NCBI GenBank assembly: GCA_020027965.1
Contig: JAHRHE010000002.1
Coordinates: forward strand, 1 to 59,951
Direction: 5' to 3'
From: Nitrospirota bacterium
GTDB lineage: Bacteria > Nitrospirota > Nitrospiria > Nitrospirales > Nitrospiraceae
Length of the DNA: 59,951 nucleotides
In this document: positions 1-59,951 of the stretch, one piece after another
How the letters are laid out: each line of letters opens with the position of its first letter
Numbering within the stretch: the stretch's first letter is position 1
Made by a program: the position numbers and the translations under genes
The notes under the pieces: model-generated
Told to the model about the DNA's origin: nothing
Seen by the model: only the letters and a program-made list of their open reading frames with translations
Databases searched by the model: none

Positions 1-46
1 AGTGATAGGAAGCACTCGTCGAAATTGATTGGTTTTCTCGCCAGGG

Positions 47-409
47 TCACTTGCGGTCCTTCTTGTGCTCCTTCTTTTTTTCTCCGCTTTTTTCCTCGGT
101 GTCGATCACCGCCCCCGAGCCTGCATCCACGTGGACCTCTATGATCTTTCGCTCAGCCGTGAGAATTTCCACTTCCCAGACGGTCGTCTCGTGCTTCTTC
201 TCCAACTCGGCTTCGATGACCTGACCGGGCACCTTTTCAGAAGCCGCCTTGACGGCCTGGTCGAGGGTGATCTTAGCTGCCCCTGCCATTTCGAACTTCT
301 CCTTCACCTCATCGTGCTTCTTTCCGCCTTTCTCACCACCCAGGACCGGCCCGCTCAAGGCCAGCACTGCTCCAGTGATCACCGCCGTCGTTATGCCCAT
401 CTTCTTCAT
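47..409 (-). CDS. Exported PepSY-domain protein
   Basis: A 120-residue protein with a Sec-type signal peptide (basic MKKMG start, hydrophobic stretch ending near LSGPVLGG). One PepSY-like domain follows at about residues 45-105, with the family's pattern of 'TVWEVEI' then 'EVHVDAGSGAVIDTEE'. The C-terminus is a lysine/glutamate-rich tail (EKKKEHKKDRK). PepSY domains are small periplasmic or extracellular modules, often thought to inhibit peptidases or bind ligands; no substrate can be read here. The reverse strand has a GGAGGGTC-like ribosome site just before the ATG. It stands alone, with the OsmC gene 330 bp upstream in the same direction. Confidence 0.85.
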   Translation of the reverse strand: MKKMGITTAVITGAVLALSGPVLGGEKGGKKHDEVKEKFEMAGAAKITLDQAVKAASEKVPGQVIEAELEKKHETTVWEVEILTAERKIIEVHVDAGSGAVIDTEEKSGEKKKEHKKDRK

Positions 410-467
410 AAGACCCTCCCAAGACTAAGGTTGATATCCCCTTTGGGTCTCCGTTCCTTTCCTTAGA

Positions 468-480
468 ATGCGATTCGCAT
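468..480. promoter_or_regulatory. Short inverted repeat upstream of the PepSY gene
   Basis: ATGCGA-T-TCGCAT is a perfect 6+1+6 inverted repeat about 59 bp upstream of the PepSY start codon. It could be an operator. The rest of the 329-bp gap (410-738) shows no gene and no clear promoter. Such a short palindrome can occur by chance. Confidence 0.2.
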
Positions 481-738
481 GCCACCACAGCCAGCCCATG
501 CGGAACAACTTCCCAATCAGAACAATGGGTTGTCCTTTTCAGTCGGGTGCGAATTTGAGGTGTTGGTGAGAAAGGCCCCAGCGGCTCAGGCAGGACTGTT
601 GCGGGATGCCACACCTCCCGCAGTGCTGCGGACAGAACATTGTTGATTTGGTGACGTAGTGATCTGGTCATTTGTCTGATAACCAAGTCGCCAAACCAGG
701 ACATCACACAATTGTCATGGCTTGAACCTCTACACTCG

Positions 739-1179
739 TCACGCGGCGCTGACCGTGGGCTCGATCGTCACGTTGGTCTTCACGGAGTTGGAGACCAGGC
801 AATTGGCTTCGGCTTTGGCCAGGAGCTCCTTAGCTTTGCTGACGTCCTCGCCGGCCTTCACGGTCAACCGTGGTTTCAGCATCACGGCGGTGACCTGCAG
901 CTTGCCCTCCACCAGTTCCACGCGCCCTTCCGCGTCGCTTTGGTATCCGGTGAAGGCCAGGCCCGCCCGTTCGGCGAAAGCCAGGAAGGTGCTCATCACG
1001 CAGACGTTGACCGAGGCCACGAAGAGATCCTCCGGTGACCAGATCCCCTCATGGCCCTTGAATTCGGGCGGGGTCGCCACCTGGAGGTCCGGCTTGCCGG
1101 GCGAGGCGACGACGCCTCTCTTGCCCTCGGACCATGTGACGGTCGTGCGGTACGTGTAGATCTTGCTGCGGACTTCCAT
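739..1179 (-). CDS. OsmC/Ohr family peroxiredoxin-like protein
   Basis: A 146-residue cytosolic OsmC-fold protein. The family's two redox cysteines are present: C60 in 'SVNVCVMSTFLAFAERAG' and C127 in 'EANCLVSNSVKTNV'. Members reduce organic hydroperoxides with thiol cofactors, so a peroxide-detoxifying role is likely; some members have other roles. The start at 1179 is preferred over the in-frame ATG 36 nt upstream because AGGAGG lies seven to eight nucleotides before it. No operon partner is evident. Confidence 0.88.
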   Translation of the reverse strand: MEVRSKIYTYRTTVTWSEGKRGVVASPGKPDLQVATPPEFKGHEGIWSPEDLFVASVNVCVMSTFLAFAERAGLAFTGYQSDAEGRVELVEGKLQVTAVMLKPRLTVKAGEDVSKAKELLAKAEANCLVSNSVKTNVTIEPTVSAA

Positions 1180-1299
1180 ACTCGCCTCCTGGATATGCAG
1201 CGGGGAATGAATCATCCTGCTCCGCCTGCTGCGCCATCACGGGCAGAACTCACTCGATGCGGTGCCTGGGGGCCGACAGTCTTCCCGCGCGATGCGTTG

Positions 1300-2970
1300 C
1301 TATTGTCTTCGGATCGAGAGAAGAAGAAGGTTTTTCTGCTTCGGTTGCTGAAATTCACGGAGCAGATCGATGGACAGATCCGTTCTCTGTTTGAGACGAC
1401 GTAAATGCTGTTCCTCGGTGACGACCATGACTGTCCCACCCTCAGATACCGCCTTCACCAGGGCTTCTTCGCTGTTCACCCCCTGGACCGTGGGCTCCTG
1501 CTTCAGATAAAAGACCGCATCCTCATTTCTCGGCCAACCCGGCGCATAGAGGAGAACGGGACCCGGTGCATGCGTCGTCAGAGAAGTGACCTCAGCAACC
1601 ATCTGTCTCGGAGAGGCGGCCTGATCAATGGCAGGGACCACAAATTGGACGACCCCGACCACAAGGGTGACGGCCAAAACCCCGAGTGTCACAAGAGCCC
1701 TCCGCGTCTGGGATCGAGCCAATGCGTACAGGAGGATCGCACAGATGCTGAGCACCACCACGACAAATTCTACGGGCAAGACAGTCGCCGGTATGTGCCA
1801 CTTGCGCTGAAGGAGAGAAGGCCCAACCAGCATCGCAAGGATGTAGGCAACGGCGAGCGATCCCAGCGTCAGCTTCAACAGCGGTGTCGCCCATGCTCGC
1901 TCCTCGGAAGGAGAGAAGACCTTCTCGAAGAAGTACCCGATCATGAGGCCAAGACCGGGAACAATCGGTATGAGATAGGGCTCTCGTTTCGCCTGAGCCA
2001 GACTGAACACGAGGAAGAACCCAAGGACCCACAACAGGACAAACAGCTCAGCGGGGTAATTGCGAAGTGGACGGCGCGCGAACATCAGCACGAGGCTTGA
2101 AGGAATCAAGGCGCACCAGGGAAAGAAATCGAACCACATGACAGCGAGATACCAATAGATCGGACGATTTCCGATATAGGCTTTGAGGTTCGAAGGACTG
2201 AACATGGACTGCAGTCCGGCTCCGATCTGGAAGTGTCCTTGAAACCCGCTCGCCAGCATCCAGGCATATGCCGTGACCAGGGCGAGAGACGTGAGCAGCC
2301 CGATCCAAAAGATTGGCTGCCGGATCATGCGGAAGTCTCGTTGGATCACGGCATGGGCAATGATCAGGAGCGCCGGGAGTGCAAACCCATGGAGCTCTTT
2401 CATCATCGCGCCAAGGGCCATGGCGAGGAAGCTGAGCAGGTACCACCACGGACTGGCGCGGCGAAGCGAGGCTTGAACCCAGCCCAGGAGAGCGAGGGTG
2501 ATGAAAAACGTGAGCGCTGAATCGAACAGGACGCGAGGCCCGTACCACAGGAAAACATGAGACGTGGCAACCACAAGGGCCGCCCAGAACGCGGCCGTTC
2601 TGGAAAACAAGATCAGGCCCAGGGCATAGGTCAGCGCCATGGTTCCGAATGAGAAAATGGCTCCGGGCAACCGGAAGGCAACTTCGTTTTCCCCGAACAG
2701 GCTCGTCGATAGCGCGAGGAGCCAGAAGAAAAGCGGAGGTTTGTTGAAGTAGGCTGCACCCTGATACCTCAACTGGAGGAACTGATGACTGCGGACCATC
2801 TCCCGGGTGATATCCGCGTAGAGGCCTTCACTCCCCTCCAGGAAAGAATGATTGAGGTTGTAAAAGAACGCGAGGAACCCAACGAGCCCGAGCCCGATCA
2901 GGTGCGCGGACGAGCCGCTGATCGAACTGCCCGGCAGTGCCTTGTCGTAAAACCTTGCCCAACCATCCAT
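1300..2970 (-). CDS. ArnT/PMT-like membrane glycosyltransferase (GT39/GT83 type)
   Basis: About 556 residues with some ten to twelve hydrophobic segments across the first 440 residues and a soluble C-terminal domain of about 110 residues. After the first membrane segment comes an acidic loop, 'FLEGSEGLYADITREMV', then 'YFNKPPLFFWLLALS'. This arrangement is typical of the ArnT/dolichyl-P-mannose mannosyltransferase superfamily, which transfers a sugar from a polyprenyl-phosphate donor on the periplasmic side of the membrane. The acceptor is unknown (lipid A, protein or polysaccharide). ATG 2970 has GAGG upstream; GTG 2982 is an alternative start. The reverse strand is open for long stretches, but those frames lack protein features. 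Confidence 0.85.
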   Translation of the reverse strand: MDGWARFYDKALPGSSISGSSAHLIGLGLVGFLAFFYNLNHSFLEGSEGLYADITREMVRSHQFLQLRYQGAAYFNKPPLFFWLLALSTSLFGENEVAFRLPGAIFSFGTMALTYALGLILFSRTAAFWAALVVATSHVFLWYGPRVLFDSALTFFITLALLGWVQASLRRASPWWYLLSFLAMALGAMMKELHGFALPALLIIAHAVIQRDFRMIRQPIFWIGLLTSLALVTAYAWMLASGFQGHFQIGAGLQSMFSPSNLKAYIGNRPIYWYLAVMWFDFFPWCALIPSSLVLMFARRPLRNYPAELFVLLWVLGFFLVFSLAQAKREPYLIPIVPGLGLMIGYFFEKVFSPSEERAWATPLLKLTLGSLAVAYILAMLVGPSLLQRKWHIPATVLPVEFVVVVLSICAILLYALARSQTRRALVTLGVLAVTLVVGVVQFVVPAIDQAASPRQMVAEVTSLTTHAPGPVLLYAPGWPRNEDAVFYLKQEPTVQGVNSEEALVKAVSEGGTVMVVTEEQHLRRLKQRTDLSIDLLREFQQPKQKNLLLLSIRRQ

Positions 2971-3024
2971 CCTGTGCCTCACGGTGAAGAATCGCTCAAG
3001 AGCAGACCGCCTCGACGTGCACCC

Positions 3025-3351
3025 TCATGTCTGCCCGCTGTCACTGATGCGAGAGAGCTCCCACCGGCTGTGCTCTCCCGCGATGTGATAGGCATCGTGC
3101 AGGTGCTGCCCGACCATGCGGTGCGTGTTGAAAAATCCCCCGTTCAGCGCAATCGTGTGCCGCATGGTCTCGATGAAGCGGTCGCGGTCGTGATAATAAC
3201 AGGGGATGACGCTCTCGGCGAGCTTTTTGTAGAGCGCGGTCGCATGGCGGTCGTCCGTGTCTGATCTCGGCTCCAGACCGGCCTCGACCCGGTCTCCGAT
3301 CGCCCAGCCGGTCACGCCTTCCACGTGGCCCTCGATCCACCAGCCATCGGA
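3025..3351 (-). pseudogene. 3' remnant of an alpha-glucan phosphorylase (GT35)
   Basis: The reverse strand reads DGWWIEGHVEGVTGWAIGDR, then 'ALYKKLAESVIPCYYHDRDRF' and 'ALNGGFFNTHRMVGQHLHDAYH'. These match the extreme C-terminus of the alpha-glucan phosphorylase family as I know it. An in-frame TGA lies immediately before the aspartate (3352-3354), and nothing recognisable as the roughly 700 missing upstream residues is present. It is therefore a decayed fragment, not a gene. An intact but different GT35 enzyme lies at 47.1 kb. Confidence 0.75.
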
Positions 3352-3425
3352 TCATCTCCTTGCCATCTTGATCGAGTGAGTGGGCCTCATTAGGTCGCTG
3401 GGTAGACTTCTAGAGCTTGCATCGG

Positions 3426-3896
3426 TCAGCCGAACGCCGATCCAATCCAATCACCGACCACGTGAGTGATGGTGACGACTAACGCGGCAATGCCGACATG
3501 TTCCAGGATGACCGGCCACGGTCTCACCTGTTGCTCCTTGGCCATGACAAAACTCAGCACCGCCAATAGAAGGAAGCCCCAAACAATGCTGACGATAATC
3601 GCGGAGCCCAGTGGGAAGGCCCACACCGGAACCACAAACGTCATCGCAAAGACGAACTTGGACACAAAGGTGGCCAGGGTGGATTCCCAGATGTCCCGGC
3701 TCGGATGCCGATTCTGGGATTCCTGGGCGATATGAATGCCGAGGGCGTCCGAAAAGGCGTCCGCGATCGCGATGGTGAGAATGCCGCCGATCACGACGGG
3801 GCGCGAGTGCGTGCCGGAATGCAGCCCGACGATCAATCCCAGCGTCGTGATGATTCCGGACGTCAACCCGAAGCTGAGGCCTGTCTTGAATGACAT
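3426..3896 (-). CDS. VIT1/CCC1-type membrane transporter
   Basis: About 156 residues, almost entirely membrane-embedded, with five predicted helices. The N-terminus 'SFGLTSGIITTLGLIVGLHSGT' followed by 'IADAFSDALGIHIAQES' resembles the first two helices of VIT1/CCC1 iron/manganese transporters, which carry metals across membranes. It is shorter than typical members (about 230 residues) and lacks the large cytosolic metal-binding insert, so it is a minimal relative. ATG 3896 is preferred; in-frame GTG and TTG codons lie just upstream. Substrate unknown; iron or manganese is a family-based guess. Confidence 0.7.
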   Translation of the reverse strand: MSFKTGLSFGLTSGIITTLGLIVGLHSGTHSRPVVIGGILTIAIADAFSDALGIHIAQESQNRHPSRDIWESTLATFVSKFVFAMTFVVPVWAFPLGSAIIVSIVWGFLLLAVLSFVMAKEQQVRPWPVILEHVGIAALVVTITHVVGDWIGSAFG

Positions 3897-4138
3897 TCTC
3901 ACGATGCTAGAGAACACCAATAATGCAAGGTCCGCGCCCGCAGGGGCGTCTTCTGGTTAAAGCCGCGGTCGAATCGTAAACGATCACCCCTGCCACAAGA
4001 CCGATCAATCTCAGCGGGTTAGGCATCTTGGTGGCTCCTACCGGTCTTTCGGACAATCCAAGACCCGACACCATGATATAACCCAAGTTCCGAAAGCTAT
4101 CCAATCGTGCAAAGGTAGGCCCAGGGCGATGGATACTC

Positions 4139-4221
4139 CATGGCGAATGGCGAGTACCCAATGGCTCAGTAGATGAGGGGTTGTCCCTATTGGCTCTCTG
4201 CTATCCGCCATTGACATTCGG
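4139..4221. repeat. Inverted pair of heptamer-phased repeats
   Basis: Four 7-bp units of the type AATGGCG/AATGGCT run from 4139 to 4166. Five units of the complementary type (CTATTGG, CTATCCG, CCATTGA and similar) run from 4187 to 4221. The two arms are roughly reverse complements about a 20-bp spacer. Confidence 0.6.
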
Positions 4222-4526
4222 TTCGCATGTGAAGGAGGAGGAGTCCTGCTACAGTCGGAAGGCTGGTGACTGTAGCGAATGGCCACAGGATGGAGGATCT
4301 GGTGGTCCGGTAGGCATGTGGGTGTGGGTCGTTAGTGGAAGAGGCCACGTCTAACTGACCAACAACATTGGTAAAGGAAGGCCAATGGCCGTCCCGAACC
4401 GCTGAGGCCTTCGAACGCAATGCGTGCACGCCATGGCATTCGTGTTGCACCTGGGGAGGGTAGCGGGGCGGCGAGGCCGATTGGGTGTGAGGCCGGACAG
4501 AGGGACGGCAGGGCTGGGCGAACTGG

Positions 4527-4541
4527 TGGCGGCCGGGCTGC
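4527..4541 (+). promoter_or_regulatory. Weak sigma-54-like promoter motif
   Basis: TGGCGGC-N4-CTGC keeps GG-N10-GC spacing and lies 65 bp before the cupredoxin ATG. A GTCTAA half-site resembling the MCO-gene palindrome lies at 4349-4354. In GC-rich DNA this match is easily fortuitous. Confidence 0.2.
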
Positions 4542-4606
4542 TGGTTGGGACCCCGCGAGAGGCGGACGGGTAGTTGGTTCTACTACTTCAACCAAAGGGG
4601 GGCGCT

Positions 4607-5074
4607 ATGAGGGCGTGGGCACGTACATACACCGCTCTGTTGATTCCGATAGCTGTTGGTGCCGCAACAGTGTCGATGATCGGGACAGACACTCGATCCA
4701 TCGTGCAGGCGGCAGAGCCTGAGATGAAGATCGAGGTCACGATGAAGAATCAGGGGTACGTCGTCAAAGGTCACACCTCACCGGGTGCGCTCACAGCGAT
4801 CGTGCTTCGCAACGAGGATACGACGAAACATGGCTTCAGCTCCAATTTGTTCAAGCACGTGACGGTCCGTAAAGAAGGCGACGCCGTGGAGGTGACGGGG
4901 CACGGAGTCAAGTCGTATCACGTGGAACCTGGTAAGACCGCGACTCTCTACTTCACCAAGGGACATAGTGCGGAGCGAGAGACTTTGCAATACCCCTTCT
5001 GGTGCGACATCCACACACACATGAAGGGAGAATTTCTGATCGTGGAGACGGCAGGGGAAATTGGGGGTGGATGA
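4607..5074 (+). CDS. Exported cupredoxin (blue-copper) domain protein
   Basis: A 155-residue protein with a signal peptide (residues about 1-36, ending near VQAA) and one cupredoxin fold. Candidate type 1 copper ligands are H75 in 'DTTKHGFSS' and the C-terminal loop 'FWCDIHTHMKGEF' with C133, H136 and M139. It probably shuttles electrons in the periplasm. The same C-x2-H-x2-M spacing occurs in the protein encoded at 6089-7018, suggesting related partners. ATG 4607, preceded by a purine-rich GGGGGGC stretch, is preferred over an in-frame start 33 nt upstream because it places the signal peptide at the N-terminus. Confidence 0.85.
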   Translation: MRAWARTYTALLIPIAVGAATVSMIGTDTRSIVQAAEPEMKIEVTMKNQGYVVKGHTSPGALTAIVLRNEDTTKHGFSSNLFKHVTVRKEGDAVEVTGHGVKSYHVEPGKTATLYFTKGHSAERETLQYPFWCDIHTHMKGEFLIVETAGEIGGG

Positions 5075-5111
5075 GCTGACATGGTCTCGGTGAACGTTCG
5101 CGGATGAACTT

Positions 5112-5145
5112 CGGGTCGCGTGATTGTGAGAGATTGCGCGACCCG
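5112..5145. terminator. Bidirectional hairpin between convergent genes
   Basis: CGGGTCGCG (5112-5120) pairs perfectly with CGCGACCCG (5137-5145) across a 16-nt loop, followed on the plus strand by TATTATTAT. It lies between the converging cupredoxin and SUMF1 genes, where a shared terminator is expected. The T-run is interrupted, so efficiency is uncertain. Confidence 0.45.
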
Positions 5146-5150
5146 TATTA

Positions 5151-6062
5151 TTATCGCGCGCAGCGAAAGCCGATCAAATACGAGCGGTGGTCCGGAGCCT
5201 GCGCACCACGCCCAGCGGATCGGGCGACTTCCGGATCCTCGTTCCAAGAGCCACCGCGGAAGACTTTGTCCTGTCCGAGGCCCGGCCCTTGCGGGTTGTC
5301 GCTGGCTGCATCCTGGTAGTATTCGGCGTTAAACCAATCAGCGACCCATTCGGCCACGTTGCCGGCCATCTGGTAGATTCCGTAGGGACTGACGCCTCGA
5401 TCGTAGCGATCCACGTTGGCCAGCGGAGGGTATTTCAAGCCACGCTTAGAGCCTGGATGGGCGATGTTGCTCCGCCCCCATCCGGCCGGCTGATTTCCCC
5501 AGGGAAAGAGGCGGCCGTCGGTCCCGCGAGCGGCCTTCTCCCACTCAGCCTCGGTCGGCAGGCGCTTGCCAGCCCACCGGCAGTAAGCGCTGGCCTCCTG
5601 CCAAGTGATCCCGATCACCGGATGTCGGGCCATTTTCTCCGTGAAGGGGTCCGCTTTCCAGTAGGGAGGCCAGGGTGCACCCGTCGCCAGCACGAACAGG
5701 AGATAATGCGCGTTGGTCACTTCATAGCGGTCGATCTCAAAGGCACCGAGATAGACCTGTCGTTGCGGCTGCTCCTGGGGACCGGCCGCAGGGTCTCGGC
5801 GTGGATCGCTGCCCATCAGGAACCACCCTGCCGGCACCAGGACCATCTCCTCCGGGACGTTCAGGATGGCCAACCGCTCCGCCTCAATCGGCGACGCCCA
5901 TGGGTCGCGCGGCGGCTTGTCATGATCGGCAATCGCGGCTCCTGCCGCGATCAGGCAATAGGCTATAGGCACGAGGCTATGGGCCAAGCTTCGCGTGATG
6001 CGCGGCGCGTGACGCGTGACGAGCGCGCAGAGTCTGCAGCTCTTCACTTCTGGGCCCGTCAC
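5151..6062 (-). CDS. SUMF1/formylglycine-generating-enzyme-like protein, non-catalytic
   Basis: 303 residues from a GTG start. After a hydrophobic export signal (about residues 26-45, 'SLVPIAYCLIAAGAAIA') comes a full SUMF1 fold: 'MVLVPAGWFLMGSDPRRD', 'EVTNAHYLLFV', 'GKRLPTEAEWEKAARG', 'LFPWGN', 'GNVAEWVADWF', 'FRGGSWNEDPEVARSAGR', 'IGFRCAR'. True formylglycine enzymes have two cysteines just after the RGGSW segment; both are absent here, so catalysis of that type is unlikely. Such SUMF1 proteins often act as periplasmic binding or assembly subunits. It follows the blue-copper protein gene by 26 bp and is probably co-transcribed. The first ~40 codons overlap heptamer repeats, so the exact start is uncertain. 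Confidence 0.85.
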   Translation of the reverse strand: MTGPEVKSCRLCALVTRHAPRITRSLAHSLVPIAYCLIAAGAAIADHDKPPRDPWASPIEAERLAILNVPEEMVLVPAGWFLMGSDPRRDPAAGPQEQPQRQVYLGAFEIDRYEVTNAHYLLFVLATGAPWPPYWKADPFTEKMARHPVIGITWQEASAYCRWAGKRLPTEAEWEKAARGTDGRLFPWGNQPAGWGRSNIAHPGSKRGLKYPPLANVDRYDRGVSPYGIYQMAGNVAEWVADWFNAEYYQDAASDNPQGPGLGQDKVFRGGSWNEDPEVARSAGRGAQAPDHRSYLIGFRCAR

Positions 6063-6085
6063 TCGTCACCCATCACGTGTCACGG
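5953..6085. repeat. Three heptamer-phased repeat tracts at the SUMF1 5' end
   Basis: Three tracts keep exact 7-bp phase: four AGGCTAT-like units at 5953-5980, five GCGTGAC-like units at 5993-6027, and four GTCACNN-like units at 6058-6085. The first encodes part of the SUMF1 signal peptide on the reverse strand; the last spans the gap after the preceding gene. Confidence 0.65.
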
Positions 6086-6088
6086 TCT

Positions 6089-7018
6089 TCAGTACGCCTG
6101 TTTCTCGAGTGTCGGCACGATCTTCACATCGCCCATGATGCCGAGACCAAAGCGCGGGTTCTCCACCGCCTCGTTGGCATAGAGGCGGCCGGTCGGCGCC
6201 TCGATCTTCGCGTCCAGGGTGGCCTTGCCTTTGGGTTCGATCGTGACCGTGTATTGCTTGGCCCCGCCGATCTGAGGATGCCAGACCATCACCTTGTACG
6301 TTCCAGGCGGGATGTTGTCGATCTCGAAGCGACCGTCCTTGCCGCTTGTCGCATAGTAGGGGTTGTCCACCGCCAGGCCCCAGCTCTCCATGTAAGCATG
6401 GAACCCGCACTGCATCACAAACACGCGTCGCCCCTTTGTCATGTTGACCACTTGCTTCATGGGCTCGCCCGCCAGATGCTTGTGATACTGGGCCGCCAGG
6501 CCGAGGTCCCGGGGATGCAGGGGGTTCATGGGCAGAGGGACATTGAACAGCACTCGAGGGCCGAGCTCCGAGGTCTCGTAGGCCTGGATATCATGCATGA
6601 CCGGATCCATATTGACGACGGTGACCTCGCGCCGATCTCGAACCACGGTGATAAATGGCTTGAAGGAGCAGTCGATCGCCTCGATGCGCGGTGCCTGAAA
6701 GGTGAACGGCTTTCCGCGATCAATTCCCTCGATCGCGACCACCACGTCGCGGAACGCATGGTCCGACCCTATGTTGAAGGCTTGAAGAAGACGCCACCCA
6801 GTGCCGTTCGAGATTCGGCCGCAATAGACCGGGTCGGGGAACGTGACCAGGTTATACCCCTTCGGCCTCGGAACCTCGCCGACCAGCGTCACTGTCCCGG
6901 TTAACGTGCCGCCGTTCATGACCGTGATCTCTTCATACGCCCACCCGGGCGCCGCCGCCAGGAGCCAGATCACGGTCGTGGCTCTCAGACTGAACCGTAC
7001 CAACTCGCTTCTCTTCAT
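6089..7018 (-). CDS. Exported blue-copper/carboxypeptidase-regulatory-like protein
   Basis: 309 residues with a signal peptide cleaved after 'AAAPGWA'. An N-terminal cupredoxin-like region carries a possible copper set: H142 in 'PVMHDIQAYE' and C204, H207, M210 in 'VMQCGFHAYMESW'. A carboxypeptidase-regulatory-like beta domain follows at about residues 215-270 ('GKDGRFEIDNIPPGTYKVMVWHP'). Such proteins are known next to multicopper oxidases and respiratory clusters of nitrifier relatives and probably carry electrons or dock to an oxidase. GAGGAGG sits just upstream of the ATG. The upstream MCO gene is separated by a strong terminator, so this gene and SUMF1 may have a separate promoter that I could not identify. 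Confidence 0.8.
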   Translation of the reverse strand: MKRSELVRFSLRATTVIWLLAAAPGWAYEEITVMNGGTLTGTVTLVGEVPRPKGYNLVTFPDPVYCGRISNGTGWRLLQAFNIGSDHAFRDVVVAIEGIDRGKPFTFQAPRIEAIDCSFKPFITVVRDRREVTVVNMDPVMHDIQAYETSELGPRVLFNVPLPMNPLHPRDLGLAAQYHKHLAGEPMKQVVNMTKGRRVFVMQCGFHAYMESWGLAVDNPYYATSGKDGRFEIDNIPPGTYKVMVWHPQIGGAKQYTVTIEPKGKATLDAKIEAPTGRLYANEAVENPRFGLGIMGDVKIVPTLEKQAY

Positions 7019-7039
7019 TCCGGCCTCCTCTCTCAGGCA

Positions 7040-7123
7040 AGGTTAAGGCTGAGGTTAAGGTTGAGAAAACACGAACAGAGGAACGCAGTTTCCGTCAGTC
7101 TCAACCTTAGCCTCAACCTCAAG
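7040..7123. repeat. Inverted pair of hexamer-phased repeats
   Basis: Four AGGTTA/AGGCTG-type hexamers (7040-7063) face four CTCAAC/CTTAGC-type hexamers (7100-7123), forming an imperfect stem around a 36-bp unique spacer. The same arm sequence recurs at 28315-28386. Confidence 0.65.
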
Positions 7124-7130
7124 CGGCTTT

Positions 7131-7169
7131 AAAAAAATGGGGGAGCTACACGTCGCATGCAGCTCCCCC
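7131..7169 (-). terminator. Rho-independent terminator of the multicopper oxidase gene
   Basis: On the minus strand GGGGGAGCT pairs with AGCTCCCCC (7161-7169 with 7139-7147, 13-nt loop), followed shortly by seven T residues (7131-7137). It starts 27 bp after the MCO stop codon, a textbook intrinsic terminator. The MCO message is probably mostly monocistronic. Confidence 0.85.
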
Positions 7170-7195
7170 GCCTTGGTGTTACTCTGCCAATGCGA

Positions 7196-10100
7196 CTACT
7201 TCAGCGCCGTCGGCACCACCTGAAGCTGCTCCGGCTGAAGCTGCGCGCGCTTCGCCCCTACCTCGTCCTTCGACAGTGGCAGGATGCGCTGGTCGCCGGC
7301 CGGCAGCACCCGGAAGTAGCCCCACTGCCCGGACTGCGTGTACGGCAGCCGCTGGTTCGACCAGAGATAGTCGCCCACCAGACGGTACGGGCCGCCCGCG
7401 CCCTGACGCAGGAAGACATCCAGCGTTTCCGAGCCTGAGTACTCGACCACGCTGATCATATCGGCGCCCGGCATGTAGGGTTCGATCGGCCACTCGTGTC
7501 CCTCGACCGCGAACATGCCGTTCTGCTCGTTGTTGGCCCCGATTACGTGAATTCGGACCGGGTCGCCCGCATGCGACTCGATCAGCGGCGTCACCGGATC
7601 CTCGGGCTTATCCACCGCGCAGGGGCGGAACATACGCCCGAGCGAGCAACCCTGCTCCTCCCGGAACTTGTAGGGTTCGGCGCGGTAGTTCACCGACGTC
7701 AGACCCGCCACGTTCTGGACGTAGGGCATGAAGCTGGTCCCGATGATGTTGTCCTCGTCCTGGAAGAAGAGGGCCACATCCCGGTAGTTCACCTTGCCGG
7801 CATTCTCCGGCAGGCTCTGGTCCACGATGACGTCCGCCCTCCAGGCGTTCTTGGTCGAGAGATCCTCGCCGGTCACCGGGTCTCGATACTTGGAGCCCTT
7901 GGGCCCGATGACGACGGCCCCGTACAACCCGTTGCGCGGGTTCGTCACGATGTTGCCGCCATCCCACACCAGGGACGTCGTCTCCTTGTTGGCAGGATGC
8001 GCGTAGTAGGTGTAGGTCCGGCTCTCGCCCGGGCCGATGGTCTGATCGCCGGGGTTGTTCCCGACGTTCAGGCCCAGGGAGTGTTTCGGATCGAAGGCCA
8101 GGCCCGGCGCGAAGAAAGACGCCCGGCTGTTGGCCATCTTGTTCTTCAGGTTCACTTGGATGCAGTCCCCGAGGTTCGCGCGCAGGGTCAGCGGGTTGGG
8201 CATCACCGACCCGGCTACCTTGGTGACTTCCTCCTCGAGGGCGAAGATCTTGCCCTCGGGCACCGACATCTCGATCTTCCGCTCGAAGTCCACCTCGATG
8301 GCCTCCGGCGCCTTGGGGTTCAGCTTCAGCAGGCGGTCCAACGCCACCACGTTGAAGGCCTTCACCGGCGCATCACCGGGGCAGACCGACTGTGGCGCTG
8401 CCGGGATCTCGCCGGACGCGGTTCCGGACGGCAGACGCTTCAGGTCCCGCACCTCCTTCTCCAACACACGGAAGATCCCCCATCCCCCTTCGGCGAAGTG
8501 CGAGCTACGGCCGTTGAAGTGGATGTAGTCTCCCGGCATGCCCTGGAATCCGCCTGCCTTCGTCACCAAGTCATACCGCTCGGCGATCCCAACGTGGATC
8601 GAGTTTTTCCGATTGGCATCCCCGGCATACCGCTCGGTCAGGAACGTGTGCCCTGAGAGGGTCCAGACGTGCGACTCGTTCATGAGCTGGTGCAGCAGGC
8701 GGAACACCACCGTGTCGCCCACGTACGCGCGCAAGAGCGGCGTATCCGGGTCCCCGTGGATGGCGCTGCTGAATAGCTTCGAGGTGTCGGGGTTATTCAC
8801 CAGTCGTCGCGCGAACGGCTCGGCCCGGAAGTTCAGGCCGCTGCCGGTCGTGTGCGTGCCCCCGTTAATGTACTTGTTAGGGGACGCGAGGATCTTGTCC
8901 GGCATGGCGAACGACACGGTTTTCCCGGCCTCCAGCGCGACCTCGACCGGCTGGCCCGGCGGGTTGCCCGCCGTCACCACGTTCACGGTGTGCGGCACCG
9001 TGTCATGGATGGACACCATCAACTCTCGGAAGCTGCCGTTCACGCCGTAGCCCACCGGCTCAACCGTGTGGATGTCGGCGATCGGGCCGCTTCGGATCGG
9101 CTGGCCGGTCTTCGGGTCATGGTACGTGGACCCGAACGGCTCGATGATCACGCTCCCGAACCCGCCGTGCGGCCACGTGGTGGCGCCGAAGGCGTGGTCG
9201 TGCCAGAACACGGTCCCCAGGTCCGAGTCCACCCACCATCGGTACCGGATGAACTCCACGGTGGCGATGTCGTTGCTGGGATGGTCGTGCTTCAGTGGTT
9301 GATAAAAGGTGATCGTGCTACCCTTGATGTCCTTGATCCGGGCGATCTCGAAGCCCTTCACGCTATCCGCTCCGACGAGCAGCTCGGTGTTCACGTGATA
9401 CTGAGCCGCGTTCTTCACCGTGATGGATCTGGCGCCGGCCTTGACCGCCGCCGTCAGCACGGTGTTCATCGGCACCGGCAACCCGTGCTTGCCTTTCTTC
9501 TCCAGCATCGTGAACGGCCGCGCGGACTGCTCGTAGGAGAGCCCGCTGATCACGCCGTCCGACGCCTGGTTGTCGAACTGCATGAAGTGGGGATGAATGT
9601 TAATCTTCGACGACTGGAAGTTGGTGTAGTCGTCGTCATCCCACTCGCTGGTGAGCACCACGTCCACGCAGTCGTACACGTTCGCGCGGATCACCAGCGG
9701 GTACTTAAGGTCATCGTTCTTCCGGACCGCTTGCTCCTCCTCGTGCAGGACGTAGATCAACCCGTCCTTGTCCACGATCGGGGCCTCCTTCCCCTGCTTC
9801 GTGGAGAGGGTGATCGGGAGCCGGATGAAGTGGATGTTGTAGAATTTCCGGTTCGCGTTGTTCGGGCAGAGACTCCAGCGGCCCTGCTCGCCCGGCTTCG
9901 CCGGTTCGGCCGTCCGCTCGCCGGTCTCGTCCTGGTGGATCATGTCCAACCAGGGTGCGCCATTGTGGTTCGGTGGGAACATAATGCGCTTCCCGAAGTG
10001 TGGCTTCACGAGCGGGAAGGAGACCTTGCCGGTCTTAGGTTCAAAGAGGATGGCCGGCCTGGTGCGATCCTCCCATTTGGCGACGGCGGGATACTTCGGA

Positions 10101-12067
10101 TTCACAGCCGTGCTCTCCCGCTCGCCCAGCGCCCTGGTGCCGTCCCACTTCCAGTCCCACACCGTGGCGTCGTAGGCCATGATCTGGCCCTTCTCGTCGT
10201 CCTTATGGCCGGGTTTGCCCATCGTGGGCACCTGGATTTCCACCCAGTCCTTGATCGTGACGATGGCCGGATCAGCCTTCCAGTTGGTCTTCTGTGAGTT
10301 GTCCACGATCTTGAAGGTCTTGCCGAACCAGTCCACGGTCTTGCCGACCAGCTTGTCGGAGGTCACCCCGACAAGCATCCGGCCCTGGCGATCCGGCAGC
10401 TCCCGCATGTCCGGCATGGTGTCGGTGTGGGACTGGCCCACCTGCAGGGTGTTGTAGGTCCGCGCGTAGCCCCACATGCCGGCCACGTAGTGGTGCGCCA
10501 CGTGGCAGTGGAACAGGAAGTCCCCGGCCAATTGCTGGCAGAGACCGGAGCCGCACTCGTTCTCCAGATCCAATGCCTCGGACGGCCCGATCACCTCTAC
10601 GTCCACCCGGTCGGTCTTGGTCCGGACCACCGGATACTTCACCGGCCCATCCTTGGCCAGGGCCCACAGCTCCTGATCCACAGCCCGCGGGCTGCGCGGC
10701 CAGCGGATCGAACCGCCATGCGGATGGTGGGAGTGGAACACTTCCGATCCGCCATGCACGATCCGCCACTTGACCGGATCGCCCAGGTAGGCGCGCGGAA
10801 GCGTCGTGGGAATGTCGCCGAACGTGTAGGCGCTGTAGGCGAGCGACTCGTCTTCGAACCCGAAATACTCGTGCTGCAAGTGCATCTCGTCGATGCCGAA
10901 GGGCTCGCTGCGGTAGTTCAGCGCGCGGCCTCCCGGACGATACGCATCAGTCAGCGGATCGCGCTGGGGCAGGAAGTCCCCTTTCTTGTTCAACGGCCGG
11001 AAGGCTTCATCCCCGATCTCGTGATAGAAGATCACGTGCTCGCGGAAATCCGGCCCCGAGCCGTTGTCGATCATCACCTGCCAGCCGCTCTTGGCCTCGG
11101 TAGCCGGTCCTGTCCCGAGCGGCTCCAGATAGCGGGACCCCTTGGGTTCCACGACGAAGGCCCCGAACAGGCCCATCACCGTCAGCTCACGGTCATTGCT
11201 GTAAGAATGGAACTGCCGGACCCCTTCTTGGATCGAAGGATGAAGGTACCACTCCATTTCGACCGTCTTGCCCGGATCCACGACCGAGTCAGGGTTCGTG
11301 GTAGTGGCGGCCTTGCCGGTTGCACTGATCACCACGCTGGAGCCGTGGATGTGCAGGCTGCCCGCCTCATCCTTCATCTGGTTCCGCAATATGATCCTGA
11401 CGCAATCGCCCTGGTTGCCCCGGATGACCAGCGGCTGGATGGCATCGCCCTGAAGGCCGGTGGTGACGGCGCCAGGGTCAAACCCTTCCTTTTCGCGCGC
11501 GGCCTTGTTCTTGGCCTCCTCCGCCCGGACTTTGTCAATGGTCTCGGTCAGGACATACATGTAGCCGGGGTAGTAATCCAGCCAGCGATTGAGCGTGATC
11601 TCAACCGTGATCATCGAAACGTCGTACTGCTTCACCGGAGCCGCGGACGGGCATTTGCCGCCGGCCAGCGCGACCGGCTCAGCCTTGCTATCGGAGGCCA
11701 GCAAGAAGCTGGAACCATCCTGGCCCATATACTGGTGCATCATGGACATCCCGTTGTACCCGCCGGACGTCCATTGTGCAGAAGCCTGCTGTTCCATCTG
11801 CCGCATGAGGCGATGGTGCTGCAACTCCACTTGCTCGGAGCGGCCGGCCCGCCCCTCGAGCGCGTCCTCCACCCTTGTCTGGCCATTCAGGGCCTCGGCC
11901 CAGTTCGGGCCTGACACAGCGGTCGCATGACCCTGGTGCCCTTCCCCTTCACTCCCCGCCGCGAAGACCGCCGGCGACACCAGCAGGCTGCCAGCAAGCA
12001 GGGCGGCTTGCAGACTCACCGCCGCCTTCGCGGCGCGTCGTCCGCGGTAAATACGTGATGACATCAT
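7196..12067 (-). CDS. Giant periplasmic multicopper oxidase with six cupredoxin-like domains
   Basis: About 1623 residues from ATG 12067, chosen because AGGAGG lies at 12075-12080; the frame opens 42 nt earlier. Numbering below counts from the longer frame. A signal peptide ends near residue 51. Three two-domain modules follow. Module 1 (~160-555) has HIH 253-255, H301, HPH 462-464 and the type 1/trinuclear loop H534-C535-H536 with H540 and M545. Module 2 (~755-1215) has HPH 839-841 and HDH 970-972, but its second half lacks the cysteine (H1140, H1147, H1154 remain). Module 3 (~1245-1605) keeps the fold but none of the ligands. Residues 556-755 form a linker. Size and domain number recall MofA/MnxG-type manganese oxidases; the substrate is unproven, and iron, copper or another metal is possible. 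Confidence 0.88.
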   Translation of the reverse strand: MMSSRIYRGRRAAKAAVSLQAALLAGSLLVSPAVFAAGSEGEGHQGHATAVSGPNWAEALNGQTRVEDALEGRAGRSEQVELQHHRLMRQMEQQASAQWTSGGYNGMSMMHQYMGQDGSSFLLASDSKAEPVALAGGKCPSAAPVKQYDVSMITVEITLNRWLDYYPGYMYVLTETIDKVRAEEAKNKAAREKEGFDPGAVTTGLQGDAIQPLVIRGNQGDCVRIILRNQMKDEAGSLHIHGSSVVISATGKAATTTNPDSVVDPGKTVEMEWYLHPSIQEGVRQFHSYSNDRELTVMGLFGAFVVEPKGSRYLEPLGTGPATEAKSGWQVMIDNGSGPDFREHVIFYHEIGDEAFRPLNKKGDFLPQRDPLTDAYRPGGRALNYRSEPFGIDEMHLQHEYFGFEDESLAYSAYTFGDIPTTLPRAYLGDPVKWRIVHGGSEVFHSHHPHGGSIRWPRSPRAVDQELWALAKDGPVKYPVVRTKTDRVDVEVIGPSEALDLENECGSGLCQQLAGDFLFHCHVAHHYVAGMWGYARTYNTLQVGQSHTDTMPDMRELPDRQGRMLVGVTSDKLVGKTVDWFGKTFKIVDNSQKTNWKADPAIVTIKDWVEIQVPTMGKPGHKDDEKGQIMAYDATVWDWKWDGTRALGERESTAVNPKYPAVAKWEDRTRPAILFEPKTGKVSFPLVKPHFGKRIMFPPNHNGAPWLDMIHQDETGERTAEPAKPGEQGRWSLCPNNANRKFYNIHFIRLPITLSTKQGKEAPIVDKDGLIYVLHEEEQAVRKNDDLKYPLVIRANVYDCVDVVLTSEWDDDDYTNFQSSKINIHPHFMQFDNQASDGVISGLSYEQSARPFTMLEKKGKHGLPVPMNTVLTAAVKAGARSITVKNAAQYHVNTELLVGADSVKGFEIARIKDIKGSTITFYQPLKHDHPSNDIATVEFIRYRWWVDSDLGTVFWHDHAFGATTWPHGGFGSVIIEPFGSTYHDPKTGQPIRSGPIADIHTVEPVGYGVNGSFRELMVSIHDTVPHTVNVVTAGNPPGQPVEVALEAGKTVSFAMPDKILASPNKYINGGTHTTGSGLNFRAEPFARRLVNNPDTSKLFSSAIHGDPDTPLLRAYVGDTVVFRLLHQLMNESHVWTLSGHTFLTERYAGDANRKNSIHVGIAERYDLVTKAGGFQGMPGDYIHFNGRSSHFAEGGWGIFRVLEKEVRDLKRLPSGTASGEIPAAPQSVCPGDAPVKAFNVVALDRLLKLNPKAPEAIEVDFERKIEMSVPEGKIFALEEEVTKVAGSVMPNPLTLRANLGDCIQVNLKNKMANSRASFFAPGLAFDPKHSLGLNVGNNPGDQTIGPGESRTYTYYAHPANKETTSLVWDGGNIVTNPRNGLYGAVVIGPKGSKYRDPVTGEDLSTKNAWRADVIVDQSLPENAGKVNYRDVALFFQDEDNIIGTSFMPYVQNVAGLTSVNYRAEPYKFREEQGCSLGRMFRPCAVDKPEDPVTPLIESHAGDPVRIHVIGANNEQNGMFAVEGHEWPIEPYMPGADMISVVEYSGSETLDVFLRQGAGGPYRLVGDYLWSNQRLPYTQSGQWGYFRVLPAGDQRILPLSKDEVGAKRAQLQPEQLQVVPTALK

Positions 12068-12093
12068 GGCACGGCCTCCTTTTTCTTCTAGCA

Positions 12094-12225
12094 GAGAGCT
12101 AATAGCCAATAGCTAATAGCCCGATTAAGACCAACCCAGAAACACCGGCAGCTCACGAACTGCTCACCTTCCGCCTCCGGCCTCGAGCTCTCTAGCTACG
12201 AGCTGTTCGCTGCTAGCTCTTGGCT
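12094..12225. repeat. Heptamer-phased repeats in the MCO leader region
   Basis: Units of the type AATAGCC/AATAGCT run in 7-bp phase at 12094-12121. GCT triplets spaced almost exactly 7 bp recur from 12187 to 12225. They lie between the predicted transcription start and the MCO start codon, so they would be in the mRNA leader. Confidence 0.6.
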
Positions 12226-12325
12226 ATTGAGAAAGTGCCGGTGAAGGGGCCATCTTTTCAGACGGTCAGGGTCATTCGGAGGCCGGTCCTAGCTACCCTG
12301 CCCTTCACCGGCGTGCTCATTGACC

Positions 12326-12340
12326 GCAACCAACGTGCCA
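12326..12340 (-). promoter_or_regulatory. Sigma-54 (-24/-12) promoter for the multicopper oxidase gene
   Basis: Read on the minus strand, TGGCACG (12340-12334), four bases, then TTGC (12329-12326) matches the sigma-54 consensus TGGCACG-N4-TTGC at every fixed position. Transcription would start near 12314, giving a leader of about 250 nt before the MCO ATG. The adjacent upstream gene encodes a sigma-54 activator. Confidence 0.85.
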
Positions 12341-12448
12341 GGTCTTTGCCTGAAGGCGACTCGACAGGATTTCAACGGTGGAACAGCCACTTAGGGAATG
12401 TTGACACCGAACATGGGGTCCTCGCCACTGGGGCATGATTCCACCCAG

Positions 12449-12455
12449 TTAGACA
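12449..12455. promoter_or_regulatory. Half-site of the presumed activator operator
   Basis: TTAGACA repeats one arm of the palindrome at 12505-12522 and lies between it and the promoter. No matching second arm is present at the same spacing. Confidence 0.3.
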
Positions 12456-12504
12456 GTCCGGCCTCCGTCTATTGGAAGCCCCATGAGAAATCAAAGGGAT
12501 TTTT

Positions 12505-12522
12505 TGTCTAAAGCTTTAGACA
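12505..12522. promoter_or_regulatory. Palindromic upstream activator site (presumed enhancer)
   Basis: TGTCTAAAGCTTTAGACA is an 18-bp perfect palindrome centred about 180 bp upstream of the sigma-54 promoter, the usual distance for bacterial enhancer-binding proteins. It also lies about 120 bp after the stop codon of the PAS-type sigma-54 activator gene, the best candidate to bind it. Confidence 0.65.
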
Positions 12523-12639
12523 GTGGCCAAGCCTGGAGTGGGGCAGAAGGGGGCAACTCCGAATTCACGTGAGGACTGAGGCTGAGGAGGGACTCCACGC
12601 CTTTGCGCCTTAGCGCGATTCAGTCGGGGAGGGCCGGAA

Positions 12640-14058
12640 CTACTGAAGATGGTAGGTGCGCAGCTTGTTATACAAGCCCGCCCGGCTGATTTTCAGGAGA
12701 CGCGCGGCCAGGGCGCGTTTGCCGGCCGCCTGGCGCAGCGCTTCTTCGATGCGGGTCCGCTCGGCGCTCTGGACGGCGGTGCGGACAACAGTGCGAAGGC
12801 AGGGATAAGAAGCTGTGACGGTGCCAGCGACGGAAGGACGCCCCAAGAATAGTTCCAGCCTGAGCTCCGGACCGGGGGCGGTCACCACCGCGCGTTCAAT
12901 CAGATGCTGGAGCTCCCGGACATTGCCCGGCCACGGCGCTTCGGTCAGGGCCTGCATGGCTTCAGGCGTGACGACCCGCACGACCTTGCCATGGCGCTTG
13001 CAGGACGCCTCGAGGAAATGGCGGACCAGCAGCGGGATGTCTTCACGCCGGTCCCTGAGCGGAGGCAGGAGCAGGGGCAAGACCGCCAGACGGTAGTAGA
13101 GGTCTTCGCGAAACGCCCGTGCCTTGACCAGCGCCATCAGATCTTTGTTCGACGCCGAGATGACCCGGACATCCACCTTGGTCGAGCGGCTGGTTCCCAC
13201 CGGCTTGATCTCGCCTTCCTGGAGGACCCGAAGCAGCTTGGCCTGGAATTGTGCGCTGGTGTCTGCGATCTCATCCAGAAAGATCGTGCCGCCGTCGGCC
13301 GCCTCGAACAGGCCCTTCTTCGAGCAGAGCGCGCCGGTGAAGGCCCCCTTCATGTGGCCGAACAGCTCGCTCTCGAGCAAGCTCTCCGGCAGCGAGCCGC
13401 AGTCCACGACGACGAAGGGCTTTTCACGACGGTGACTCAGATGATGGATCGTGCGCGCGACCAACTCCTTGCCGGTCCCGCTCTCACCCTGCAACAGGAC
13501 CGTCGCGTGACTGTCGGCGACCAGCCGGATCATCTCAAACAGCTGCTGCATCGGTGCACTCTGGCCGAGCATGTCCCGCAGGCGAATGGCCCCGGATTCG
13601 GAGGACTCGGTCGATTCAGAGCTTGCCTGGTCCGGTGGGCTTCCGACGTGACCTCGATCTCCACTCTCCTTCAGGAGGACGAGCACTGCCGCAGCCTTGC
13701 CTCGGCCGGGCATCAGCGGGAAGGCCTGGACCATTCCGCACGCGCTCCCGTCCTGACCGGTGGAGCAAGACACCGAACGCACCTCGCTGGATTCAAACAC
13801 GGCGATGGCCGGGCAGTGTGGACAGGGGACAGCCCCTCCCAAGACCGCCTCGTAGCATCGGGCCTGACGTGTGCCGTGGACTTCCCGTTCGGCGCTGGAC
13901 CAGGCCGACTCGTTGGCGTAGATGATCGTGAACTCCCGGTCGAGAACCATGACCCGGTCGGAGACTTGATCCGCAAGCAGTCGCAATGCTTCCAGTCGGG
14001 CCGCGAGGATGGGGTCGGTCACGGGGGGATTGGAACAGTCTGGTTGAGATCCGGCCAT
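12640..14058 (-). CDS. PAS-domain sigma-54-dependent transcriptional activator
   Basis: 472 residues. The N-terminal PAS domain (about 22-130) has a cysteine cluster: C68, the CPHC pair C79/C82, C98 and C107, suggesting redox or metal sensing. The central AAA+ domain (about 165-400) has Walker A GESGTGKE (191-198), the sigma-54 contact loop GAFTGA (238-243), Walker B 'GGTIFLDEI' (257-264) and 'GNVREL'. A Fis-type helix-turn-helix ends the protein ('[21 protein letters not shown]'). There is no receiver domain, so its signal is sensed directly. It lies 36 bp after the lone receiver gene and directly upstream of the sigma-54-controlled MCO gene, so it probably activates that promoter. Confidence 0.92.
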
Positions 14059-14094
14059 CTCGATCCCTCAGAACTGACTCAATGGATCAATGAC

Positions 14095-14493
14095 TCAATC
14101 GGCACTTCGGCCCGCAGGGCCGGTACTGTTCAGCAACCGGATCACGGCCTCCTTCAGGTCCGCGATCCTGACCGGCTTGTCGAAATAGGCGGCCACGCCG
14201 GTTCGTAATGCGTCGGCTTTGGTTTTGGCGTCACCGAATGCGGTCATGAGGATAATGGGAGAGCGCGGCGCCAGGGTTTTCAAACGTATCACATAGTCGA
14301 GCCCCCCGGCGGGCATCCGGAGGTCCGTGAGAATGAGATCCGGAAGAGATTCACTGATCCGCTGCAGGGCCTCATCGCCGTCGCCGGCTTCCACTATGCG
14401 GAGCCCCAGGTCCCAGAGCTCGTCGCAGAGGAGGCTTCGCATGGCTTGATCATCTTCTACCAGGAGCAACACCGTAGGCCTCTTGGTCTCCAT
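14095..14493 (-). CDS. Single-domain response regulator (receiver only)
   Basis: 132 residues forming one CheY-like receiver: acidic pair 'LVEDD' near residue 15, phospho-acceptor D57 in 'LILTDLRMP', switch threonine in 'ILMTAFGD', and 'YFDKPV' with the conserved lysine. No output domain. It probably relays phosphate or binds a partner, and is co-transcribed with the PAS activator 36 bp downstream. The globin-coupled kinase encoded 315 bp upstream is a plausible phosphodonor. Confidence 0.88.
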   Translation of the reverse strand: METKRPTVLLLVEDDQAMRSLLCDELWDLGLRIVEAGDGDEALQRISESLPDLILTDLRMPAGGLDYVIRLKTLAPRSPIILMTAFGDAKTKADALRTGVAAYFDKPVRIADLKEAVIRLLNSTGPAGRSAD

Positions 14494-14729
14494 GCCGTCC
14501 TAGGTCTCCGAGGCGTACCGCGTGAGCTACACAGGACCGGCCTGAGCGTATTGAGTGAGCAATCGCTATGCCCGGAGGGTGCGGATTAGAAGTATCAAAA
14601 TAAGCTGCAATTAAGAGGGCTTGTGTCACACGATCGGGAGAGGGCCAAGGCAGTCGAAATGGAAGGTTGCGGACAAAGACCCCACTAGGCTGACTTCGCC
14701 CTGGCGCAGGATGCCACACTCTGGGGAGC

Positions 14730-14821
14730 GAATAGCGGGTAGCCAGCAGTGAATAGCAATGGGCGAAACGCCGGCTAACTTCCCCTGCTACTCGCTATTG
14801 GCTGCTAGCTATTCGCTTAGC
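14730..14821. repeat. Inverted pair of heptamer arrays at the kinase 3' end
   Basis: GAATAGC-type heptamers at 14730-14757 face GCTATTC-type heptamers at 14787-14821, in phase and roughly complementary. The last codons and stop of the histidine kinase lie inside the right arm. The rest of the 315-bp gap (14494-14808) shows no gene and no clear promoter. Confidence 0.65.
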
Positions 14822-16413
14822 GGAAGCGTGATTGTGAACGTGGAGCCGCGGCCAGGTTCGCTGTCGACCTCGATCGAGCCGCCGTGCTCCTGGATGATGC
14901 CCTGCACCACAGTGAGCCCCAGTCCTGTGCCTTTGCCGACCTCCTTGGTCGTGAAGAAGGGAACGAAGATCTTCTCGAGGTCCTCCCTGGGGATTCCATG
15001 TCCCGTATCGGTGACCGTCAGCGTAATCTGCTGACCCTTCAGTCTGAGGCCGAGCCGAAGGATGCCGCCTTCCGGCATCGCGTGAATGGCGTTGATCACG
15101 AGGTTCAAGAGCACTTGGCTCATCTGGTCGGGATCGGCGTGAACGGGGGGCAGGGAGGGAGCAAACACGGTTTCCACCTGGATCCGGTGTCGAGCCAGGC
15201 GTTCCCGGAGCACCTCCAGGATGTCCTGGACCGTCCAACTGATGTCCATCGGCCGCCGTTCGCTCGGCCGCCGCCGGGCGAAGGTGAGCAACTGGTTCAT
15301 GATTTTGGTGATGCGTTCGACTTGCCCAACAATCGTCTCCAGCCCCTTCTTGGTCGTCTCTTCCTGGGTCCGCTGCATCAGGTACTCGGCCCGGCCGAGG
15401 ATCACGTTCATGGGGGTGCCGATCTCATGGGCCATCCCGGCCGCCAGCGTCCCCAGCTCGGCCAACCGCTCGGTCCGGAGAAGCTGGTCCTGCACCCGTG
15501 TCATCTCCGTGATGTCGAGCCCGGTGCCGATGATATACTCGACCGCCCCCGTCCTGTCGAGGATGGCCGTGTTCGTCCACGAAATGAGCCGCCGAGCCCC
15601 ATCCTTGGCCACCCAGTAGTTTTCGTGCCGATTGGGAGCATCGCCGCCACGCAGCGTCTCGAAGACGGCTCGGACCGGTCCCACCTCTTCCGGAAGGAGG
15701 AACAGATCCCAGAGAGCCCTGCCCCGGACTTCCTCGAGGGAGTACCCGGTTGCCAGTTCACAGGCTCGATTGAAGCGGACGATCCGCCCCTCGGTATCCA
15801 ACACGACCACCAGCGCCCCGGCCGTCTCAAGGACCGCCGAGATGAAGTCGCGCTCTTTCTGCAGATCTTTGCTTCTCTTGTCCAGGCCCTTTTCCAGCTC
15901 TCGGCTCAGCTCGGCAAGCTGGCGATTGACGAACTCCAGCTGCGCGGATGATTTCGTGATATAGGATTCGATCGCCAGCCCGATGTCGAGGAACACCACC
16001 TTCGTGAGGGCGATTCTGAGGAACTGACACTGGGCGGGACGATCGTGGAACTCTTTGAAGATCAGCGGATGCAGCAGGTTCAGATAGAGCGCATAGGCGC
16101 CGAGGTACCACTGGGGCGTGAGCCCAATGCGGTTGTGGACTTCGCCTATCCTCAATCGCTCGTCTCGATACTGCTCGTCATAGGGACCGGTCACCAGTGA
16201 GAGGAGGTATCGCTTCTGCGCCTGCTTGAGCCGGGTGGTGATCAGTTCGTCCGACAACAGCCGCCGCGTCTCCGGGAACTGGAGCAAATGCCGATAAAAT
16301 GTCTCCACCAGGCCGTCCGCGTGCTGGACCATCAGCGGATGAAGCTGCTTGAGCGCGGTCTCCTCCTCATCCGTGAGGCGCAGATAGTTTTTCCGGAGCT
16401 GCCAGTCGGTCAT
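14809..16413 (-). CDS. Globin-coupled PAS histidine kinase (oxygen/redox sensor)
   Basis: 534 residues without membrane segments. Residues 1-160 form a protoglobin/globin-coupled sensor domain; H93 in 'EVHNRIGLTPQWYLGAY' is the expected proximal haem ligand. A short coiled coil (160-190), a PAS domain (about 190-310), a HisKA domain with phospho-accepting H329 ('GMAHEIGTPMN') and a HATPase domain ('NLVINAIHAMPEGG', 'DTGHGIP', 'GKGTGLGLTVVQGI') follow. It should sense oxygen or another haem ligand in the cytoplasm and phosphorylate the NtrC-type regulator encoded 29 bp upstream, and perhaps the lone receiver downstream. The ribosome site is weak. Confidence 0.9.
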   Translation of the reverse strand: MTDWQLRKNYLRLTDEEETALKQLHPLMVQHADGLVETFYRHLLQFPETRRLLSDELITTRLKQAQKRYLLSLVTGPYDEQYRDERLRIGEVHNRIGLTPQWYLGAYALYLNLLHPLIFKEFHDRPAQCQFLRIALTKVVFLDIGLAIESYITKSSAQLEFVNRQLAELSRELEKGLDKRSKDLQKERDFISAVLETAGALVVVLDTEGRIVRFNRACELATGYSLEEVRGRALWDLFLLPEEVGPVRAVFETLRGGDAPNRHENYWVAKDGARRLISWTNTAILDRTGAVEYIIGTGLDITEMTRVQDQLLRTERLAELGTLAAGMAHEIGTPMNVILGRAEYLMQRTQEETTKKGLETIVGQVERITKIMNQLLTFARRRPSERRPMDISWTVQDILEVLRERLARHRIQVETVFAPSLPPVHADPDQMSQVLLNLVINAIHAMPEGGILRLGLRLKGQQITLTVTDTGHGIPREDLEKIFVPFFTTKEVGKGTGLGLTVVQGIIQEHGGSIEVDSEPGRGSTFTITLPLSE

Positions 16414-16442
16414 ACGGGTTTGCCGCGCACCTCAGTCCTGAG

Positions 16443-17828
16443 TCATGCCCCGCGCCGCTCACCTTTCTGGTCGATTTCTGCCAGCTTGCGGTACAGTGTC
16501 TTCCGGTCGATCCCCAGGACCTGGGCCGCCTGGTATTTGTTGCCACCGGTCTTCTCGAGGATCCGCTGAATGTATTCCTGTTCGACCTCCTGCAACGGCA
16601 GCGTGCGTTCGGCCGCCTCGTCAAGGACCCGTCGCTCTCCGCGCGCGCCCTGGACGGCGGGAGGCAAATCTTGAGGAAGAATCTTCTCACCGCGCGCCAA
16701 CGTCACCGCGCGCTCGATGACGTTCTCGAGTTCACGGACGTTTCCAGGCCACGGGTAATCCATCAAGAGCGCCAGGGCGGACTCGCTCATCGCGTGGGGT
16801 TCCTTCTGGCCAGCCTCGGCGCATTTGCGGAGGAAGGCGTCCACCAGCAGCGGGATGTCCTCGCGACGATCCCGGAGGGGCGGCATGCGGATCTCGATGA
16901 CGTTCAGGCGGTAATACAAGTCTTCGCGAAACCGCTTGGCCTTCACTTCGTCGGCCAGCGCCAAGTTGGTCGCGGCGATGATCCGCACATCCACCGGCAC
17001 GGCGCGAGTGGCTCCGACGCGGCGAATCTCCCGCTCCTGGATGGCCCGCAGCAGCTTGGCTTGCAGCATCAGCGGGAGCTCGCTGATCTCGTCCAGAAAG
17101 AGCGTGCCGCCGCTGGCTTCCTCGAAGAGCCCCCGCTTGTCGGACTTGGCGTCGGTGAAGGCGCCTTTCGTGTGACCGAACAGTTCACTCTCCAATAACG
17201 TGTCCGGAATGGCCGCGCAGTTCACCGGCACGAAGGGGGCGTCCCGCCTCTCACTATTGTAATGGATCGCCTTGGCGACCAGCTCCTTCCCGGTTCCGCT
17301 CTCGCCCGTGATCAGGACGTTGGTCGAGCTGTCGGCCACCCGTCGGATGAGGTCGAAGACCTCGCGCATGGGCTTGCTCTTCCCCAGAATCTGGTGGAAG
17401 CTGTACTCCTTGCGGACCTCGCGCCGGAGACGGTTGACCTCGCGCCGAAGCACAGCCTCCTGCAGCGCCTTCTCGGTGACCAGGATGAGTTCCTCGCTCT
17501 TCACGGGCTTGGTGAGATAATCGTAGGCGCCCTGCTTCATGGCCGCGATCGCGGTCTCCACCGATCCAAAGGCCGTCATGAGGATCACATTCGTATCCGG
17601 GTAAGCCCGCTTCACCTCCGCCAGCAGCTCGATCCCCGGCATCTCTCTCATGCGAAGGTCCGTGAGCACCACCTCATAATCCTCTTCGCCCATCCGTTTC
17701 AGCGCCTCGCGTCCACTTTGCGCGACCGTCACCTGATGGCCCCGCCCCTGCAGCACGTCCCGGATCAATGCCCGCATCTCCGCGTCATCATCCACGACGA
17801 GAATGGATCCGGTCTCCTCCGGGCTCAT
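16443..17828 (-). CDS. NtrC/AtoC-family sigma-54 response regulator
   Basis: 461 residues: receiver domain (D57 in 'VVLTDLRMREMPG'), AAA+ domain with Walker A GESGTGKE, a GAFTDA form of the sigma-54 contact loop, Walker B 'GGTLFLDEI', 'GNVRELENVIERA', and a C-terminal Fis-type helix-turn-helix ('KYQAAQVLGIDRKTLYRKLAEI'). It has a good ribosome site (AAGGAGAGG). It is the first gene of a pair with the globin-coupled kinase 29 bp downstream, so the two probably form a two-component system. Targets are unknown; the MCO promoter is one possibility alongside the PAS activator. Confidence 0.92.
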   Translation of the reverse strand: MSPEETGSILVVDDDAEMRALIRDVLQGRGHQVTVAQSGREALKRMGEEDYEVVLTDLRMREMPGIELLAEVKRAYPDTNVILMTAFGSVETAIAAMKQGAYDYLTKPVKSEELILVTEKALQEAVLRREVNRLRREVRKEYSFHQILGKSKPMREVFDLIRRVADSSTNVLITGESGTGKELVAKAIHYNSERRDAPFVPVNCAAIPDTLLESELFGHTKGAFTDAKSDKRGLFEEASGGTLFLDEISELPLMLQAKLLRAIQEREIRRVGATRAVPVDVRIIAATNLALADEVKAKRFREDLYYRLNVIEIRMPPLRDRREDIPLLVDAFLRKCAEAGQKEPHAMSESALALLMDYPWPGNVRELENVIERAVTLARGEKILPQDLPPAVQGARGERRVLDEAAERTLPLQEVEQEYIQRILEKTGGNKYQAAQVLGIDRKTLYRKLAEIDQKGERRGA

Positions 17829-17851
17829 GACGATGTCCTCTCCTTACAACC

Positions 17852-17886
17852 AGTGATGAATGCTGAGTCATGAACGATGCATCGTT
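17852..17886. repeat. Heptamer-phased repeat
   Basis: Five units of the type AGTGATG/AATGCTG/AACGATG run in 7-bp phase in the short gap between der and the NtrC-type regulator gene. Confidence 0.5.
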
Positions 17887-17962
17887 CCGGCCCAGCCTAC
17901 CGGGTTCTCGTAGGCCGGTCAAGGGCGTGGATGTGGTGACAGGCCGGACTGGTAAGGCGAGG

Positions 17963-19297
17963 CTATTTCTGTCTGATCAGGATGCGGATGGGGGAACCCA
18001 GAAAGTCGTACTGCTCCCGCAGGCGGTTCTCGAGATGCCGCACATAGGCCTTGCCGATGTTCTCAGGGTGCCCGACGAACAAGGCAAAGGCCGGCGGTTT
18101 CGTGGCCACTTGCGTGATGAAGACCGACCTGACCGCCTTCGTCGGTTTGCCTTTCCGGACCGGCAGCGGCTGAACGGCAAGAATCTGCTGGAGGAACTTG
18201 TTGAGCGGTCCGGTGGGCACGCGGGTGGTAAAATTCGTCATCACACGGTCAAGGACGGGGAAGAGCTCTTGCACGGAGTCGGGCTTGCACGCGGACCCGA
18301 AGAGCACCGGCGCCCAGGCCAGGAAAGGGAATCGCCGCCGCAGGGTCCCGGCGTACTCCTCGCGGGCTCCCGCCTCGCCGGTTTTCAGGTCCCACTTGTT
18401 CACGAGCAGCACGCAGGCGCGCCCCTGCTTGAGCAGGAGGCCGGCGATTTTCGTATCCTGCTCCGTCACGCCCTCCGCTGCGTCCAGGAGCAGCACGACC
18501 ACGTCGGATCGTCCCATCGCGCGAAGGGCGCTGGCGACGCTGTACCCCTCGACTCCCGATTGGACTCGGCCGCGCCGCCGGATGCCGGCGGTATCGGTGA
18601 ACACGTAGCGCCGTTCCCCGACGGTGACGAGCGTGTCGATGGCATCCCGCGTGGTGCCCGGGAGGTTGCTGACCAGGACTCGATCCTGTCCCAACAGGGT
18701 GTTTACCAGCGTGGACTTCCCCACGTTCGGCCGGCCCACCACGGCAATCCGGGGAACATCCCTCAGAGCGGCGTGAGCATCCGGGCTCCCGGTGTCCGGC
18801 AACAGCGGATAGATCGCTTCCAGGAGCTCATCCAGCCCGAGGCCATGCTCGGCCGAGACCGGATAGAGGGAGCTCCACCCGAGGCGATAGAAGTCCGCCA
18901 GGAGCAGCTCCGACTTCGGCGTGTCGATTTTATTGATGGCGCAGAAGACGGGTTTGTCCACCCCGCGCAGCAGTTGAACGATCCCCTCGTCCACGGGCGT
19001 CAGGCCGGCGCGCCCGTCCATCAAGAGGATCAGGAAGTCCGCCTCCGCGATGGCCACTTGCGACTGTTGTTTGATGAGGGACAGCATTCCCTCGGTTGCG
19101 GACGGATCCAGCCCCCCAGTGTCCACCAGCCGGAACGGGCGCCCTCGATACTCGGCATCGGCATAGTGACGGTCACGGGTCACCCCCGGTAGGTCATCCA
19201 CGATGGCCTGCCGTGCGCCCAGCAGGCGATTGAACAGCGTGGACTTCCCAACGTTGGGACGGCCGATAATGGCCACAACCGGCGTGGGAGGCGTCAT
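17963..19297 (-). CDS. der: Ribosome-assembly GTPase Der (EngA)
   Basis: 444 residues, the usual Der length, with two tandem G domains and a C-terminal KH-like domain. Each G domain has its P-loop: 'GRPNVGKSTLFNRL' near residue 12 and 'GRPNVGKSTLVNTL' near 190. G3 is seen as 'DTGG' and 'DTAGI', and G4 as 'NKID' and 'NKWD'. Der is an essential GTPase for 50S subunit maturation. The start codon lies inside a short GTCATTC repeat tract with no strong ribosome site. Confidence 0.97.
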   Translation of the reverse strand: MTPPTPVVAIIGRPNVGKSTLFNRLLGARQAIVDDLPGVTRDRHYADAEYRGRPFRLVDTGGLDPSATEGMLSLIKQQSQVAIAEADFLILLMDGRAGLTPVDEGIVQLLRGVDKPVFCAINKIDTPKSELLLADFYRLGWSSLYPVSAEHGLGLDELLEAIYPLLPDTGSPDAHAALRDVPRIAVVGRPNVGKSTLVNTLLGQDRVLVSNLPGTTRDAIDTLVTVGERRYVFTDTAGIRRRGRVQSGVEGYSVASALRAMGRSDVVVLLLDAAEGVTEQDTKIAGLLLKQGRACVLLVNKWDLKTGEAGAREEYAGTLRRRFPFLAWAPVLFGSACKPDSVQELFPVLDRVMTNFTTRVPTGPLNKFLQQILAVQPLPVRKGKPTKAVRSVFITQVATKPPAFALFVGHPENIGKAYVRHLENRLREQYDFLGSPIRILIRQK

Positions 19298-19313
19298 TCG
19301 TCACTCGTCATTC
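19293..19313. repeat. GTCATTC heptamer tract at the der start
   Basis: Three units (GTCATTC, GTCACTC, GTCATTC) in 7-bp phase; the first contains the der start codon on the reverse strand. The same heptamer recurs at 28178-28205. Confidence 0.55.
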
Positions 19314-19404
19314 ATGAAGGGTGAGGAAAACAGAAACAGCGGGAACCGTAACACATGAAGGTAGGGAAGACAAGAAACGGAGCCAAAGAGGTCTTCGAAC
19401 GCGC

Positions 19405-19410
19405 TATAAT
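19405..19410 (+). promoter_or_regulatory. Candidate -10 element close to the HAD gene start
   Basis: A perfect TATAAT lies 9 bp before the ATG at 19420, so a transcript would be nearly leaderless. No convincing -35 hexamer is visible upstream. Confidence 0.3.
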
Positions 19411-19419
19411 GGCCTCCTC

Positions 19420-20085
19420 ATGCCGATCGACGGTTTTTCATGGGATCAAGTGGACGATGTCCTCCTGGACATGGACGGCACCCTCCTGGACCGGCACTTC
19501 GATAATTTCTTCTTTGAGGAAGAACTGCCCAGGCGGTATGCAGCCAAACATGGGCTCCAAGTGGAGGAGGCGTTCAGGCGTCTTCTGGCGATGTACCGGG
19601 CGGTCGAAGGGGAGCTGGATTGGACGGACCTCCACTACTGGACCAGAACGTTGGGGATTGACCTGGTTGCCCTGACCAGGGAGTTCGAGCACCTCATCAC
19701 CTTCCATCCGGACGCGATCGAATTCCTGGGCCACCTCCGTGCGCGCGGCAAACGGGTGCACCTGGTCACGAACGCGCATGCCGCGGGGATCGAGATCAAA
19801 GTGGCCAGAACCAGCCTGGATCAGTACGTGGATCGGGTTGTGAGTGCCTTCGAGGTGGGATACCTGAAAATGCGCCCGGAGTTCTGGCCGGCCTGCCGGC
19901 GCCTCCTCAAATTCACCCCCTCCCGCTCCTTATATATAGATGATGACGAAGCCTGCTTGGCCGCCGCCCAACTGTATGGAATCGGATACATGTACCACCG
20001 CTCGAAGTCCAGCTCCCGTCTCCCACCCGAACCGTCCTCCCGCTATGTATCCATCGAGAGCTTCCATGTGCTCATGTCATCCTGA
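19420..20085 (+). CDS. yrfG: HAD-superfamily hydrolase, YrfG-like (GMP/IMP nucleotidase)
   Basis: 221 residues from ATG 19420; the frame opens 99 nt upstream, but that part is not protein-like. HAD motifs are present: motif I 'VLLDMDGTLLD', motif II 'LVTNAH', a motif III lysine region 'GYLKMRPEFW' and motif IV 'SLYIDDDEACL'. Spacing and the phrases 'DMDGTLLD-HFDN' and 'YWTRTLGID' resemble E. coli YrfG, a purine nucleotidase. The soluble enzyme would dephosphorylate GMP or IMP; HAD substrates are hard to infer, so the specificity is tentative. It is divergent from der. Confidence 0.8.
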   Translation: MPIDGFSWDQVDDVLLDMDGTLLDRHFDNFFFEEELPRRYAAKHGLQVEEAFRRLLAMYRAVEGELDWTDLHYWTRTLGIDLVALTREFEHLITFHPDAIEFLGHLRARGKRVHLVTNAHAAGIEIKVARTSLDQYVDRVVSAFEVGYLKMRPEFWPACRRLLKFTPSRSLYIDDDEACLAAAQLYGIGYMYHRSKSSSRLPPEPSSRYVSIESFHVLMSS

Positions 20086-20370
20086 TGCACAAGGCTGCGG
20101 TGCCAGGGCTGAGTCCCGAGTAGGCGCATAGGTGGACTCCAGAGTCATGCCGTGGTTGATCCCGATCGAGTCAAGGGAGAGGGGAAGGTGGCAACGGGTG
20201 TCCCTGAAGAACCTGCTTGCGGCATCCTTGGCTTGAATGGCGGCCAACAAGTTGGAACGGCACTAGTTGACACGGACGATCAGGTGTGGAACAACACGAC
20301 ACGGTGATCCCTCCGGCTCCGGCCCAGGGGCGGGGACAGAGAGCGGAGGGAAGGGCAAGGGGTCCGATCC

Positions 20371-21270
20371 GTGGCAGCAGAACCCTCGACTCACGCCAAC
20401 GACTGGTACGCTCAGGCCGAAACGTCCCTCACGGACCTCGCCGAGGTGGTGCGGACCCAGTCCGTGTGCGCGCTCGCTGAGGTCCGTCGTGTCGCCGCCG
20501 GCGTTGTCGCCTCGCTGGCGCAGGATGAGGTCTTGTTCGTCCGAGCCTTAACTCAGCCGAACAAGCCTTCGCTCATCGGCAACATGATTCATACCGCGAT
20601 TTTCGCGACCATGATCGGACAGCGGATGGGATACCAGCGGCGCGAGCTGGACCGGCTCGCATTCGCCGCGCTCGTTCATGACGTGGGAATGTTTCGTCTG
20701 TCTGACGAGCTTCTGACCAAGGCAGGCCGCTGGTCGGATGATGACCTCGTCCACCTGCGTCGGCATCCGACCCTCGGCTCGGAATGGCTGGCGCAGGCGG
20801 CGGTGGATGATCCGTGGCTGCACGAGGTGGTGGCGCAGGAACATGAACGTGTGGACGGATCCGGATACCCGCATGGGTTACGAGGAGACCAGGTCCATGG
20901 ATTTGCGCAAATCATCGCGATCGCGGACGTGCTTGATGCGATGCTCCGGTCAAGACCGACCAGGAAAGCCTTACAGGCCCATGCCGCGGTTCGCTTGCTC
21001 GTCAGTCGGGAGAAGGCGGCGTTCTCGGCTAGTCTCTTGAAGACCATGATCCAGCTCCTGTCGGTGTTTCCGGTCGGCACGCATGTCAGACTTTCGTCGT
21101 GGGAGATCGGGCGAGTGATCCGGACGAATCCCGGCACTCCGTTGCGGCCGGTGGTCGCCGTCACGGTGGACGGAAGAGGAGGCCCCTTGCCGACGCCCAG
21201 ACTGGTCGATCTGTGTCAGGATCCGGAGCTCCGAATCATCGAGATCTTCGACATCACCCAGTGGCAATGA
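20371..21270 (+). CDS. HD-GYP domain protein (putative c-di-GMP phosphodiesterase)
   Basis: 299 residues from a GTG start preceded by AAGGGG. After a helical N-terminal region of about 65 residues comes an HD-GYP domain: metal-binding HD at 103-104 ('ALVHDVGMF'), 'RRHPTLGSEWL', and 'QEHERVDGSGYPHGL' (GYP at 165-167). The intact GYP motif suggests cyclic-di-GMP hydrolysis. The C-terminal ~90 residues resemble the beta-rich tail of other soluble HD-GYP proteins. The 285-bp gap before it shows no other gene. No sensor domain is recognised. Confidence 0.85.
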   Translation: MAAEPSTHANDWYAQAETSLTDLAEVVRTQSVCALAEVRRVAAGVVASLAQDEVLFVRALTQPNKPSLIGNMIHTAIFATMIGQRMGYQRRELDRLAFAALVHDVGMFRLSDELLTKAGRWSDDDLVHLRRHPTLGSEWLAQAAVDDPWLHEVVAQEHERVDGSGYPHGLRGDQVHGFAQIIAIADVLDAMLRSRPTRKALQAHAAVRLLVSREKAAFSASLLKTMIQLLSVFPVGTHVRLSSWEIGRVIRTNPGTPLRPVVAVTVDGRGGPLPTPRLVDLCQDPELRIIEIFDITQWQ

Positions 21271-21273
21271 TTG

Positions 21274-21357
21274 GAGCTGATGGCTAATGGCTTATAGCTT
21301 ATGGCTGAGAGCTAAGAGCCCAGGGCTAAGAGCTCAGAACTGTAGACTCTGAACTCC
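21274..21357. repeat. Twelve-unit heptamer array between convergent genes
   Basis: Twelve consecutive 7-bp units, consensus near GAGCTNA/TGGCTNA, in unbroken phase from four bases after the HD-GYP stop to ten bases before the methyltransferase stop. It is the longest uninterrupted array in the window. The same unit family recurs at 59128-59169. Confidence 0.8.
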
Positions 21358-21367
21358 GGGCGGATCC

Positions 21368-21997
21368 TCAGTCCTTCGTCGGGGCCGGAACAGCCACGCC
21401 TCGATACATTTCCCCCGCGATCCGCGGCACGTAGGGCAATCGAAACCGATCCAACCGCTTCACCTTGAGCCCGCCTTTCGCGATGAGCGCCCCGATCGGG
21501 CGGTTGAGGTTGCACCCACAGGCAATGATTCGCTGAAGCGGGTTTAGGAGGTCCTGCCATTTCGCAACCCGCGCATCATCGCTCCGCCCGTGCTCCAGGA
21601 ACACAAAACGGCCTCCGGGCTTCAGCACGCGACGGACTTCCCGCAGCGCGGCGACGGCATCGGGGATCGTGCAGAGAGTCCAGGTGCTGACCACCCAATC
21701 GAAGCGACCAGCTTCGAACGGCATGGCCTCGGCGCTGACACGGACTATCTCGACCATCAAGGATCCCTCGGAGAGGCGACGGGTGACCGTGTGTGGGAGG
21801 AGGATCGCCGGTTCGAGCGCGGTCAGCGACGAGACCGTTTTTGGGTAGTGCGGAAGGTTGAGGCCGGTTCCGAACCCGATTTCAAGGACGGTCCCCCCGA
21901 CCTGAGCCAAGACCTGCTGCCGGTATTCCTGGAACCGTCGCGCTCCCAGGGTCCAGTCCATAAGCCGCGGGAACACCTGGTCTGCGTAGAAGCCCAT
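21368..21997 (-). CDS. Class I SAM-dependent methyltransferase
   Basis: 209 residues with a Rossmann-type methyltransferase fold: motif I 'VLEIGFGTGLNLPHYP', 'ALEPA' as the acidic end of strand 2, 'AMPFEAGRFDWVVSTWTLCTIPD' for motif II, and 'LKPGGRFVFLEHG' for post-II. It resembles the UbiE/thiol- and phospholipid-methyltransferase type; the substrate cannot be inferred. ATG 21997 has AGGAG upstream; a GTG one codon earlier is less likely. Confidence 0.85.
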   Translation of the reverse strand: MGFYADQVFPRLMDWTLGARRFQEYRQQVLAQVGGTVLEIGFGTGLNLPHYPKTVSSLTALEPAILLPHTVTRRLSEGSLMVEIVRVSAEAMPFEAGRFDWVVSTWTLCTIPDAVAALREVRRVLKPGGRFVFLEHGRSDDARVAKWQDLLNPLQRIIACGCNLNRPIGALIAKGGLKVKRLDRFRLPYVPRIAGEMYRGVAVPAPTKD

Positions 21998-22361
21998 CAC
22001 CCGACTCCTTTGGCCAGTGCTGACACCGGCGGGAACTATAGCAGGCTACGAAGCTCGAGGCTAGAGGCGAGACTCGTGAAGCGTGAAGCGTATCTCGCGA
22101 GATACCAAGGACCCGCCTTTGCCTGAGGCTTCGGCGGGTCCACGGAACTGTCGAAGCCTCTGGGCGGCATGCCGAAGGGCTTTGGCCCCCGAAGGCGGAA
22201 GAGGGACAGTCCCCGGTGACAATCTTGTGGCCCTTCGGGGTCTGTGTTAGATTCGCGTCTGAGCGCGTCGAATGTCGGACGGTCCTCCAGTTATCACGCC
22301 TGAGGCTGGACATGATGACCTTTGACGCGACGGTTTGATGACCGGGGAGTCTTTCGCAAAC
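21998..22361. other. Divergent intergenic region before leuS
   Basis: 364 bp between the methyltransferase (minus) and leuS (plus). It holds the 22041-22096 heptamer array and several CTTCGG-rich palindromic stretches (22120-22240). No T-box-like leader or confident promoter is visible. Confidence 0.4.
22041..22096. repeat. Heptamer-phased array upstream of leuS
   Basis: Eight 7-bp units (ACGAAGC, TCGAGGC, GTGAAGC twice, and relatives) in phase. Confidence 0.6.
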
Positions 22362-24998
22362 ATGAACCGTCAGTACGATCATCAGACGGTCGAGAAGCAG
22401 TGGCAGGACTACTGGGAGCGGGAACGCACCTTCACGGTGACGGAGGATCCCTCCCGTCAGAAATACTATTGCCTGGAGATGTTCCCGTATCCCTCGGGCC
22501 GGATTCACATGGGACATGTGCGCAATTACGCCATCGGGGACGTGATCGCCCGGTATCAACTTATGCGTGGGTTCAACGTGCTGCATCCGATGGGCTGGGA
22601 TGCCTTCGGCCTCCCGGCCGAGAACGCGGCGATCGAACGAGGCGTCCACCCGAAAGTCTGGACCGACGAGAATATCCGATACATGCGTACGCAGCTCCGG
22701 CAGATGGGGCTCTCGTACGACTGGAGCCGCGAGGTCACCACCTGCGAGCCCGAATATTACAGATGGAACCAGTGGTTCTTCTTGAAGATGTATGAGCGCG
22801 GCCTGGCCTACCGCAAGCGGTCGGCCGTGAACTGGTGTCCCAGTTGCGAGACCGTGCTGGCCAACGAGCAGGTGGAAAACGGTCGGTGCTGGCGCTGCGA
22901 CACGGTGGTGATCCAGAAGGAGCTGGAACAGTGGTTCTTCAAGATCACGGCGTACGCGGAGGAATTACTCAACAGCCTGGATGGACTCCCCGGCTGGCCC
23001 GAGCGAGTGCGGGTCATGCAGCAACACTGGATCGGGAAAAGCGTGGGCGTAGAGGTGGACTTCCCACTGGTCGAGTCGAAGGGCGACTTGACCGCGGTCC
23101 GCATCTTCACCACGCGCCAGGATACGATCTTCGGGGCGACCTTCATGAGCCTCGCGCCGGAGTCGCCGCTGGTTGAGCCATTGATTCAGGGCCGTTCTCA
23201 GGCGGCGGCTGTGCAGGAGTTTGTGGCCCGGGTGTCCCGGCAGGAGAAAGCGGTCCGCACCGCCGCCGATCGGGAAAAGGAAGGCGTCTTCACGGGCGCC
23301 TACGCCGTGAATCCATTCACGAAGGCCCGCATTCCGATCTGGGTGGCGAACTTCGTGCTGTATGAATACGGCACCGGCGCAATCATGGCCGTCCCGGCCC
23401 ACGACCAGCGCGACTTTGAATTCGCGCGGCAATACGGTATCCCCGTCCGCCTGGTCATTCAAAACTCGGCCGGCACACTGGACGCGGCGCATCTCGAAGA
23501 GGCCTACGAAGAAGAGCAGACCGCCGGGCTGCTGGTGAACTCCGAGCAATTTACAGGTCTCTCAGTTCCGGAAGCCAAGCTTCGCATTGCGGCATTCGCG
23601 GAGAAACAAGGGCTGGGCCGGCCTTCGGTCAATTACCGGTTGCGCGACTGGGGTGTGTCACGGCAGCGCTACTGGGGCACGCCGATCCCGATGCTGTATT
23701 GCAAAGCCTGTGGAATCGTGCCGGTTCGGGAATCCGACCTCCCGGTGGAGTTGCCCAAAGATGTGCCTGTGACCGGCAAAGGCGCCTCGCCGCTGGCTCA
23801 GGCGAAGGAATACGTCAACGCCTCGTGCCCCAAATGCGGAGGTGGAGCCCGGCGAGAAACGGATACGATGGACACCTTCGTGGACTCCTCCTGGTACTTT
23901 CTGCGCTATTGCTCGCCGCAGGCGGATAAGCAGCCCGTTGATCCCGCCAAAGCCGGCTACTGGATGGCAGTGGACCAGTATATCGGCGGGATCGAGCATG
24001 CGGTCTTGCACCTGCTCTACGCGCGGTTTCTCACGAAAGTGATCCGTGACCTGGGTCTGATCTCAGTGCATGAGCCGTTTTCGAATCTGCTGACCCAGGG
24101 GATGGTCACGAAGGAGACCTATCGGTGCACAATCCATGGCTGGCTGCTTCCCGGAGAACTGGCCGGGTCTGAGAAGGAAGGTTGGCGCTGTGCGCTCTGC
24201 CAAGCTGAGGGCAGGCAGACCCCGGCAGAGCGGGGTCGTGTCGAGAAGATGTCCAAATCCAAGAAGAACACCGTCGACCCGGAGCATCTGATCGAGACGT
24301 ACGGCGCCGACACGGCCCGCTTGTTTTCTCTCTTCGCCGCGCCTCCCGAAAAGGACCTGGAGTGGAGCGACACCGGCGTGGAGGGGTGCGCGCGGTTTCT
24401 CAACCGGGTCTGGCGACTCATGAGCGAGATCGCCGTGCGAAATGAAAAAGGCAAAATGCAAAAGGAACACAGGGGCGGGGCGGAGAAGGCACGGGCCCTG
24501 GAGATCCGACGGTTGACACACCGGACGATCAGGAAGGTCACGGAGGACATCGAGCGGGAGTTTCAGTTCAACACCGCCATTGCCGCGCTGATGGAGTTCG
24601 TGAACGGCCTGTATAAGCTTTCGGCCGAGCGCGAGCCGGAGATGAACCCGGCAGAGACGGCGGCCTTGCGTGAAGCGGCGGAGACGCTCGTCCTCCTGCT
24701 GGCCCCATTCGCGCCGCATCTCGCGGAGGAGCTGTGGAAGGCGATGGGGAAGGTACCCAGCGTCGCGAGGCGCCCCTGGCCTCGGTACGATCCGGCGCTG
24801 GTGGCGAGTGAGCGGCTGACGATCCCCATCCAGGTGAATGGCAAGCTGCGGAGCAAAATCGAGGTCCCGGCCGATTCGACTGAGGACCAGGTGGTCGCGC
24901 TGGCCCGGCAGGACGCGAAGCTCTTGGAATGGCTCCAGGGGAGGCCCCCGCGCAAGGTGATATATGTCGAAAAGAAGCTGGTGAACTTCGTGATCTGA
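22362..24998 (+). CDS. leuS: Leucyl-tRNA synthetase
   Basis: About 878 residues, close to the bacterial norm. The class I signatures are clear: HIGH-type HMGH near residue 49 ('[14 protein letters not shown]') and KMSKS near 629 ('[14 protein letters not shown]'), with the '[13 protein letters not shown]' segment, a zinc-type 'CPSC...CWRC' region, the CP1 editing domain and a C-terminal anticodon-binding domain. It charges tRNA-Leu. ATG 22362 fits the family's N-terminus; in-frame ATG 22338 and TTG 22335 are alternatives. It heads leuS-lptE-holA. Confidence 0.97.
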
Positions 24999-25024
24999 GG
25001 CCCGTGGGACAAGTGAATAGTTCA

Positions 25025-25717
25025 ATGGTAAAAGGTAAAAGTGATTTGCACCGTGCCTGCTTCCCGCGGCGCACTTGTTACCTTTGCCATCTTACCTTTT
25101 ACTTCGCGCTGAGCGCTTCGCTCAGCGCGTGCGGCTATCAGTTCCAGGTTGAGGGGCCAGGACCTGTAATCGGCGGCGCAACCCCGGCCGCCGCTGGGGC
25201 TGAGGCGCCGCGCATGGCGATTCAAAACTTTGAGAACAAGACCTTCGAGCCGAATTTGGAGATGAAGTACACCGCGTACACGCGCCGCGAGTTCTCGGCA
25301 GGGAGCGGGGCACGCCTCGTCAACGACCTGGGAGAGGCCGATTTGATACTCAAGGGGCAGATCGTGGCGGTGATCGTGCCTGCGCTGGCGTTCACCCAGT
25401 CCCAAACGTTTGAGAGCCGAGCCACGGTCTGGGTGGAGGCGACCGTTGAGGATGTCAAGACCAGGAAGGTGGTCTGGAGGCAAAGCTCCAGAGGCTCGTC
25501 GGAATTTTTCGTGACCACTGACCTGCAGTTCAATCGTGTGCTGCAGGCGAGAGCTCTGGAACAGGCCGGGATGATGATCGCAACAGACCTGGCCGTGCGT
25601 TTTCATGCCTATCTTGAGTCCGTCGCCCAGGCGATGCCGCCTGGCAGCGCTCCTACGGGGACTGAGATTCCGCCTCTGAAGCCGCCTCTCCCGTCCGAAC
25701 AGCCGGCCACGAAGTGA
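25025..25717 (+). CDS. lptE: LPS-assembly lipoprotein LptE
   Basis: About 230 residues: a lipoprotein signal peptide with lipobox LSAC (mature start CGYQF, typical of LptE), then a compact alpha/beta domain ('MAIQNFENKTFEPNLEMKYTAYTRREF', 'DLILKGQIVAVIVPALAF') and a proline-rich tail. LptE plugs the LptD barrel in the outer membrane. It lies 26 bp after leuS and 24 bp before holA, an order common in Gram-negatives. The signal-peptide codons coincide with inverted repeats (GTAAAAGGTAA at 25028-25038 with its complement at 25092-25102, and an 11-bp hairpin at 25105-25129), so this region may have been shaped by a repeat element. Confidence 0.88.
   Translation: MVKGKSDLHRACFPRRTCYLCHLTFYFALSASLSACGYQFQVEGPGPVIGGATPAAAGAEAPRMAIQNFENKTFEPNLEMKYTAYTRREFSAGSGARLVNDLGEADLILKGQIVAVIVPALAFTQSQTFESRATVWVEATVEDVKTRKVVWRQSSRGSSEFFVTTDLQFNRVLQARALEQAGMMIATDLAVRFHAYLESVAQAMPPGSAPTGTEIPPLKPPLPSEQPATK
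25028..25129. repeat. Inverted repeats inside the lptE signal-peptide codons
   Basis: GTAAAAGGTAA (25028-25038) is matched by TTACCTTTTAC (25092-25102). CGCGCTGAGCG (25105-25115) pairs with CGCTCAGCGCG (25119-25129) across a 3-nt loop immediately before the lipobox cysteine codon. Confidence 0.7.
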
Positions 25718-25741
25718 AATGTATCGCAGCATTGGGGAGTG

Positions 25742-26869
25742 ATGAAGCTCCAGGAACTAGCCTCGGCGATCAAGAAGGACGGACCCTCGCCGCTTTACCT
25801 CGTCCTGGGTGAAGAAGACCTCCTGCGCGATCAGGCGGTGAGCCTGATCAAGGCCGCTGTGCTCGGTGGTGCAGCGGAAGCAGGTCGGGAAGGCGGGGCT
25901 GAGGGTGCCCTCGCCGCCTTCAACGACGACCTGCTGTACGGCGACGAGAGCGACGCGGCCGAGGTCTTGGTGCGCGCCGGGCAAGCGCCGGTGTTTGCCC
26001 CGCGGCGTTTCGTGCTGCTCAAGGCAGCGGACAAACTTCCTGCGCGGGAAGGCGAAGCTTTGCTGCCCTATCTCGCGTCGCCCTGCGATACGACCACCCT
26101 GGTCTTCGCGGCCTCCAAGCTGGACAAGCGACAGAAGTTTCCGCATGCCCTGATCGCCCGGACGGTCGTGGTGGACTGCGCGCCGTTGTTTGAGAACCAG
26201 CTCGCGGGCTGGATCCGGGGCGAGGCCGGCCGGGTGGGGGTGCGTCTCACCGAGGACGCGATCCTGCTGCTCAAGGAGATGGCCGGCGATTCCCTCTCGC
26301 TCGTTCGTCGGGAGTTGGAGAAGCTGGCGGCCTACGTGCCGGGCGGGACGGTGGCAACTGGTGAGGATGTGATCTCGGTCAGGGGTGGAGAGCCGGGCGC
26401 CTCGGTCTTTGACCTGACCGGCGCCATCAGCGCGCAGGATCGGGGACGTGCCCTGCGGATCCTGGTCCGCAATCTGGAGAGCGGGGAAGCCCCGCTGCGG
26501 ATCCTCGGCTCCCTCGTCTATCAGTACCGGCGGCTCTGGAAGGGGAAGGAGCGGCTGCGGGAAGGGGACGGGGAGTCGTCGCTCATGCGATCGCTCGGCA
26601 TTCCGCCGTCTCGGCTCGGAGAATTCACCGGGCAGCTCCGGACATTGTCAGAGGACCATTTCAGGACGGCATTCAAGATGTTCGTGGACACGGACTCCAG
26701 GTTGAAGGGGGGCGGCGCGGGGAAGCCGGAGCGCGTGCTGGAGGCATTGCTCCTGGCGCTCTGTGACAGCGCGAGGTGCACTGGACTCACCCCTCAGCCC
26801 TCCACCCCTGGAAGGACGAAGCCGATCAGCACCGTGCGAACCGTCCCTCGACCCTGCTCGGGACGGTGA
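25742..26869 (+). CDS. holA: DNA polymerase III subunit delta (clamp loader)
   Basis: About 375 residues. The N-terminus 'LYLVLGEEDLLRDQAV' and 'FAPRRFVLLKAADKLP', the middle 'FDLTGAISAQDRGRALRILVRNLESGEAPLRILGSLVYQYRRLWKG', and the C-terminal helical domain are typical of HolA, which opens the beta clamp. The last ~35 residues ('TPQPSTPGRTKPISTVRTVPRPCSGR') run into an interspersed repeat and are unlike the family, so the original stop was probably lost to repeat sequence. ATG 25742 directly follows a GGGGAG; GTG 25739 is possible. Confidence 0.9.
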   Translation: MKLQELASAIKKDGPSPLYLVLGEEDLLRDQAVSLIKAAVLGGAAEAGREGGAEGALAAFNDDLLYGDESDAAEVLVRAGQAPVFAPRRFVLLKAADKLPAREGEALLPYLASPCDTTTLVFAASKLDKRQKFPHALIARTVVVDCAPLFENQLAGWIRGEAGRVGVRLTEDAILLLKEMAGDSLSLVRRELEKLAAYVPGGTVATGEDVISVRGGEPGASVFDLTGAISAQDRGRALRILVRNLESGEAPLRILGSLVYQYRRLWKGKERLREGDGESSLMRSLGIPPSRLGEFTGQLRTLSEDHFRTAFKMFVDTDSRLKGGGAGKPERVLEALLLALCDSARCTGLTPQPSTPGRTKPISTVRTVPRPCSGR

Positions 26870-26969
26870 GCTTGTCCCTCGACCCCTCGACCTCGCTCGG
26901 GGTCGAGCCTGAGCGGGGTCGAAGGCTCGACTGAGCTCGGGACCCTGAGCTGGTCGATGGGTCGAACCG
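26838..26969. repeat. REP-like interspersed palindromic repeat, copy 1
   Basis: GC-rich, dyad-rich sequence with CCTCGAC/GTCGAGG and CCCTGAGC/GGTCGAAG blocks. Stretches such as GGTGAGCTTGTCCCTCGAC and GTCGATGGGTCGAACC recur at 59.47-59.53 kb. It separates the convergent holA and rpsT genes and forms the final codons of holA. Confidence 0.65.
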
Positions 26970-27248
26970 TCAGGCGTGGGGAGCCGTCAACGCGTTGACC
27001 CTGGTGGCGAGTCGTGAGATCCGGCGAGAGGCCGTGTTGCGCTTGAGGACGCCCTTGGTGACGGCCTTGCTGAAGGCCGAGGTGGCGAGACGAAGCGAGG
27101 TTTTGGCTTCCTCGGCGTTCTTGGATTCGACAGCGCTCAGGACCTTCCGCACGACACCTTTGACGGCGCTGAGCACAGCCCGGTTCCGGTGCTGGCGCTT
27201 CTCGGCCTGCCGCGCCCGTTTGATCGTCGACTTGTGAACGATTGGCAT
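26970..27248 (-). CDS. rpsT: 30S ribosomal protein S20
   Basis: 92 residues from ATG 27248 (GGAGAT upstream); the frame opens 45 nt earlier but that part is not S20. It begins 'MPIVHKSTIKRARQAEKRQHRNRAVLSAVKG', typical S20, and is Lys/Arg-rich and helical throughout, ending 'RRISRLATRVNAL'. It binds 16S rRNA early in 30S assembly. Convergent with holA, a common location in this lineage. Confidence 0.95.
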   Translation of the reverse strand: MPIVHKSTIKRARQAEKRQHRNRAVLSAVKGVVRKVLSAVESKNAEEAKTSLRLATSAFSKAVTKGVLKRNTASRRISRLATRVNALTAPHA

Positions 27249-27284
27249 GGATCCATCTCCGGTGAAAGCGAGGGAGGGTTGTAC

Positions 27285-27408
27285 CATGGTCAATGGTCAT
27301 TCGTCAATCGCCACAGAAGAGATGGTTCATGGTAGACGGTGAATGGTTCATGGGCGAAGCGCTGTACCATCAGCCATAGACAATTGTCCATTATCCATTA
27401 ACCATTAC
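27285..27408. repeat. Heptamer arrays between rpsT and pyrF
   Basis: CATGGTC/AATGGTC units at 27285-27312, GATGGTT/CATGGTA units at 27321-27355, and complementary CCATTAT/CCATTAA units at 27381-27408, all in 7-bp phase. The outer arms are roughly inverted. Confidence 0.7.
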
Positions 27409-27442
27409 CTTCTTCTACCCTCAGGAGAAGGAGGAGGGACCC

Positions 27443-28171
27443 GTGTCCATCGTGAACGCGCGTGACCGTCTGATTCTGGCTCTGGATGTGCCCTCTGCCG
27501 ACGAGGCGGACCGCCTGATGAGTCGGGTGGGGGAGGCGATCCGGTTCGTCAAGATCGGCCTGGAGCTGTATACCGCGGCGGGACCCGACATCATACGCCG
27601 GGCCGTGGCGAGAGGCACGCGCGTGTTCCTGGATCTCAAGTTCCTGGACATCGAGGAGACTGTGCGGCGGGCCACGGCGCGGGTGGCTGAGATGGGCGTC
27701 GACTTCCTCACCGTGCATGCCAACCGGAAGGCGCTGCGGGCGGCGGTGGAGGGGCGCGGCCAGACTCCCGATGGGGCCAGACTCAGGCTCTTGGCGGTCA
27801 CCGTGCTGACCAACTTCGACGCGGGGGACCTGCGTGATATGGGCATTCAATGGAGCGTAGCCGACCTGGTGGCGGCGCGGGCCAAGCTGGCGGCGGAGAT
27901 GGGCTGTGACGGGGTCGTGGCGTCGGGCGAGGAGCCGGCCGCGATCCGTCCCAAGGTACGCGAGGGGTTCCTCATCGTCACGCCCGGGATCCGGCCGGCC
28001 GGCAAGAGCGCCGACGACCATGCGCGGGTTACGACGCCCACCCAGGCGATCGCGGCCGGCGCGGACTACCTCGTGGTCGGGCGGCCGATCCGGGACGCGG
28101 CCGATCCGCGTGCAGCGGTCGAGGCGATTGTGACCGAGATGCAAGCCACCTTCGACGCCCGGTCTTCATAA
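27443..28171 (+). CDS. pyrF: Orotidine 5'-phosphate decarboxylase
   Basis: 242 residues from a GTG start with a strong AGGAGAAGGAGG upstream. A TIM barrel with the OMPDC signatures: 'LILALDVPSADEA', 'FVKIGLELY', the catalytic K-x-x-D segment 'DLKFLDIEETV', 'LAVTVLTNFD', 'VTPGIRP' and 'YLVVGRPI'. It catalyses the last step of UMP synthesis. The usual proline in 'DIPxT' is glutamate here, a small deviation. Monocistronic between repeat arrays. Confidence 0.95.
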   Translation: MSIVNARDRLILALDVPSADEADRLMSRVGEAIRFVKIGLELYTAAGPDIIRRAVARGTRVFLDLKFLDIEETVRRATARVAEMGVDFLTVHANRKALRAAVEGRGQTPDGARLRLLAVTVLTNFDAGDLRDMGIQWSVADLVAARAKLAAEMGCDGVVASGEEPAAIRPKVREGFLIVTPGIRPAGKSADDHARVTTPTQAIAAGADYLVVGRPIRDAADPRAAVEAIVTEMQATFDARSS

Positions 28172-28177
28172 AGCGGC

Positions 28178-28205
28178 GTCATTGGTCATTCGTCATCCGT
28201 CATTC
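28178..28205. repeat. GTCATTC heptamer tract after pyrF
   Basis: Four units (GTCATTG, GTCATTC, GTCATCC, GTCATTC) in 7-bp phase, starting six bases after the pyrF stop codon. Confidence 0.6.
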
Positions 28206-28314
28206 GTTGTAGGTACGGCTTCTCCTCCCGATCGAAGGCAAGTAACGGATGACGTCTTCCTCGCTTGCGAGCCTTCGCTCCATTTGTTAAGATTCGGTTC
28301 CGCCACACGCAAAC

Positions 28315-28386
28315 AGGTTGAGGCTGAGGCTAAGGTCGAGGGTACTCATTGCTCTGCTTCTCCTTAACCTCAACCTCAACCTCCTC
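28315..28386. repeat. Inverted pair of hexamer-phased repeats before tRNA-His
   Basis: AGGTTG/AGGCTG/AGGCTA hexamers (28315-28338) face CTTAAC/CTCAAC hexamers (28363-28386). The arms match the element at 7040-7123; the spacer differs. The right arm ends four bases before the tRNA. Confidence 0.65.
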
Positions 28387-28390
28387 TGGT

Positions 28391-28467
28391 GGTGGGTGTA
28401 GCTCAACGGTTAGAGCGCTGGACTGTGGCTCCAGAGGTTGCGGGTTCGAAACCCGTCACTCACCCCA
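28391..28467 (+). tRNA. tRNA-His (anticodon GTG)
   Basis: A complete cloverleaf. The acceptor 5' strand GTGGGTG (28392-28398) pairs with CACTCAC (28457-28463) with one G-U pair. The anticodon stem CTGGA/TCCAG holds the loop CTGTGGC (anticodon GTG), and the T loop is TTCGAAA. The extra 5' G (G-1) opposite discriminator C73 is the histidine identity element. CCA is encoded at 28465-28467. Confidence 0.97.
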
Positions 28468-28547
28468 TAACCCCGCTCCCAGTCTCCAGGGCATTCATCT
28501 GTTCTCTCGCACGCACGGGAAGGGCTCAAGCCTGACCCAACACAGGT

Positions 28548-29645
28548 CTAGCGCTTCTGGGAGCGACTCCGAACGGATTGGAACATATCCTTGAGATACG
28601 GCGCGGCGAGGGTGCGCGCCACCGGATGTTTGGCGGAAGACCCGAACCCCCCGACCTGGTCGGTCGAGACACGCCCCGTGTAGAGCACCAGCGTGCCATC
28701 GAGGGTCGGGAGCGCGGCTACGACCTGCTGCATGGAGTTGTAATCATGGCTGGCATAGAACTGGCGCTCGACGCCGACATAGGCCTCGCCGACCTGCAGC
28801 GCCATGCGGTGCATCAACACGAACGTCGGGCGGTCGAAGACCTCGATGTTGACCCAGTAGAAGAATTCCTCGAGATTCTTCGCCTCCGCCTTACTTTTAG
28901 CGGCCGGATAGTTGAGAAGGATGTCATAAAAGGTGGGGACATACTTGGCCAGGTACACCGATCCCTTGGCGGCCCCGAGCAGTTCATCACCGGCCGGCCG
29001 TTGGGCCCCGTTGGAGCGCTCGTACGGCGCGATGCCCGACAGCCCCTTCGCCCGGTAGGCCTGGTACCGAGCCAGCAAGGCCTGGCGCACGAGCTGTTCC
29101 ACCTCTTTGATCGGATCACCCTTCTGCCCACCGGCGGACTTCAGCGCCCGAAAGGCGGCGAGCTCCTTCGCGTCCAGATTCAGCTCCTCGCCCGGTTGCG
29201 CGTTCACATAACGCTGGGCCTCCTTTTCCGGGTTGGGTTGCAGCGTCACACCCGTAAAGTCGGCCAGGGAGCCTTCCCCTGAAATCCGGCCATGCGCCTT
29301 GACCTGCGTGAGCGCCTTGAACACCGTGGCCTTTCGATACAGCTCGGCGAGCTTCTCTGGCTTGGCCTTTACCATGAAGGCCATGCCGAACCCCAGTTCC
29401 CGGTCCGACCCTTCACCGATCGCGCGCTCGACGATCTTGCCGTCGCGTATTTGCTGTTGCTCTTTGTCCGAGAATCCGAAGTCTAAGAGGAGCTCTCCGA
29501 CGGGGGGCAGCTTCACCTCAGCTTGGACCGGCGTGCCGACCAGCAGGCAAGCCCAGAGGCTTGCGACGGCGATCACTTTGGGACTGACGAACCGATTCCT
29601 GACCGCGGCGGACCCTGAGGTCTGCATCATCGTTGCTCGTCGCAT
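28548..29645 (-). CDS. Exported conserved protein of unknown function
   Basis: 365 residues from ATG 29645 (AGGGAGGAACTC upstream); the frame opens 33 nt earlier. A signal peptide ends near 'VGTPVQA'. The mature protein has mixed alpha/beta character with recurring family-like phrases: 'GELLLDFGFSDKEQQQIRDGKIVERAI', 'KYVPTFYDILLNYPA', 'FFYWVNIEVFDRPTFVLMHRM', 'DYNSMQQVVAALPTLDGTLVLYTGRVSTDQVGGFGSSAKHPVARTL'. No membrane helices or catalytic motif were recognised. It is probably periplasmic. The downstream neighbour in the same direction is another exported protein. Confidence 0.75.
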   Translation of the reverse strand: MRRATMMQTSGSAAVRNRFVSPKVIAVASLWACLLVGTPVQAEVKLPPVGELLLDFGFSDKEQQQIRDGKIVERAIGEGSDRELGFGMAFMVKAKPEKLAELYRKATVFKALTQVKAHGRISGEGSLADFTGVTLQPNPEKEAQRYVNAQPGEELNLDAKELAAFRALKSAGGQKGDPIKEVEQLVRQALLARYQAYRAKGLSGIAPYERSNGAQRPAGDELLGAAKGSVYLAKYVPTFYDILLNYPAAKSKAEAKNLEEFFYWVNIEVFDRPTFVLMHRMALQVGEAYVGVERQFYASHDYNSMQQVVAALPTLDGTLVLYTGRVSTDQVGGFGSSAKHPVARTLAAPYLKDMFQSVRSRSQKR

Positions 29646-29699
29646 GAGTTCCTCCCTTTCCTTCTGCCTACCCGCCACGCCCCTGTCTCTGGTCCCAAT

Positions 29700-30173
29700 C
29701 TATTTCACCAACGGGACGGCCGCGGAGATCTGCAGATCGATCAGCCGATTCATCCGCCGTTCAACCTGGAAAAACCTGGTAACAATCTTTGCCGGCAACA
29801 CGGTGCCCATCTGGCCGGCATACTTTCGTTGCAAGCCGGTCGTCCGATCTTCCAACTGGAACACCTTCTCCAGAAGCTCCTTTGCTTTCGCATCGCTCAT
29901 CTTCTCATAGTTCGCCGCGTAGTCTTTGAGGAGCGCAATTCGATCGTCAAAGATCTTCGTCAGCTCACCTTCGTATTTCTTGTACATCGGCCAGAACGCG
30001 GCAGACTGGGCGTCGGTATAGTGCATCTCTTGCGTGATAATCGCGACCTTTTGGGCCCTCACGTCGGATCGGAGCAGCTCGATCTCGCTATTCAGATCAG
30101 CGGGGTACGCAACCGCCGTGGTGAGAAGGACAGCGGAAACCGACAGCCACACGACGGCGAATCGCGTGTTCAT
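29700..30173 (-). CDS. Exported helical protein of unknown function (Spy/CpxP-like architecture)
   Basis: 157 residues from ATG 30173 with AAAGGAGAGACC upstream; the frame opens 165 nt earlier without protein features. A signal peptide ends at 'VAYPA'. The mature part is almost all helix with charged heptads: 'DVRAQKVAIITQEMHYTDAQSAAFWPMYKKYEGELTKIFDDRIALLKDY', 'LLEKVFQLEDRTTGLQRKYAGQM', 'FFQVERRMNRLIDLQ'. The layout recalls small periplasmic Spy/CpxP chaperones, but the LTxxQ motif is not exact, so the function is open. It precedes the 365-residue exported protein by 54 bp and may share its operon. Confidence 0.75.
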   Translation of the reverse strand: MNTRFAVVWLSVSAVLLTTAVAYPADLNSEIELLRSDVRAQKVAIITQEMHYTDAQSAAFWPMYKKYEGELTKIFDDRIALLKDYAANYEKMSDAKAKELLEKVFQLEDRTTGLQRKYAGQMGTVLPAKIVTRFFQVERRMNRLIDLQISAAVPLVK

Positions 30174-30485
30174 GGTCTCTCCTTTTGGTGAGGGAACAGT
30201 TCTTGCCCCGAGAGTCATGCAAGAGGGCGGCATTATAGCGGAACGGAAGATGGATGTCACCATTGCCGTCCGAGGCGGCCCCGCCTCGAACCCGAAGGCG
30301 GCCCAATCCAAGCGGAGGGCGGCGCAGCCCGCCCGCAATGGCGCGAACCGGCGATCAATTCCATGCTATGATGCCAGCTTATTCGACTTAATTGTCCAAT
30401 AGACAAACAGAATCAGCCGCCTAACGAGCCATCACCTCGTCGTCGCGGGTTCCGGTCCACGAATCCCGTCACTGGAGGAAGCGTC
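30174..30485. other. Divergent intergenic region with hairpins
   Basis: 312 bp between two exported-protein genes. It contains a strong hairpin CGAGGCGG-CC-CCGCCTCG (30271-30288), a TATGAT-like -10 (30367-30372) and a small dyad TTGTC-N5-GACAA (30392-30406). No coding sequence is supported. Confidence 0.4.
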
Positions 30486-30986
30486 ATGCCACAGGTCCTC
30501 GGACGAATGATCACAATCCTGATCCTGACCGTCGCACTGCTTCTCGGGCCGCGATCGGTCCCCTCGGCCTCCCCTGGGGCGCTAGACCAAGACTCCGTGG
30601 TTGAGGCATGTGCCAAGAAGATGGAAAAGATGTTTCAGCTCGTCACCATTCAAGTTCAGGAACTTGCGCTCGACCAAGTGAAGGTGAAGCTCGTGGAACA
30701 GCAATATATCGTGATCATCCCGCTGAGGGCACCGCGTGGAGAGATGAGAGCCATCCACTGGGCCCAGAAGGACCCGACCGTGGCGCTGGACTTTATCCGT
30801 CTCCTCCGGCAAGGGAAGATCGGCGCAGTGAATGCGTGGCCCTTTCTGCATAATCCGGGCGAGCTGTACATCGGACGGGGACTCTCCCAGGAGGCGTTGA
30901 AGGGCTGTCAGAAGGAGCAACTCCAGGACGCGTTTGGAACGTGCACCGAGTGCGAGGTCGCGGAATGGCTGAACCTCAAACCGTGA
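30486..30986 (+). CDS. Small exported protein of unknown function
   Basis: 166 residues starting at ATG 30486 with GGAGGAAGCG upstream. A signal peptide ends near 'VPSASP'. The mature protein has four cysteines (in 'VEACAKKM', 'LKGCQKE' and 'GTCTECEV'), which could form disulfides or bind metal. No family was recognised; coding potential is supported by the ribosome site and signal peptide. Confidence 0.65.
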   Translation: MPQVLGRMITILILTVALLLGPRSVPSASPGALDQDSVVEACAKKMEKMFQLVTIQVQELALDQVKVKLVEQQYIVIIPLRAPRGEMRAIHWAQKDPTVALDFIRLLRQGKIGAVNAWPFLHNPGELYIGRGLSQEALKGCQKEQLQDAFGTCTECEVAEWLNLKP

Positions 30987-31262
30987 GGCGATTGATCGAT
31001 CTTGTCATCACCGTTACCTTCACATGACGCGCCGATCTTTCGGCACCGCGCCGCCATGTAGGCGGCTGCTCCCCGGCACTTCACTTCTACCTAAAACGAG
31101 AACCTCCGGACAGGAATCCGCAATTCTCTCGTACTTTCAAAAAATGCCGAAGGGGCAAGATCGGCTTGACGGTCGAGAGGTGGACGCAGGACAGCGACGA
31201 GCGGATGACGGAGTTCGGCCTTTGCGGCATGGAGGTGGCCCGCTGAAGCCGGGGAACGCTCC

Positions 31263-31291
31263 TTTACTTTTGTGACCCCGTTGCCTATAAT
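31263..31291 (+). promoter_or_regulatory. Sigma-70-type promoter for the RND efflux operon
   Basis: TTTACT (31263-31268), a 17-bp spacer, then a perfect TATAAT (31286-31291). Transcription would begin near 31298, about 38 bp before the adaptor gene start. The rest of the 349-bp gap 30987-31335 shows nothing else convincing. Confidence 0.6.
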
Positions 31292-31335
31292 TTACCTCCT
31301 TCTTGCCCGCCTGTATGTCCAAAAAACAGTGAAGG

Positions 31336-32553
31336 ATGTTCCACGTGGAGAGTTCAAGACCAACAGGCCCGTACCTCCTAGGACTCGGTTCGAGCCTCCT
31401 GGTGTGCCTCATGGGCGTTGCGCTCCTCGGCTGCGGGAAGAGAGAAGCCGGATCGGCACCGGCGGCGCCTGAGGTGCTGGTGGTCGAGGTGGTCCAGAAG
31501 GATGTGCCGATTTACCAGGAGTGGGTGGGGACCACCGCTGGGTATGTGGACGCGCAGATCCGCGCCAGAGTCCAGGGGTACCTGCTGTCCCGCCAGTACA
31601 CCGAAGGCTCCTTCGTCAAGGCCGGAGATCTCTTGTTCCAGATCGATCCGCGGCCGTACCAGGCGGCTTTTGACCAGGTCATGGGGGAACTCGGGCGAGC
31701 CGAGGCCGCCTACAAGAAGACCCAGCTCGACGTGGCCCGGAACACGCCGTTGGCCGCGGAAGGCGCCATCAGTCAGAAAGAGCTCGATGACGCCGTGCAG
31801 GCTAGCGCGGCGAACCAGGCATCGGTCGTCGCCGCGCGCGCGAACGTGGAGAAGGCCAAGCTCAACCTGGGCTGGACGCGCGTCACCTCGCTCATCGACG
31901 GCGTGGCCGGGATCTCAACCGCTCAAATCGGGGACCTCATCTCCGAGAGCACGGTGATGACGACGGTGTCGCAGGTGGATCCGGTCAAGGTGCTGTTCCC
32001 GATCAGCGAGCGAGAGTACCTGGGGTTCGCCGAGATAATTCAGAAGGTGGCGGCCAGTCCGGATTCAGACCGCGCCCGTGAAGGGAGGCTCGAACTGATC
32101 CTTGCGGACGAGAGCGTGTACCCGCACCGGGGTAAAGTCGTACTCGCCAACCGCCAAATCGACGTCAAGACCGGGACAATCATCATGGTCAGCCATTTTC
32201 CGAACCACGGAAACATCCTGCGCCCCGGCCAGTTCGCCAAGGTACGCGCCGCGACCGAGACCCGAAGAGGGGCGCTGCTCATCCCGCAGCGCGCGGTGCA
32301 GGAGCTCCAGGGCCAGTACCAAGTGGCCGTGGTCGGGGGCGACAATAAGGTCGCCATCAGGACGGTGAAGACGGGCGCGCGGGTCGGATCCCTCTGGCTG
32401 ATCAGCGAGGGTCTCAAGCCGGGTGAGAAGGTGGTCGTCGAGGGGCTCCAAAAGGTTAAGGACGGGATGGTGGTGAGCCCGAAACCCGCTCCGGCCGAAC
32501 CCGACTCGACCGGCTCCAAGGGTCCCCCCCAACACGCCGGCGCCGCGCCTTAG
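31336..32553 (+). CDS. RND efflux periplasmic adaptor lipoprotein (AcrA/MexA type)
   Basis: 405 residues with a lipoprotein signal (lipobox LLGC, near residue 33). It has the adaptor order of half-lipoyl '[38 protein letters not shown]', a long alpha-hairpin, the second half-lipoyl '[16 protein letters not shown]', a beta-barrel and a membrane-proximal domain ending '[21 protein letters not shown]'. It bridges the inner-membrane pump and outer-membrane channel encoded next. First gene of a three-gene efflux operon. Confidence 0.93.
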
Positions 32554-32557
32554 CCTC

Positions 32558-35500
32558 ATGGCCAAATTCTTCATCAACCGCCCGATCGTCGCGATGGTCA
32601 TCTCGATCATCATGGTGATCCTCGGCATCATCGCGATGGTCCAGCTCCCGATCGCCCAATTTCCGAACATTGCTCCCCCGGAGATCATGCTGCAAGCCAC
32701 CTACGTCGGGGCGGACGCAGTCACCCTCGAGAAGTCGGTCGCCACCCCGATCGAGCAGATGATGAGCGGGGTGGACAACATGATCTACATGTACTCGGTG
32801 AACGCGAACAACGGCCAGATGACGTTGCGCGTGGACTTCGACATCAACACCAGGCCCAACGATGATCAGATCCTGGCGCAGATGCGCTACTCGCAGGCCG
32901 AGTCCCAACTGCCGTCCGATGTGAGGAATTTCGGCGTCACAATCAAGAAATCGACCACTAGTCCCCTGGCCCTGTTCTCCCTGTACTCGCCGAAGGGCAC
33001 GTACAACGAAGTCTTCCTGGCCAACTATGCCTACGTCAACATCAACGATCCCATGACCCGCGTGCCCGGCGTCGGCCAGGTGCAGATCTTCGGGGCAGGC
33101 CAGTATGCGATGCGCTTCTGGGTCCGGCCCGACCAGCTCGCCAAGCTGGGGATCACCGTGACGGAGATCCTGAACGCCATCAAGGCCCAGAACACCGTGA
33201 ACCCGGCCGGCCAGGTCGGCGCCGAGCCGGTGCCGCCCGGACAGGAGTTCACGTACAGCGTCCGGGCTCAGGGTCGCTTGGAGAATGAAGAGGAGTTCGG
33301 GAACATCGTGATCCGAGCGAACCCGGACGGATCCATGGTCCGCTTGAAGGACGTGGCTCGGAGCGAGCTGGGCGCCCAGATGTACAACATGATCGGCCGG
33401 ATGAACGGAAAACCGTCCGCAATCATGGCGATCTACCAGCTTCCCGGGTCCAACGCCATCCAGACGATGGATGCGGCCACGAAGCTTATGGAGGAGATGA
33501 AAGCACGATTCCCGGGCGACCTCGATTATGTGACCTCGCTCGATACGACGCAGGCGGTCCGGGAAGGGATCAAGGAGATCGTGCACACCCTCTTTGAAGC
33601 ACTGGTCCTCGTAATCCTGGTGGTCTACATCTTCCTCCAGGGCTGGCGGGCCACCTTGATCCCGCTGCTGGCCGTGCCGGTCTCGCTGGTCGGAACGTTC
33701 ACCCTCTTTCCGCTGCTCGGTTTCTCGATCAACACGCTGTCACTCTTCGGCCTTGTACTGGCCATCGGATTAGTCGTGGACGATGCCATTGTGGTGGTCG
33801 AGGCGGTCGAGCACCACATCGAACACGGCATGTCGCCCAAAGAGGCAAGCCTCAAGGCCATGGAGGAGGTGTCCGGGCCGGTGGTGGCGATCGCGCTGAT
33901 CCTGGCCGCGGTCTTCGTTCCGACGGCATTTATTCCAGGGATCACCGGGCGGCTGTATCAGCAATTTGCGGTGACCATCGCCCTGTCCGTGGTGATCTCG
34001 GCTTTCAACGCGCTCACCCTCAGCCCTGCCCTCTCGGCACTGCTGTTAAGACCAAAAAAGCCGGCCAGGGGCCCGCTCGGTTACTTCTTCGGCTGGTTCA
34101 ACCGATGGTTTGGGCGTGCGACCGATGGGTACGTGAGCATCTGCGGTCACCTGATTCGCAAATCCGGCCGCTCGATGGTCTTCCTGCTCCTGGTTGCCGT
34201 CGCCTCGGGCTGGTTGGGCGCGCAGCTCCCGAGCGGCTTCCTCCCGATTGAGGACCAGGGCTATGTGTACCTGAACGTTCAGCTCCCGAACGCCTCGTCT
34301 CTCCAGCGAACGAACCAGGTCTGCAGGCAGATCGAGGCCATCCTGAAAGAGACACCGGGCGTGCAATACACCACCACCGTCGTCGGCTTCAGCCTGTTGA
34401 GCACGGTGAGCACCACCTACAACGCGTTCTTTTTCGTCACGCTCGCGCCGTGGGAGGAGCGTACCAAACCTGAGGAGCAACTCCTGGCGATCTTCAAGAA
34501 GGTCAACCAACAACTCGCCGCGTTGCCCGAGGCCAAGGCGTTCCTCTTCCCTCCGCCGGCCATCCCCGGGGTCGGCACATCAGGCGGCGTGACCTTCATC
34601 CTGGAAGACCGCGTCGGGAGGGATATCGGATTCCTCGCAGAAAACACCCAGAAGTTCATGGAGGCGGCCCGGAAGCGTCCGGAGATCGCGAGAATCGATA
34701 CCACCTTTATTCCGGACGTCCCTCAGGTGTTCGCCAGGGTGGACCGCGATAAGGTGCTCAAGCAGGGGGTGAACCTCTCCGATGTGTACCAGATTTTGCA
34801 GTCCTTCATGGGCGGAGTGATGGTGAACTACTTCAACCGGTTCGGGCGCGTCTGGCAGGTGTACGTAGAGGCGGAGGGCGAATTCCGCACCCAAGCGGAA
34901 AATGTCGGCCAATTCTTCGTGCGCAACGCCGCCGGGGACATGGTCCCCCTCTCGGCGTTGGTGAGGATGGACACCTTCCACGGCCCGGAATTCACCATGC
35001 GCTACAATGAGTACCGCTCCGCGCAACTTCTCGTGGGGGCAGCCACGGGCTACAGTTCAGGCCAAGCGATGAAGGCGTTGGAGGAGGTCTTTGCGGAAGC
35101 GATGCCGGCTGGGATGGGATACGACTACATGGGCATGTCGTTCCAGGAGAAGGTGGCCGCGGAAGGGGTGCCGGCCAGCGTGATTTTCGGCTTCTCCCTG
35201 CTCTTTGTCTTCCTGATTCTGGCGGCACAATATGAGAGCTGGGCCTTGCCCTTTAGCGTGCTCCTCGGCACGCCGGTCGCCGTCTTCGGCGCGTTCGGCG
35301 CCTTATGGCTCCTCAAGCTTGCGGCTCCTCAAGCGAGCGAGAACGACGTGTTCACCCAGATCGGCCTGGTGATGCTCATCGGGCTGGCCGCCAAGAACGC
35401 GATCCTCATCGTGGAGTTCGCGAAAGTCGAGTATGAGGGAGGCAAGTCCATCATGGACGCCGCCCTGGCCGGGGCGAAAGTGCGACTTCGCCCCATCCTG

Positions 35501-35806
35501 ATGACGGCATTCGCGTTCATCCTCGGCGTCCTTCCCCTCGTGCTCGCCACGGGAGCCGGAGCACACGGGAGAGTCCTTCTCGGCCTTGCAGTCTTCGGGG
35601 GCATGTTGGCCGCGAGTGCCATCGCGATTTTCCTCGTCCCGGTGACCTTCTATGTCGTAGAGAGACTCGTCCACGGCCATGAAGAACCGAAACCTGGAGC
35701 CCCGAAGCCCGGAGCCCCGAAGCCCTCAGGCGATGGTGAAAGGCAACCGTCGGCTCCTCACCCGAAAGCTGTCCCGGCTCATGCGCGGGTCGAGGGAGGT
35801 CACTGA
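32558..35806 (+). CDS. RND efflux transporter permease, HAE1 family (AcrB type)
   Basis: 1082 residues, the usual size, with twelve membrane helices and two large periplasmic loops. It begins '[23 protein letters not shown]' as AcrB homologues do. The proton-relay residues are visible: '[17 protein letters not shown]' (TM4 aspartates) and '[15 protein letters not shown]' (TM10 lysine). It exports hydrophobic or amphiphilic compounds using the proton gradient; the substrate is unknown. It starts 4 bp after the adaptor stop and is followed 2 bp later by the channel gene. The C-terminus is a proline-rich repeat (PKPGAPKP). Confidence 0.95.
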
Positions 35807-35808
35807 GA

Positions 35809-37452
35809 ATGCGCGGCTGGAAAGAGGAAAGATCGACGACCGGGAGCAGGCTCAGTCGGCGGGTCCTGTCGTGGCGAACAGCCCAGCCGTGCTCACTCCA
35901 CCCATCCCCCCGTGGGGAACCCCTTCCGTTGCGCGCGCCTGGGCGCCCGTTCGCCACGCCACCCGCAAGCGGGAGACACAAACTGGCGCTCGCGATTGTG
36001 GGGTTGGGGTTGTTGTTCAGCGCGTGCAAGATGGGGCCGGATTACACCAGGCCGGAGACTCCCACAGGAGAGGCCTGGCGCATGGTGCCCGGCACGACGG
36101 AATCGATCGCGAATACTCCCTGGTGGGAGTTATTCAAGGACGTAGAACTTCAGAAGTTGATCCGCACCGCTCTGGAAGAAAACCTGGATCTCCGGGTCGC
36201 CGTCGCCAATATCGAGGAGTTTCAAGCCCAGCTCATGATCGCCAAGTTCGACCTGGTTCCGTCGCTGGATTACTCGGGACACGTCTTCGGCTATCGGAAC
36301 ACGAATACCGGCGTCTTCCCGGTTCCGGGCGGTGGAGCACTTCCCGCCGCGAGTAAGAACGGCCTGACCCTTTCCCACGAAGCCGGCTCCGTCGGTCTCA
36401 AGTGGGAACTCGATCTCTGGGGCCGGATTCGTCGGAACGTCGAGGCGACTCGGGCTCAATTACTGGCTCGGACGGAAAACCAACGTGGCGTGATCATCGG
36501 GCTCGTCGGCAACGTCGCGCAATCCTATTTCACCATCCGCGCGCTCGATCTCCAGGTGCAGATCGCCGCACGCACGCTTAAAGTCTGGGACGAAGCCGTC
36601 AGGCTGACCCGGTCCCGTTACCAGCAAGGATACGTCTCGAAGCTGGATGTGGACCGCTTCGAGGCCGAGCAGGCCGGCACGAAGGCGCAACTGGTCAACT
36701 TGGAGCGGCAGGTCGTGCAGGCGGAGAACCAACTCAGCGTGCTGCTGGGACGCAAGCCAATGCCGATCCCTCGCGGGTTCGCGCTCACGGAACAGCCCAT
36801 GCCGCCCGCGGTGCCGGCCGGCCTTCCCTCGGACCTGCTCCAACGCCGTCCGGACATCATGAAGGCGGAACAGGAGTTGGCGGCAGCCACCGCCACCATC
36901 GGGGTGGCCCAGGCCTTGCGCTTCCCGCAACTGGCCCTCACCGGCGCGGTTGGAGGAGCCGATCTCCAGATTTCCTCGAGCTCGTTCGGCCCCTATGCCA
37001 CCTTTTCGGGAGCCGCCTCTCTGACCGGTCCGTTGTTCAGCGCGAGCGCGCTCGGCTACCAGGTGAAGGTGTCCGAGGCGCAAGCCAAGCAGGCCCTGGC
37101 TCAGTACCAGAACGCGATCCTGACCGCCTTCAAGGAAGTTGAGGATGCGTTGATCGCGGTCCAGAAAACTCGCGAGCAGCGGGAGGCACAGGAAGCGCAG
37201 GTGGCCGCCTTGCAGTCTGCCTTAAATTTAGCGGACAAACGCTATCGCGGCGGGTTTGCGTCCTATCTGGATGTCCTGACCGCCCAACGGGACCTTTTTC
37301 AGGCAGAGCTGGGGCTGGCTTCTACCCGCCAGCAGAACCTGGTCTCGGTCGTTCAGCTCTACAAAGCCCTGGGCGGCGGCTGGTCGCCGGCTCGCCCATC
37401 CGAGGCAGAGACACAACCCGTTTCACCCTCCGGTGCCAAAGGCGGCGGCTAA
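35809..37452 (+). CDS. RND outer-membrane channel lipoprotein (OprM/NodT family)
   Basis: 547 residues. A lipobox 'LLFSACKMGPDYTRPETP' is typical of OprM/NodT channels but occurs unusually far in (cysteine near residue 72). The first ~55 residues are Arg/Pro-rich and not signal-like, so translation may really begin at an internal GTG or TTG close to the hydrophobic stretch. Two outer-membrane efflux repeats follow ('WELFKDVELQKLIRTALEENLDLRVAVANIEEF', 'RYQQGYVSKLDVDRFEAEQA', 'RYRGGFASYLDVLTAQRDLFQAEL'). It is the trimeric exit duct of the efflux pump, translationally coupled to the permease. Confidence 0.92.
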   Translation: MRGWKEERSTTGSRLSRRVLSWRTAQPCSLHPSPRGEPLPLRAPGRPFATPPASGRHKLALAIVGLGLLFSACKMGPDYTRPETPTGEAWRMVPGTTESIANTPWWELFKDVELQKLIRTALEENLDLRVAVANIEEFQAQLMIAKFDLVPSLDYSGHVFGYRNTNTGVFPVPGGGALPAASKNGLTLSHEAGSVGLKWELDLWGRIRRNVEATRAQLLARTENQRGVIIGLVGNVAQSYFTIRALDLQVQIAARTLKVWDEAVRLTRSRYQQGYVSKLDVDRFEAEQAGTKAQLVNLERQVVQAENQLSVLLGRKPMPIPRGFALTEQPMPPAVPAGLPSDLLQRRPDIMKAEQELAAATATIGVAQALRFPQLALTGAVGGADLQISSSSFGPYATFSGAASLTGPLFSASALGYQVKVSEAQAKQALAQYQNAILTAFKEVEDALIAVQKTREQREAQEAQVAALQSALNLADKRYRGGFASYLDVLTAQRDLFQAELGLASTRQQNLVSVVQLYKALGGGWSPARPSEAETQPVSPSGAKGGG

Positions 37453-37511
37453 GATCCTCACTCGTGGACAATCGGACGCCGGTTATCCTGTCGATCCCTG
37501 TCCTGGTTTGG

Positions 37512-37542
37512 CTGTCTACGTGCAGCCCTGCACGTGAGACAG
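37512..37542. terminator. Strong hairpin after the efflux operon
   Basis: CTGTCTACGTGCAG pairs with CTGCACGTGAGACAG across a 2-nt loop with a single bulge, 60 bp after the channel gene. There is no T-run, so it may be a factor-assisted terminator or mRNA-stabilising hairpin. Confidence 0.4.
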
Positions 37543-37617
37543 TCAAAGTGATGGTCCAGCCGCCCAAGCGAAAAGGGTCCAGACGAAGCCCAGGCGAGGC
37601 GGGCTGAGGGAGACGGC

Positions 37618-38301
37618 ATGAAAGGACCGGTCATCGGTCTCATGAAGGTTTGGGAGGCGGATTGGGGGCTGACGGCCTTCCTCGTGTTGCTGGTTCTGTT
37701 CGTGTTTGTTCTCAATCCATTGGGCGCATTCATTATCCAGGGCCAACCCGTCGCCAGTCTCTTGTATTCGCTCGTCTTGATTTCCGGCGTCTTCTCCGTC
37801 ACCGGAAACCCTGTGGCCAAATTCCTTGTGATCGTTCTGGCAGTGGTCACGATCTTTCTTCGCTGGCTCCAGCATGTCGTACCCGCGCCCGGCACAGAAT
37901 CCATGAGCGCGTTGTCCTCGATCCTGTTTCTCGGGCTCCTGAGTGGCGTCGTGCTCTTCGAAGTGTTTAAGAAGGGGCCGATCACCGTCCACCGGATCCA
38001 AGGAGCAGTCGCGGTGTATCTCCTCCTGGGTCTCATCTGGGCCTTTGCCTACGACCTGGTCGCGCGTCAGATTCCCGGTTCGTTCCAAGCGGCCGAGTCG
38101 ACGCTTCCGCATCACACACTGGTCTATTTCAGCTTTACGACCCTGACGACCGTCGGGTACGGCGACATCAACCCAGTCCATCCATTGGCCCGCTCCCTGG
38201 CGAATCTTGAGGGGCTGGTGGGGCAACTGTTCCCGGTGATCCTGATCGCGCGGTTGGTCGGGATGGAACTGGAGTACCGACTGCGGAGACAAGGACCATA
38301 A
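37618..38301 (+). CDS. Potassium-channel-like membrane protein
   Basis: 227 residues with six hydrophobic segments. The last pair flanks a pore loop with the potassium selectivity filter TTVGYGD (177-183). The four N-terminal helices are short and lack the arginine ladder of voltage sensors. No ligand-binding C-terminal domain is present (ends at 'RLVGMELEYRLRRQGP'). It probably conducts potassium. GAGGGAGACGGC precedes the ATG. Confidence 0.85.
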   Translation: MKGPVIGLMKVWEADWGLTAFLVLLVLFVFVLNPLGAFIIQGQPVASLLYSLVLISGVFSVTGNPVAKFLVIVLAVVTIFLRWLQHVVPAPGTESMSALSSILFLGLLSGVVLFEVFKKGPITVHRIQGAVAVYLLLGLIWAFAYDLVARQIPGSFQAAESTLPHHTLVYFSFTTLTTVGYGDINPVHPLARSLANLEGLVGQLFPVILIARLVGMELEYRLRRQGP

Positions 38302-38332
38302 CGTGTCGTCGGTCATTCGAAGGAACTCCACC

Positions 38333-38884
38333 GTGAACACAAGATCTGTCGTTGTGCTTTTGGTCATCGATCTGCTCGGGTGCGGAGGCTGTGTCGGGCC
38401 TAACGTGCGCACGGACTTCGACCCCAGCGCCGATTTCGCTCAGTTCAAGACATATGCGTTCGCCGGGCTCACCGACATGAACAGGGGAGGGGTCCTCGAC
38501 AACTCGTTGTTGCGAAAGCGACTGGAGCACATGGTGACTCAACAGCTCACGATGAAGGGTCTCCAGCAAGTCAGCCTCGAGCAGCATCCTGACCTCCTGG
38601 TCCATTACTGGGTCGGCGTGGTGGAGAAGCAGCGGGTTGAGAGTACTGGCCCAGCGCCTGGGGCTGGTGTGTGGCGTGGTGGCTATGGGTATGGCAACGT
38701 GACCACGTACGAGTACAAAGAGGGGACCTTGGTGGTCGATCTGGTCGAGGCGGGCAAGAAGGAGTTGGTGTGGCGAGCCACCGTCGTCGAAACCCTACGC
38801 GAGAGTACCGAGCAGAATATGGAGCAGGCGGATCGGGGGATCGCAAAGGCCTTCCAGGACTACCCGCCGGGGAAGAAGAAGTAA
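38333..38884 (+). CDS. DUF4136 lipoprotein
   Basis: 183 residues from GTG 38333 (AAGGAAC upstream); an in-frame GTG at 38303 is less likely. A lipoprotein signal (DLLGC/CGGC) leads to a DUF4136 domain: 'VRTDFDPSADFAQFKTYAFAG', 'LRKRLEHMVTQQLTMKGLQQV', 'DLLVHYWVG', 'EGTLVVDLVEAGKKELVWRATVVETL'. The family is anchored in the outer membrane or periplasm and of unknown function. It follows the channel gene by 31 bp. Confidence 0.82.
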   Translation: MNTRSVVVLLVIDLLGCGGCVGPNVRTDFDPSADFAQFKTYAFAGLTDMNRGGVLDNSLLRKRLEHMVTQQLTMKGLQQVSLEQHPDLLVHYWVGVVEKQRVESTGPAPGAGVWRGGYGYGNVTTYEYKEGTLVVDLVEAGKKELVWRATVVETLRESTEQNMEQADRGIAKAFQDYPPGKKK

Positions 38885-38942
38885 TAAAAGGCGCATCCCT
38901 CCGGCGGGTTGTGCTGCTCAAGCAGGAGACTTAACCGTACTG

Positions 38943-39140
38943 TCACCCTGAACGACCCATCGATGAGCCTCAGGGTGGTGAGCCAGTCGAACCAAGTGAA
39001 GGGTCTCGACTGCTTGAACCTTCACGATTCTTCGCTTCGCTGATTCTTCGCTTCGCTCAGACTTGTCCTGAGCGAAAGCGAAGGAATGACACCAGCGCGG
39101 TCACCCTGATCGAAGTGAAGGGTCTCAACTCATAGTGTGA
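38943..39140. repeat. REP-like interspersed repeat, copy 2 (inverted)
   Basis: CACCCTGA/TCAGGGTG and CGACCCATCGATGAG blocks match, in reverse orientation, the GTCGATGGGTCG part of the copies at 26.9 and 59.5 kb. It also contains GATTCTTCGCTTCGCT direct repeats and two GTGAAGGGTCTC copies. It fills the 295-bp gap before the next gene. Confidence 0.6.
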
Positions 39141-39179
39141 ACTGTCCGGAGGGCATAAACCCTTACGAGGAGGAAAAAC

Positions 39180-39464
39180 ATGAACCCCACTCGCATTCTG
39201 GTTTGGATGGTCGGTGGTCTCATCGCAGTCGCGGCGGGCTGTGCGAGCTACTACAAAGTGACGGACCCGGCTTCGGGCAAGGCCTACTACACGACGAAGG
39301 TCAATGAGGCAGGCCAGGCTGGAGCCGTCAAGTTTGAAGATGAGAAGACCGGCAGCACGGTGACGCTCCAATCCTCCGAGGTCAAGGAAATTTCCAGCGA
39401 CGAGTTCAAAGCCGGTCTCTCGAGCGCGGCGACTCCCGAGAGCAAGCCAAGCCCCTCGAAATAG
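39180..39464 (+). CDS. Small lipoprotein of unknown function
   Basis: 94 residues with a strong ribosome site (GAGGAGG) and lipobox AAGC near residue 21. The mature part begins 'CASYYKVTDPASGKAYYTTKVNE' and has a short beta-rich domain ('GAVKFEDEKTGSTVTLQSSEVKEISSDEF') reminiscent of small SH3-like YgdI/YgdR-type lipoproteins, then a Ser/Pro tail. Function unknown. Confidence 0.75.
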   Translation: MNPTRILVWMVGGLIAVAAGCASYYKVTDPASGKAYYTTKVNEAGQAGAVKFEDEKTGSTVTLQSSEVKEISSDEFKAGLSSAATPESKPSPSK

Positions 39465-39559
39465 GCGCGAGCAGATGGGGTCCTGCCTGTCGGCGATTCG
39501 TCTCGCGGGGATCGAGGCGACCGGCGCGATCGGGGCGTTTTGTGAACACTTCGTCTTGG

Positions 39560-40123
39560 CTAGGGATTGATTCGGGAGACCTTCGATCCCTGCAGTCCCA
39601 GCCCCGCCATCAACCCCTGCTGGCCGAAAATGAACGCGTAGACATCGCTCCGGCCGGTCGTCGAGGTCATGGACTTCCCCGCGCCGGCATCCATCACGAC
39701 AATGCTCGGCCCCACGCCGATCTCCCAGCCGCTGCTTTTATCGAGATAGGCTAGCGCCTCGTCGTTCATGAAAAACAGGACATACCCGAAGGTCTGGACA
39801 CCCGCTTGCAGGCCGTAGGAGGCCGCCATGGTATCGTAATAGCCGGCGGTCTCGCCGTTCTTACGGAGGGCGCCTTTTCCGTAATAGGCACCGACGATGA
39901 ATCCTCCCTTCACAATGTTCGGAAACACGAGAACGGCTTTGGCCTCCTTCCGAAAGCCCTCGGCAGCCGGGGAGGTTTCGTACAGCTTCTTCAGCGCCGC
40001 GTCCACATCCCGGTCAATCTGAGTCGCTTCGGGTGATTTGCCGGCTGCCATGGCATGGAAAGGCTGATAGCCAGCGAGCAGAAGAACCGCACAGATGATC
40101 CCGATCGCTACTCTCCCCTTCAT
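39560..40123 (-). CDS. SYLF (Ysc84) domain exported protein
   Basis: 187 residues with a signal peptide ending 'FHAMA'. The SYLF/Ysc84 domain covers most of the mature protein: 'AAEGFRKEAKAVLVFPNIVKGGFIVGAYYGKGALRKNG', 'ASYGLQAGVQTFGYVLFFMNDEAL', 'EIGVGPSIVVMDAG', 'DVYAFIFGQQGLMAGLGLQGSKVSRI'. Bacterial members are probably lipid-associated envelope proteins. The ribosome site is AAGGAGACG. Convergent with the small lipoprotein gene. Confidence 0.9.
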   Translation of the reverse strand: MKGRVAIGIICAVLLLAGYQPFHAMAAGKSPEATQIDRDVDAALKKLYETSPAAEGFRKEAKAVLVFPNIVKGGFIVGAYYGKGALRKNGETAGYYDTMAASYGLQAGVQTFGYVLFFMNDEALAYLDKSSGWEIGVGPSIVVMDAGAGKSMTSTTGRSDVYAFIFGQQGLMAGLGLQGSKVSRINP

Positions 40124-40204
40124 GGTCGTCTCCTTATGTGAGAATGAGGTCGCAACCGTACTGGCACGGTGGTGTTCGTGACGGACGAGGATGCGGCGTT
40201 CCGC

Positions 40205-40498
40205 TTACTCACCCGCCTTCTTGACCGCATACCCCCGCTCGCTCATGCACCGCCGGTAGCGGTCCTGGTTCAGCCGTCGCTGCGGTCCCTGCGCGGTCGG
40301 CACGATGTCTGCCGAGGCGAAAAGACAGTCCGCCGCGTCGCGGTCGCGCTGGGTGTCGGACACGCCCGGCTTGATCCACTCCTCGGAGGGCGCGCAGCCA
40401 GCCAGGACCGCTGCCAGGCAGAACGCAGCGACCGTACACGCGAGGGCACCGCGGCAGGGGATGCGCCGGTCCTCATGGAGCCGCGCCCGCCGACTCAC
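40205..40498 (-). CDS. Small Cys-containing lipoprotein, start uncertain
   Basis: About 97 residues from GTG 40498. A signal 'GALACTVAAFCLAAVLAGC' with a good lipobox (cysteine near residue 35) leads to a short charged domain 'APSEEWIKPGVSDTQRDRDAADCLF...RYRRCMSERGYAVKKAGE' with two further cysteines. The frame is continuous with an upstream aldolase fragment, so the start codon cannot be fixed and translation may depend on it. Function unknown. Confidence 0.55.
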   Translation of the reverse strand: MSRRARLHEDRRIPCRGALACTVAAFCLAAVLAGCAPSEEWIKPGVSDTQRDRDAADCLFASADIVPTAQGPQRRLNQDRYRRCMSERGYAVKKAGE

Positions 40499-40624
40499 GA
40501 CCGGTTCAGGGCGGATCACCTTGTCCGGCTCGATCCACCACTGCTTGAAGAACAACTCGGAGAGATAGGCAACCGCCTGCTCGGCGCTGCGGGCCGTCAT
40601 CTGCCCCATCGCGGACCGGTAGCT

Positions 40625-40897
40625 TTTCACCGCGCCGATGCCGACATTGGCCGCGGCCTGCTTCACCGTGCCGAACAGGACCTGATCGAACTTGTTCGGA
40701 CAGGGCAGCAGCTCATTGCGGTTGCTTTTCACGATGAACGGAATCGTGTGCGCGTACCGGCGCGACACGGCCTCCAAGGACGCCGATGGTGGAGGCCACC
40801 GCGTTGCACCCGCCCTCGGGGGCCAGCCGCACGATATGCTCCGGGTCGACAGGGACTCGGCCTTGTCGCCGAGGTGCTTGTGGATGGCGGCAATCAT
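40625..40897 (-). pseudogene. Remnant of a class I fructose-bisphosphate aldolase (FbaB type)
   Basis: The first codons read '[11 protein letters not shown]', like the N-terminus of the intact aldolase at 58052. They continue, in another frame, as '[23 protein letters not shown]', and then in the first frame as '[26 protein letters not shown]' and '[14 protein letters not shown]'. About 90 codons are missing after the first segment, two frame changes are needed, and the catalytic C-terminal half is absent. It cannot be functional. The segment VSRRYAH is closer to E. coli FbaB (as I recall it) than to the intact copy here, so it may not be a recent duplicate. Confidence 0.8.
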
Positions 40898-41083
40898 CTT
40901 CCCGTCCCTCCGGCGCGTGGTCTCAGGTGCGTACGCAAGGCCATTGTACGCCAGCCGGACCGTTCGATGAAGTGCGCGAATGGGCGGGGAGGAGTATGGC
41001 GAAACGTTCCTGGTTTTTCAGGCCGATCTGCAGCTCCACCAGAAGTGACTCTCCCGTACAACCTTAGCCTCCGTGGACACGAA

Positions 41084-41860
41084 TCATTTCATGCCGGCCA
41101 GGACATCCGTCAGCGCCTGGTCCGCAAATTCCACGCGAATCAACCCGACCCGCGGATGATCAAGGTCGAGAATCACATAGATCGTCGCCGTCAAGACGAG
41201 GGCAAACCCGACCATATGGAGGGCCATACTGAAGGGCCTGCCGCCGGCCAGGCCGTATCCAGCCAGCACAGAACAGAACAGCGCCAGCATGGCCAGCGCG
41301 CCTAGAATGATCGAGGGCGTGTGCGTCATGGCCGCTATCTCCCGGGTGGTGGTGATGTCGATCATCTCGTTCAGCGCCGGGAGGAGCAGCAGCGTCGCGT
41401 TCGGCGGGGCCTCGCGCAGGGCGGCGACCGCGCCGGACCAGATCTCCCGTTGCAGCGCGACAGCCTTGGCCATCTGCGCTTTTGCCGCATCGAGGTCGGG
41501 CAGCGCGCGATACGCGGCAAAGCGTGCCTCCGTGTATCGGCGGAATTTCTCCCGCAGCGCCGGTTGCGCCGCGGCCGGCAGCAGGTCAAGTCGGAGATAC
41601 GCGGTGCCGATCGCGTTGGCCTCCTGCACGACCAAGGCCCGCCGGGCCTCGAACCGCGAGGCCGCTCCGGAAAACGTGAAAGCAACCAGCAATCCCAGCA
41701 CCGCGTAAATCGCGGTTTCCACCGTGATCAGGCCGACGCGCTCGCGTTCCGTTTCCCCCGCCATGCGTCGCATCCCGATTCGGCGGCCAACCTCGAGAAG
41801 CGCCAGCATGGTGAGAAACAGGCCGGGGATGAACAAGAAGACGATGGTCGTATCACTCAT
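41084..41860 (-). CDS. DUF4239 (bestrophin-like) membrane protein
   Basis: 258 residues from ATG 41860 (GGGAGGATCC upstream); the frame opens 198 nt earlier without protein character. An N-terminal membrane helix, a second helix ('VETAIYAVLGLLVAFTFSGA'), a cytosolic helical region with the family phrase 'FEARRALVVQEANAIGTAYLRLDLLP', and two C-terminal helices. Known family, unknown function; a distant bestrophin channel relationship has been proposed. Confidence 0.82.
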   Translation of the reverse strand: MSDTTIVFLFIPGLFLTMLALLEVGRRIGMRRMAGETERERVGLITVETAIYAVLGLLVAFTFSGAASRFEARRALVVQEANAIGTAYLRLDLLPAAAQPALREKFRRYTEARFAAYRALPDLDAAKAQMAKAVALQREIWSGAVAALREAPPNATLLLLPALNEMIDITTTREIAAMTHTPSIILGALAMLALFCSVLAGYGLAGGRPFSMALHMVGFALVLTATIYVILDLDHPRVGLIRVEFADQALTDVLAGMK

Positions 41861-41900
41861 GCCGGATCCTCCCATGATCGTGACGCGGTGTCTGCTCTCT

Positions 41901-42911
41901 TCAGAACGTGCCTTCGATGCCGAACCCCACGTTGGTGTTCGTGACGGAGGACGGATCGAAGCTCTCCTTGCGGTTGGAGCGCTGGACGCCGAGCCCGACG
42001 CGCGCCTTGTCGGCCAGGCGGTAGTAGACGACGGCATCGCCCTGGAAAATATTTTCATGCGCGCCCTGCCGCTCGTCGCCGGGGATGCCGCTCGTCCAGT
42101 TGTTCCGCTCGTAATGAAACCCGGCGGCGAACGAGACTCGCTTCGTCAGCTCCACCTCGACATCCGCGCTGCCGTAGTGATTGACGTAGGAGACGTCGTC
42201 CTTGAGCTGGGGCTGCGACCGCCCGTCGGCCAGGCCTCGTTCATAATGGTAGCCCAATCCGAGCTTGACCCACGGTGCCACGCGCCATTCGAAGTGCGGG
42301 CCGATGGTCCAGAAGTCGGTGTTGCGCTGCTCAAAGTCGGCGTTATATCGGCGCAGACCGTACCGGGTGAGCAACCGCATCTCGAACTCAGGGGTCAGGT
42401 TACGCTCGAGCCGCGCGGACCAGATGTAGCTACTCACGACCTCCTCTGTCAGGCCGGTCGCACCCGGTTGCCGGTTTTCGTTGTCGCCGAGAAACAGATC
42501 CGGTGCGTAGTAGAACCGCAGCCGCAGCTTCGTTTCCGGCGAGAAGGCCTGCAGCGCCTCCAGGCGCAGGGTGCCGTGATTGAACCGGGTGTGGTCCGTA
42601 TAAATGAACCCCTGCCCCTTCGCGTTGAGCGTGAGCGTGCCCCATCGGTTCTCGCGCGACGTGGAGAGCGTCAGGTCCGGCTCGAACACGACGTCGGATC
42701 CCTGGTTGGTCAACCGTGAATCAATGGCCGGCTGGGTGGGGTCGCCGTCGCGGGACAGGCGCCGCGTCGCTGAGAAAATCCCCACGTCATCCGTGTAAAA
42801 CAGGATGCCCCGGCCCTGCAGCGTGATCTCAGCCGCGACCGGAGACGCGGCCGCGACGCATACCATCAGAGCGAAGGCCGCGCGCACGATGGCGCCCGTG
42901 TGTCTCCTCAT
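41901..42911 (-). CDS. Outer-membrane beta-barrel protein
   Basis: 336 residues from ATG 42911, with a signal peptide ending 'AAASPVAA'. The mature protein is a series of alternating amphipathic strands rich in aromatic residues and R/Y/W, ending in phenylalanine ('NVGFGIEGTF'), as outer-membrane barrels do. Repeated phrases such as 'RLEALQAFSPETKLRLRFYYAPDLFLG' and 'VKLGLGYHYERG' resemble surface-exposed porin-like or capsule-type barrels. Specific function unknown. Its ATGA overlaps the stop of a degraded upstream fragment. Confidence 0.8.
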   Translation of the reverse strand: MRRHTGAIVRAAFALMVCVAAASPVAAEITLQGRGILFYTDDVGIFSATRRLSRDGDPTQPAIDSRLTNQGSDVVFEPDLTLSTSRENRWGTLTLNAKGQGFIYTDHTRFNHGTLRLEALQAFSPETKLRLRFYYAPDLFLGDNENRQPGATGLTEEVVSSYIWSARLERNLTPEFEMRLLTRYGLRRYNADFEQRNTDFWTIGPHFEWRVAPWVKLGLGYHYERGLADGRSQPQLKDDVSYVNHYGSADVEVELTKRVSFAAGFHYERNNWTSGIPGDERQGAHENIFQGDAVVYYRLADKARVGLGVQRSNRKESFDPSSVTNTNVGFGIEGTF

Positions 42912-42994
42912 CGCACAGTGGGCAGACTGCTGCGTTTGCCGATCAGCAGCGGTTTGATCACGTTGTCGGCCAGACCGACCACGCCGACCATCCA
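42908..42994 (-). pseudogene. Fragment of an AI-2E/PerM-family transporter
   Basis: The reverse strand reads 'WMVGVVGLADNVIKPLLIGKRSSLPTV' and then stops, its TGA overlapping the barrel protein's ATG. The pattern GLxDNxxxPLLIGK...LPT is the conserved helix-turn of AI-2E family (DUF20) exporters. Only about 28 codons are recognisable, and the downstream residues of the family are missing. The rest of 42995-43227 shows no gene. Confidence 0.5.
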
Positions 42995-43227
42995 GGATCG
43001 TGGCGACGCATTCTTCGCCTATCGAGGCCGGCTTTGTCAATGGACGTTTGTCCAGCGTGACTGTTGGGCCGGCCACCTCGACAGCCCGGCTCGCCGCCTG
43101 AGGCCTCACGGACGGGTCAACTTGGTGAGGGGGTTGTGTGCCGCGGCCTGGTAGGCCTCGGCCGGCTGTGCAGGCGGCTGGTGGAGCTGGAGGGCCATGG
43201 GGCGACGCCGGGATCAGCAACTCGTGG

Positions 43228-43256
43228 TTGACATTGTCACGCGCATGTTCTAGGTT
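43228..43256 (+). promoter_or_regulatory. Candidate promoter of the carbon-storage operon
   Basis: A perfect TTGACA (43228-43233), a 17-bp spacer, then TAGGTT (43251-43256) as a weak -10. Transcription would start near 43263, 25 bp before the acetate kinase ATG. No other promoter of similar quality is seen in the 376-bp gap 42912-43287. Confidence 0.5.
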
Positions 43257-43287
43257 GTAAATCCTTTCTCGAGTGAAGTAAGTCTCA

Positions 43288-44541
43288 ATGTCTCCCTCTC
43301 TCCTTTCGAATGCCGGCATTTTGACGATCAACGCTGGCTCGTCCAGCATCAAGTTTGCGTTCTTCCGCGGAGGCCAGTCCCTCCTTCGAACCGTCTCAGG
43401 CCAAATGGGACGGATCGGGCTGCCTGGCACCGAGCTCACGGTGACCGATGTCGCCAGCCAACACGCAGAGCGGACCCCGATTCACGCGTCTGACCATGCC
43501 GGGTGTCTCGATCCCTTGATGGAGGCGCTGGAGAAGAAAGGATACCTGTCCGCGATCCAGGCGGTCGGCCATCGTGTGGTGCATGGCGGAGACCGGTACA
43601 ACCAGCCGGCTCGAGTGACGCCCGACGTGCTGGCAGAATTGCGCCGGCTGAGTCCCTACGACCCTGAGCACTTGCCAGCCGAGATCAGTTTGATCGAGGC
43701 GTTCAGCCGGCGGCACCCCGCATGGCCGCAGGTCGCCTGCTTCGATACGGCGTTCCATCGCGACATGCCGCGCGTGGCCCGATTGCTTCCCATCCCTCGC
43801 CGCTATGACGCGCAGGGCATTCACCGGTATGGCTTTCACGGCCTGTCCTACGCCTATCTCATGGAGGAGCTGCAGCGGCTCGGTGGGAGCACAGAGGCGA
43901 ACGGCCGGGTGGTCCTGGCGCATCTGGGCAACGGAGCCAGTCTCGCGGCGGTGCGTGGCGGCAGGAGTATGGATACGACGATGGGGTTCACGCCGACGGC
44001 CGGGGTCCCCATGAGCACACGCTCAGGAGACCTCGATCCCGGAATTGTCGCCTACTTGGCCAGGACTGAAGGGATGAGCGTGGACGAGTTTCGCGTGATG
44101 GTGAATACCCAGTCCGGACTCCTCGGCCTGTCGGAGATCAGCCCCGACCTGCGTGATTTACTCGAGCGCGAGCCGAGCGACGTGCGCGCAGCCGAGGCCG
44201 TCGCGTTGTTTTGCTACCACGTGAAAAAGGCGATCGGCGCGTTTGCAGCCGCGCTGGGTGGAATAGACACGCTGGTGTTTGCCGGTGGCATCGGGGAAAA
44301 CTCGGCCGTCATCCGTGCCCGCATCTGCGAGGGGCTGGGTTTTCTCGGCCTGGAGCTGGAGGCGGGACGCAACCGGGCGCACGGCCCGGTCATCAGCACG
44401 CCGGGCAGCCGGGTCACCGTGCGGGTGATTCGCACGGACGAGGAGTTGCAGATCGCCACATCAGTGGCGAGACTCCTGACCGGACAACCCGCGCGGCCGG
44501 AGGCCGAGCGGGCCGGAACCGCCCGTCAGGCACGCGGATAA
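43288..44541 (+). CDS. ackA: Acetate kinase
   Basis: 417 residues, within the family range. The ASKHA-fold signatures are present: '[16 protein letters not shown]' near the N-terminus, '[15 protein letters not shown]', '[10 protein letters not shown]', '[11 protein letters not shown]', '[39 protein letters not shown]' and '[13 protein letters not shown]'. It interconverts acetyl-phosphate + ADP and acetate + ATP, the final ATP step after phosphoketolase. It heads an operon in which phosphoketolase follows after 97 bp. Confidence 0.95.
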
Positions 44542-44638
44542 TGTGGAGTTGGTACATGAGCATATTTTAACATCCCGCGCTCTCGCCCGGTTCGGGCTTT
44601 CAGCAGACCGCGGGCACCACACATTGGAGGATGCACCG

Positions 44639-47047
44639 ATGGCGAACGTACTATCAGACAAGGAAGTGAAGTTAATCGATGCTTATTGGCGAGCTGCCAA
44701 CTATCTGTCGGTCGGGCAAATTTACCTGTACGACAACCCGCTCCTCAAGAAGAGCCTCACCAAGGAGCACATCAAGCCGCGGCTGCTCGGCCACTGGGGC
44801 ACGACGCCTGGGTTGAACTTCATCTACGTCCACCTGAACCGGCTGATCAAGAAGCACGATCTCAACATGCTCTACATCACCGGCCCGGGGCACGGGGGGC
44901 CCGGCCTCGTTGCCAACGCGTACCTCGAGGGCACGTACAGCGAAGTGTACCCGAACATCTCTCAGGATGAAGCCGGGATGAAGTGTCTGTTCACCCAGTT
45001 CTCGTTCCCGGGCGGCATTCCCAGTCACGTCGCGCCGGAAACACCGGGTTCGATCCATGAGGGCGGCGAGCTCGGGTACGCGGTCTCGCACGCGTACGGG
45101 GCGGCGTTCGACAACCCCGATCTGGTCGTGGCCTGCGTGGTCGGCGACGGGGAGGCGGAAACCGGGCCGCTCGCGACAAGCTGGCATTCCAACAAGTTCC
45201 TGAACCCGGCCACCGATGGTGTGGTTCTGCCGATCCTGCACCTCAATGGCTATAAAATCGCCAATCCGTGCGTGCTGGCCCGCATCAGTCACGAGGAGCT
45301 CGATCACCTGTTCCGGGGGTACGGTTACACGCCCTATTTCGTCGAAGGGCACGAGCCTGAGACGATGCACCAGCTCATGGCCGGCACGCTGGACACGATC
45401 GTCGCGGAGATCCGTCGCATCAAGGCCGATGCGCGCCGCAACGGGGCCACGAAGCGACCGCTGTGGCCCATGATCGTGCTCCGCACGCCCAAAGGATGGA
45501 CCTGCCCGAAGGAGATCGACGGCAAGCGGACCGAAGACTACTGGCGTTCCCATCAGGTGCCCATGGGCGAGATGCACGAGAACGCGAGCCATGTGCGCGT
45601 CCTCGATAAATGGATGAAAAGCTACATGCCGGAGGAATTGTTCGACAAGACCGGCCGGCTTAACTCCGACCTGGCCGCATTGGCACCCACGGGGGATCGC
45701 CGCATGAGCGCCAATCCCCATACCAACGGCGGCGTGCTGCTCAAGGACCTGCGACTGCCCGACTTCCGCGACTATGCCGTCAAGGTCTCGAAACCCGGTG
45801 CCGTCACGGCCGAATCCACCCGCGAGATGGGCAAGTTCCTGCGAGACGTCATGAAGCTGAACCTGGACCACCGAAACTTCCGCCTCTTCAGTCCCGACGA
45901 GAACAACTCCAACCGTTGGCAGGATGCGATGGAAGTCACCAACCGGGCCTGGATGGCGGACCGTTACCCGTATGACGACCACCTGGCGCCGGACGGCCGC
46001 GTGATGGAGATGCTCAGCGAGCACCAGTGCCAGGGCTGGCTGGAGGGGTATCTCTTAACCGGCCGGCACGGATTTTTCTCCTGCTATGAGGCCTTCATCC
46101 ACATCATCGATTCCATGTTCAATCAACACGCCAAGTGGCTGAAGGTCACACGCCACATTCCATGGCGGCGGCCGATCGGCTCGCTCAACTATCTGCTCTC
46201 CTCACACGTGTGGCGCCAGGACCATAACGGGTTCAGCCATCAGGACCCCGGCTTCATTGACCACGTCATCAACAAGAAGGCAGAGGTCGTCCGCGTCTAC
46301 CTCCCGCCCGACGCGAACACGCTGCTGTCCGTGACCGACCACTGCCTGCGAAGCCGGAACTACGTCAACCTCATCGTCGCCGGCAAGCAGCCGGCCCCGC
46401 AATGGCTGACGATGGACCAGGCCATCAAGCACTGCACGGCCGGTATCGGCATCTGGGAGTGGGCCAGCAACGATAAGGGCGGGGAACCCGACGTCGTCAT
46501 GGCCTGCTGCGGCGATGTGCCCACGCTGGAGACGCTCGCGGCGGTGGATTTGTTTCGCCAGCACCTGCCGCAACTCAAAGTCCGCGTCATCAATATAGTG
46601 GACTTGATGAAGCTCCAGCCGTCGAGCGAGCATCCGCACGGGCTCAGCGACCACGAGTTCGACGTCCTGTTCACCAAGGACAAGCCGATCGTCTTCGCGT
46701 TCCACGGCTATCCGTGGCTGATCCACCGGCTGACCTACCGGCGAACCAATCACAAGAACCTGCACGCGCGCGGCTACAAGGAGGAGGGCACCACCACGAC
46801 GCCGTTCGACATGTGCGTCCTGAACGACATGGACCGCTTCCACCTGGCTGCCGACGTGATCGACCGCGTCCCGCACCTGGGAGCCCGGGCCGCCTATGCC
46901 AAACAGGCGATCCGTGACAAGCTCATCGAGCACAAGCAGTATATCGCCCGGTACGGCGAGGACATGCCCGAGATCACCGACTGGACCTGGGAGCAGCGCG
47001 CGCCGGCGTCCCGGCGCTCGGGCTCCACGGAAGCGGACAATGTCTGA
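44639..47047 (+). CDS. xfp: Xylulose-5-P/fructose-6-P phosphoketolase
   Basis: 802 residues from ATG 44639 with GGAGG nine bases upstream; the frame opens 96 nt earlier but only from here does it match the family. Clear signatures: '[21 protein letters not shown]', '[18 protein letters not shown]', '[21 protein letters not shown]', thiamine-diphosphate motif '[19 protein letters not shown]' near 169, and '[14 protein letters not shown]'. It cleaves xylulose-5-P (and possibly fructose-6-P) with phosphate to acetyl-P plus glyceraldehyde-3-P or erythrose-4-P, feeding AckA. Confidence 0.96.
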
Positions 47048-47068
47048 GCGTCGAGAGGAGGTTCTTCC

Positions 47069-49591
<2,523 letters not shown>

Positions 49592-49644
49592 CAGGGCCCC
49601 GAAACGGTACGAAGACAAGGCGATTCGGAGAAGAGAGCGGTGCG

Positions 49645-51738
49645 ATGAACCGACGCATCGGGCCAGGAAGCAGCTTCCCCCTGGGGGCCGCCGTCCGCCA
49701 TGGCGGCGTCAATTTCAGCGTGTTCTCGAAGCACAGCACGCTGATGGAGCTGCTGTTGTTCGCCCATGAGGATGACGCGAAGCCAAGCCGCGTGATTACC
49801 CTCGATCCCAAGAAGCACCGCACCTACCACTACTGGCACGTCTTCGTTCCCGATCTGGAGCCGGGCCAGCTCTACGGGTTCCGGGCGGTCGGCCCGTGTG
49901 AACCGGAACGAGGGCTTCGGTTTGATCCGGAGAAGGTCCTGTTGGATCCCTACGGTCTGGCGGTCACGGTCCCGAAGGGGTACAGCCGCGTGGCTGCGAG
50001 CAAGCCAGGCGACAATGCCGCCACCGCGATGAAGAGCGTGGTGGCGGAGCTCCGAGGGTACGACTGGGAAGGGGACGCTCCGCTGAAGCGGCCCTTCGCG
50101 AACACCGTGATCTATGAGATGCATGTCGCTGGATTCACCCGCCATGCCAGCTCCGGCCTGGCCCCTGAGCTGCGCGGCACCTACGCCGGCCTGATTGAAA
50201 AGATTCCCTACCTGCGGGACCTCGGTGTGACCGCCGTTGAATTGCTGCCGGTCTATCAGTTCGACGAACAAGACTGCCCGCCCGGCCATATCAACTACTG
50301 GGGCTACGCCCCTGTCTCGTTCTTCGCCCCGCATCGCGCGTACAGCTCCCGGCAGGACCCGCTCGGGCCCGTAAACGAGTTCCGCGAGATGGTGAAGGCC
50401 CTGCACAGGGCCGGCATCGAGGTCATCCTTGATGTCGTGTATAACCACACCGCCGAAGGGAACCACGAAGGGCCGACGCTCTGCTATCGAGGCCTCGAGA
50501 ACGGCGCCTACTACCTCCTGGAGGAGGACCGGACCTGGTACAGCAACTACACCGGGACCGGCAACACCTTGAACGCGAACCATCCCATCGTACGCCGGAT
50601 GATCGTGGACAGCCTCCGTTACTGGGTCCAAGCCATGCATGTGGACGGTTTTCGCTTTGACCTGGCCTCGATCCTCTCCCGCGACGAGGCCGGCCGACCG
50701 CTGGAGAATCCCCCGATCCTCTGGGACATTGAAACGGATCCCTTCCTGGCTGGAACGAAACTGATTGCGGAAGCCTGGGACGCTGCTGGCCTGTACCAGG
50801 TCGGCAGCTTCATCGGCGACAGTTGGAAAGAGTGGAACGGCCGGTTCCGGGACGACGTCCGGCGCTTTCTGAAAAGCGACAGCGGCACCCTGTCGCGCCT
50901 GGCTACTAGACTGATCGGCAGCCCGGATCTCTATGGCCACGAGGAACGGGAGCCCGAACAGAGCATCAATTTCGTGACCTGTCATGACGGGTTCACGCTC
51001 AACGATTTGGTCTCCTACAACCAGAAGTACAACGAAGCGAACGGGGAGGACAACCGGGACGGATCGAACGACAACCTGAGCTGGAACTGCGGGGCGGAAG
51101 GTCCGACGGACGATCCGGCGATCGAGCGGCTCCGCAATCGTCAAGTCAAGAACTTCCTGACGCTGACGTCGCTGGCGGTCGGCACGCCGATGTTGCTCAT
51201 GGGCGACGAGGTGCGGCGGACGCAACGCGGCAACAACAACGCCTATTGCCAGGACAACGAGCTCAGTTGGTTCGACTGGACGCTCCTCGACAAACACAAG
51301 GACATCCACCGGTTCGCCAAGCTCATGGTCTCGCTTCGGGGGCGGCGGGACATGGCCAAGGAAGACATCGACTTGAGTCTGAACCAGTTGTTGCGCCAGG
51401 CGCAGATCGCGTGGCATGGCGTCAAACTCAATCAGCCTGACTGGAGCGACGATTCGCGCAGCCTGGCGTTGACGATGCGAAGCTTGCGGGGCCGGTTCCT
51501 GCTCCACGGCATCCTGAATGCTTACTGGGAAGCGCTGACATTCGAGCTCCCGCCGGTCACCGAGGGACCTGACAGACAGTGGCGGCGATGCATCGACACC
51601 GCACTCGACTCGCCGCAGGACATCTGCGAACCGGCCGAGAGCCCTGCTGTCCGAGAGGCCGCGTACCTGGTGCAGCCCCGTTCGATCGTCATCCTGCTTG
51701 CCCGACTCGGAGGACAGGTTGAAGGTCGGGCGGTATAG
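49645..51738 (+). CDS. glgX: Glycogen debranching enzyme, GlgX type
   Basis: 697 residues: N-terminal CBM48-like domain ('HGGVNFSVFSKHSTLMELLLF'), then a GH13 barrel. The catalytic residues are visible: nucleophile aspartate in 'HVDGFRFDLAS' (near 336), acid/base glutamate in 'LIAEAWDAAG' (near 376) and 'TCHDGFTLNDLVSYN' (near 448). Further family phrases are 'NYWGYAPVSFFAPH' and 'NAYCQDNELSWFDW'. It removes alpha-1,6 branches left by the phosphorylase. It lies 53 bp after glgP. Confidence 0.95.
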   Translation: MNRRIGPGSSFPLGAAVRHGGVNFSVFSKHSTLMELLLFAHEDDAKPSRVITLDPKKHRTYHYWHVFVPDLEPGQLYGFRAVGPCEPERGLRFDPEKVLLDPYGLAVTVPKGYSRVAASKPGDNAATAMKSVVAELRGYDWEGDAPLKRPFANTVIYEMHVAGFTRHASSGLAPELRGTYAGLIEKIPYLRDLGVTAVELLPVYQFDEQDCPPGHINYWGYAPVSFFAPHRAYSSRQDPLGPVNEFREMVKALHRAGIEVILDVVYNHTAEGNHEGPTLCYRGLENGAYYLLEEDRTWYSNYTGTGNTLNANHPIVRRMIVDSLRYWVQAMHVDGFRFDLASILSRDEAGRPLENPPILWDIETDPFLAGTKLIAEAWDAAGLYQVGSFIGDSWKEWNGRFRDDVRRFLKSDSGTLSRLATRLIGSPDLYGHEEREPEQSINFVTCHDGFTLNDLVSYNQKYNEANGEDNRDGSNDNLSWNCGAEGPTDDPAIERLRNRQVKNFLTLTSLAVGTPMLLMGDEVRRTQRGNNNAYCQDNELSWFDWTLLDKHKDIHRFAKLMVSLRGRRDMAKEDIDLSLNQLLRQAQIAWHGVKLNQPDWSDDSRSLALTMRSLRGRFLLHGILNAYWEALTFELPPVTEGPDRQWRRCIDTALDSPQDICEPAESPAVREAAYLVQPRSIVILLARLGGQVEGRAV

Positions 51739-51856
51739 GCGCAGGAGCCAACGGTGGTGCACCCGCGCGGAATATGCGCGGGAGATTTGGGGCGTCAAGC
51801 CATGTCCCGTGTCGTAGCAAGCGCGAGATGACAGGCGACCTCAACGGAGCTGATGC

Positions 51857-52666
51857 ATGAAGCAAGCGCAAGACGGTGCCGACGGGAAGAAACTGAAACG
51901 TAAGAAGTACGAGAAGGAGCTGCGCAAGCTTCAGGCTGAACTGTGCATTCTCCAGGACTGGGTGAAAGACAAAGGCCTGCGGATCATCGTGGTGTTTGAG
52001 GGACGCGACGGCGCCGGCAAGGGAGGGACCATTCGCGCCATCACCGAACGCGTCAGTCCACGCGTGTTCCGCCTCGTGGCGTTACCCGCGCCCTCCGACC
52101 GCGAGAAGAGCCAGATGTATATACAACGCTACATGCAGCACTTCCCGGCGGCCGGCGAGATTACCATCTTCGATCGCAGTTGGTACAACCGCGCCGGGGT
52201 GGAATGGGTCATGGGCTTTTGTACCAAGGAGCAGCATGCCCGCTTTCTCGAAATCTGCTCGGCGGTCGAAAAGTACATCGTTGACGGCGGGATCATCCTG
52301 ATCAAGTTCTGGCTCGAGGTGAGCAACAAGGAACAGGAGCGGCGCTTCCAGGCTCGCATCGAGGATCCGTTGCGCCAGTGGAAGCTCAGCCCGATGGACC
52401 TCCCGTCGCGTGCCCGCTGGTACGACTACTCGCGAGCGCGCGACCAGATGCTGGAGGCGACGGACACCAGGCACGCACCCTGGTATATCTTGCGGTCGGA
52501 TGACAAGAGGCGGGCGCGCCTCAACTGCATTACCCATCTGCTGAAGCTGATTCCCTACAAGAGGATAAAGCGTGACAAGGTGAAACTACCCAATCGATCG
52601 AACAAGCGCAAGTACGATGACCAGGCGACGTTGAAGGGAAGAAAGTTTATCCCAGAGAAGTACTGA
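51857..52666 (+). CDS. ppk2: Polyphosphate kinase 2 (PPK2)
   Basis: 269 residues, single-domain PPK2. Walker A 'FEGRDGAGKGGTI' lies near residue 50 and Walker B 'IFDRSWYNRAGVEWVMGF' near 105. Also typical are 'KYIVDGGIILIKFWLEVSNKEQERRF', 'WKLSPMDLPSRARWYDY' and 'APWYILRSDDKRRARLNCI'. It transfers phosphate between polyphosphate and nucleoside diphosphates (subtype direction uncertain). Its position inside a glycogen/phosphoketolase operon links polyphosphate turnover to glycogen use. Gap of 118 bp before, 25 bp after. Confidence 0.93.
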   Translation: MKQAQDGADGKKLKRKKYEKELRKLQAELCILQDWVKDKGLRIIVVFEGRDGAGKGGTIRAITERVSPRVFRLVALPAPSDREKSQMYIQRYMQHFPAAGEITIFDRSWYNRAGVEWVMGFCTKEQHARFLEICSAVEKYIVDGGIILIKFWLEVSNKEQERRFQARIEDPLRQWKLSPMDLPSRARWYDYSRARDQMLEATDTRHAPWYILRSDDKRRARLNCITHLLKLIPYKRIKRDKVKLPNRSNKRKYDDQATLKGRKFIPEKY

Positions 52667-52691
52667 CTGGGAGTTTGGAGCGGCCACGATC

Positions 52692-54755
52692 ATGACAGAC
52701 AAACAATTTGATCAGCTCTGCATCAACACCATCCGGACGCTTTCCATTGACGCCGTCCAGCAGGCCAACTCCGGGCATCCTGGGACGCCCATGGCCTTGG
52801 CCCCCGTGGCCTACTGCCTGTGGCAGCGCTTTCTACGCTTCGATCCGCAGGACCCGATCTGGCCCAACCGTGACCGTTTTGTCCTGTCGGTCGGGCATGC
52901 GTCCATGCTGTTGTACTCGCTCCTTCACCTGACCGGCGTGAAGGCCGTGAGCAAAGATTACGAAGCCCTTGGCGAGCCCTCGGTGCCGCTGGATGCCATC
53001 AAGCGGTTCCGTCAATTGGGGAGCCGCTGCCCGGGCCATCCCGAGTACCGATGGACGTCGGGCGTCGAAACCACCGCGGGGCCGCTCGGGCAGGGGGTCA
53101 CGAACAGCGTGGGCATGGCCATCGCCGCCCGCTGGATGGCCGCTCATTTCAACCGGCCCGGCTTCGATGACGTGATCAATTTCAACGTGTACGCCGTGTG
53201 CGGGGACGGGTGCATGATGGAGGGCATCTCGCACGAGGCCGCCTCTCTGGCCGGGCACTTGGGTCTCTCGAATCTGTGCTGGATCTACGACAACAATCAC
53301 ATCACGATCGAAGGCCACACCGCGTTGGCCTTCTCGGAAGACGTCGCCACACGGTTCATCGCCTACGGATGGAACGTGACCCGGGTCGGCGACGCCAACG
53401 ACCTGGAGATGCTGGAGCGGGCCTTCCGCACCCACCAGAAGACGACGGATCGCCCCACCCTGATCATCGTGGACAGCCACATCGCCTATGGGGCGCCCAA
53501 CAAGCAGGATACCTCGGCCGCTCACGGGGAACCGCTCGGTGAAGAGGAGATCCGGCTGACCAAGAGAAATTACGGCTGGCCGGAGGACGCCAAGTTCTTT
53601 ATTCCCGACGGCGTCTGTGAGCACTTCCGGCAAGGAATCGGCGCACGGGGGAAGACGCTCCGTGACGCCTGGTTCACGCGCATCAAGGAGTACAAGGCCA
53701 AGTACCCTGAGCTGGCCGATCAGTTGTACCGGATGCAACACCGGCAGTTGCCGGATGGCTGGGACAAGGACCTGCCTCACTTCCCGGCCGACGCCAAGGG
53801 TCTCGCCACACGGGTCTCCTCCGGGCAGGTGTTGAATGCCGTGGCGAAGCGGGTACCCTGGCTGCTGGGTGGCTCGGCGGACCTGGCCCCTTCGGCCAAG
53901 ACGCGCTTGACCTTCGAAGGAGCGGGCGATGTATCTGCGGAGAATCCCGGTGGCCGTAATCTACACTTCGGCATCCGCGAGCATGCCATGGGTGCGATCT
54001 TGAACGGCATGGCCCTGGTGAAGGTGCGGCCGTATGGCTCCGGGTTCCTGATCTTCAGCGACTATGCCCGTGGGGCGATCCGGCTCAGCGCCCTCATGGA
54101 ATTGCCGGTCATCCACATTTTCACGCACGACTCGATCGGAGTGGGGGAAGACGGTCCCACCCATCAGCCGGTCGAACATCTCGCCTCGTTGCGCGCGATG
54201 CCTGGATTGATCGTCCTTCGCCCGGCGGATGCCAATGAAGTGGTCGAGGCGTGGCGCGTGATCATGACGCGGCACCATGAGCCCGTTGTGCTCATCCTGA
54301 CCCGGCAAGACGTGCCGACACTCGATCGCACGAAGTATGCGTCCGCTGCCGGCCTGGCGAAGGGGGGCTACGTGCTGGCCGATGCCGCCGGCGGCAAACC
54401 CGAGGTGATCCTGCTCGGGTCCGGCAGTGAGGTGTCCGTCTGTCTCGCCGCCTACGAGCAGCTCAAGTCCGAGGGCATTCAGGCGCGCGTCGTGAGCATG
54501 CCCTCCTGGGAGCTGTTCGAACAGCAGGACCAGGCCTATCGGACCAAGGTCCTGCCGCCGTCGGTGGCCGCGCGCGTGGCGGTTGAGCTGGCTTCGACAT
54601 TCGGGTGGGCACACTATGTCGGTACGGCCGGCACCATCATCGGCATGACGACGTTCGGGGCCTCGGCCCCGCTCAAGGTGCTGCAGAAGGAATTCGGGTT
54701 CACGAAGGAGCACGTCGTCGAGGCTGCCAGGCAGCAGGTGAAGCAAGCGAGGTAG
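52692..54755 (+). CDS. tkt: Transketolase
   Basis: 687 residues, full length. Thiamine-diphosphate motif '[25 protein letters not shown]' near 170, '[22 protein letters not shown]' at the N-terminus, '[25 protein letters not shown]', '[20 protein letters not shown]', and '[28 protein letters not shown]'. It exchanges two-carbon units among sugar phosphates and supplies xylulose-5-P to phosphoketolase. It ends 2 bp before the next GTG, indicating tight translational coupling. Confidence 0.97.
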
Positions 54756-54757
54756 CC

Positions 54758-57700
54758 GTGCGCGTCGCAATCGGGTCCGATCACGCGGGATTTGAATTGA
54801 AAGAAGTCTTGAGAGGCTATCTCAACGACCTCAAGCACGACGTGTTGGACCTGGGGACTCACGGCACGGCTCCGGTGGACTACCCGGACTATGCCGAGGC
54901 GGTCGGCGTCGCCGTGCGTGCAGGGAAAGCGGATCGTGGGATTATGATCTGCGGCAGCGGCGTCGGCGCGTCGGTGGCCGCCAACAAAGTGCCCGATATT
55001 CGGGCGGGTCTGTGCCACGATACCTATTCGGCTCACCAGGGTGTGGAACACGATGACATGAATGTACTGGTGTTGGGGGGGCGCGTGATCGGCGTGGAGA
55101 TGGCTCGCGAGCTGGTCCGCGCCTTCCTCGGAGCCCGCTTCACCGGTGATGACCGCCATCTCAGACGACTCACAAAGGTGATTGCCATGGAAAACCCGTT
55201 ACGAGCGTTACAACAGCATGGGCAGTCGGTGTGGCTGGACTATATCCGTCGGAGCTTGATCACCAGCGGCGAGCTGCAACGCATGATCGACGACGATGGC
55301 TTGCGTGGCGTCACGTCGAACCCGGCCATCTTCGAGAAGGCCATCGCCGGGAGCACGGATTATAAGGATATCCTGACGTCTCCGGACTCACGGAAGCTCG
55401 ACGCCAAGACCTTGTACGAACGGATTGCCGTTCGTGACATTCAGGAGGCCGCCGACCTGTTGCGGCCGGTCTATGACCGATCGAAGCAGCGCGATGGGTA
55501 TGTGAGCCTGGAAGTCTCGCCGACCCTCGCGCACGAGACCCAAGGGACCCTCGAGGAGGCCCGGCGATTGTGGAAAGCCGTGGCGCGACCGAACGTCATG
55601 ATCAAGGTTCCCGCGACGGGGGAAGGCATTCCCGCCATCCAGCAATTGATCAGCGAAGGTATCAACGTCAACGTCACCCTGCTCTTCTCACAGGAGGCAT
55701 ACGAACGGGTGGCCGAGGCGTACCTGGCGGGCCTGGAGAAGCTCGCGGCCAGCAAAGGCGATCTCAGCCGCGTCGCCAGCGTGGCCAGCTTTTTTATCAG
55801 CCGGATCGACTCGGCGATCGACGGCCTCATCACCGCTCGGTTGAAGACCGTGACGGATGCCAGGGAGCAGGCGCTCCTTCGCAGCCTGATCGGCAAGGTG
55901 GCGATCGCCAACGCGAAGCTGACCTACCAGCGGTATCGCGAGCTCTTCGGCGGCCAACGGTGGCAGGCACTGGCTGGCCGAGGCGCGCAGACTCAGCGCC
56001 TCTTGTGGGCCAGCACGGGCACCAAGGATCCGAATTATCGAGACGTGGTGTATGTGGAGGAACTCATCGGCCCTGACACCGTGAACACGATTCCCCCGGC
56101 GACGTTCGACGCCTTCCGCGATCACGGACGGCCTCGCGCCAGCCTGGCCGAGGAGGTGGACGGCGCGTTCGACACGATGGCCTCGCTGGCCAAGGCCGGC
56201 ATTGGGATGAAGGACGTTACGGACAAGCTCCTCGCGCAGGGGGTGCAACTGTTCGCCGATGCCTTTGACAAGCTGCTCAAGGCGGTCGGGCAACAGGGCA
56301 AGGATGTCGGCGCCGGCAAGATCAATCGCCAGACCTACAAGCTCCCCGAGCCCCTGACGGCCGCCGTGAAGACCCTGTTGGACGACTGGCGGGCCCACGC
56401 CAAGGTGCGGAAGCTCTGGGCGCGAGAGGCCTCGCTGTGGACCGGAGCGGATGAAGGACAATGGCTCGGCTGGTTGGGCATCACAAACGGGCAACTGGCC
56501 CACATTGACCGCTTGAAGACCATCTCAAACGCCGCGAAGACCGCCGGACTCTCGCATGCCCTGCTGCTCGGCATGGGCGGGTCGAGCCTGGGCCCGGAAG
56601 TCATCAAAATGACGTTCGGGAAGATCGCCGGTTATCCTGAGCTGCACGTCCTGGATTCGATCGATCCGGCTCAGGTGAGGACCTTCGAGAACCAGGTGGA
56701 TCTGGCGAAGACCCTCTTCATCGTCTCGAGCAAGTCCGGCGGGACGCTGGAGCCGAACATCTTCAAACAGTATTTCTTCGAGCGGGTGAAGCAAGTCGTC
56801 GGCGAAAAGGAGGCGGGGAACCGGTTCATCGCAATCACGGATCCCGGATCGAAGATGCAGAAGGTGGCCGAGAGCGACGGCTTCCGTCATATCTTTTTCG
56901 GTTTGCCGAGCATCGGCGGCCGGTACTCGGTGCTCTCGGATTTCGGCCTGGTGCCCGCAGCCATCATGGGCGTGGACGTACCCAAGTTGCTCGATCGGAC
57001 CGAGGAAATGGTGTACGCTTGTACCCCATCTGTCCCCATTGAGGAGAACCCCGGCGTCGTGCTTGGTCTCATTCTCGGAGCGGCGCATAACCAGGGGCGC
57101 AATAAGCTGACGCTGATCACCTCGCCCGGGATCGGCGACCTGGGCGCCTGGCTCGAGCAATTGGTCGCTGAGTCAACCGGTAAGGTGGGGAAAGGGATCA
57201 TTCCTGTGGATCGGGAATCAGTCGCCGCTCCGGCCGCGTACGGCACCGACCGCCTGTTCGTTTATGTGCGGCTTGAGGCGGCGCCCGATCGGGCACAGGA
57301 CGCGGCTGTGGAGGCGCTGGAACGGGCCGGCCATCCGGTCGTGCGTATCGGGGTGGACGAACTCTACGATCTCGGTGAAGAGTTCTTTCGTTGGGAAATC
57401 GCGACCGCCGTGGCGGGTTCGGTCATCGGCATTCACCCGTTCGACCAGCCCGATGTGGAGGCCAGCAAGGTGGCCACACGCAAACTGACCTCGGAATACG
57501 AGCAGACCGGCAAGCTTCCGCCGGAGACACCGTTCTTCGAAGAAGGCGGTCTCAAGCTTTTCACAGACGACAAGAATGCGACCGCGCTCGGTGCGGCGGT
57601 GGGAAAGAGCGCGTCGCTCACGGCCCATCTCAAGGCCCACCTCGACCGGATCAAGGCCGGTGATTACGTCGCCCTGCTGGCCTACATCGAAATGAATGAG

Positions 57701-58042
57701 GCCCACGAGCGCGCCTTACAAACCATGCGGCATGCGGTCCGGGATCGGAAGCACGTTGCGACCTGCCTCGGCTTCGGCCCGCGCTTCCTGCACTCGACCG
57801 GGCAGGCGTACAAGGGCGGGCAGAACACGGGCGTCTTTCTGCAGATCACGTGCGACGACGCCGCGGACCTGCCGGTTCCCGGCCAGACCTATACGTTTGG
57901 TGTCGTGAAAGCCGCACAGGCCCGTGGCGATTTTCAGGTTCTGGTGGAGCGTGGCCGCCGGGCCCTGCGCATCCATCTGGGCAAGGACGTTCGGGCGGGA
58001 TTGCAAAAGCTGGATGCCGCCATCAAGCAGGCATTGACCTAG
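54758..58042 (+). CDS. Trifunctional RpiB-transaldolase-glucose-6-P isomerase frame
   Basis: 1094 codons without a stop from GTG 54758. Residues 1-143 are a complete RpiB ribose-5-P isomerase: '[10 protein letters not shown]', catalytic C65 in '[10 protein letters not shown]', and H98. Residues 144-~510 are transaldolase ('[13 protein letters not shown]', Schiff-base K283 in '[10 protein letters not shown]'). Residues ~525-1094 are glucose-6-P isomerase ('[14 protein letters not shown]', '[11 protein letters not shown]', '[12 protein letters not shown]'). Tal-Pgi fusions of about 950 residues are known in this type of bacterium and normally begin MENPL. Here that methionine (M144, ATG 55187) follows RpiB directly with no stop codon. 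Either a three-enzyme polypeptide is made, or Tal-Pgi also starts internally. Confidence 0.9.
55176..55189 (+). promoter_or_regulatory. Possible internal ribosome site and start of Tal-Pgi
   Basis: AAGGTG lies about six bases before the in-frame ATG 55187 that encodes the usual first methionine of Tal-Pgi proteins (951 residues from here). It could allow a separate Tal-Pgi product within the longer RpiB-Tal-Pgi frame. Confidence 0.4.
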
Positions 58043-58051
58043 GAGGAACCC

Positions 58052-59113
58052 ATGACGACGATCACGCAATACCTCGGCGACAAGGCCGACTATTTGCTCA
58101 GTTTTAAGGACCCCAAGATCCCCAAGGAGCGGCTCCATCTGCCGGGACCGGATTTCGTGGACCGGATCTTCGCGCAGTCCGACCGCAACAACCGGGTGCT
58201 GACCAACCTCCAGCGACTTTTTAGCCAAGGCCGCCTGGGCCACACGGGTTACCTTTCCATCCTCCCGGTCGATCAGGGCATCGAGCACTCCGCGGGCGCG
58301 AGCTTCGCGCGGAACCCGGATTACTTCGACTCGGAGAATATCGTGCGCCTCGCGCTGGAGGGTGGCTGCAACGCTGTCGCGACGACGTTCGGGGTGCTGG
58401 GCACCGTCGCCCGAAAGTATGCGCCTAAGATTCCGTTCCTGGTGAAGATCAACCACAACGAATTGCTGACCTACCCGAACAAGTTCGACCAGGTGCTGTT
58501 CGGCACCGTGAAACAGGCTGCCGAGATGGGCGCGGCAGCCGTCGGCGCGACCATCTACTTCGGCTCCGAGCAGAGCACCAGGCAGATCGTCGAAGTCAGC
58601 CAGGCCTTCGCGCTGGCCCACGAGATGGGGATGGCCACCGTGCTGTGGTGCTACTTACGCAACAGCGAGTTTAAGAAGGACAAGGACTATCACGTGTCCG
58701 CCGACCTCACAGGTCAGGCCAACCACCTCGGCGTGACGATCCAAGCGGATATCATCAAGCAGAAACTCCCGGAGAACAACAGCGGATTCAAGGCCATGAA
58801 CATGGGCGGCTCGAGCTACGGCAAGCTGGACGAGCGGATGTACACTGATCTCTGCAGCGATCACCCGATCGACCTGTGCCGCTATCAGGTGGCCAACTGC
58901 TATATGGGCCGCGCCGGGCTCATCAACAGCGGCGGCGCCTCCGGCAAGAACGACTTCGCCGAGGCGGTTACCACGGCGGTCATCAATAAGCGAGCCGGCG
59001 GGATGGGGCTAATCTCCGGGCGCAAGGCGTTTCAGCGTCCCATGAAGGACGGGATCGGGTTGCTGAATGCCATTCAGGACGTCTATCTCAGCCGCGAGGT
59101 CACGGTGGCGTGA
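58052..59113 (+). CDS. fbaB: Class I fructose-bisphosphate aldolase (FbaB/DhnA type)
   Basis: 353 residues, close in length and pattern to E. coli FbaB: '[13 protein letters not shown]', '[31 protein letters not shown]', '[23 protein letters not shown]', '[21 protein letters not shown]', '[15 protein letters not shown]', '[32 protein letters not shown]' (where the Schiff-base lysine is expected), '[14 protein letters not shown]', '[16 protein letters not shown]'. It interconverts fructose-1,6-bisphosphate with triose phosphates. AGGAGG precedes the ATG, 9 bp after the preceding stop. Last gene of the operon. Confidence 0.96.
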
Positions 59114-59127
59114 CAGGGGAGAGGGGA

Positions 59128-59411
59128 GGGCTGAGAGCTGAGAGCTGAGAGCTGAGGGCTAAGGGCTAAGTGTCATATAGCAGAACATCGTTCACACTTT
59201 TTGCCACACAAATGTAGCAGCACATCGGTAACAATTTGTCTGACGTTTAGTGAAGGTCGCGTTGCATGCTAAGAAAACCAGCGCCTGAGGCTGTGCCCGT
59301 GGACCTTCCTCATCCCTGCCGCAGATGGACCGGTATCAGCTAGGACCAAAGTGTGAACGATGTCGGTGTTACCGATGTTCTGCTAGTCATCAGCTAAGGG
59401 CTTAGGGCCGG
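59128..59411. repeat. Heptamer array interrupted by an insertion
   Basis: Six GAGCTGA/GGGCTAA units (59128-59169) plus GTGTCAT (59170-59176), then after an inserted element, CAGCTAA, GGGCTTA and GGGCCGG (59391-59411). Deleting 59177-59390 joins both halves in perfect 7-bp phase. The unit family matches the array at 21274. Confidence 0.75.
59177..59385. mobile_element. 209-bp MITE-like element with nested inverted repeats
   Basis: Flanked by direct repeats GTCAT (59172-59176 and 59386-59390). TAGCAGAACATCG at the left end (59178-59190) is the reverse complement of the right end (59373-59385). Two further inverted pairs lie inside: ACATCGTTCACACTTT (59185-59200) with 59348-59363, and TAGCAGCACATCGGTAACA (59215-59233) with 59367-59385 (one mismatch). 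It has no coding capacity. It looks like a non-autonomous derivative of an insertion sequence whose family I cannot assign with certainty. Confidence 0.75.
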
Positions 59412-59577
59412 AGGGCAGGCCCTTCGACGAGCTCAGGGCAGGCCCGTTCGGCCACTCGACAATGCTCGTGGTGGTGAGCTTGTCCCTCGACTCAGCTCGG
59501 GACCCTGAGCTTGTCGATGGGTCGAACCACGAGCTCAGGGCAGGCCCGTTCGGCAAGCTCAGGGCAGGCGAGAGGGG
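59412..59577. repeat. REP-like interspersed repeat, copy 3
   Basis: Three GAGCTCAGGGCAGGCCCGTTCGGC-type units, the third variant (AAGCTCAGGG), around a block with GGTGAGCTTGTCCCTCGAC and GAGCTTGTCGATGGGTCG, shared with the copy at 26.8-27.0 kb. It lies directly upstream of the terminal HAD gene and may carry or displace its promoter. Confidence 0.65.
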
Positions 59578-59586
59578 GAGCGGGCG

Positions 59587-59951
59587 ATGGCGACGGCCGA
59601 CGTGGTGTTCCTGTTCGACGTGGATAACACCCTGCTCGACAACGATCGGGTCACGGCCGATTTGAAGCGTCATCTGGAGCACGAAGTCGGCCCTGAGCGG
59701 CAGCAACGCTACTGGGCGATCTACGAGCAATTGCGGGCCGAGCTGGGGTATGCCGACTACCTGGGCGCATTGCAACGGTACCGGATTGAGTACCCGCGCG
59801 ATCCGCGTCTCCTGACCGTCTCGCGCTTTCTGGTTAACTATCCGTTTGCGAATCGGTTGTTTCCGAACTCGCTGGATGTGGTGGATCAGTGCAAGCAGTG
59901 GGGAAAGGCGGTCATCCTCTCCGACGGCGACGTCGTCTTCCAGCCCCGCAA
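59587..59951 (+). CDS. HAD-superfamily hydrolase, 3' truncated by the window end
   Basis: About 121 codons are visible from ATG 59587, with an AGAGGGGGAGCG purine run upstream. HAD motif I 'VFLFDVDNTLLDNDRV' and motif II 'AVILSDGDVVFQPR' are present, separated by a helical cap ('QQRYWAIYEQLRAELGYADYLGALQRYR'). It is a soluble phosphatase-like enzyme; substrate unknown. It follows the carbon-storage operon in the same direction but is separated by about 470 bp of repeats, so co-transcription is doubtful. Confidence 0.85.
   Translation, partial: MATADVVFLFDVDNTLLDNDRVTADLKRHLEHEVGPERQQRYWAIYEQLRAELGYADYLGALQRYRIEYPRDPRLLTVSRFLVNYPFANRLFPNSLDVVDQCKQWGKAVILSDGDVVFQPR

Follow-up and report, generated by a model that had tools for sequence, protein, structure and literature searches.

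Where in a very large multicopper oxidase of the Nitrospirota is copper held, and what might the enzyme oxidize? The question arises from a stretch of 59,951 nucleotides (contig JAHRHE010000002.1; in the following "the window"), which carries a gene for a six-domain protein whose copper motifs are split between its first two modules. We put at roughly four in five the probability that this protein is a periplasmic, MnxG-type oxidase of six cupredoxin domains, with type 1 copper in domain 2 and a trinuclear site at the joint of domains 2 and 3, the figure applying to the statement as a whole.

Gene and domain plan of the oxidase

The gene starts with an ATG at 12067, immediately 5' of which lies a GGAGG ribosome site, and residues ~1-36 were judged by eye to form a predicted signal peptide. 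An earlier note on this DNA had given the correct size of about 1620 residues, although its term "1.6-kDa-residue-class" is meaningless; its residue numbers are 14 too high, as they had been counted from an upstream TTG (12109) despite ATG-based coordinates. The leader of the gene (window 12070-12120) contains a repeated GCTATTAGCTATTGGCTATTAGCT tract just 5' of the ribosome site. The gene and its domains are:

7196..12067, minus strand: six-domain multicopper oxidase gene, open ORF, 1623 aa
11108..11650, minus strand: domain 1, residues ~140-320, without intact copper site, Pfam Cu-oxidase_3 match
10424..11080, minus strand: domain 2, residues ~330-548, putative type 1 site and half of the trinuclear site
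9053..9865, minus strand: domain 3, residues ~735-1005, putative other half of the trinuclear site
7268..9040, minus strand: domains 4, 5 and 6, residues ~1010-1600, cupredoxin folds without copper ligands

The Cu-oxidase_3 match covers residues 214-309. Pfam's best domain call is domain 1, which lacks a copper site, and this should be taken as a warning for annotation.

Candidate copper ligands in domains 2 and 3

Four motifs provide the candidate ligands, given here with their conservation in the two alignments described below:

10718..10735, minus strand: H445-S-H-H448-P-H450, candidate type 1 His and two trinuclear His (77/77, 14/14)
10475..10510, minus strand: H520-C521-H522-x3-H526-x4-M531, candidate type 1 Cys, His and Met and two trinuclear His (77/77, 14/14)
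9587..9595, minus strand: H825-P-H827, candidate trinuclear His pair (77/77, 14/14)
9194..9202, minus strand: H956-D-H958, candidate trinuclear His pair (77/77, 14/14)

Judged from sequence, it is very probable that type 1 copper belongs to domain 2 and the trinuclear His to domains 2 and 3. The type 1 set comprises H445, C521, H526 and M531, all located in domain 2, and is the only one of the chain, while the trinuclear His are divided 4 + 4 between domain 2 (H448, H450, H520, H522) and domain 3 (H825, H827, H956, H958). Once renumbered, the motifs named in the earlier note were all recovered, i.e. an intact type 1 loop in module 1 (its C535/H540/M545 being C521/H526/M531), the HPH of the same module (462-464, now H448-P-H450), and HPH 839-841 and HDH 970-972 of module 2 (H825-P-H827 and H956-D-H958). 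What it had described as missing is indeed missing: the second HxH of module 1 is degenerate (H301-S-Y, now H287-S-Y), module 2 lacks a type 1 Cys in its second half, no Cys being located between C800 and C1229, and a search of module 3 for HxH or HCH motifs detected neither. No complete copper site was found in domains 1, 4, 5 and 6, and domains 4 and 6 have no type 1 Cys.

All 12 proposed ligands are invariant in the 77 full-length Nitrospirota rows, which represent the full-length ORFs among 91 matching ones and include the window's own oxidase. On its own this is weak evidence, since the same alignment is invariant in 411 of its 1623 columns. The 12 ligands are likewise present in 14/14 rows of an alignment spanning Nitrospirota, Actinomycetota, Bacillota, Halobacteria and Pseudomonadota, whose five distant rows (Streptomyces, Priestia, two haloarchaea and Microvirga; 28-37% identity to the window's protein) are a sample picked out of 19 plasmid records with a match. 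Here, 100 columns are invariant, and the 12 invariant residues among 66 His and Cys include all 11 His/Cys ligands (hypergeometric P ~1e-11), H349 being the sole addition.

Two- and three-domain oxidases, read linearly, would lead one to expect that the trinuclear site is completed within module 1, from domains 1 and 2, and both the Pfam match in domain 1 and the presence of H287 in 74/77 rows could be cited for this arrangement. However, domain 1 does not offer two HxH pairs: its pseudo-ligands drift (H239 in 30/77 rows, H241 in 13/77) and H287-S-Y is left without a second His, whereas the four His of domain 3 are present in 77/77. We consider a site within module 1 very improbable.

As ligands are present in no other pair of domains, the domain 2/3 joint is the only place where a complete centre could be assembled, either within or between chains. 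In two-domain laccases the trinuclear site is located between subunits, and by analogy domain 2 of one molecule could pair with domain 3 of another in a domain swap employing the same ligands. Yet, with six domains per chain in an order colinear with MnxG, an intramolecular site is the simpler solution, and a swap appears unlikely. We thus favour the site within one chain, which corresponds to the earlier note's proposal of an inter-module centre built from the end of module 1 and the start of module 2: exactly eight trinuclear His and a complete type 1 set are present there, all of them invariant, and both ends of the chain are colinear with MnxG (see below).

In the mechanism that we propose, three two-domain modules would be arranged as a pseudo-trimer, in which copper ligands are kept at only one of three possible inter-module joints, domain 2/domain 3. 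Such a ring would also account for the order of the ligands along the chain, where the usual third and fourth motifs precede the first and second. Electrons from the substrate would enter singly at the type 1 copper of domain 2, from which they would travel through the H520-C521-H522 bridge to the trinuclear cluster, held by the four His of domain 2 and the four of domain 3 listed above, where O2 would be reduced to water. The proximity of the ligands in three dimensions and the reduction of O2 are what we infer from this arrangement. As far as sequence allows, the copper-bearing joint is settled for the oxidase of an abundant environmental clade.

Relationship to MnxG

The MnxG-like kinship suggested in the earlier note was recovered by sequence as well as by fold, MnxG 9bxa being the best match in both cases. 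It was the sole match in a single-sequence PDB search (4.7e-86) and ranked first in a profile search (8.5e-108), which placed six small two-domain laccases far behind. Sequence alignment showed that domain 2 of MnxG likewise contains the HxxHxH and HCH motifs, and the Priestia relative carries the full ligand set. However, the oxidase scored 119.5 bits with the NCBIfam MnxG model NF041487, below the required cut-off of 3100, and we therefore regard it as MnxG-like rather than MnxG proper, so that the substrate of the latter is not transferable. A small Priestia protein, which by position and size we take to be MnxF-like, yielded no match in the window organism's genome when used as the one query, without positive control.

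Two AlphaFold2 models were computed, covering D1-D4 and D3-D6. The D1-D4 model, based on alignment A1 of 34 sequences (the others being 56-92% identical to the window's), had a mean pLDDT of 59.3 and a pTM of 0.56, and pLDDT fell below 50 over residues 348-532 including the type 1 loop; because domain 2 is poorly modelled, the geometry of the site is not readable from it. The D3-D6 model was the better of the two (pLDDT 69.3, pTM 0.72). MnxG 9bxa was the top fold match for both, covering 676 residues for D3-D6 (Z 20.4, rmsd 3.4, MnxG 437-1217) and 584 residues for D1-D4 (Z 15.8, rmsd 4.3, MnxG 1-797), where the rows below lie within 1 Z and tie with it by Z, the aligned length being greater for MnxG. 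The models support a six-domain order colinear with MnxG. Next after MnxG in the fold searches came ceruloplasmin and factors V/VIII, which could be cited for a site located, as in ceruloplasmin, at the joint of domains 1 and 6; but domain 6 is devoid of HxH, HCH and type 1 Cys in all 14 rows, which leaves such a location with a probability close to nil.

Distribution and paralogues

Among 395 Nitrospirota genomes, 174 contained a match at 1e-10 or better. The window's own class accounts for 171 of them, and the three matching genomes outside it gave weak scores. Only one genome of the class (G357) appears among the misses listed, and the order of the table suggests that the remaining 201 non-matching genomes lie outside the class, within which the oxidase is near-universal in this set. 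Most matching genomes have two matches each. The window organism's own second copy is split across two contigs, with 74% and 73% identity. A tree of the oxidases, obtained with a quick method with SH-aLRT support only and subject to a long-branch warning for outgroups and clade C, groups the marine rows with clade B, though marine clade and clade A have the sigma-54/NtrC context described below in common.

Two oxidase genes share one locus in six genomes (L033, L040, L055, L029, L031, L069; 66-77% identity to the window's), and a clade C paralogue with 52-53% identity lies ~5 kb upstream in L056, L049 and L080. At L045:9944-14914 the oxidase occupies two separate frames, reflecting a frameshift or an assembly error, and L051, a contig binned as Opitutales (Verrucomicrobiota) with an oxidase of the marine Nitrospirales type, is probably mis-binned.

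The second paralogue at L085, in a genome that we take for N. defluvii (G049), has two blue-copper-like proteins encoded downstream of it and two cytochrome bd-like proteins in its vicinity. Adjacency of this oxidase to NXR was not confirmed: NxrA has a length of ~1150 codons, and no ORF of this length was found within ~100 kb around this paralogue, considering ORFs of at least 150 codons in L085-L086 and of at least 380 in L095-L097. As regards NXR in the window organism, its genome has three genes of the molybdopterin family, whose open frames span 921-928 codons.

A sigma-54 promoter and neighbouring regulators

Upstream of the oxidase the following features are found:

12326..12340, minus strand: candidate sigma-54 (-24/-12) promoter TGGCAC-N5-TTGC, exact match, directed at the oxidase
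12640..14058, minus strand: NtrC-type sigma-54 activator, next gene upstream of the oxidase
14095..14493, minus strand: response-regulator receiver protein
14809..16413, minus strand: histidine kinase with N-terminal protoglobin and PAS domains
16443..17828, minus strand: second NtrC-like response regulator, named from its sequence; homologues adjoin the oxidase in relatives

The promoter, TGGCACGTTGGTTGC, lies on the same strand as the oxidase and is the only zero-mismatch sigma-54 match in the window. Only this perfect match counts, because matches with at most two mismatches are no commoner than chance (49 observed vs 58 expected). When one mismatch was allowed within 450 bases, 34 of 54 testable clade-A loci had a site, as opposed to 0/54 on the opposite strand, and the other 20 had none; sites were present in 8/11 loci of the marine clade and in 1/12 of clade B, the second paralogue. 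An NtrC homologue is located upstream of the oxidase in 20/33 testable clade-A loci, and the sigma-54 gene itself is encoded in the window organism's genome. From sequence motif and context we infer that the oxidase is under sigma-54 control. No report of a link between sigma-54 and this oxidase was found in the open-licence literature; in the passages concerned of the one open-licence paper combining Nitrospira, multicopper oxidase and sigma-54, the latter refers to an unrelated zinc regulator.

The protoglobin domain of the kinase (14809-16413, minus strand) is of the heme sensor type for O2 or NO. The sensor half of the kinase differs among relatives, as its globin part is common to L079 alone among the 23 kinase homologues listed.

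A blue-copper-type neighbour

Two genes follow downstream of the oxidase:

6089..7018, minus strand: blue-copper-type protein with signal-peptide-like start and carboxypeptidase-regulatory-like C-terminus, next gene downstream of the oxidase
5151..6062, minus strand: FGE-sulfatase/SUMF1-like protein in the same gene run

The amicyanin-type blue-copper loop has the form C-x2-H-x2-M and is combined with an upstream His. In the neighbour the corresponding residues H142, C204, H207 and M210 are invariant in 89/89 rows, the window's own included, and by this motif alone the protein is assigned a putative type 1 copper; it has no Pfam cupredoxin match and no PDB relative with E below 0.17. Its gene is found downstream of the oxidase in 38/47 clade-A loci, one of the 47 being the window organism's own second copy, and in 5/6 clade-B, 10/10 marine and 3/3 clade-C loci that could be tested, while the FGE-like gene comes next in 38/42 clade-A loci. 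The neighbour is likely an electron-transfer partner of the oxidase.

A small separate cupredoxin-like protein with the copper loop WCDIHTHM is encoded at 4574-5074 on the plus strand; no homologue above the cut was found in the oxidase loci of relatives. Neither of the two small copper proteins matched a phage-family library. Farther away, a carbon-storage cluster (43288-58042, plus strand) encodes acetate kinase, phosphoketolase, glycogen phosphorylase, an isoamylase-like protein and transketolase, together with one frame having RpiB-, transaldolase- and PGI-like parts.

Candidate substrates

The likeliest substrates would be a metal ion, for instance Mn(II), and the adjoining blue-copper protein. 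Of these the metal ion is slightly favoured because of the MnxG kinship, and its oxidation possibly serves to protect from oxidative stress. With somewhat less than even odds, the same active site might not oxidize Mn(II) but draw its electrons from Cu(I)/Fe(II) or from the blue-copper partner in its reduced form, the latter case amounting to a side branch to O2 that relies on copper alone; all of this is compatible with the domain 2/3 architecture. The invariant copper motif of the partner and the frequency with which its gene accompanies the oxidase agree with this second view. However, co-occurrence is silent on direction: the partner could as well accept electrons, deliver copper or have a structural role, and its type 1 copper is assigned by motif, with neither the Pfam match nor the PDB kinship that might back it.

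A bolder variant of metal oxidation, which we regard as a long shot, combines the sigma-54-controlled oxidase and its blue-copper partner in a dedicated periplasmic branch. Electrons from the oxidation of Mn(II), or of a different metal, would there reach the small copper carrier rather than O2 alone. If true, this branch via a copper carrier would imply energy conservation from metal oxidation in Nitrospira; with electrons running in the reverse direction, the system would represent a copper-only auxiliary terminal oxidase. In either case, the oxidase is a core gene present almost throughout the class, and its context of sigma-54 promoter, neighbouring two-component system and blue-copper partner is conserved. 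Manganese oxidation by Nitrospira, a question raised by passages on sand filters (PMC12070406), thereby becomes testable with one named gene set instead of any gene labelled MnxG.

Comparison with known systems

Both the site with its logic and its occurrence in nitrifiers have been published before. According to the relevant passages of PMC3600357 (Vasin et al. 2013), every bacterial six-domain oxidase included in that analysis possesses a trinuclear site at domains 2/3 and a mononuclear site in domain 2; the trinuclear position equals that in two green algae, while ceruloplasmin has it at domains 1/6. On the strength of these passages the inter-module arrangement described here is of a known type. 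The word Nitrospira is absent from PMC3600357, which places the Nitrospira clade outside that set.

For nitrifiers, Luecker et al. 2013 (PMC3578206) report, in the part concerned, that Nitrospina gracilis and Ca. Nitrospira defluvii possess an MnxG-like oxidase, for which defence against reactive oxygen was suggested; its gene is clustered there with those of a cytochrome bd-like oxidase and two cupredoxin-like proteins. The neighbourhood of L085 fits this cluster, which, as described in that part, matches the second paralogue better than the window's sigma-54-linked copy, both being of the same family. Excerpts of further studies mention MnxG in sand-filter Nitrospira genomes, a role in Mn oxidation being called possible (PMC12070406), MnxG and other putative manganese oxidases in nearly every nitrifier genome from a tunnel biofilm, their function awaiting verification (PMC11995701), and two novel multicopper oxidases per genome in Ca. 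Manganitrophaceae (PMC9040806). New here are the near-universality in the class, the usual two paralogues, the sigma-54 promoter beside an NtrC-type activator and the blue-copper-type neighbour.

The earlier note had called the arrangement reminiscent of ceruloplasmin. This holds for the principle, i.e. a six-domain pseudo-trimer with an inter-module trinuclear site, but not for the joint, as the 2/3 position is that of the bacterial and algal type in the passages of PMC3600357. Ceruloplasmin has its site at domains 1/6 and type 1 coppers in domains 2, 4 and 6, in contrast to the 2/3 site and single type 1 set here, and domains 1, 4 and 6 of the oxidase contain no complete ligand sets. Compared with MnxG of Bacillus sp. 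PL-12 (PDB 9bxa, Mnx H340A complex, in which Ala occupies the expected type 1 His position, matching the H340A of the title), the oxidase is longer (1623 vs 1227 residues) and has a longer segment between domains 2 and 3. It shares with MnxG the six cupredoxin domains in identical order, the domain 2 motifs HxxHxH and HCH, and the HxH pairs of domain 3.

Follow-up and report, generated by a model that had tools for sequence, protein, structure and literature searches.

In Pseudomonas, both rpoN and the sigma-54-type regulator MnxR are needed for Mn(II) oxidation by multicopper oxidases (MCOs) of the MnxG/McoA type (PMC11409713). Sigma-54-type regulation is also found within the genus Nitrospira, where such regulators lie near the nxr genes of Nitrospira moscoviensis, with target genes different from those considered here (PMC6606698). 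A putative MCO, periplasmic and conserved in Nitrospira and Nitrospina, Ca. N. defluvii included, is described as resembling the Mn oxidase of Bacillus SG-1 and is discussed as protection against reactive oxygen; the accessible passages of that paper mention neither a promoter, nor a leader RNA, nor cross-talk between paralogues (PMC3578206). This MCO probably belongs to the same giant oxidase family as the enzyme described below. Precedents also exist for leaders with a second function, and in Listeria SreA is a leader-derived RNA that acts in trans on another mRNA. The Vibrio malK 5′-UTR RNA Vsr217 is likewise presented, in the accessible passages of the source, as a leader-derived trans-acting small RNA (PMC8265627).

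How does the giant oxidase locus of Nitrospirota compare with these systems? The window analyzed here is a stretch of 59,951 nucleotides from a Nitrospirota bacterium (contig JAHRHE010000002.1). A first-pass annotation of this DNA had placed a multicopper oxidase gene downstream of a sigma-54 promoter and an intrinsic terminator at its end. Both are present: the open reading frame at 12067-7196 encodes a giant MnxG-like protein of 1623 aa with Cu-oxidase domains (type-A oxidase, hereafter oxidase A; 7196..12067, minus strand), and an intrinsic-terminator-like hairpin with a 14-pair stem, a 3-nt loop and a T-run lies 3′ of it (7139..7169, minus strand). Oxidase A is homologous to Bacillus MnxG (PDB 9bxa, E 4.7e-86; 1227 aa in the PDB chain) and scores 119.5 bits against the NCBIfam MnxG model NF041487, which has an equivalog cut-off of 3100; it is an MnxG homolog outside NCBIfam's MnxG family. 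Relatives of the giant oxidase were found in 146/147 Nitrospiraceae genomes in a family-wide search, and Ca. Nitrospira defluvii FP929003.1 is among the loci taken from named records. The genome of the window (3.6 Mb) holds a second oxidase, type B (hereafter oxidase B), with 74% identity to oxidase A.

Several features of the wider family and neighborhood were also recorded. Extra oxidase types, C1 and C2 (~55% identical), lie near each other in some genomes (L105, L106, and L107), with the leader RNA described below at both genes and sigma-54 sites at C1 only. A tandem pair of oxidase genes occurs in genome G382 (L111), and a sigma-54 promoter and a leader RNA precede each of the two. An oxidase of the Nitrospira type (66% identical) occurs in a record titled Opitutales bacterium (L299), which is probably a mis-binned contig. 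In the window, a histidine kinase with an N-terminal protoglobin domain, of the haem-based gas sensor type, and a PAS domain (14809-16413, minus strand) has two regulators as neighbors, one a single-domain response regulator (14095-14493) and the other of the NtrC type (16443-17828); this neighborhood may link oxygen or NO sensing to the oxidase locus.

Transcription of oxidase A is predicted to start near 12314 (minus strand), and in an alignment of type-A upstream DNA the block that follows the promoter is far more conserved than its flanks. This block corresponds to a structured leader RNA of ~76 nt (12237..12312, minus strand), a three-way junction beginning around position +3 of the predicted transcript, which in the window folds with an MFE of -45.3 kcal/mol (z -5.05). 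In an alignment of 73 sequences fitted to the structure, compensatory changes are seen in 20 of 23 pairs and 96.8% of cells are paired, compared with 39-55% when the partners are slid; covariation scores 0.385, where slid partners reach no more than 0.117 (0/500 shuffles). An independent MAFFT alignment of the 44 type-A leaders gives compensatory changes in 11/22 pairs, and the fold is very well supported. The leader shares with riboswitches a conserved aptamer-like fold in the 5′ UTR. Comparison with Rfam covariance models returned no family, only a chance-level match to HOTTIP_3 (10 bits, where the gathering score is 50), and identity with a known Rfam element was rejected.

A covariance model search located the leader RNA in 114/396 genomes of the phylum, confined to two bacterial families. 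All extra copies with an examinable downstream gene precede giant oxidase genes, an association that leaves out L112, whose contig ends too early to show the downstream gene. Upstream of type-B genes the RNA is absent even with filters off, save for weak low-scoring matches. The type-C2 oxidases retain the leader and are missing the sigma-54 sites, and promoter and leader RNA are therefore separate modules. Directly 3′ of the closing stem P1 is a U-rich stretch (12227..12236, minus strand), which may mark the end of a small RNA; it averages 4.7 T/10 nt in 44 sequences versus 1.6 elsewhere in the UTR, and is weak in the window itself (ACTTTCTCAA). Between leader and Shine-Dalgarno (SD), positions 12089-12226 of the window carry imperfect repeats and inverted repeats (TAGCTAATAGC-like), which are apparently lineage-specific.

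Within the fold, the leader presents a near-invariant core, GGACCGGCCUCC (12278..12289, minus strand), as a 3-bp hairpin with the loop CCGGCC. The core is invariant in the 44 type-A leaders, has a few variants elsewhere, and contains CCUCC, the anti-SD sequence. It is the exact 12-nt complement of the oxidase B ribosome-binding site, GGAGGCCGGUCC-AUG: in the same genome the start region of oxidase B reads GGAGGCCGGTCC-ATG, in exact reverse complementarity to the core GGACCGGCCTCC, and the match reaches the bases immediately 5′ of the AUG. Oxidase B has no leader RNA, no sigma-54 sites, and a sigma-70-like promoter (TTGACA-18-TATCGT). Apart from the leader and gene B, this genome has just one further site with the 12-mer or its complement. 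The predicted core duplex amounts to -29.2 kcal/mol with B and -20.8 kcal/mol with A, compared with a best value of -21.7 and a median of -13.8 kcal/mol among 135 other start regions. The 12-nt core and the type-B start region thus provide what characterizes antisense small RNAs, a conserved seed complementary to the ribosome-binding site of a target.

The B site is itself widely kept. At 19 of the 21 type-B genes first examined, GGAGGCCGGTCC-ATG (or -AATG) is exact; one of the two inexact sites has a G-U-compatible change (G080) and the other belongs to an RNA-less genome (G050). Of the 147 family genomes, 78 have GGAGGCCGGTCC with a nearby ATG, as a rule in a single copy and for the most part at oxidase B, against ~4 matches for a reversed control pattern. 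Sites with at least two mismatches were found in 9/16 RNA-less genomes versus 0/36 RNA-bearing ones (Fisher p 0.0003), a value that is no independent test because the RNA-less genomes cluster in the phylogeny and the RNA-bearing set was partly hand-picked and enriched for inexact sites. Three RNA-less genomes (G247, G253, and G284), in which no leader RNA was found, keep the exact B site. Since the core-B complementarity is nearly invariant, covariation is unable to test it. In some lineages the B site is altered (GGAGGCGGTTCC), and a compensatory change of their core was also considered and rejected, as no such core was found upstream of their oxidase genes.

What could a leader of this kind do? 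The reading that we find somewhat probable is that the activator and sigma-54 induce oxidase A, and that the leader then represses oxidase B in trans and restrains oxidase A in cis. The 5′ end of the oxidase A mRNA would be the three-way-junction RNA, displaying the core as a weak 3-bp hairpin free to pair over 12 nt with the SD and start region of oxidase B and, more weakly, over 8 nt with the SD of oxidase A. Through the core-B pairing, induction of oxidase A would thereby bring repression of oxidase B, possibly carried by a small RNA that derives from the leader and terminates at the U-rich stretch 3′ of P1; pairing with its own SD would restrain oxidase A. Comparison among relatives establishes the fold, the association with oxidase genes and the complementarity, and we infer small-RNA release and translational repression. 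Support for the trans step on oxidase B is moderate. As with SreA and Vsr217, a 5′ leader RNA would act on another mRNA; the proposed target here differs in being a paralog of the leader's own gene, and in being predicted from sequence.

The main rival to this switch is a leader that acts purely in cis, a riboswitch-like or protein-bound element controlling translation or attenuation of its own mRNA, in which the core sequesters the SD of oxidase A and the B match is a by-product of related start regions. We regard this as unlikely. The leader sits in the 5′ UTR of an oxidase gene in all cases examined, including the copies without sigma-54 sites, and the oxidase A SD, GGAGGCCG (12072..12079, minus strand), is an 8-nt complement of the core. 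This SD, GGAGGCC(G), complements the core over 7-8 nt in 43/44 relatives, and in the sister family the SD of most genes includes GGAGGCCGG. In 27/44 type-A 5′ UTRs (e.g., L040 and L060) a second core complement of 8-10 nt lies between leader and SD and could act as a competing partner for the core. However, the B match is longer, at 12 nt, and runs up to the AUG of a gene that has no leader, and the core is predicted to pair more strongly with B than with A. Type-C2 copies, moreover, often have an SD reduced to GGAGG or GGAGGC(U), which sits poorly with a function confined to cis. Beyond the oxidase genes, the gene after the oxidase in the window (7016-7028, minus strand) also has GGAGGCCGG before its ATG. 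Among relatives, a complement of at least 9 nt at the gene after the oxidase occurs in only 10/51 loci, and it was therefore rejected as a general feature.

Less probable still, and to our minds improbable, is that the promoter alone matters, the leader being a stabilizing 5′ structure and the SD complementarity a strong anti-SD motif or the legacy of shared ancestry of the two oxidase start regions. The CCUCC within the core and the exact B site kept in the three RNA-less genomes are consistent with this, as is the occurrence of GGAGGCCG before other genes. In the genome of the window it precedes ATG above background (58 vs 14), and among GGAGG start sites from loci rich in oxidases ~28% also read CCG; both counts weigh against the switch, since the motif may have further targets or a different cause. 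Yet the CCG extension is found at just 1/69 GGAGG sites across 400 kb sampled from the genome of a relative (G063), and on this count GGAGGCCG was rejected as merely a common SD form, its excess in the genome of the window notwithstanding. It also counts against this reading that the 12-nt core is near-invariant inside a fold that is otherwise variable and covarying.

The promoter itself is well supported. The first-pass annotation had reported TGGCACG-N4-TTGC with a match at every fixed base, and TGGCACG-TTGG-TTGC is indeed found there as an exact sigma-54 -24/-12 element (12326..12340, minus strand), the single occurrence of the exact pattern in the whole 3.6 Mb genome. Upstream DNA was extracted for 44 type-A orthologs, all of which have a -24/-12 element. 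Because the search accepted only candidates with GG and GC, the informative columns are the others, and among these the CA after GG is kept in 43/44 at each position and the TT before GC in 42/44 and 44/44. The promoter shifts in position relative to the gene (-234 to -468), and the upstream sites shift along with it. The same promoter and the first upstream site (UAS1, below) are found at sister-family oxidases and type-C1 oxidases, with none at type-C2. The locus combines three features expected of sigma-54 control: GG at -24 and GC at -12, sites ~100-200 bp upstream, and an AAA+ activator with GAFTGA and a helix-turn-helix (HTH). That the motifs arose by chance, with oxidase A on a sigma-70 promoter, is very improbable and already contradicted: allowing one mismatch, chance alone would yield the -24/-12 pattern about once in such a window (1.3 matches in shuffles of the window, not significant), but promoter and palindrome are each unique in the genome, both are conserved in 44/44 relatives with fixed spacing, and the sigma-70 promoter was rejected because no such site was found at 6900-14600.

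Two putative activator sites lie upstream. An 18-bp palindrome had been noted at 12505-12522, and TGTCTAAAGCTTTAGACA stands there (UAS1; 12505..12522, no strand assigned), and a search of the window allowing 3 mismatches gives no other match (0.01 expected). Nor does the genome contain a second match to the consensus TGTCYAA-N4-TTRGACA when 1 mismatch is allowed. In relatives, this consensus is matched at 11 or more of 14 positions in 44/44, against 4/1885 control windows, and the distance from UAS1 to the -24 box is 176-185 bp in 42/44 and 193 and 195 bp in the remaining two. A TTAGACA half-site had been read between palindrome and promoter; it is present, and forms part of a second, degenerate site, TGTCTAACTGGGTGGAAT (UAS2; 12438..12455, minus strand). 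UAS2 (consensus TGTCTAA-N5-TGGAAA in relatives) occurs in 43/44 relatives, 110-128 bp from the -24 box and mostly at 110-119. The self-contained unit proposed from the sequence is conserved in its architecture of promoter and upstream sites, and the lack of conservation in relatives that had been named as its refutation is not seen; it is incomplete as a two-part unit, since there are two UASs and a structured leader RNA.

The gene next upstream had been called a PAS-type sigma-54 activator. The activator stands (12640..14058, minus strand; Pfam Sigma54_activat and HTH_8) and the PAS assignment finds no support in Pfam: the only matches are the sigma-54 AAA+ domain, its lid and a Fis-type HTH, with GAFTGA present in the translation. 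In the Pfam search the N-terminus gave no named domain and no receiver-domain match; it is rich in cysteines, with five conserved ones, of which Cys79, Cys82, and Cys107 are kept in 49/49 orthologs and Cys68 and Cys98 in most. This cysteine-rich domain suggests a metal or redox signal, and would act as a sensor of one or the other. An ortholog of the activator is found in 127/147 Nitrospiraceae genomes at E≤1e-100. It often adjoins the oxidase, in many genera, but in many genomes of one genus the gene lies elsewhere and promoter and UAS sites are retained. Promoter, sites and spacing are thus established by comparison; that the activator binds the UASs, and in response to which signal, is a matter of prediction. 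A metal or redox signal would reach the activator through its N-terminal domain, and the neighboring activator, on UAS1 and UAS2 at ~180 and ~115 bp upstream, would drive sigma-54 polymerase at 12340-12326.

Set beside MnxS1/S2-MnxR and RpoN of Pseudomonas, the likeness is that large MCOs rely on a sigma-54-type activator and rpoN, a reliance that is predicted here (PMC11409713 for Pseudomonas). Pseudomonas uses a two-component response regulator (PMC11409713), whereas the Nitrospirota activator has a cysteine-rich N-terminus without a receiver-domain match; the Nitrospirota locus further differs in its tandem UASs, its structured leader RNA and its phylum. The claim that sigma-54 control of a large MCO was undescribed appears to hold for the Nitrospira gene, for which no description was found in the literature searched, and fails for the Mn-oxidizing MCOs of Pseudomonas, whose published sigma-54 dependence weakens its novelty (PMC11409713). 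For the leader RNA, the literature searched likewise yielded no description.

Almost all of the Nitrospiraceae genomes searched encode the giant oxidase, for which Mn oxidation or protection against reactive oxygen has been suggested as a role. One paralog lies under a dedicated sigma-54 activator and the other under a sigma-70-like promoter, with an RNA link indicated between them. Tentatively, the leader may represent a new Nitrospirales RNA family, located at the 5′ end of sigma-54-induced MnxG-like oxidase mRNAs. As an antisense RNA derived from these leaders, it would use its 12-nt seed to switch off a constitutive sister oxidase and so form an RNA-based paralog switch keyed to a metal or redox signal. 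What is gained is a strongly supported RNA structure outside Rfam together with a precise base-pairing hypothesis, and the signal of the activator offers a route to the function of the oxidase. In Nitrospira-type nitrifying bacteria, the complementarity suggests that switching on oxidase A turns oxidase B down.
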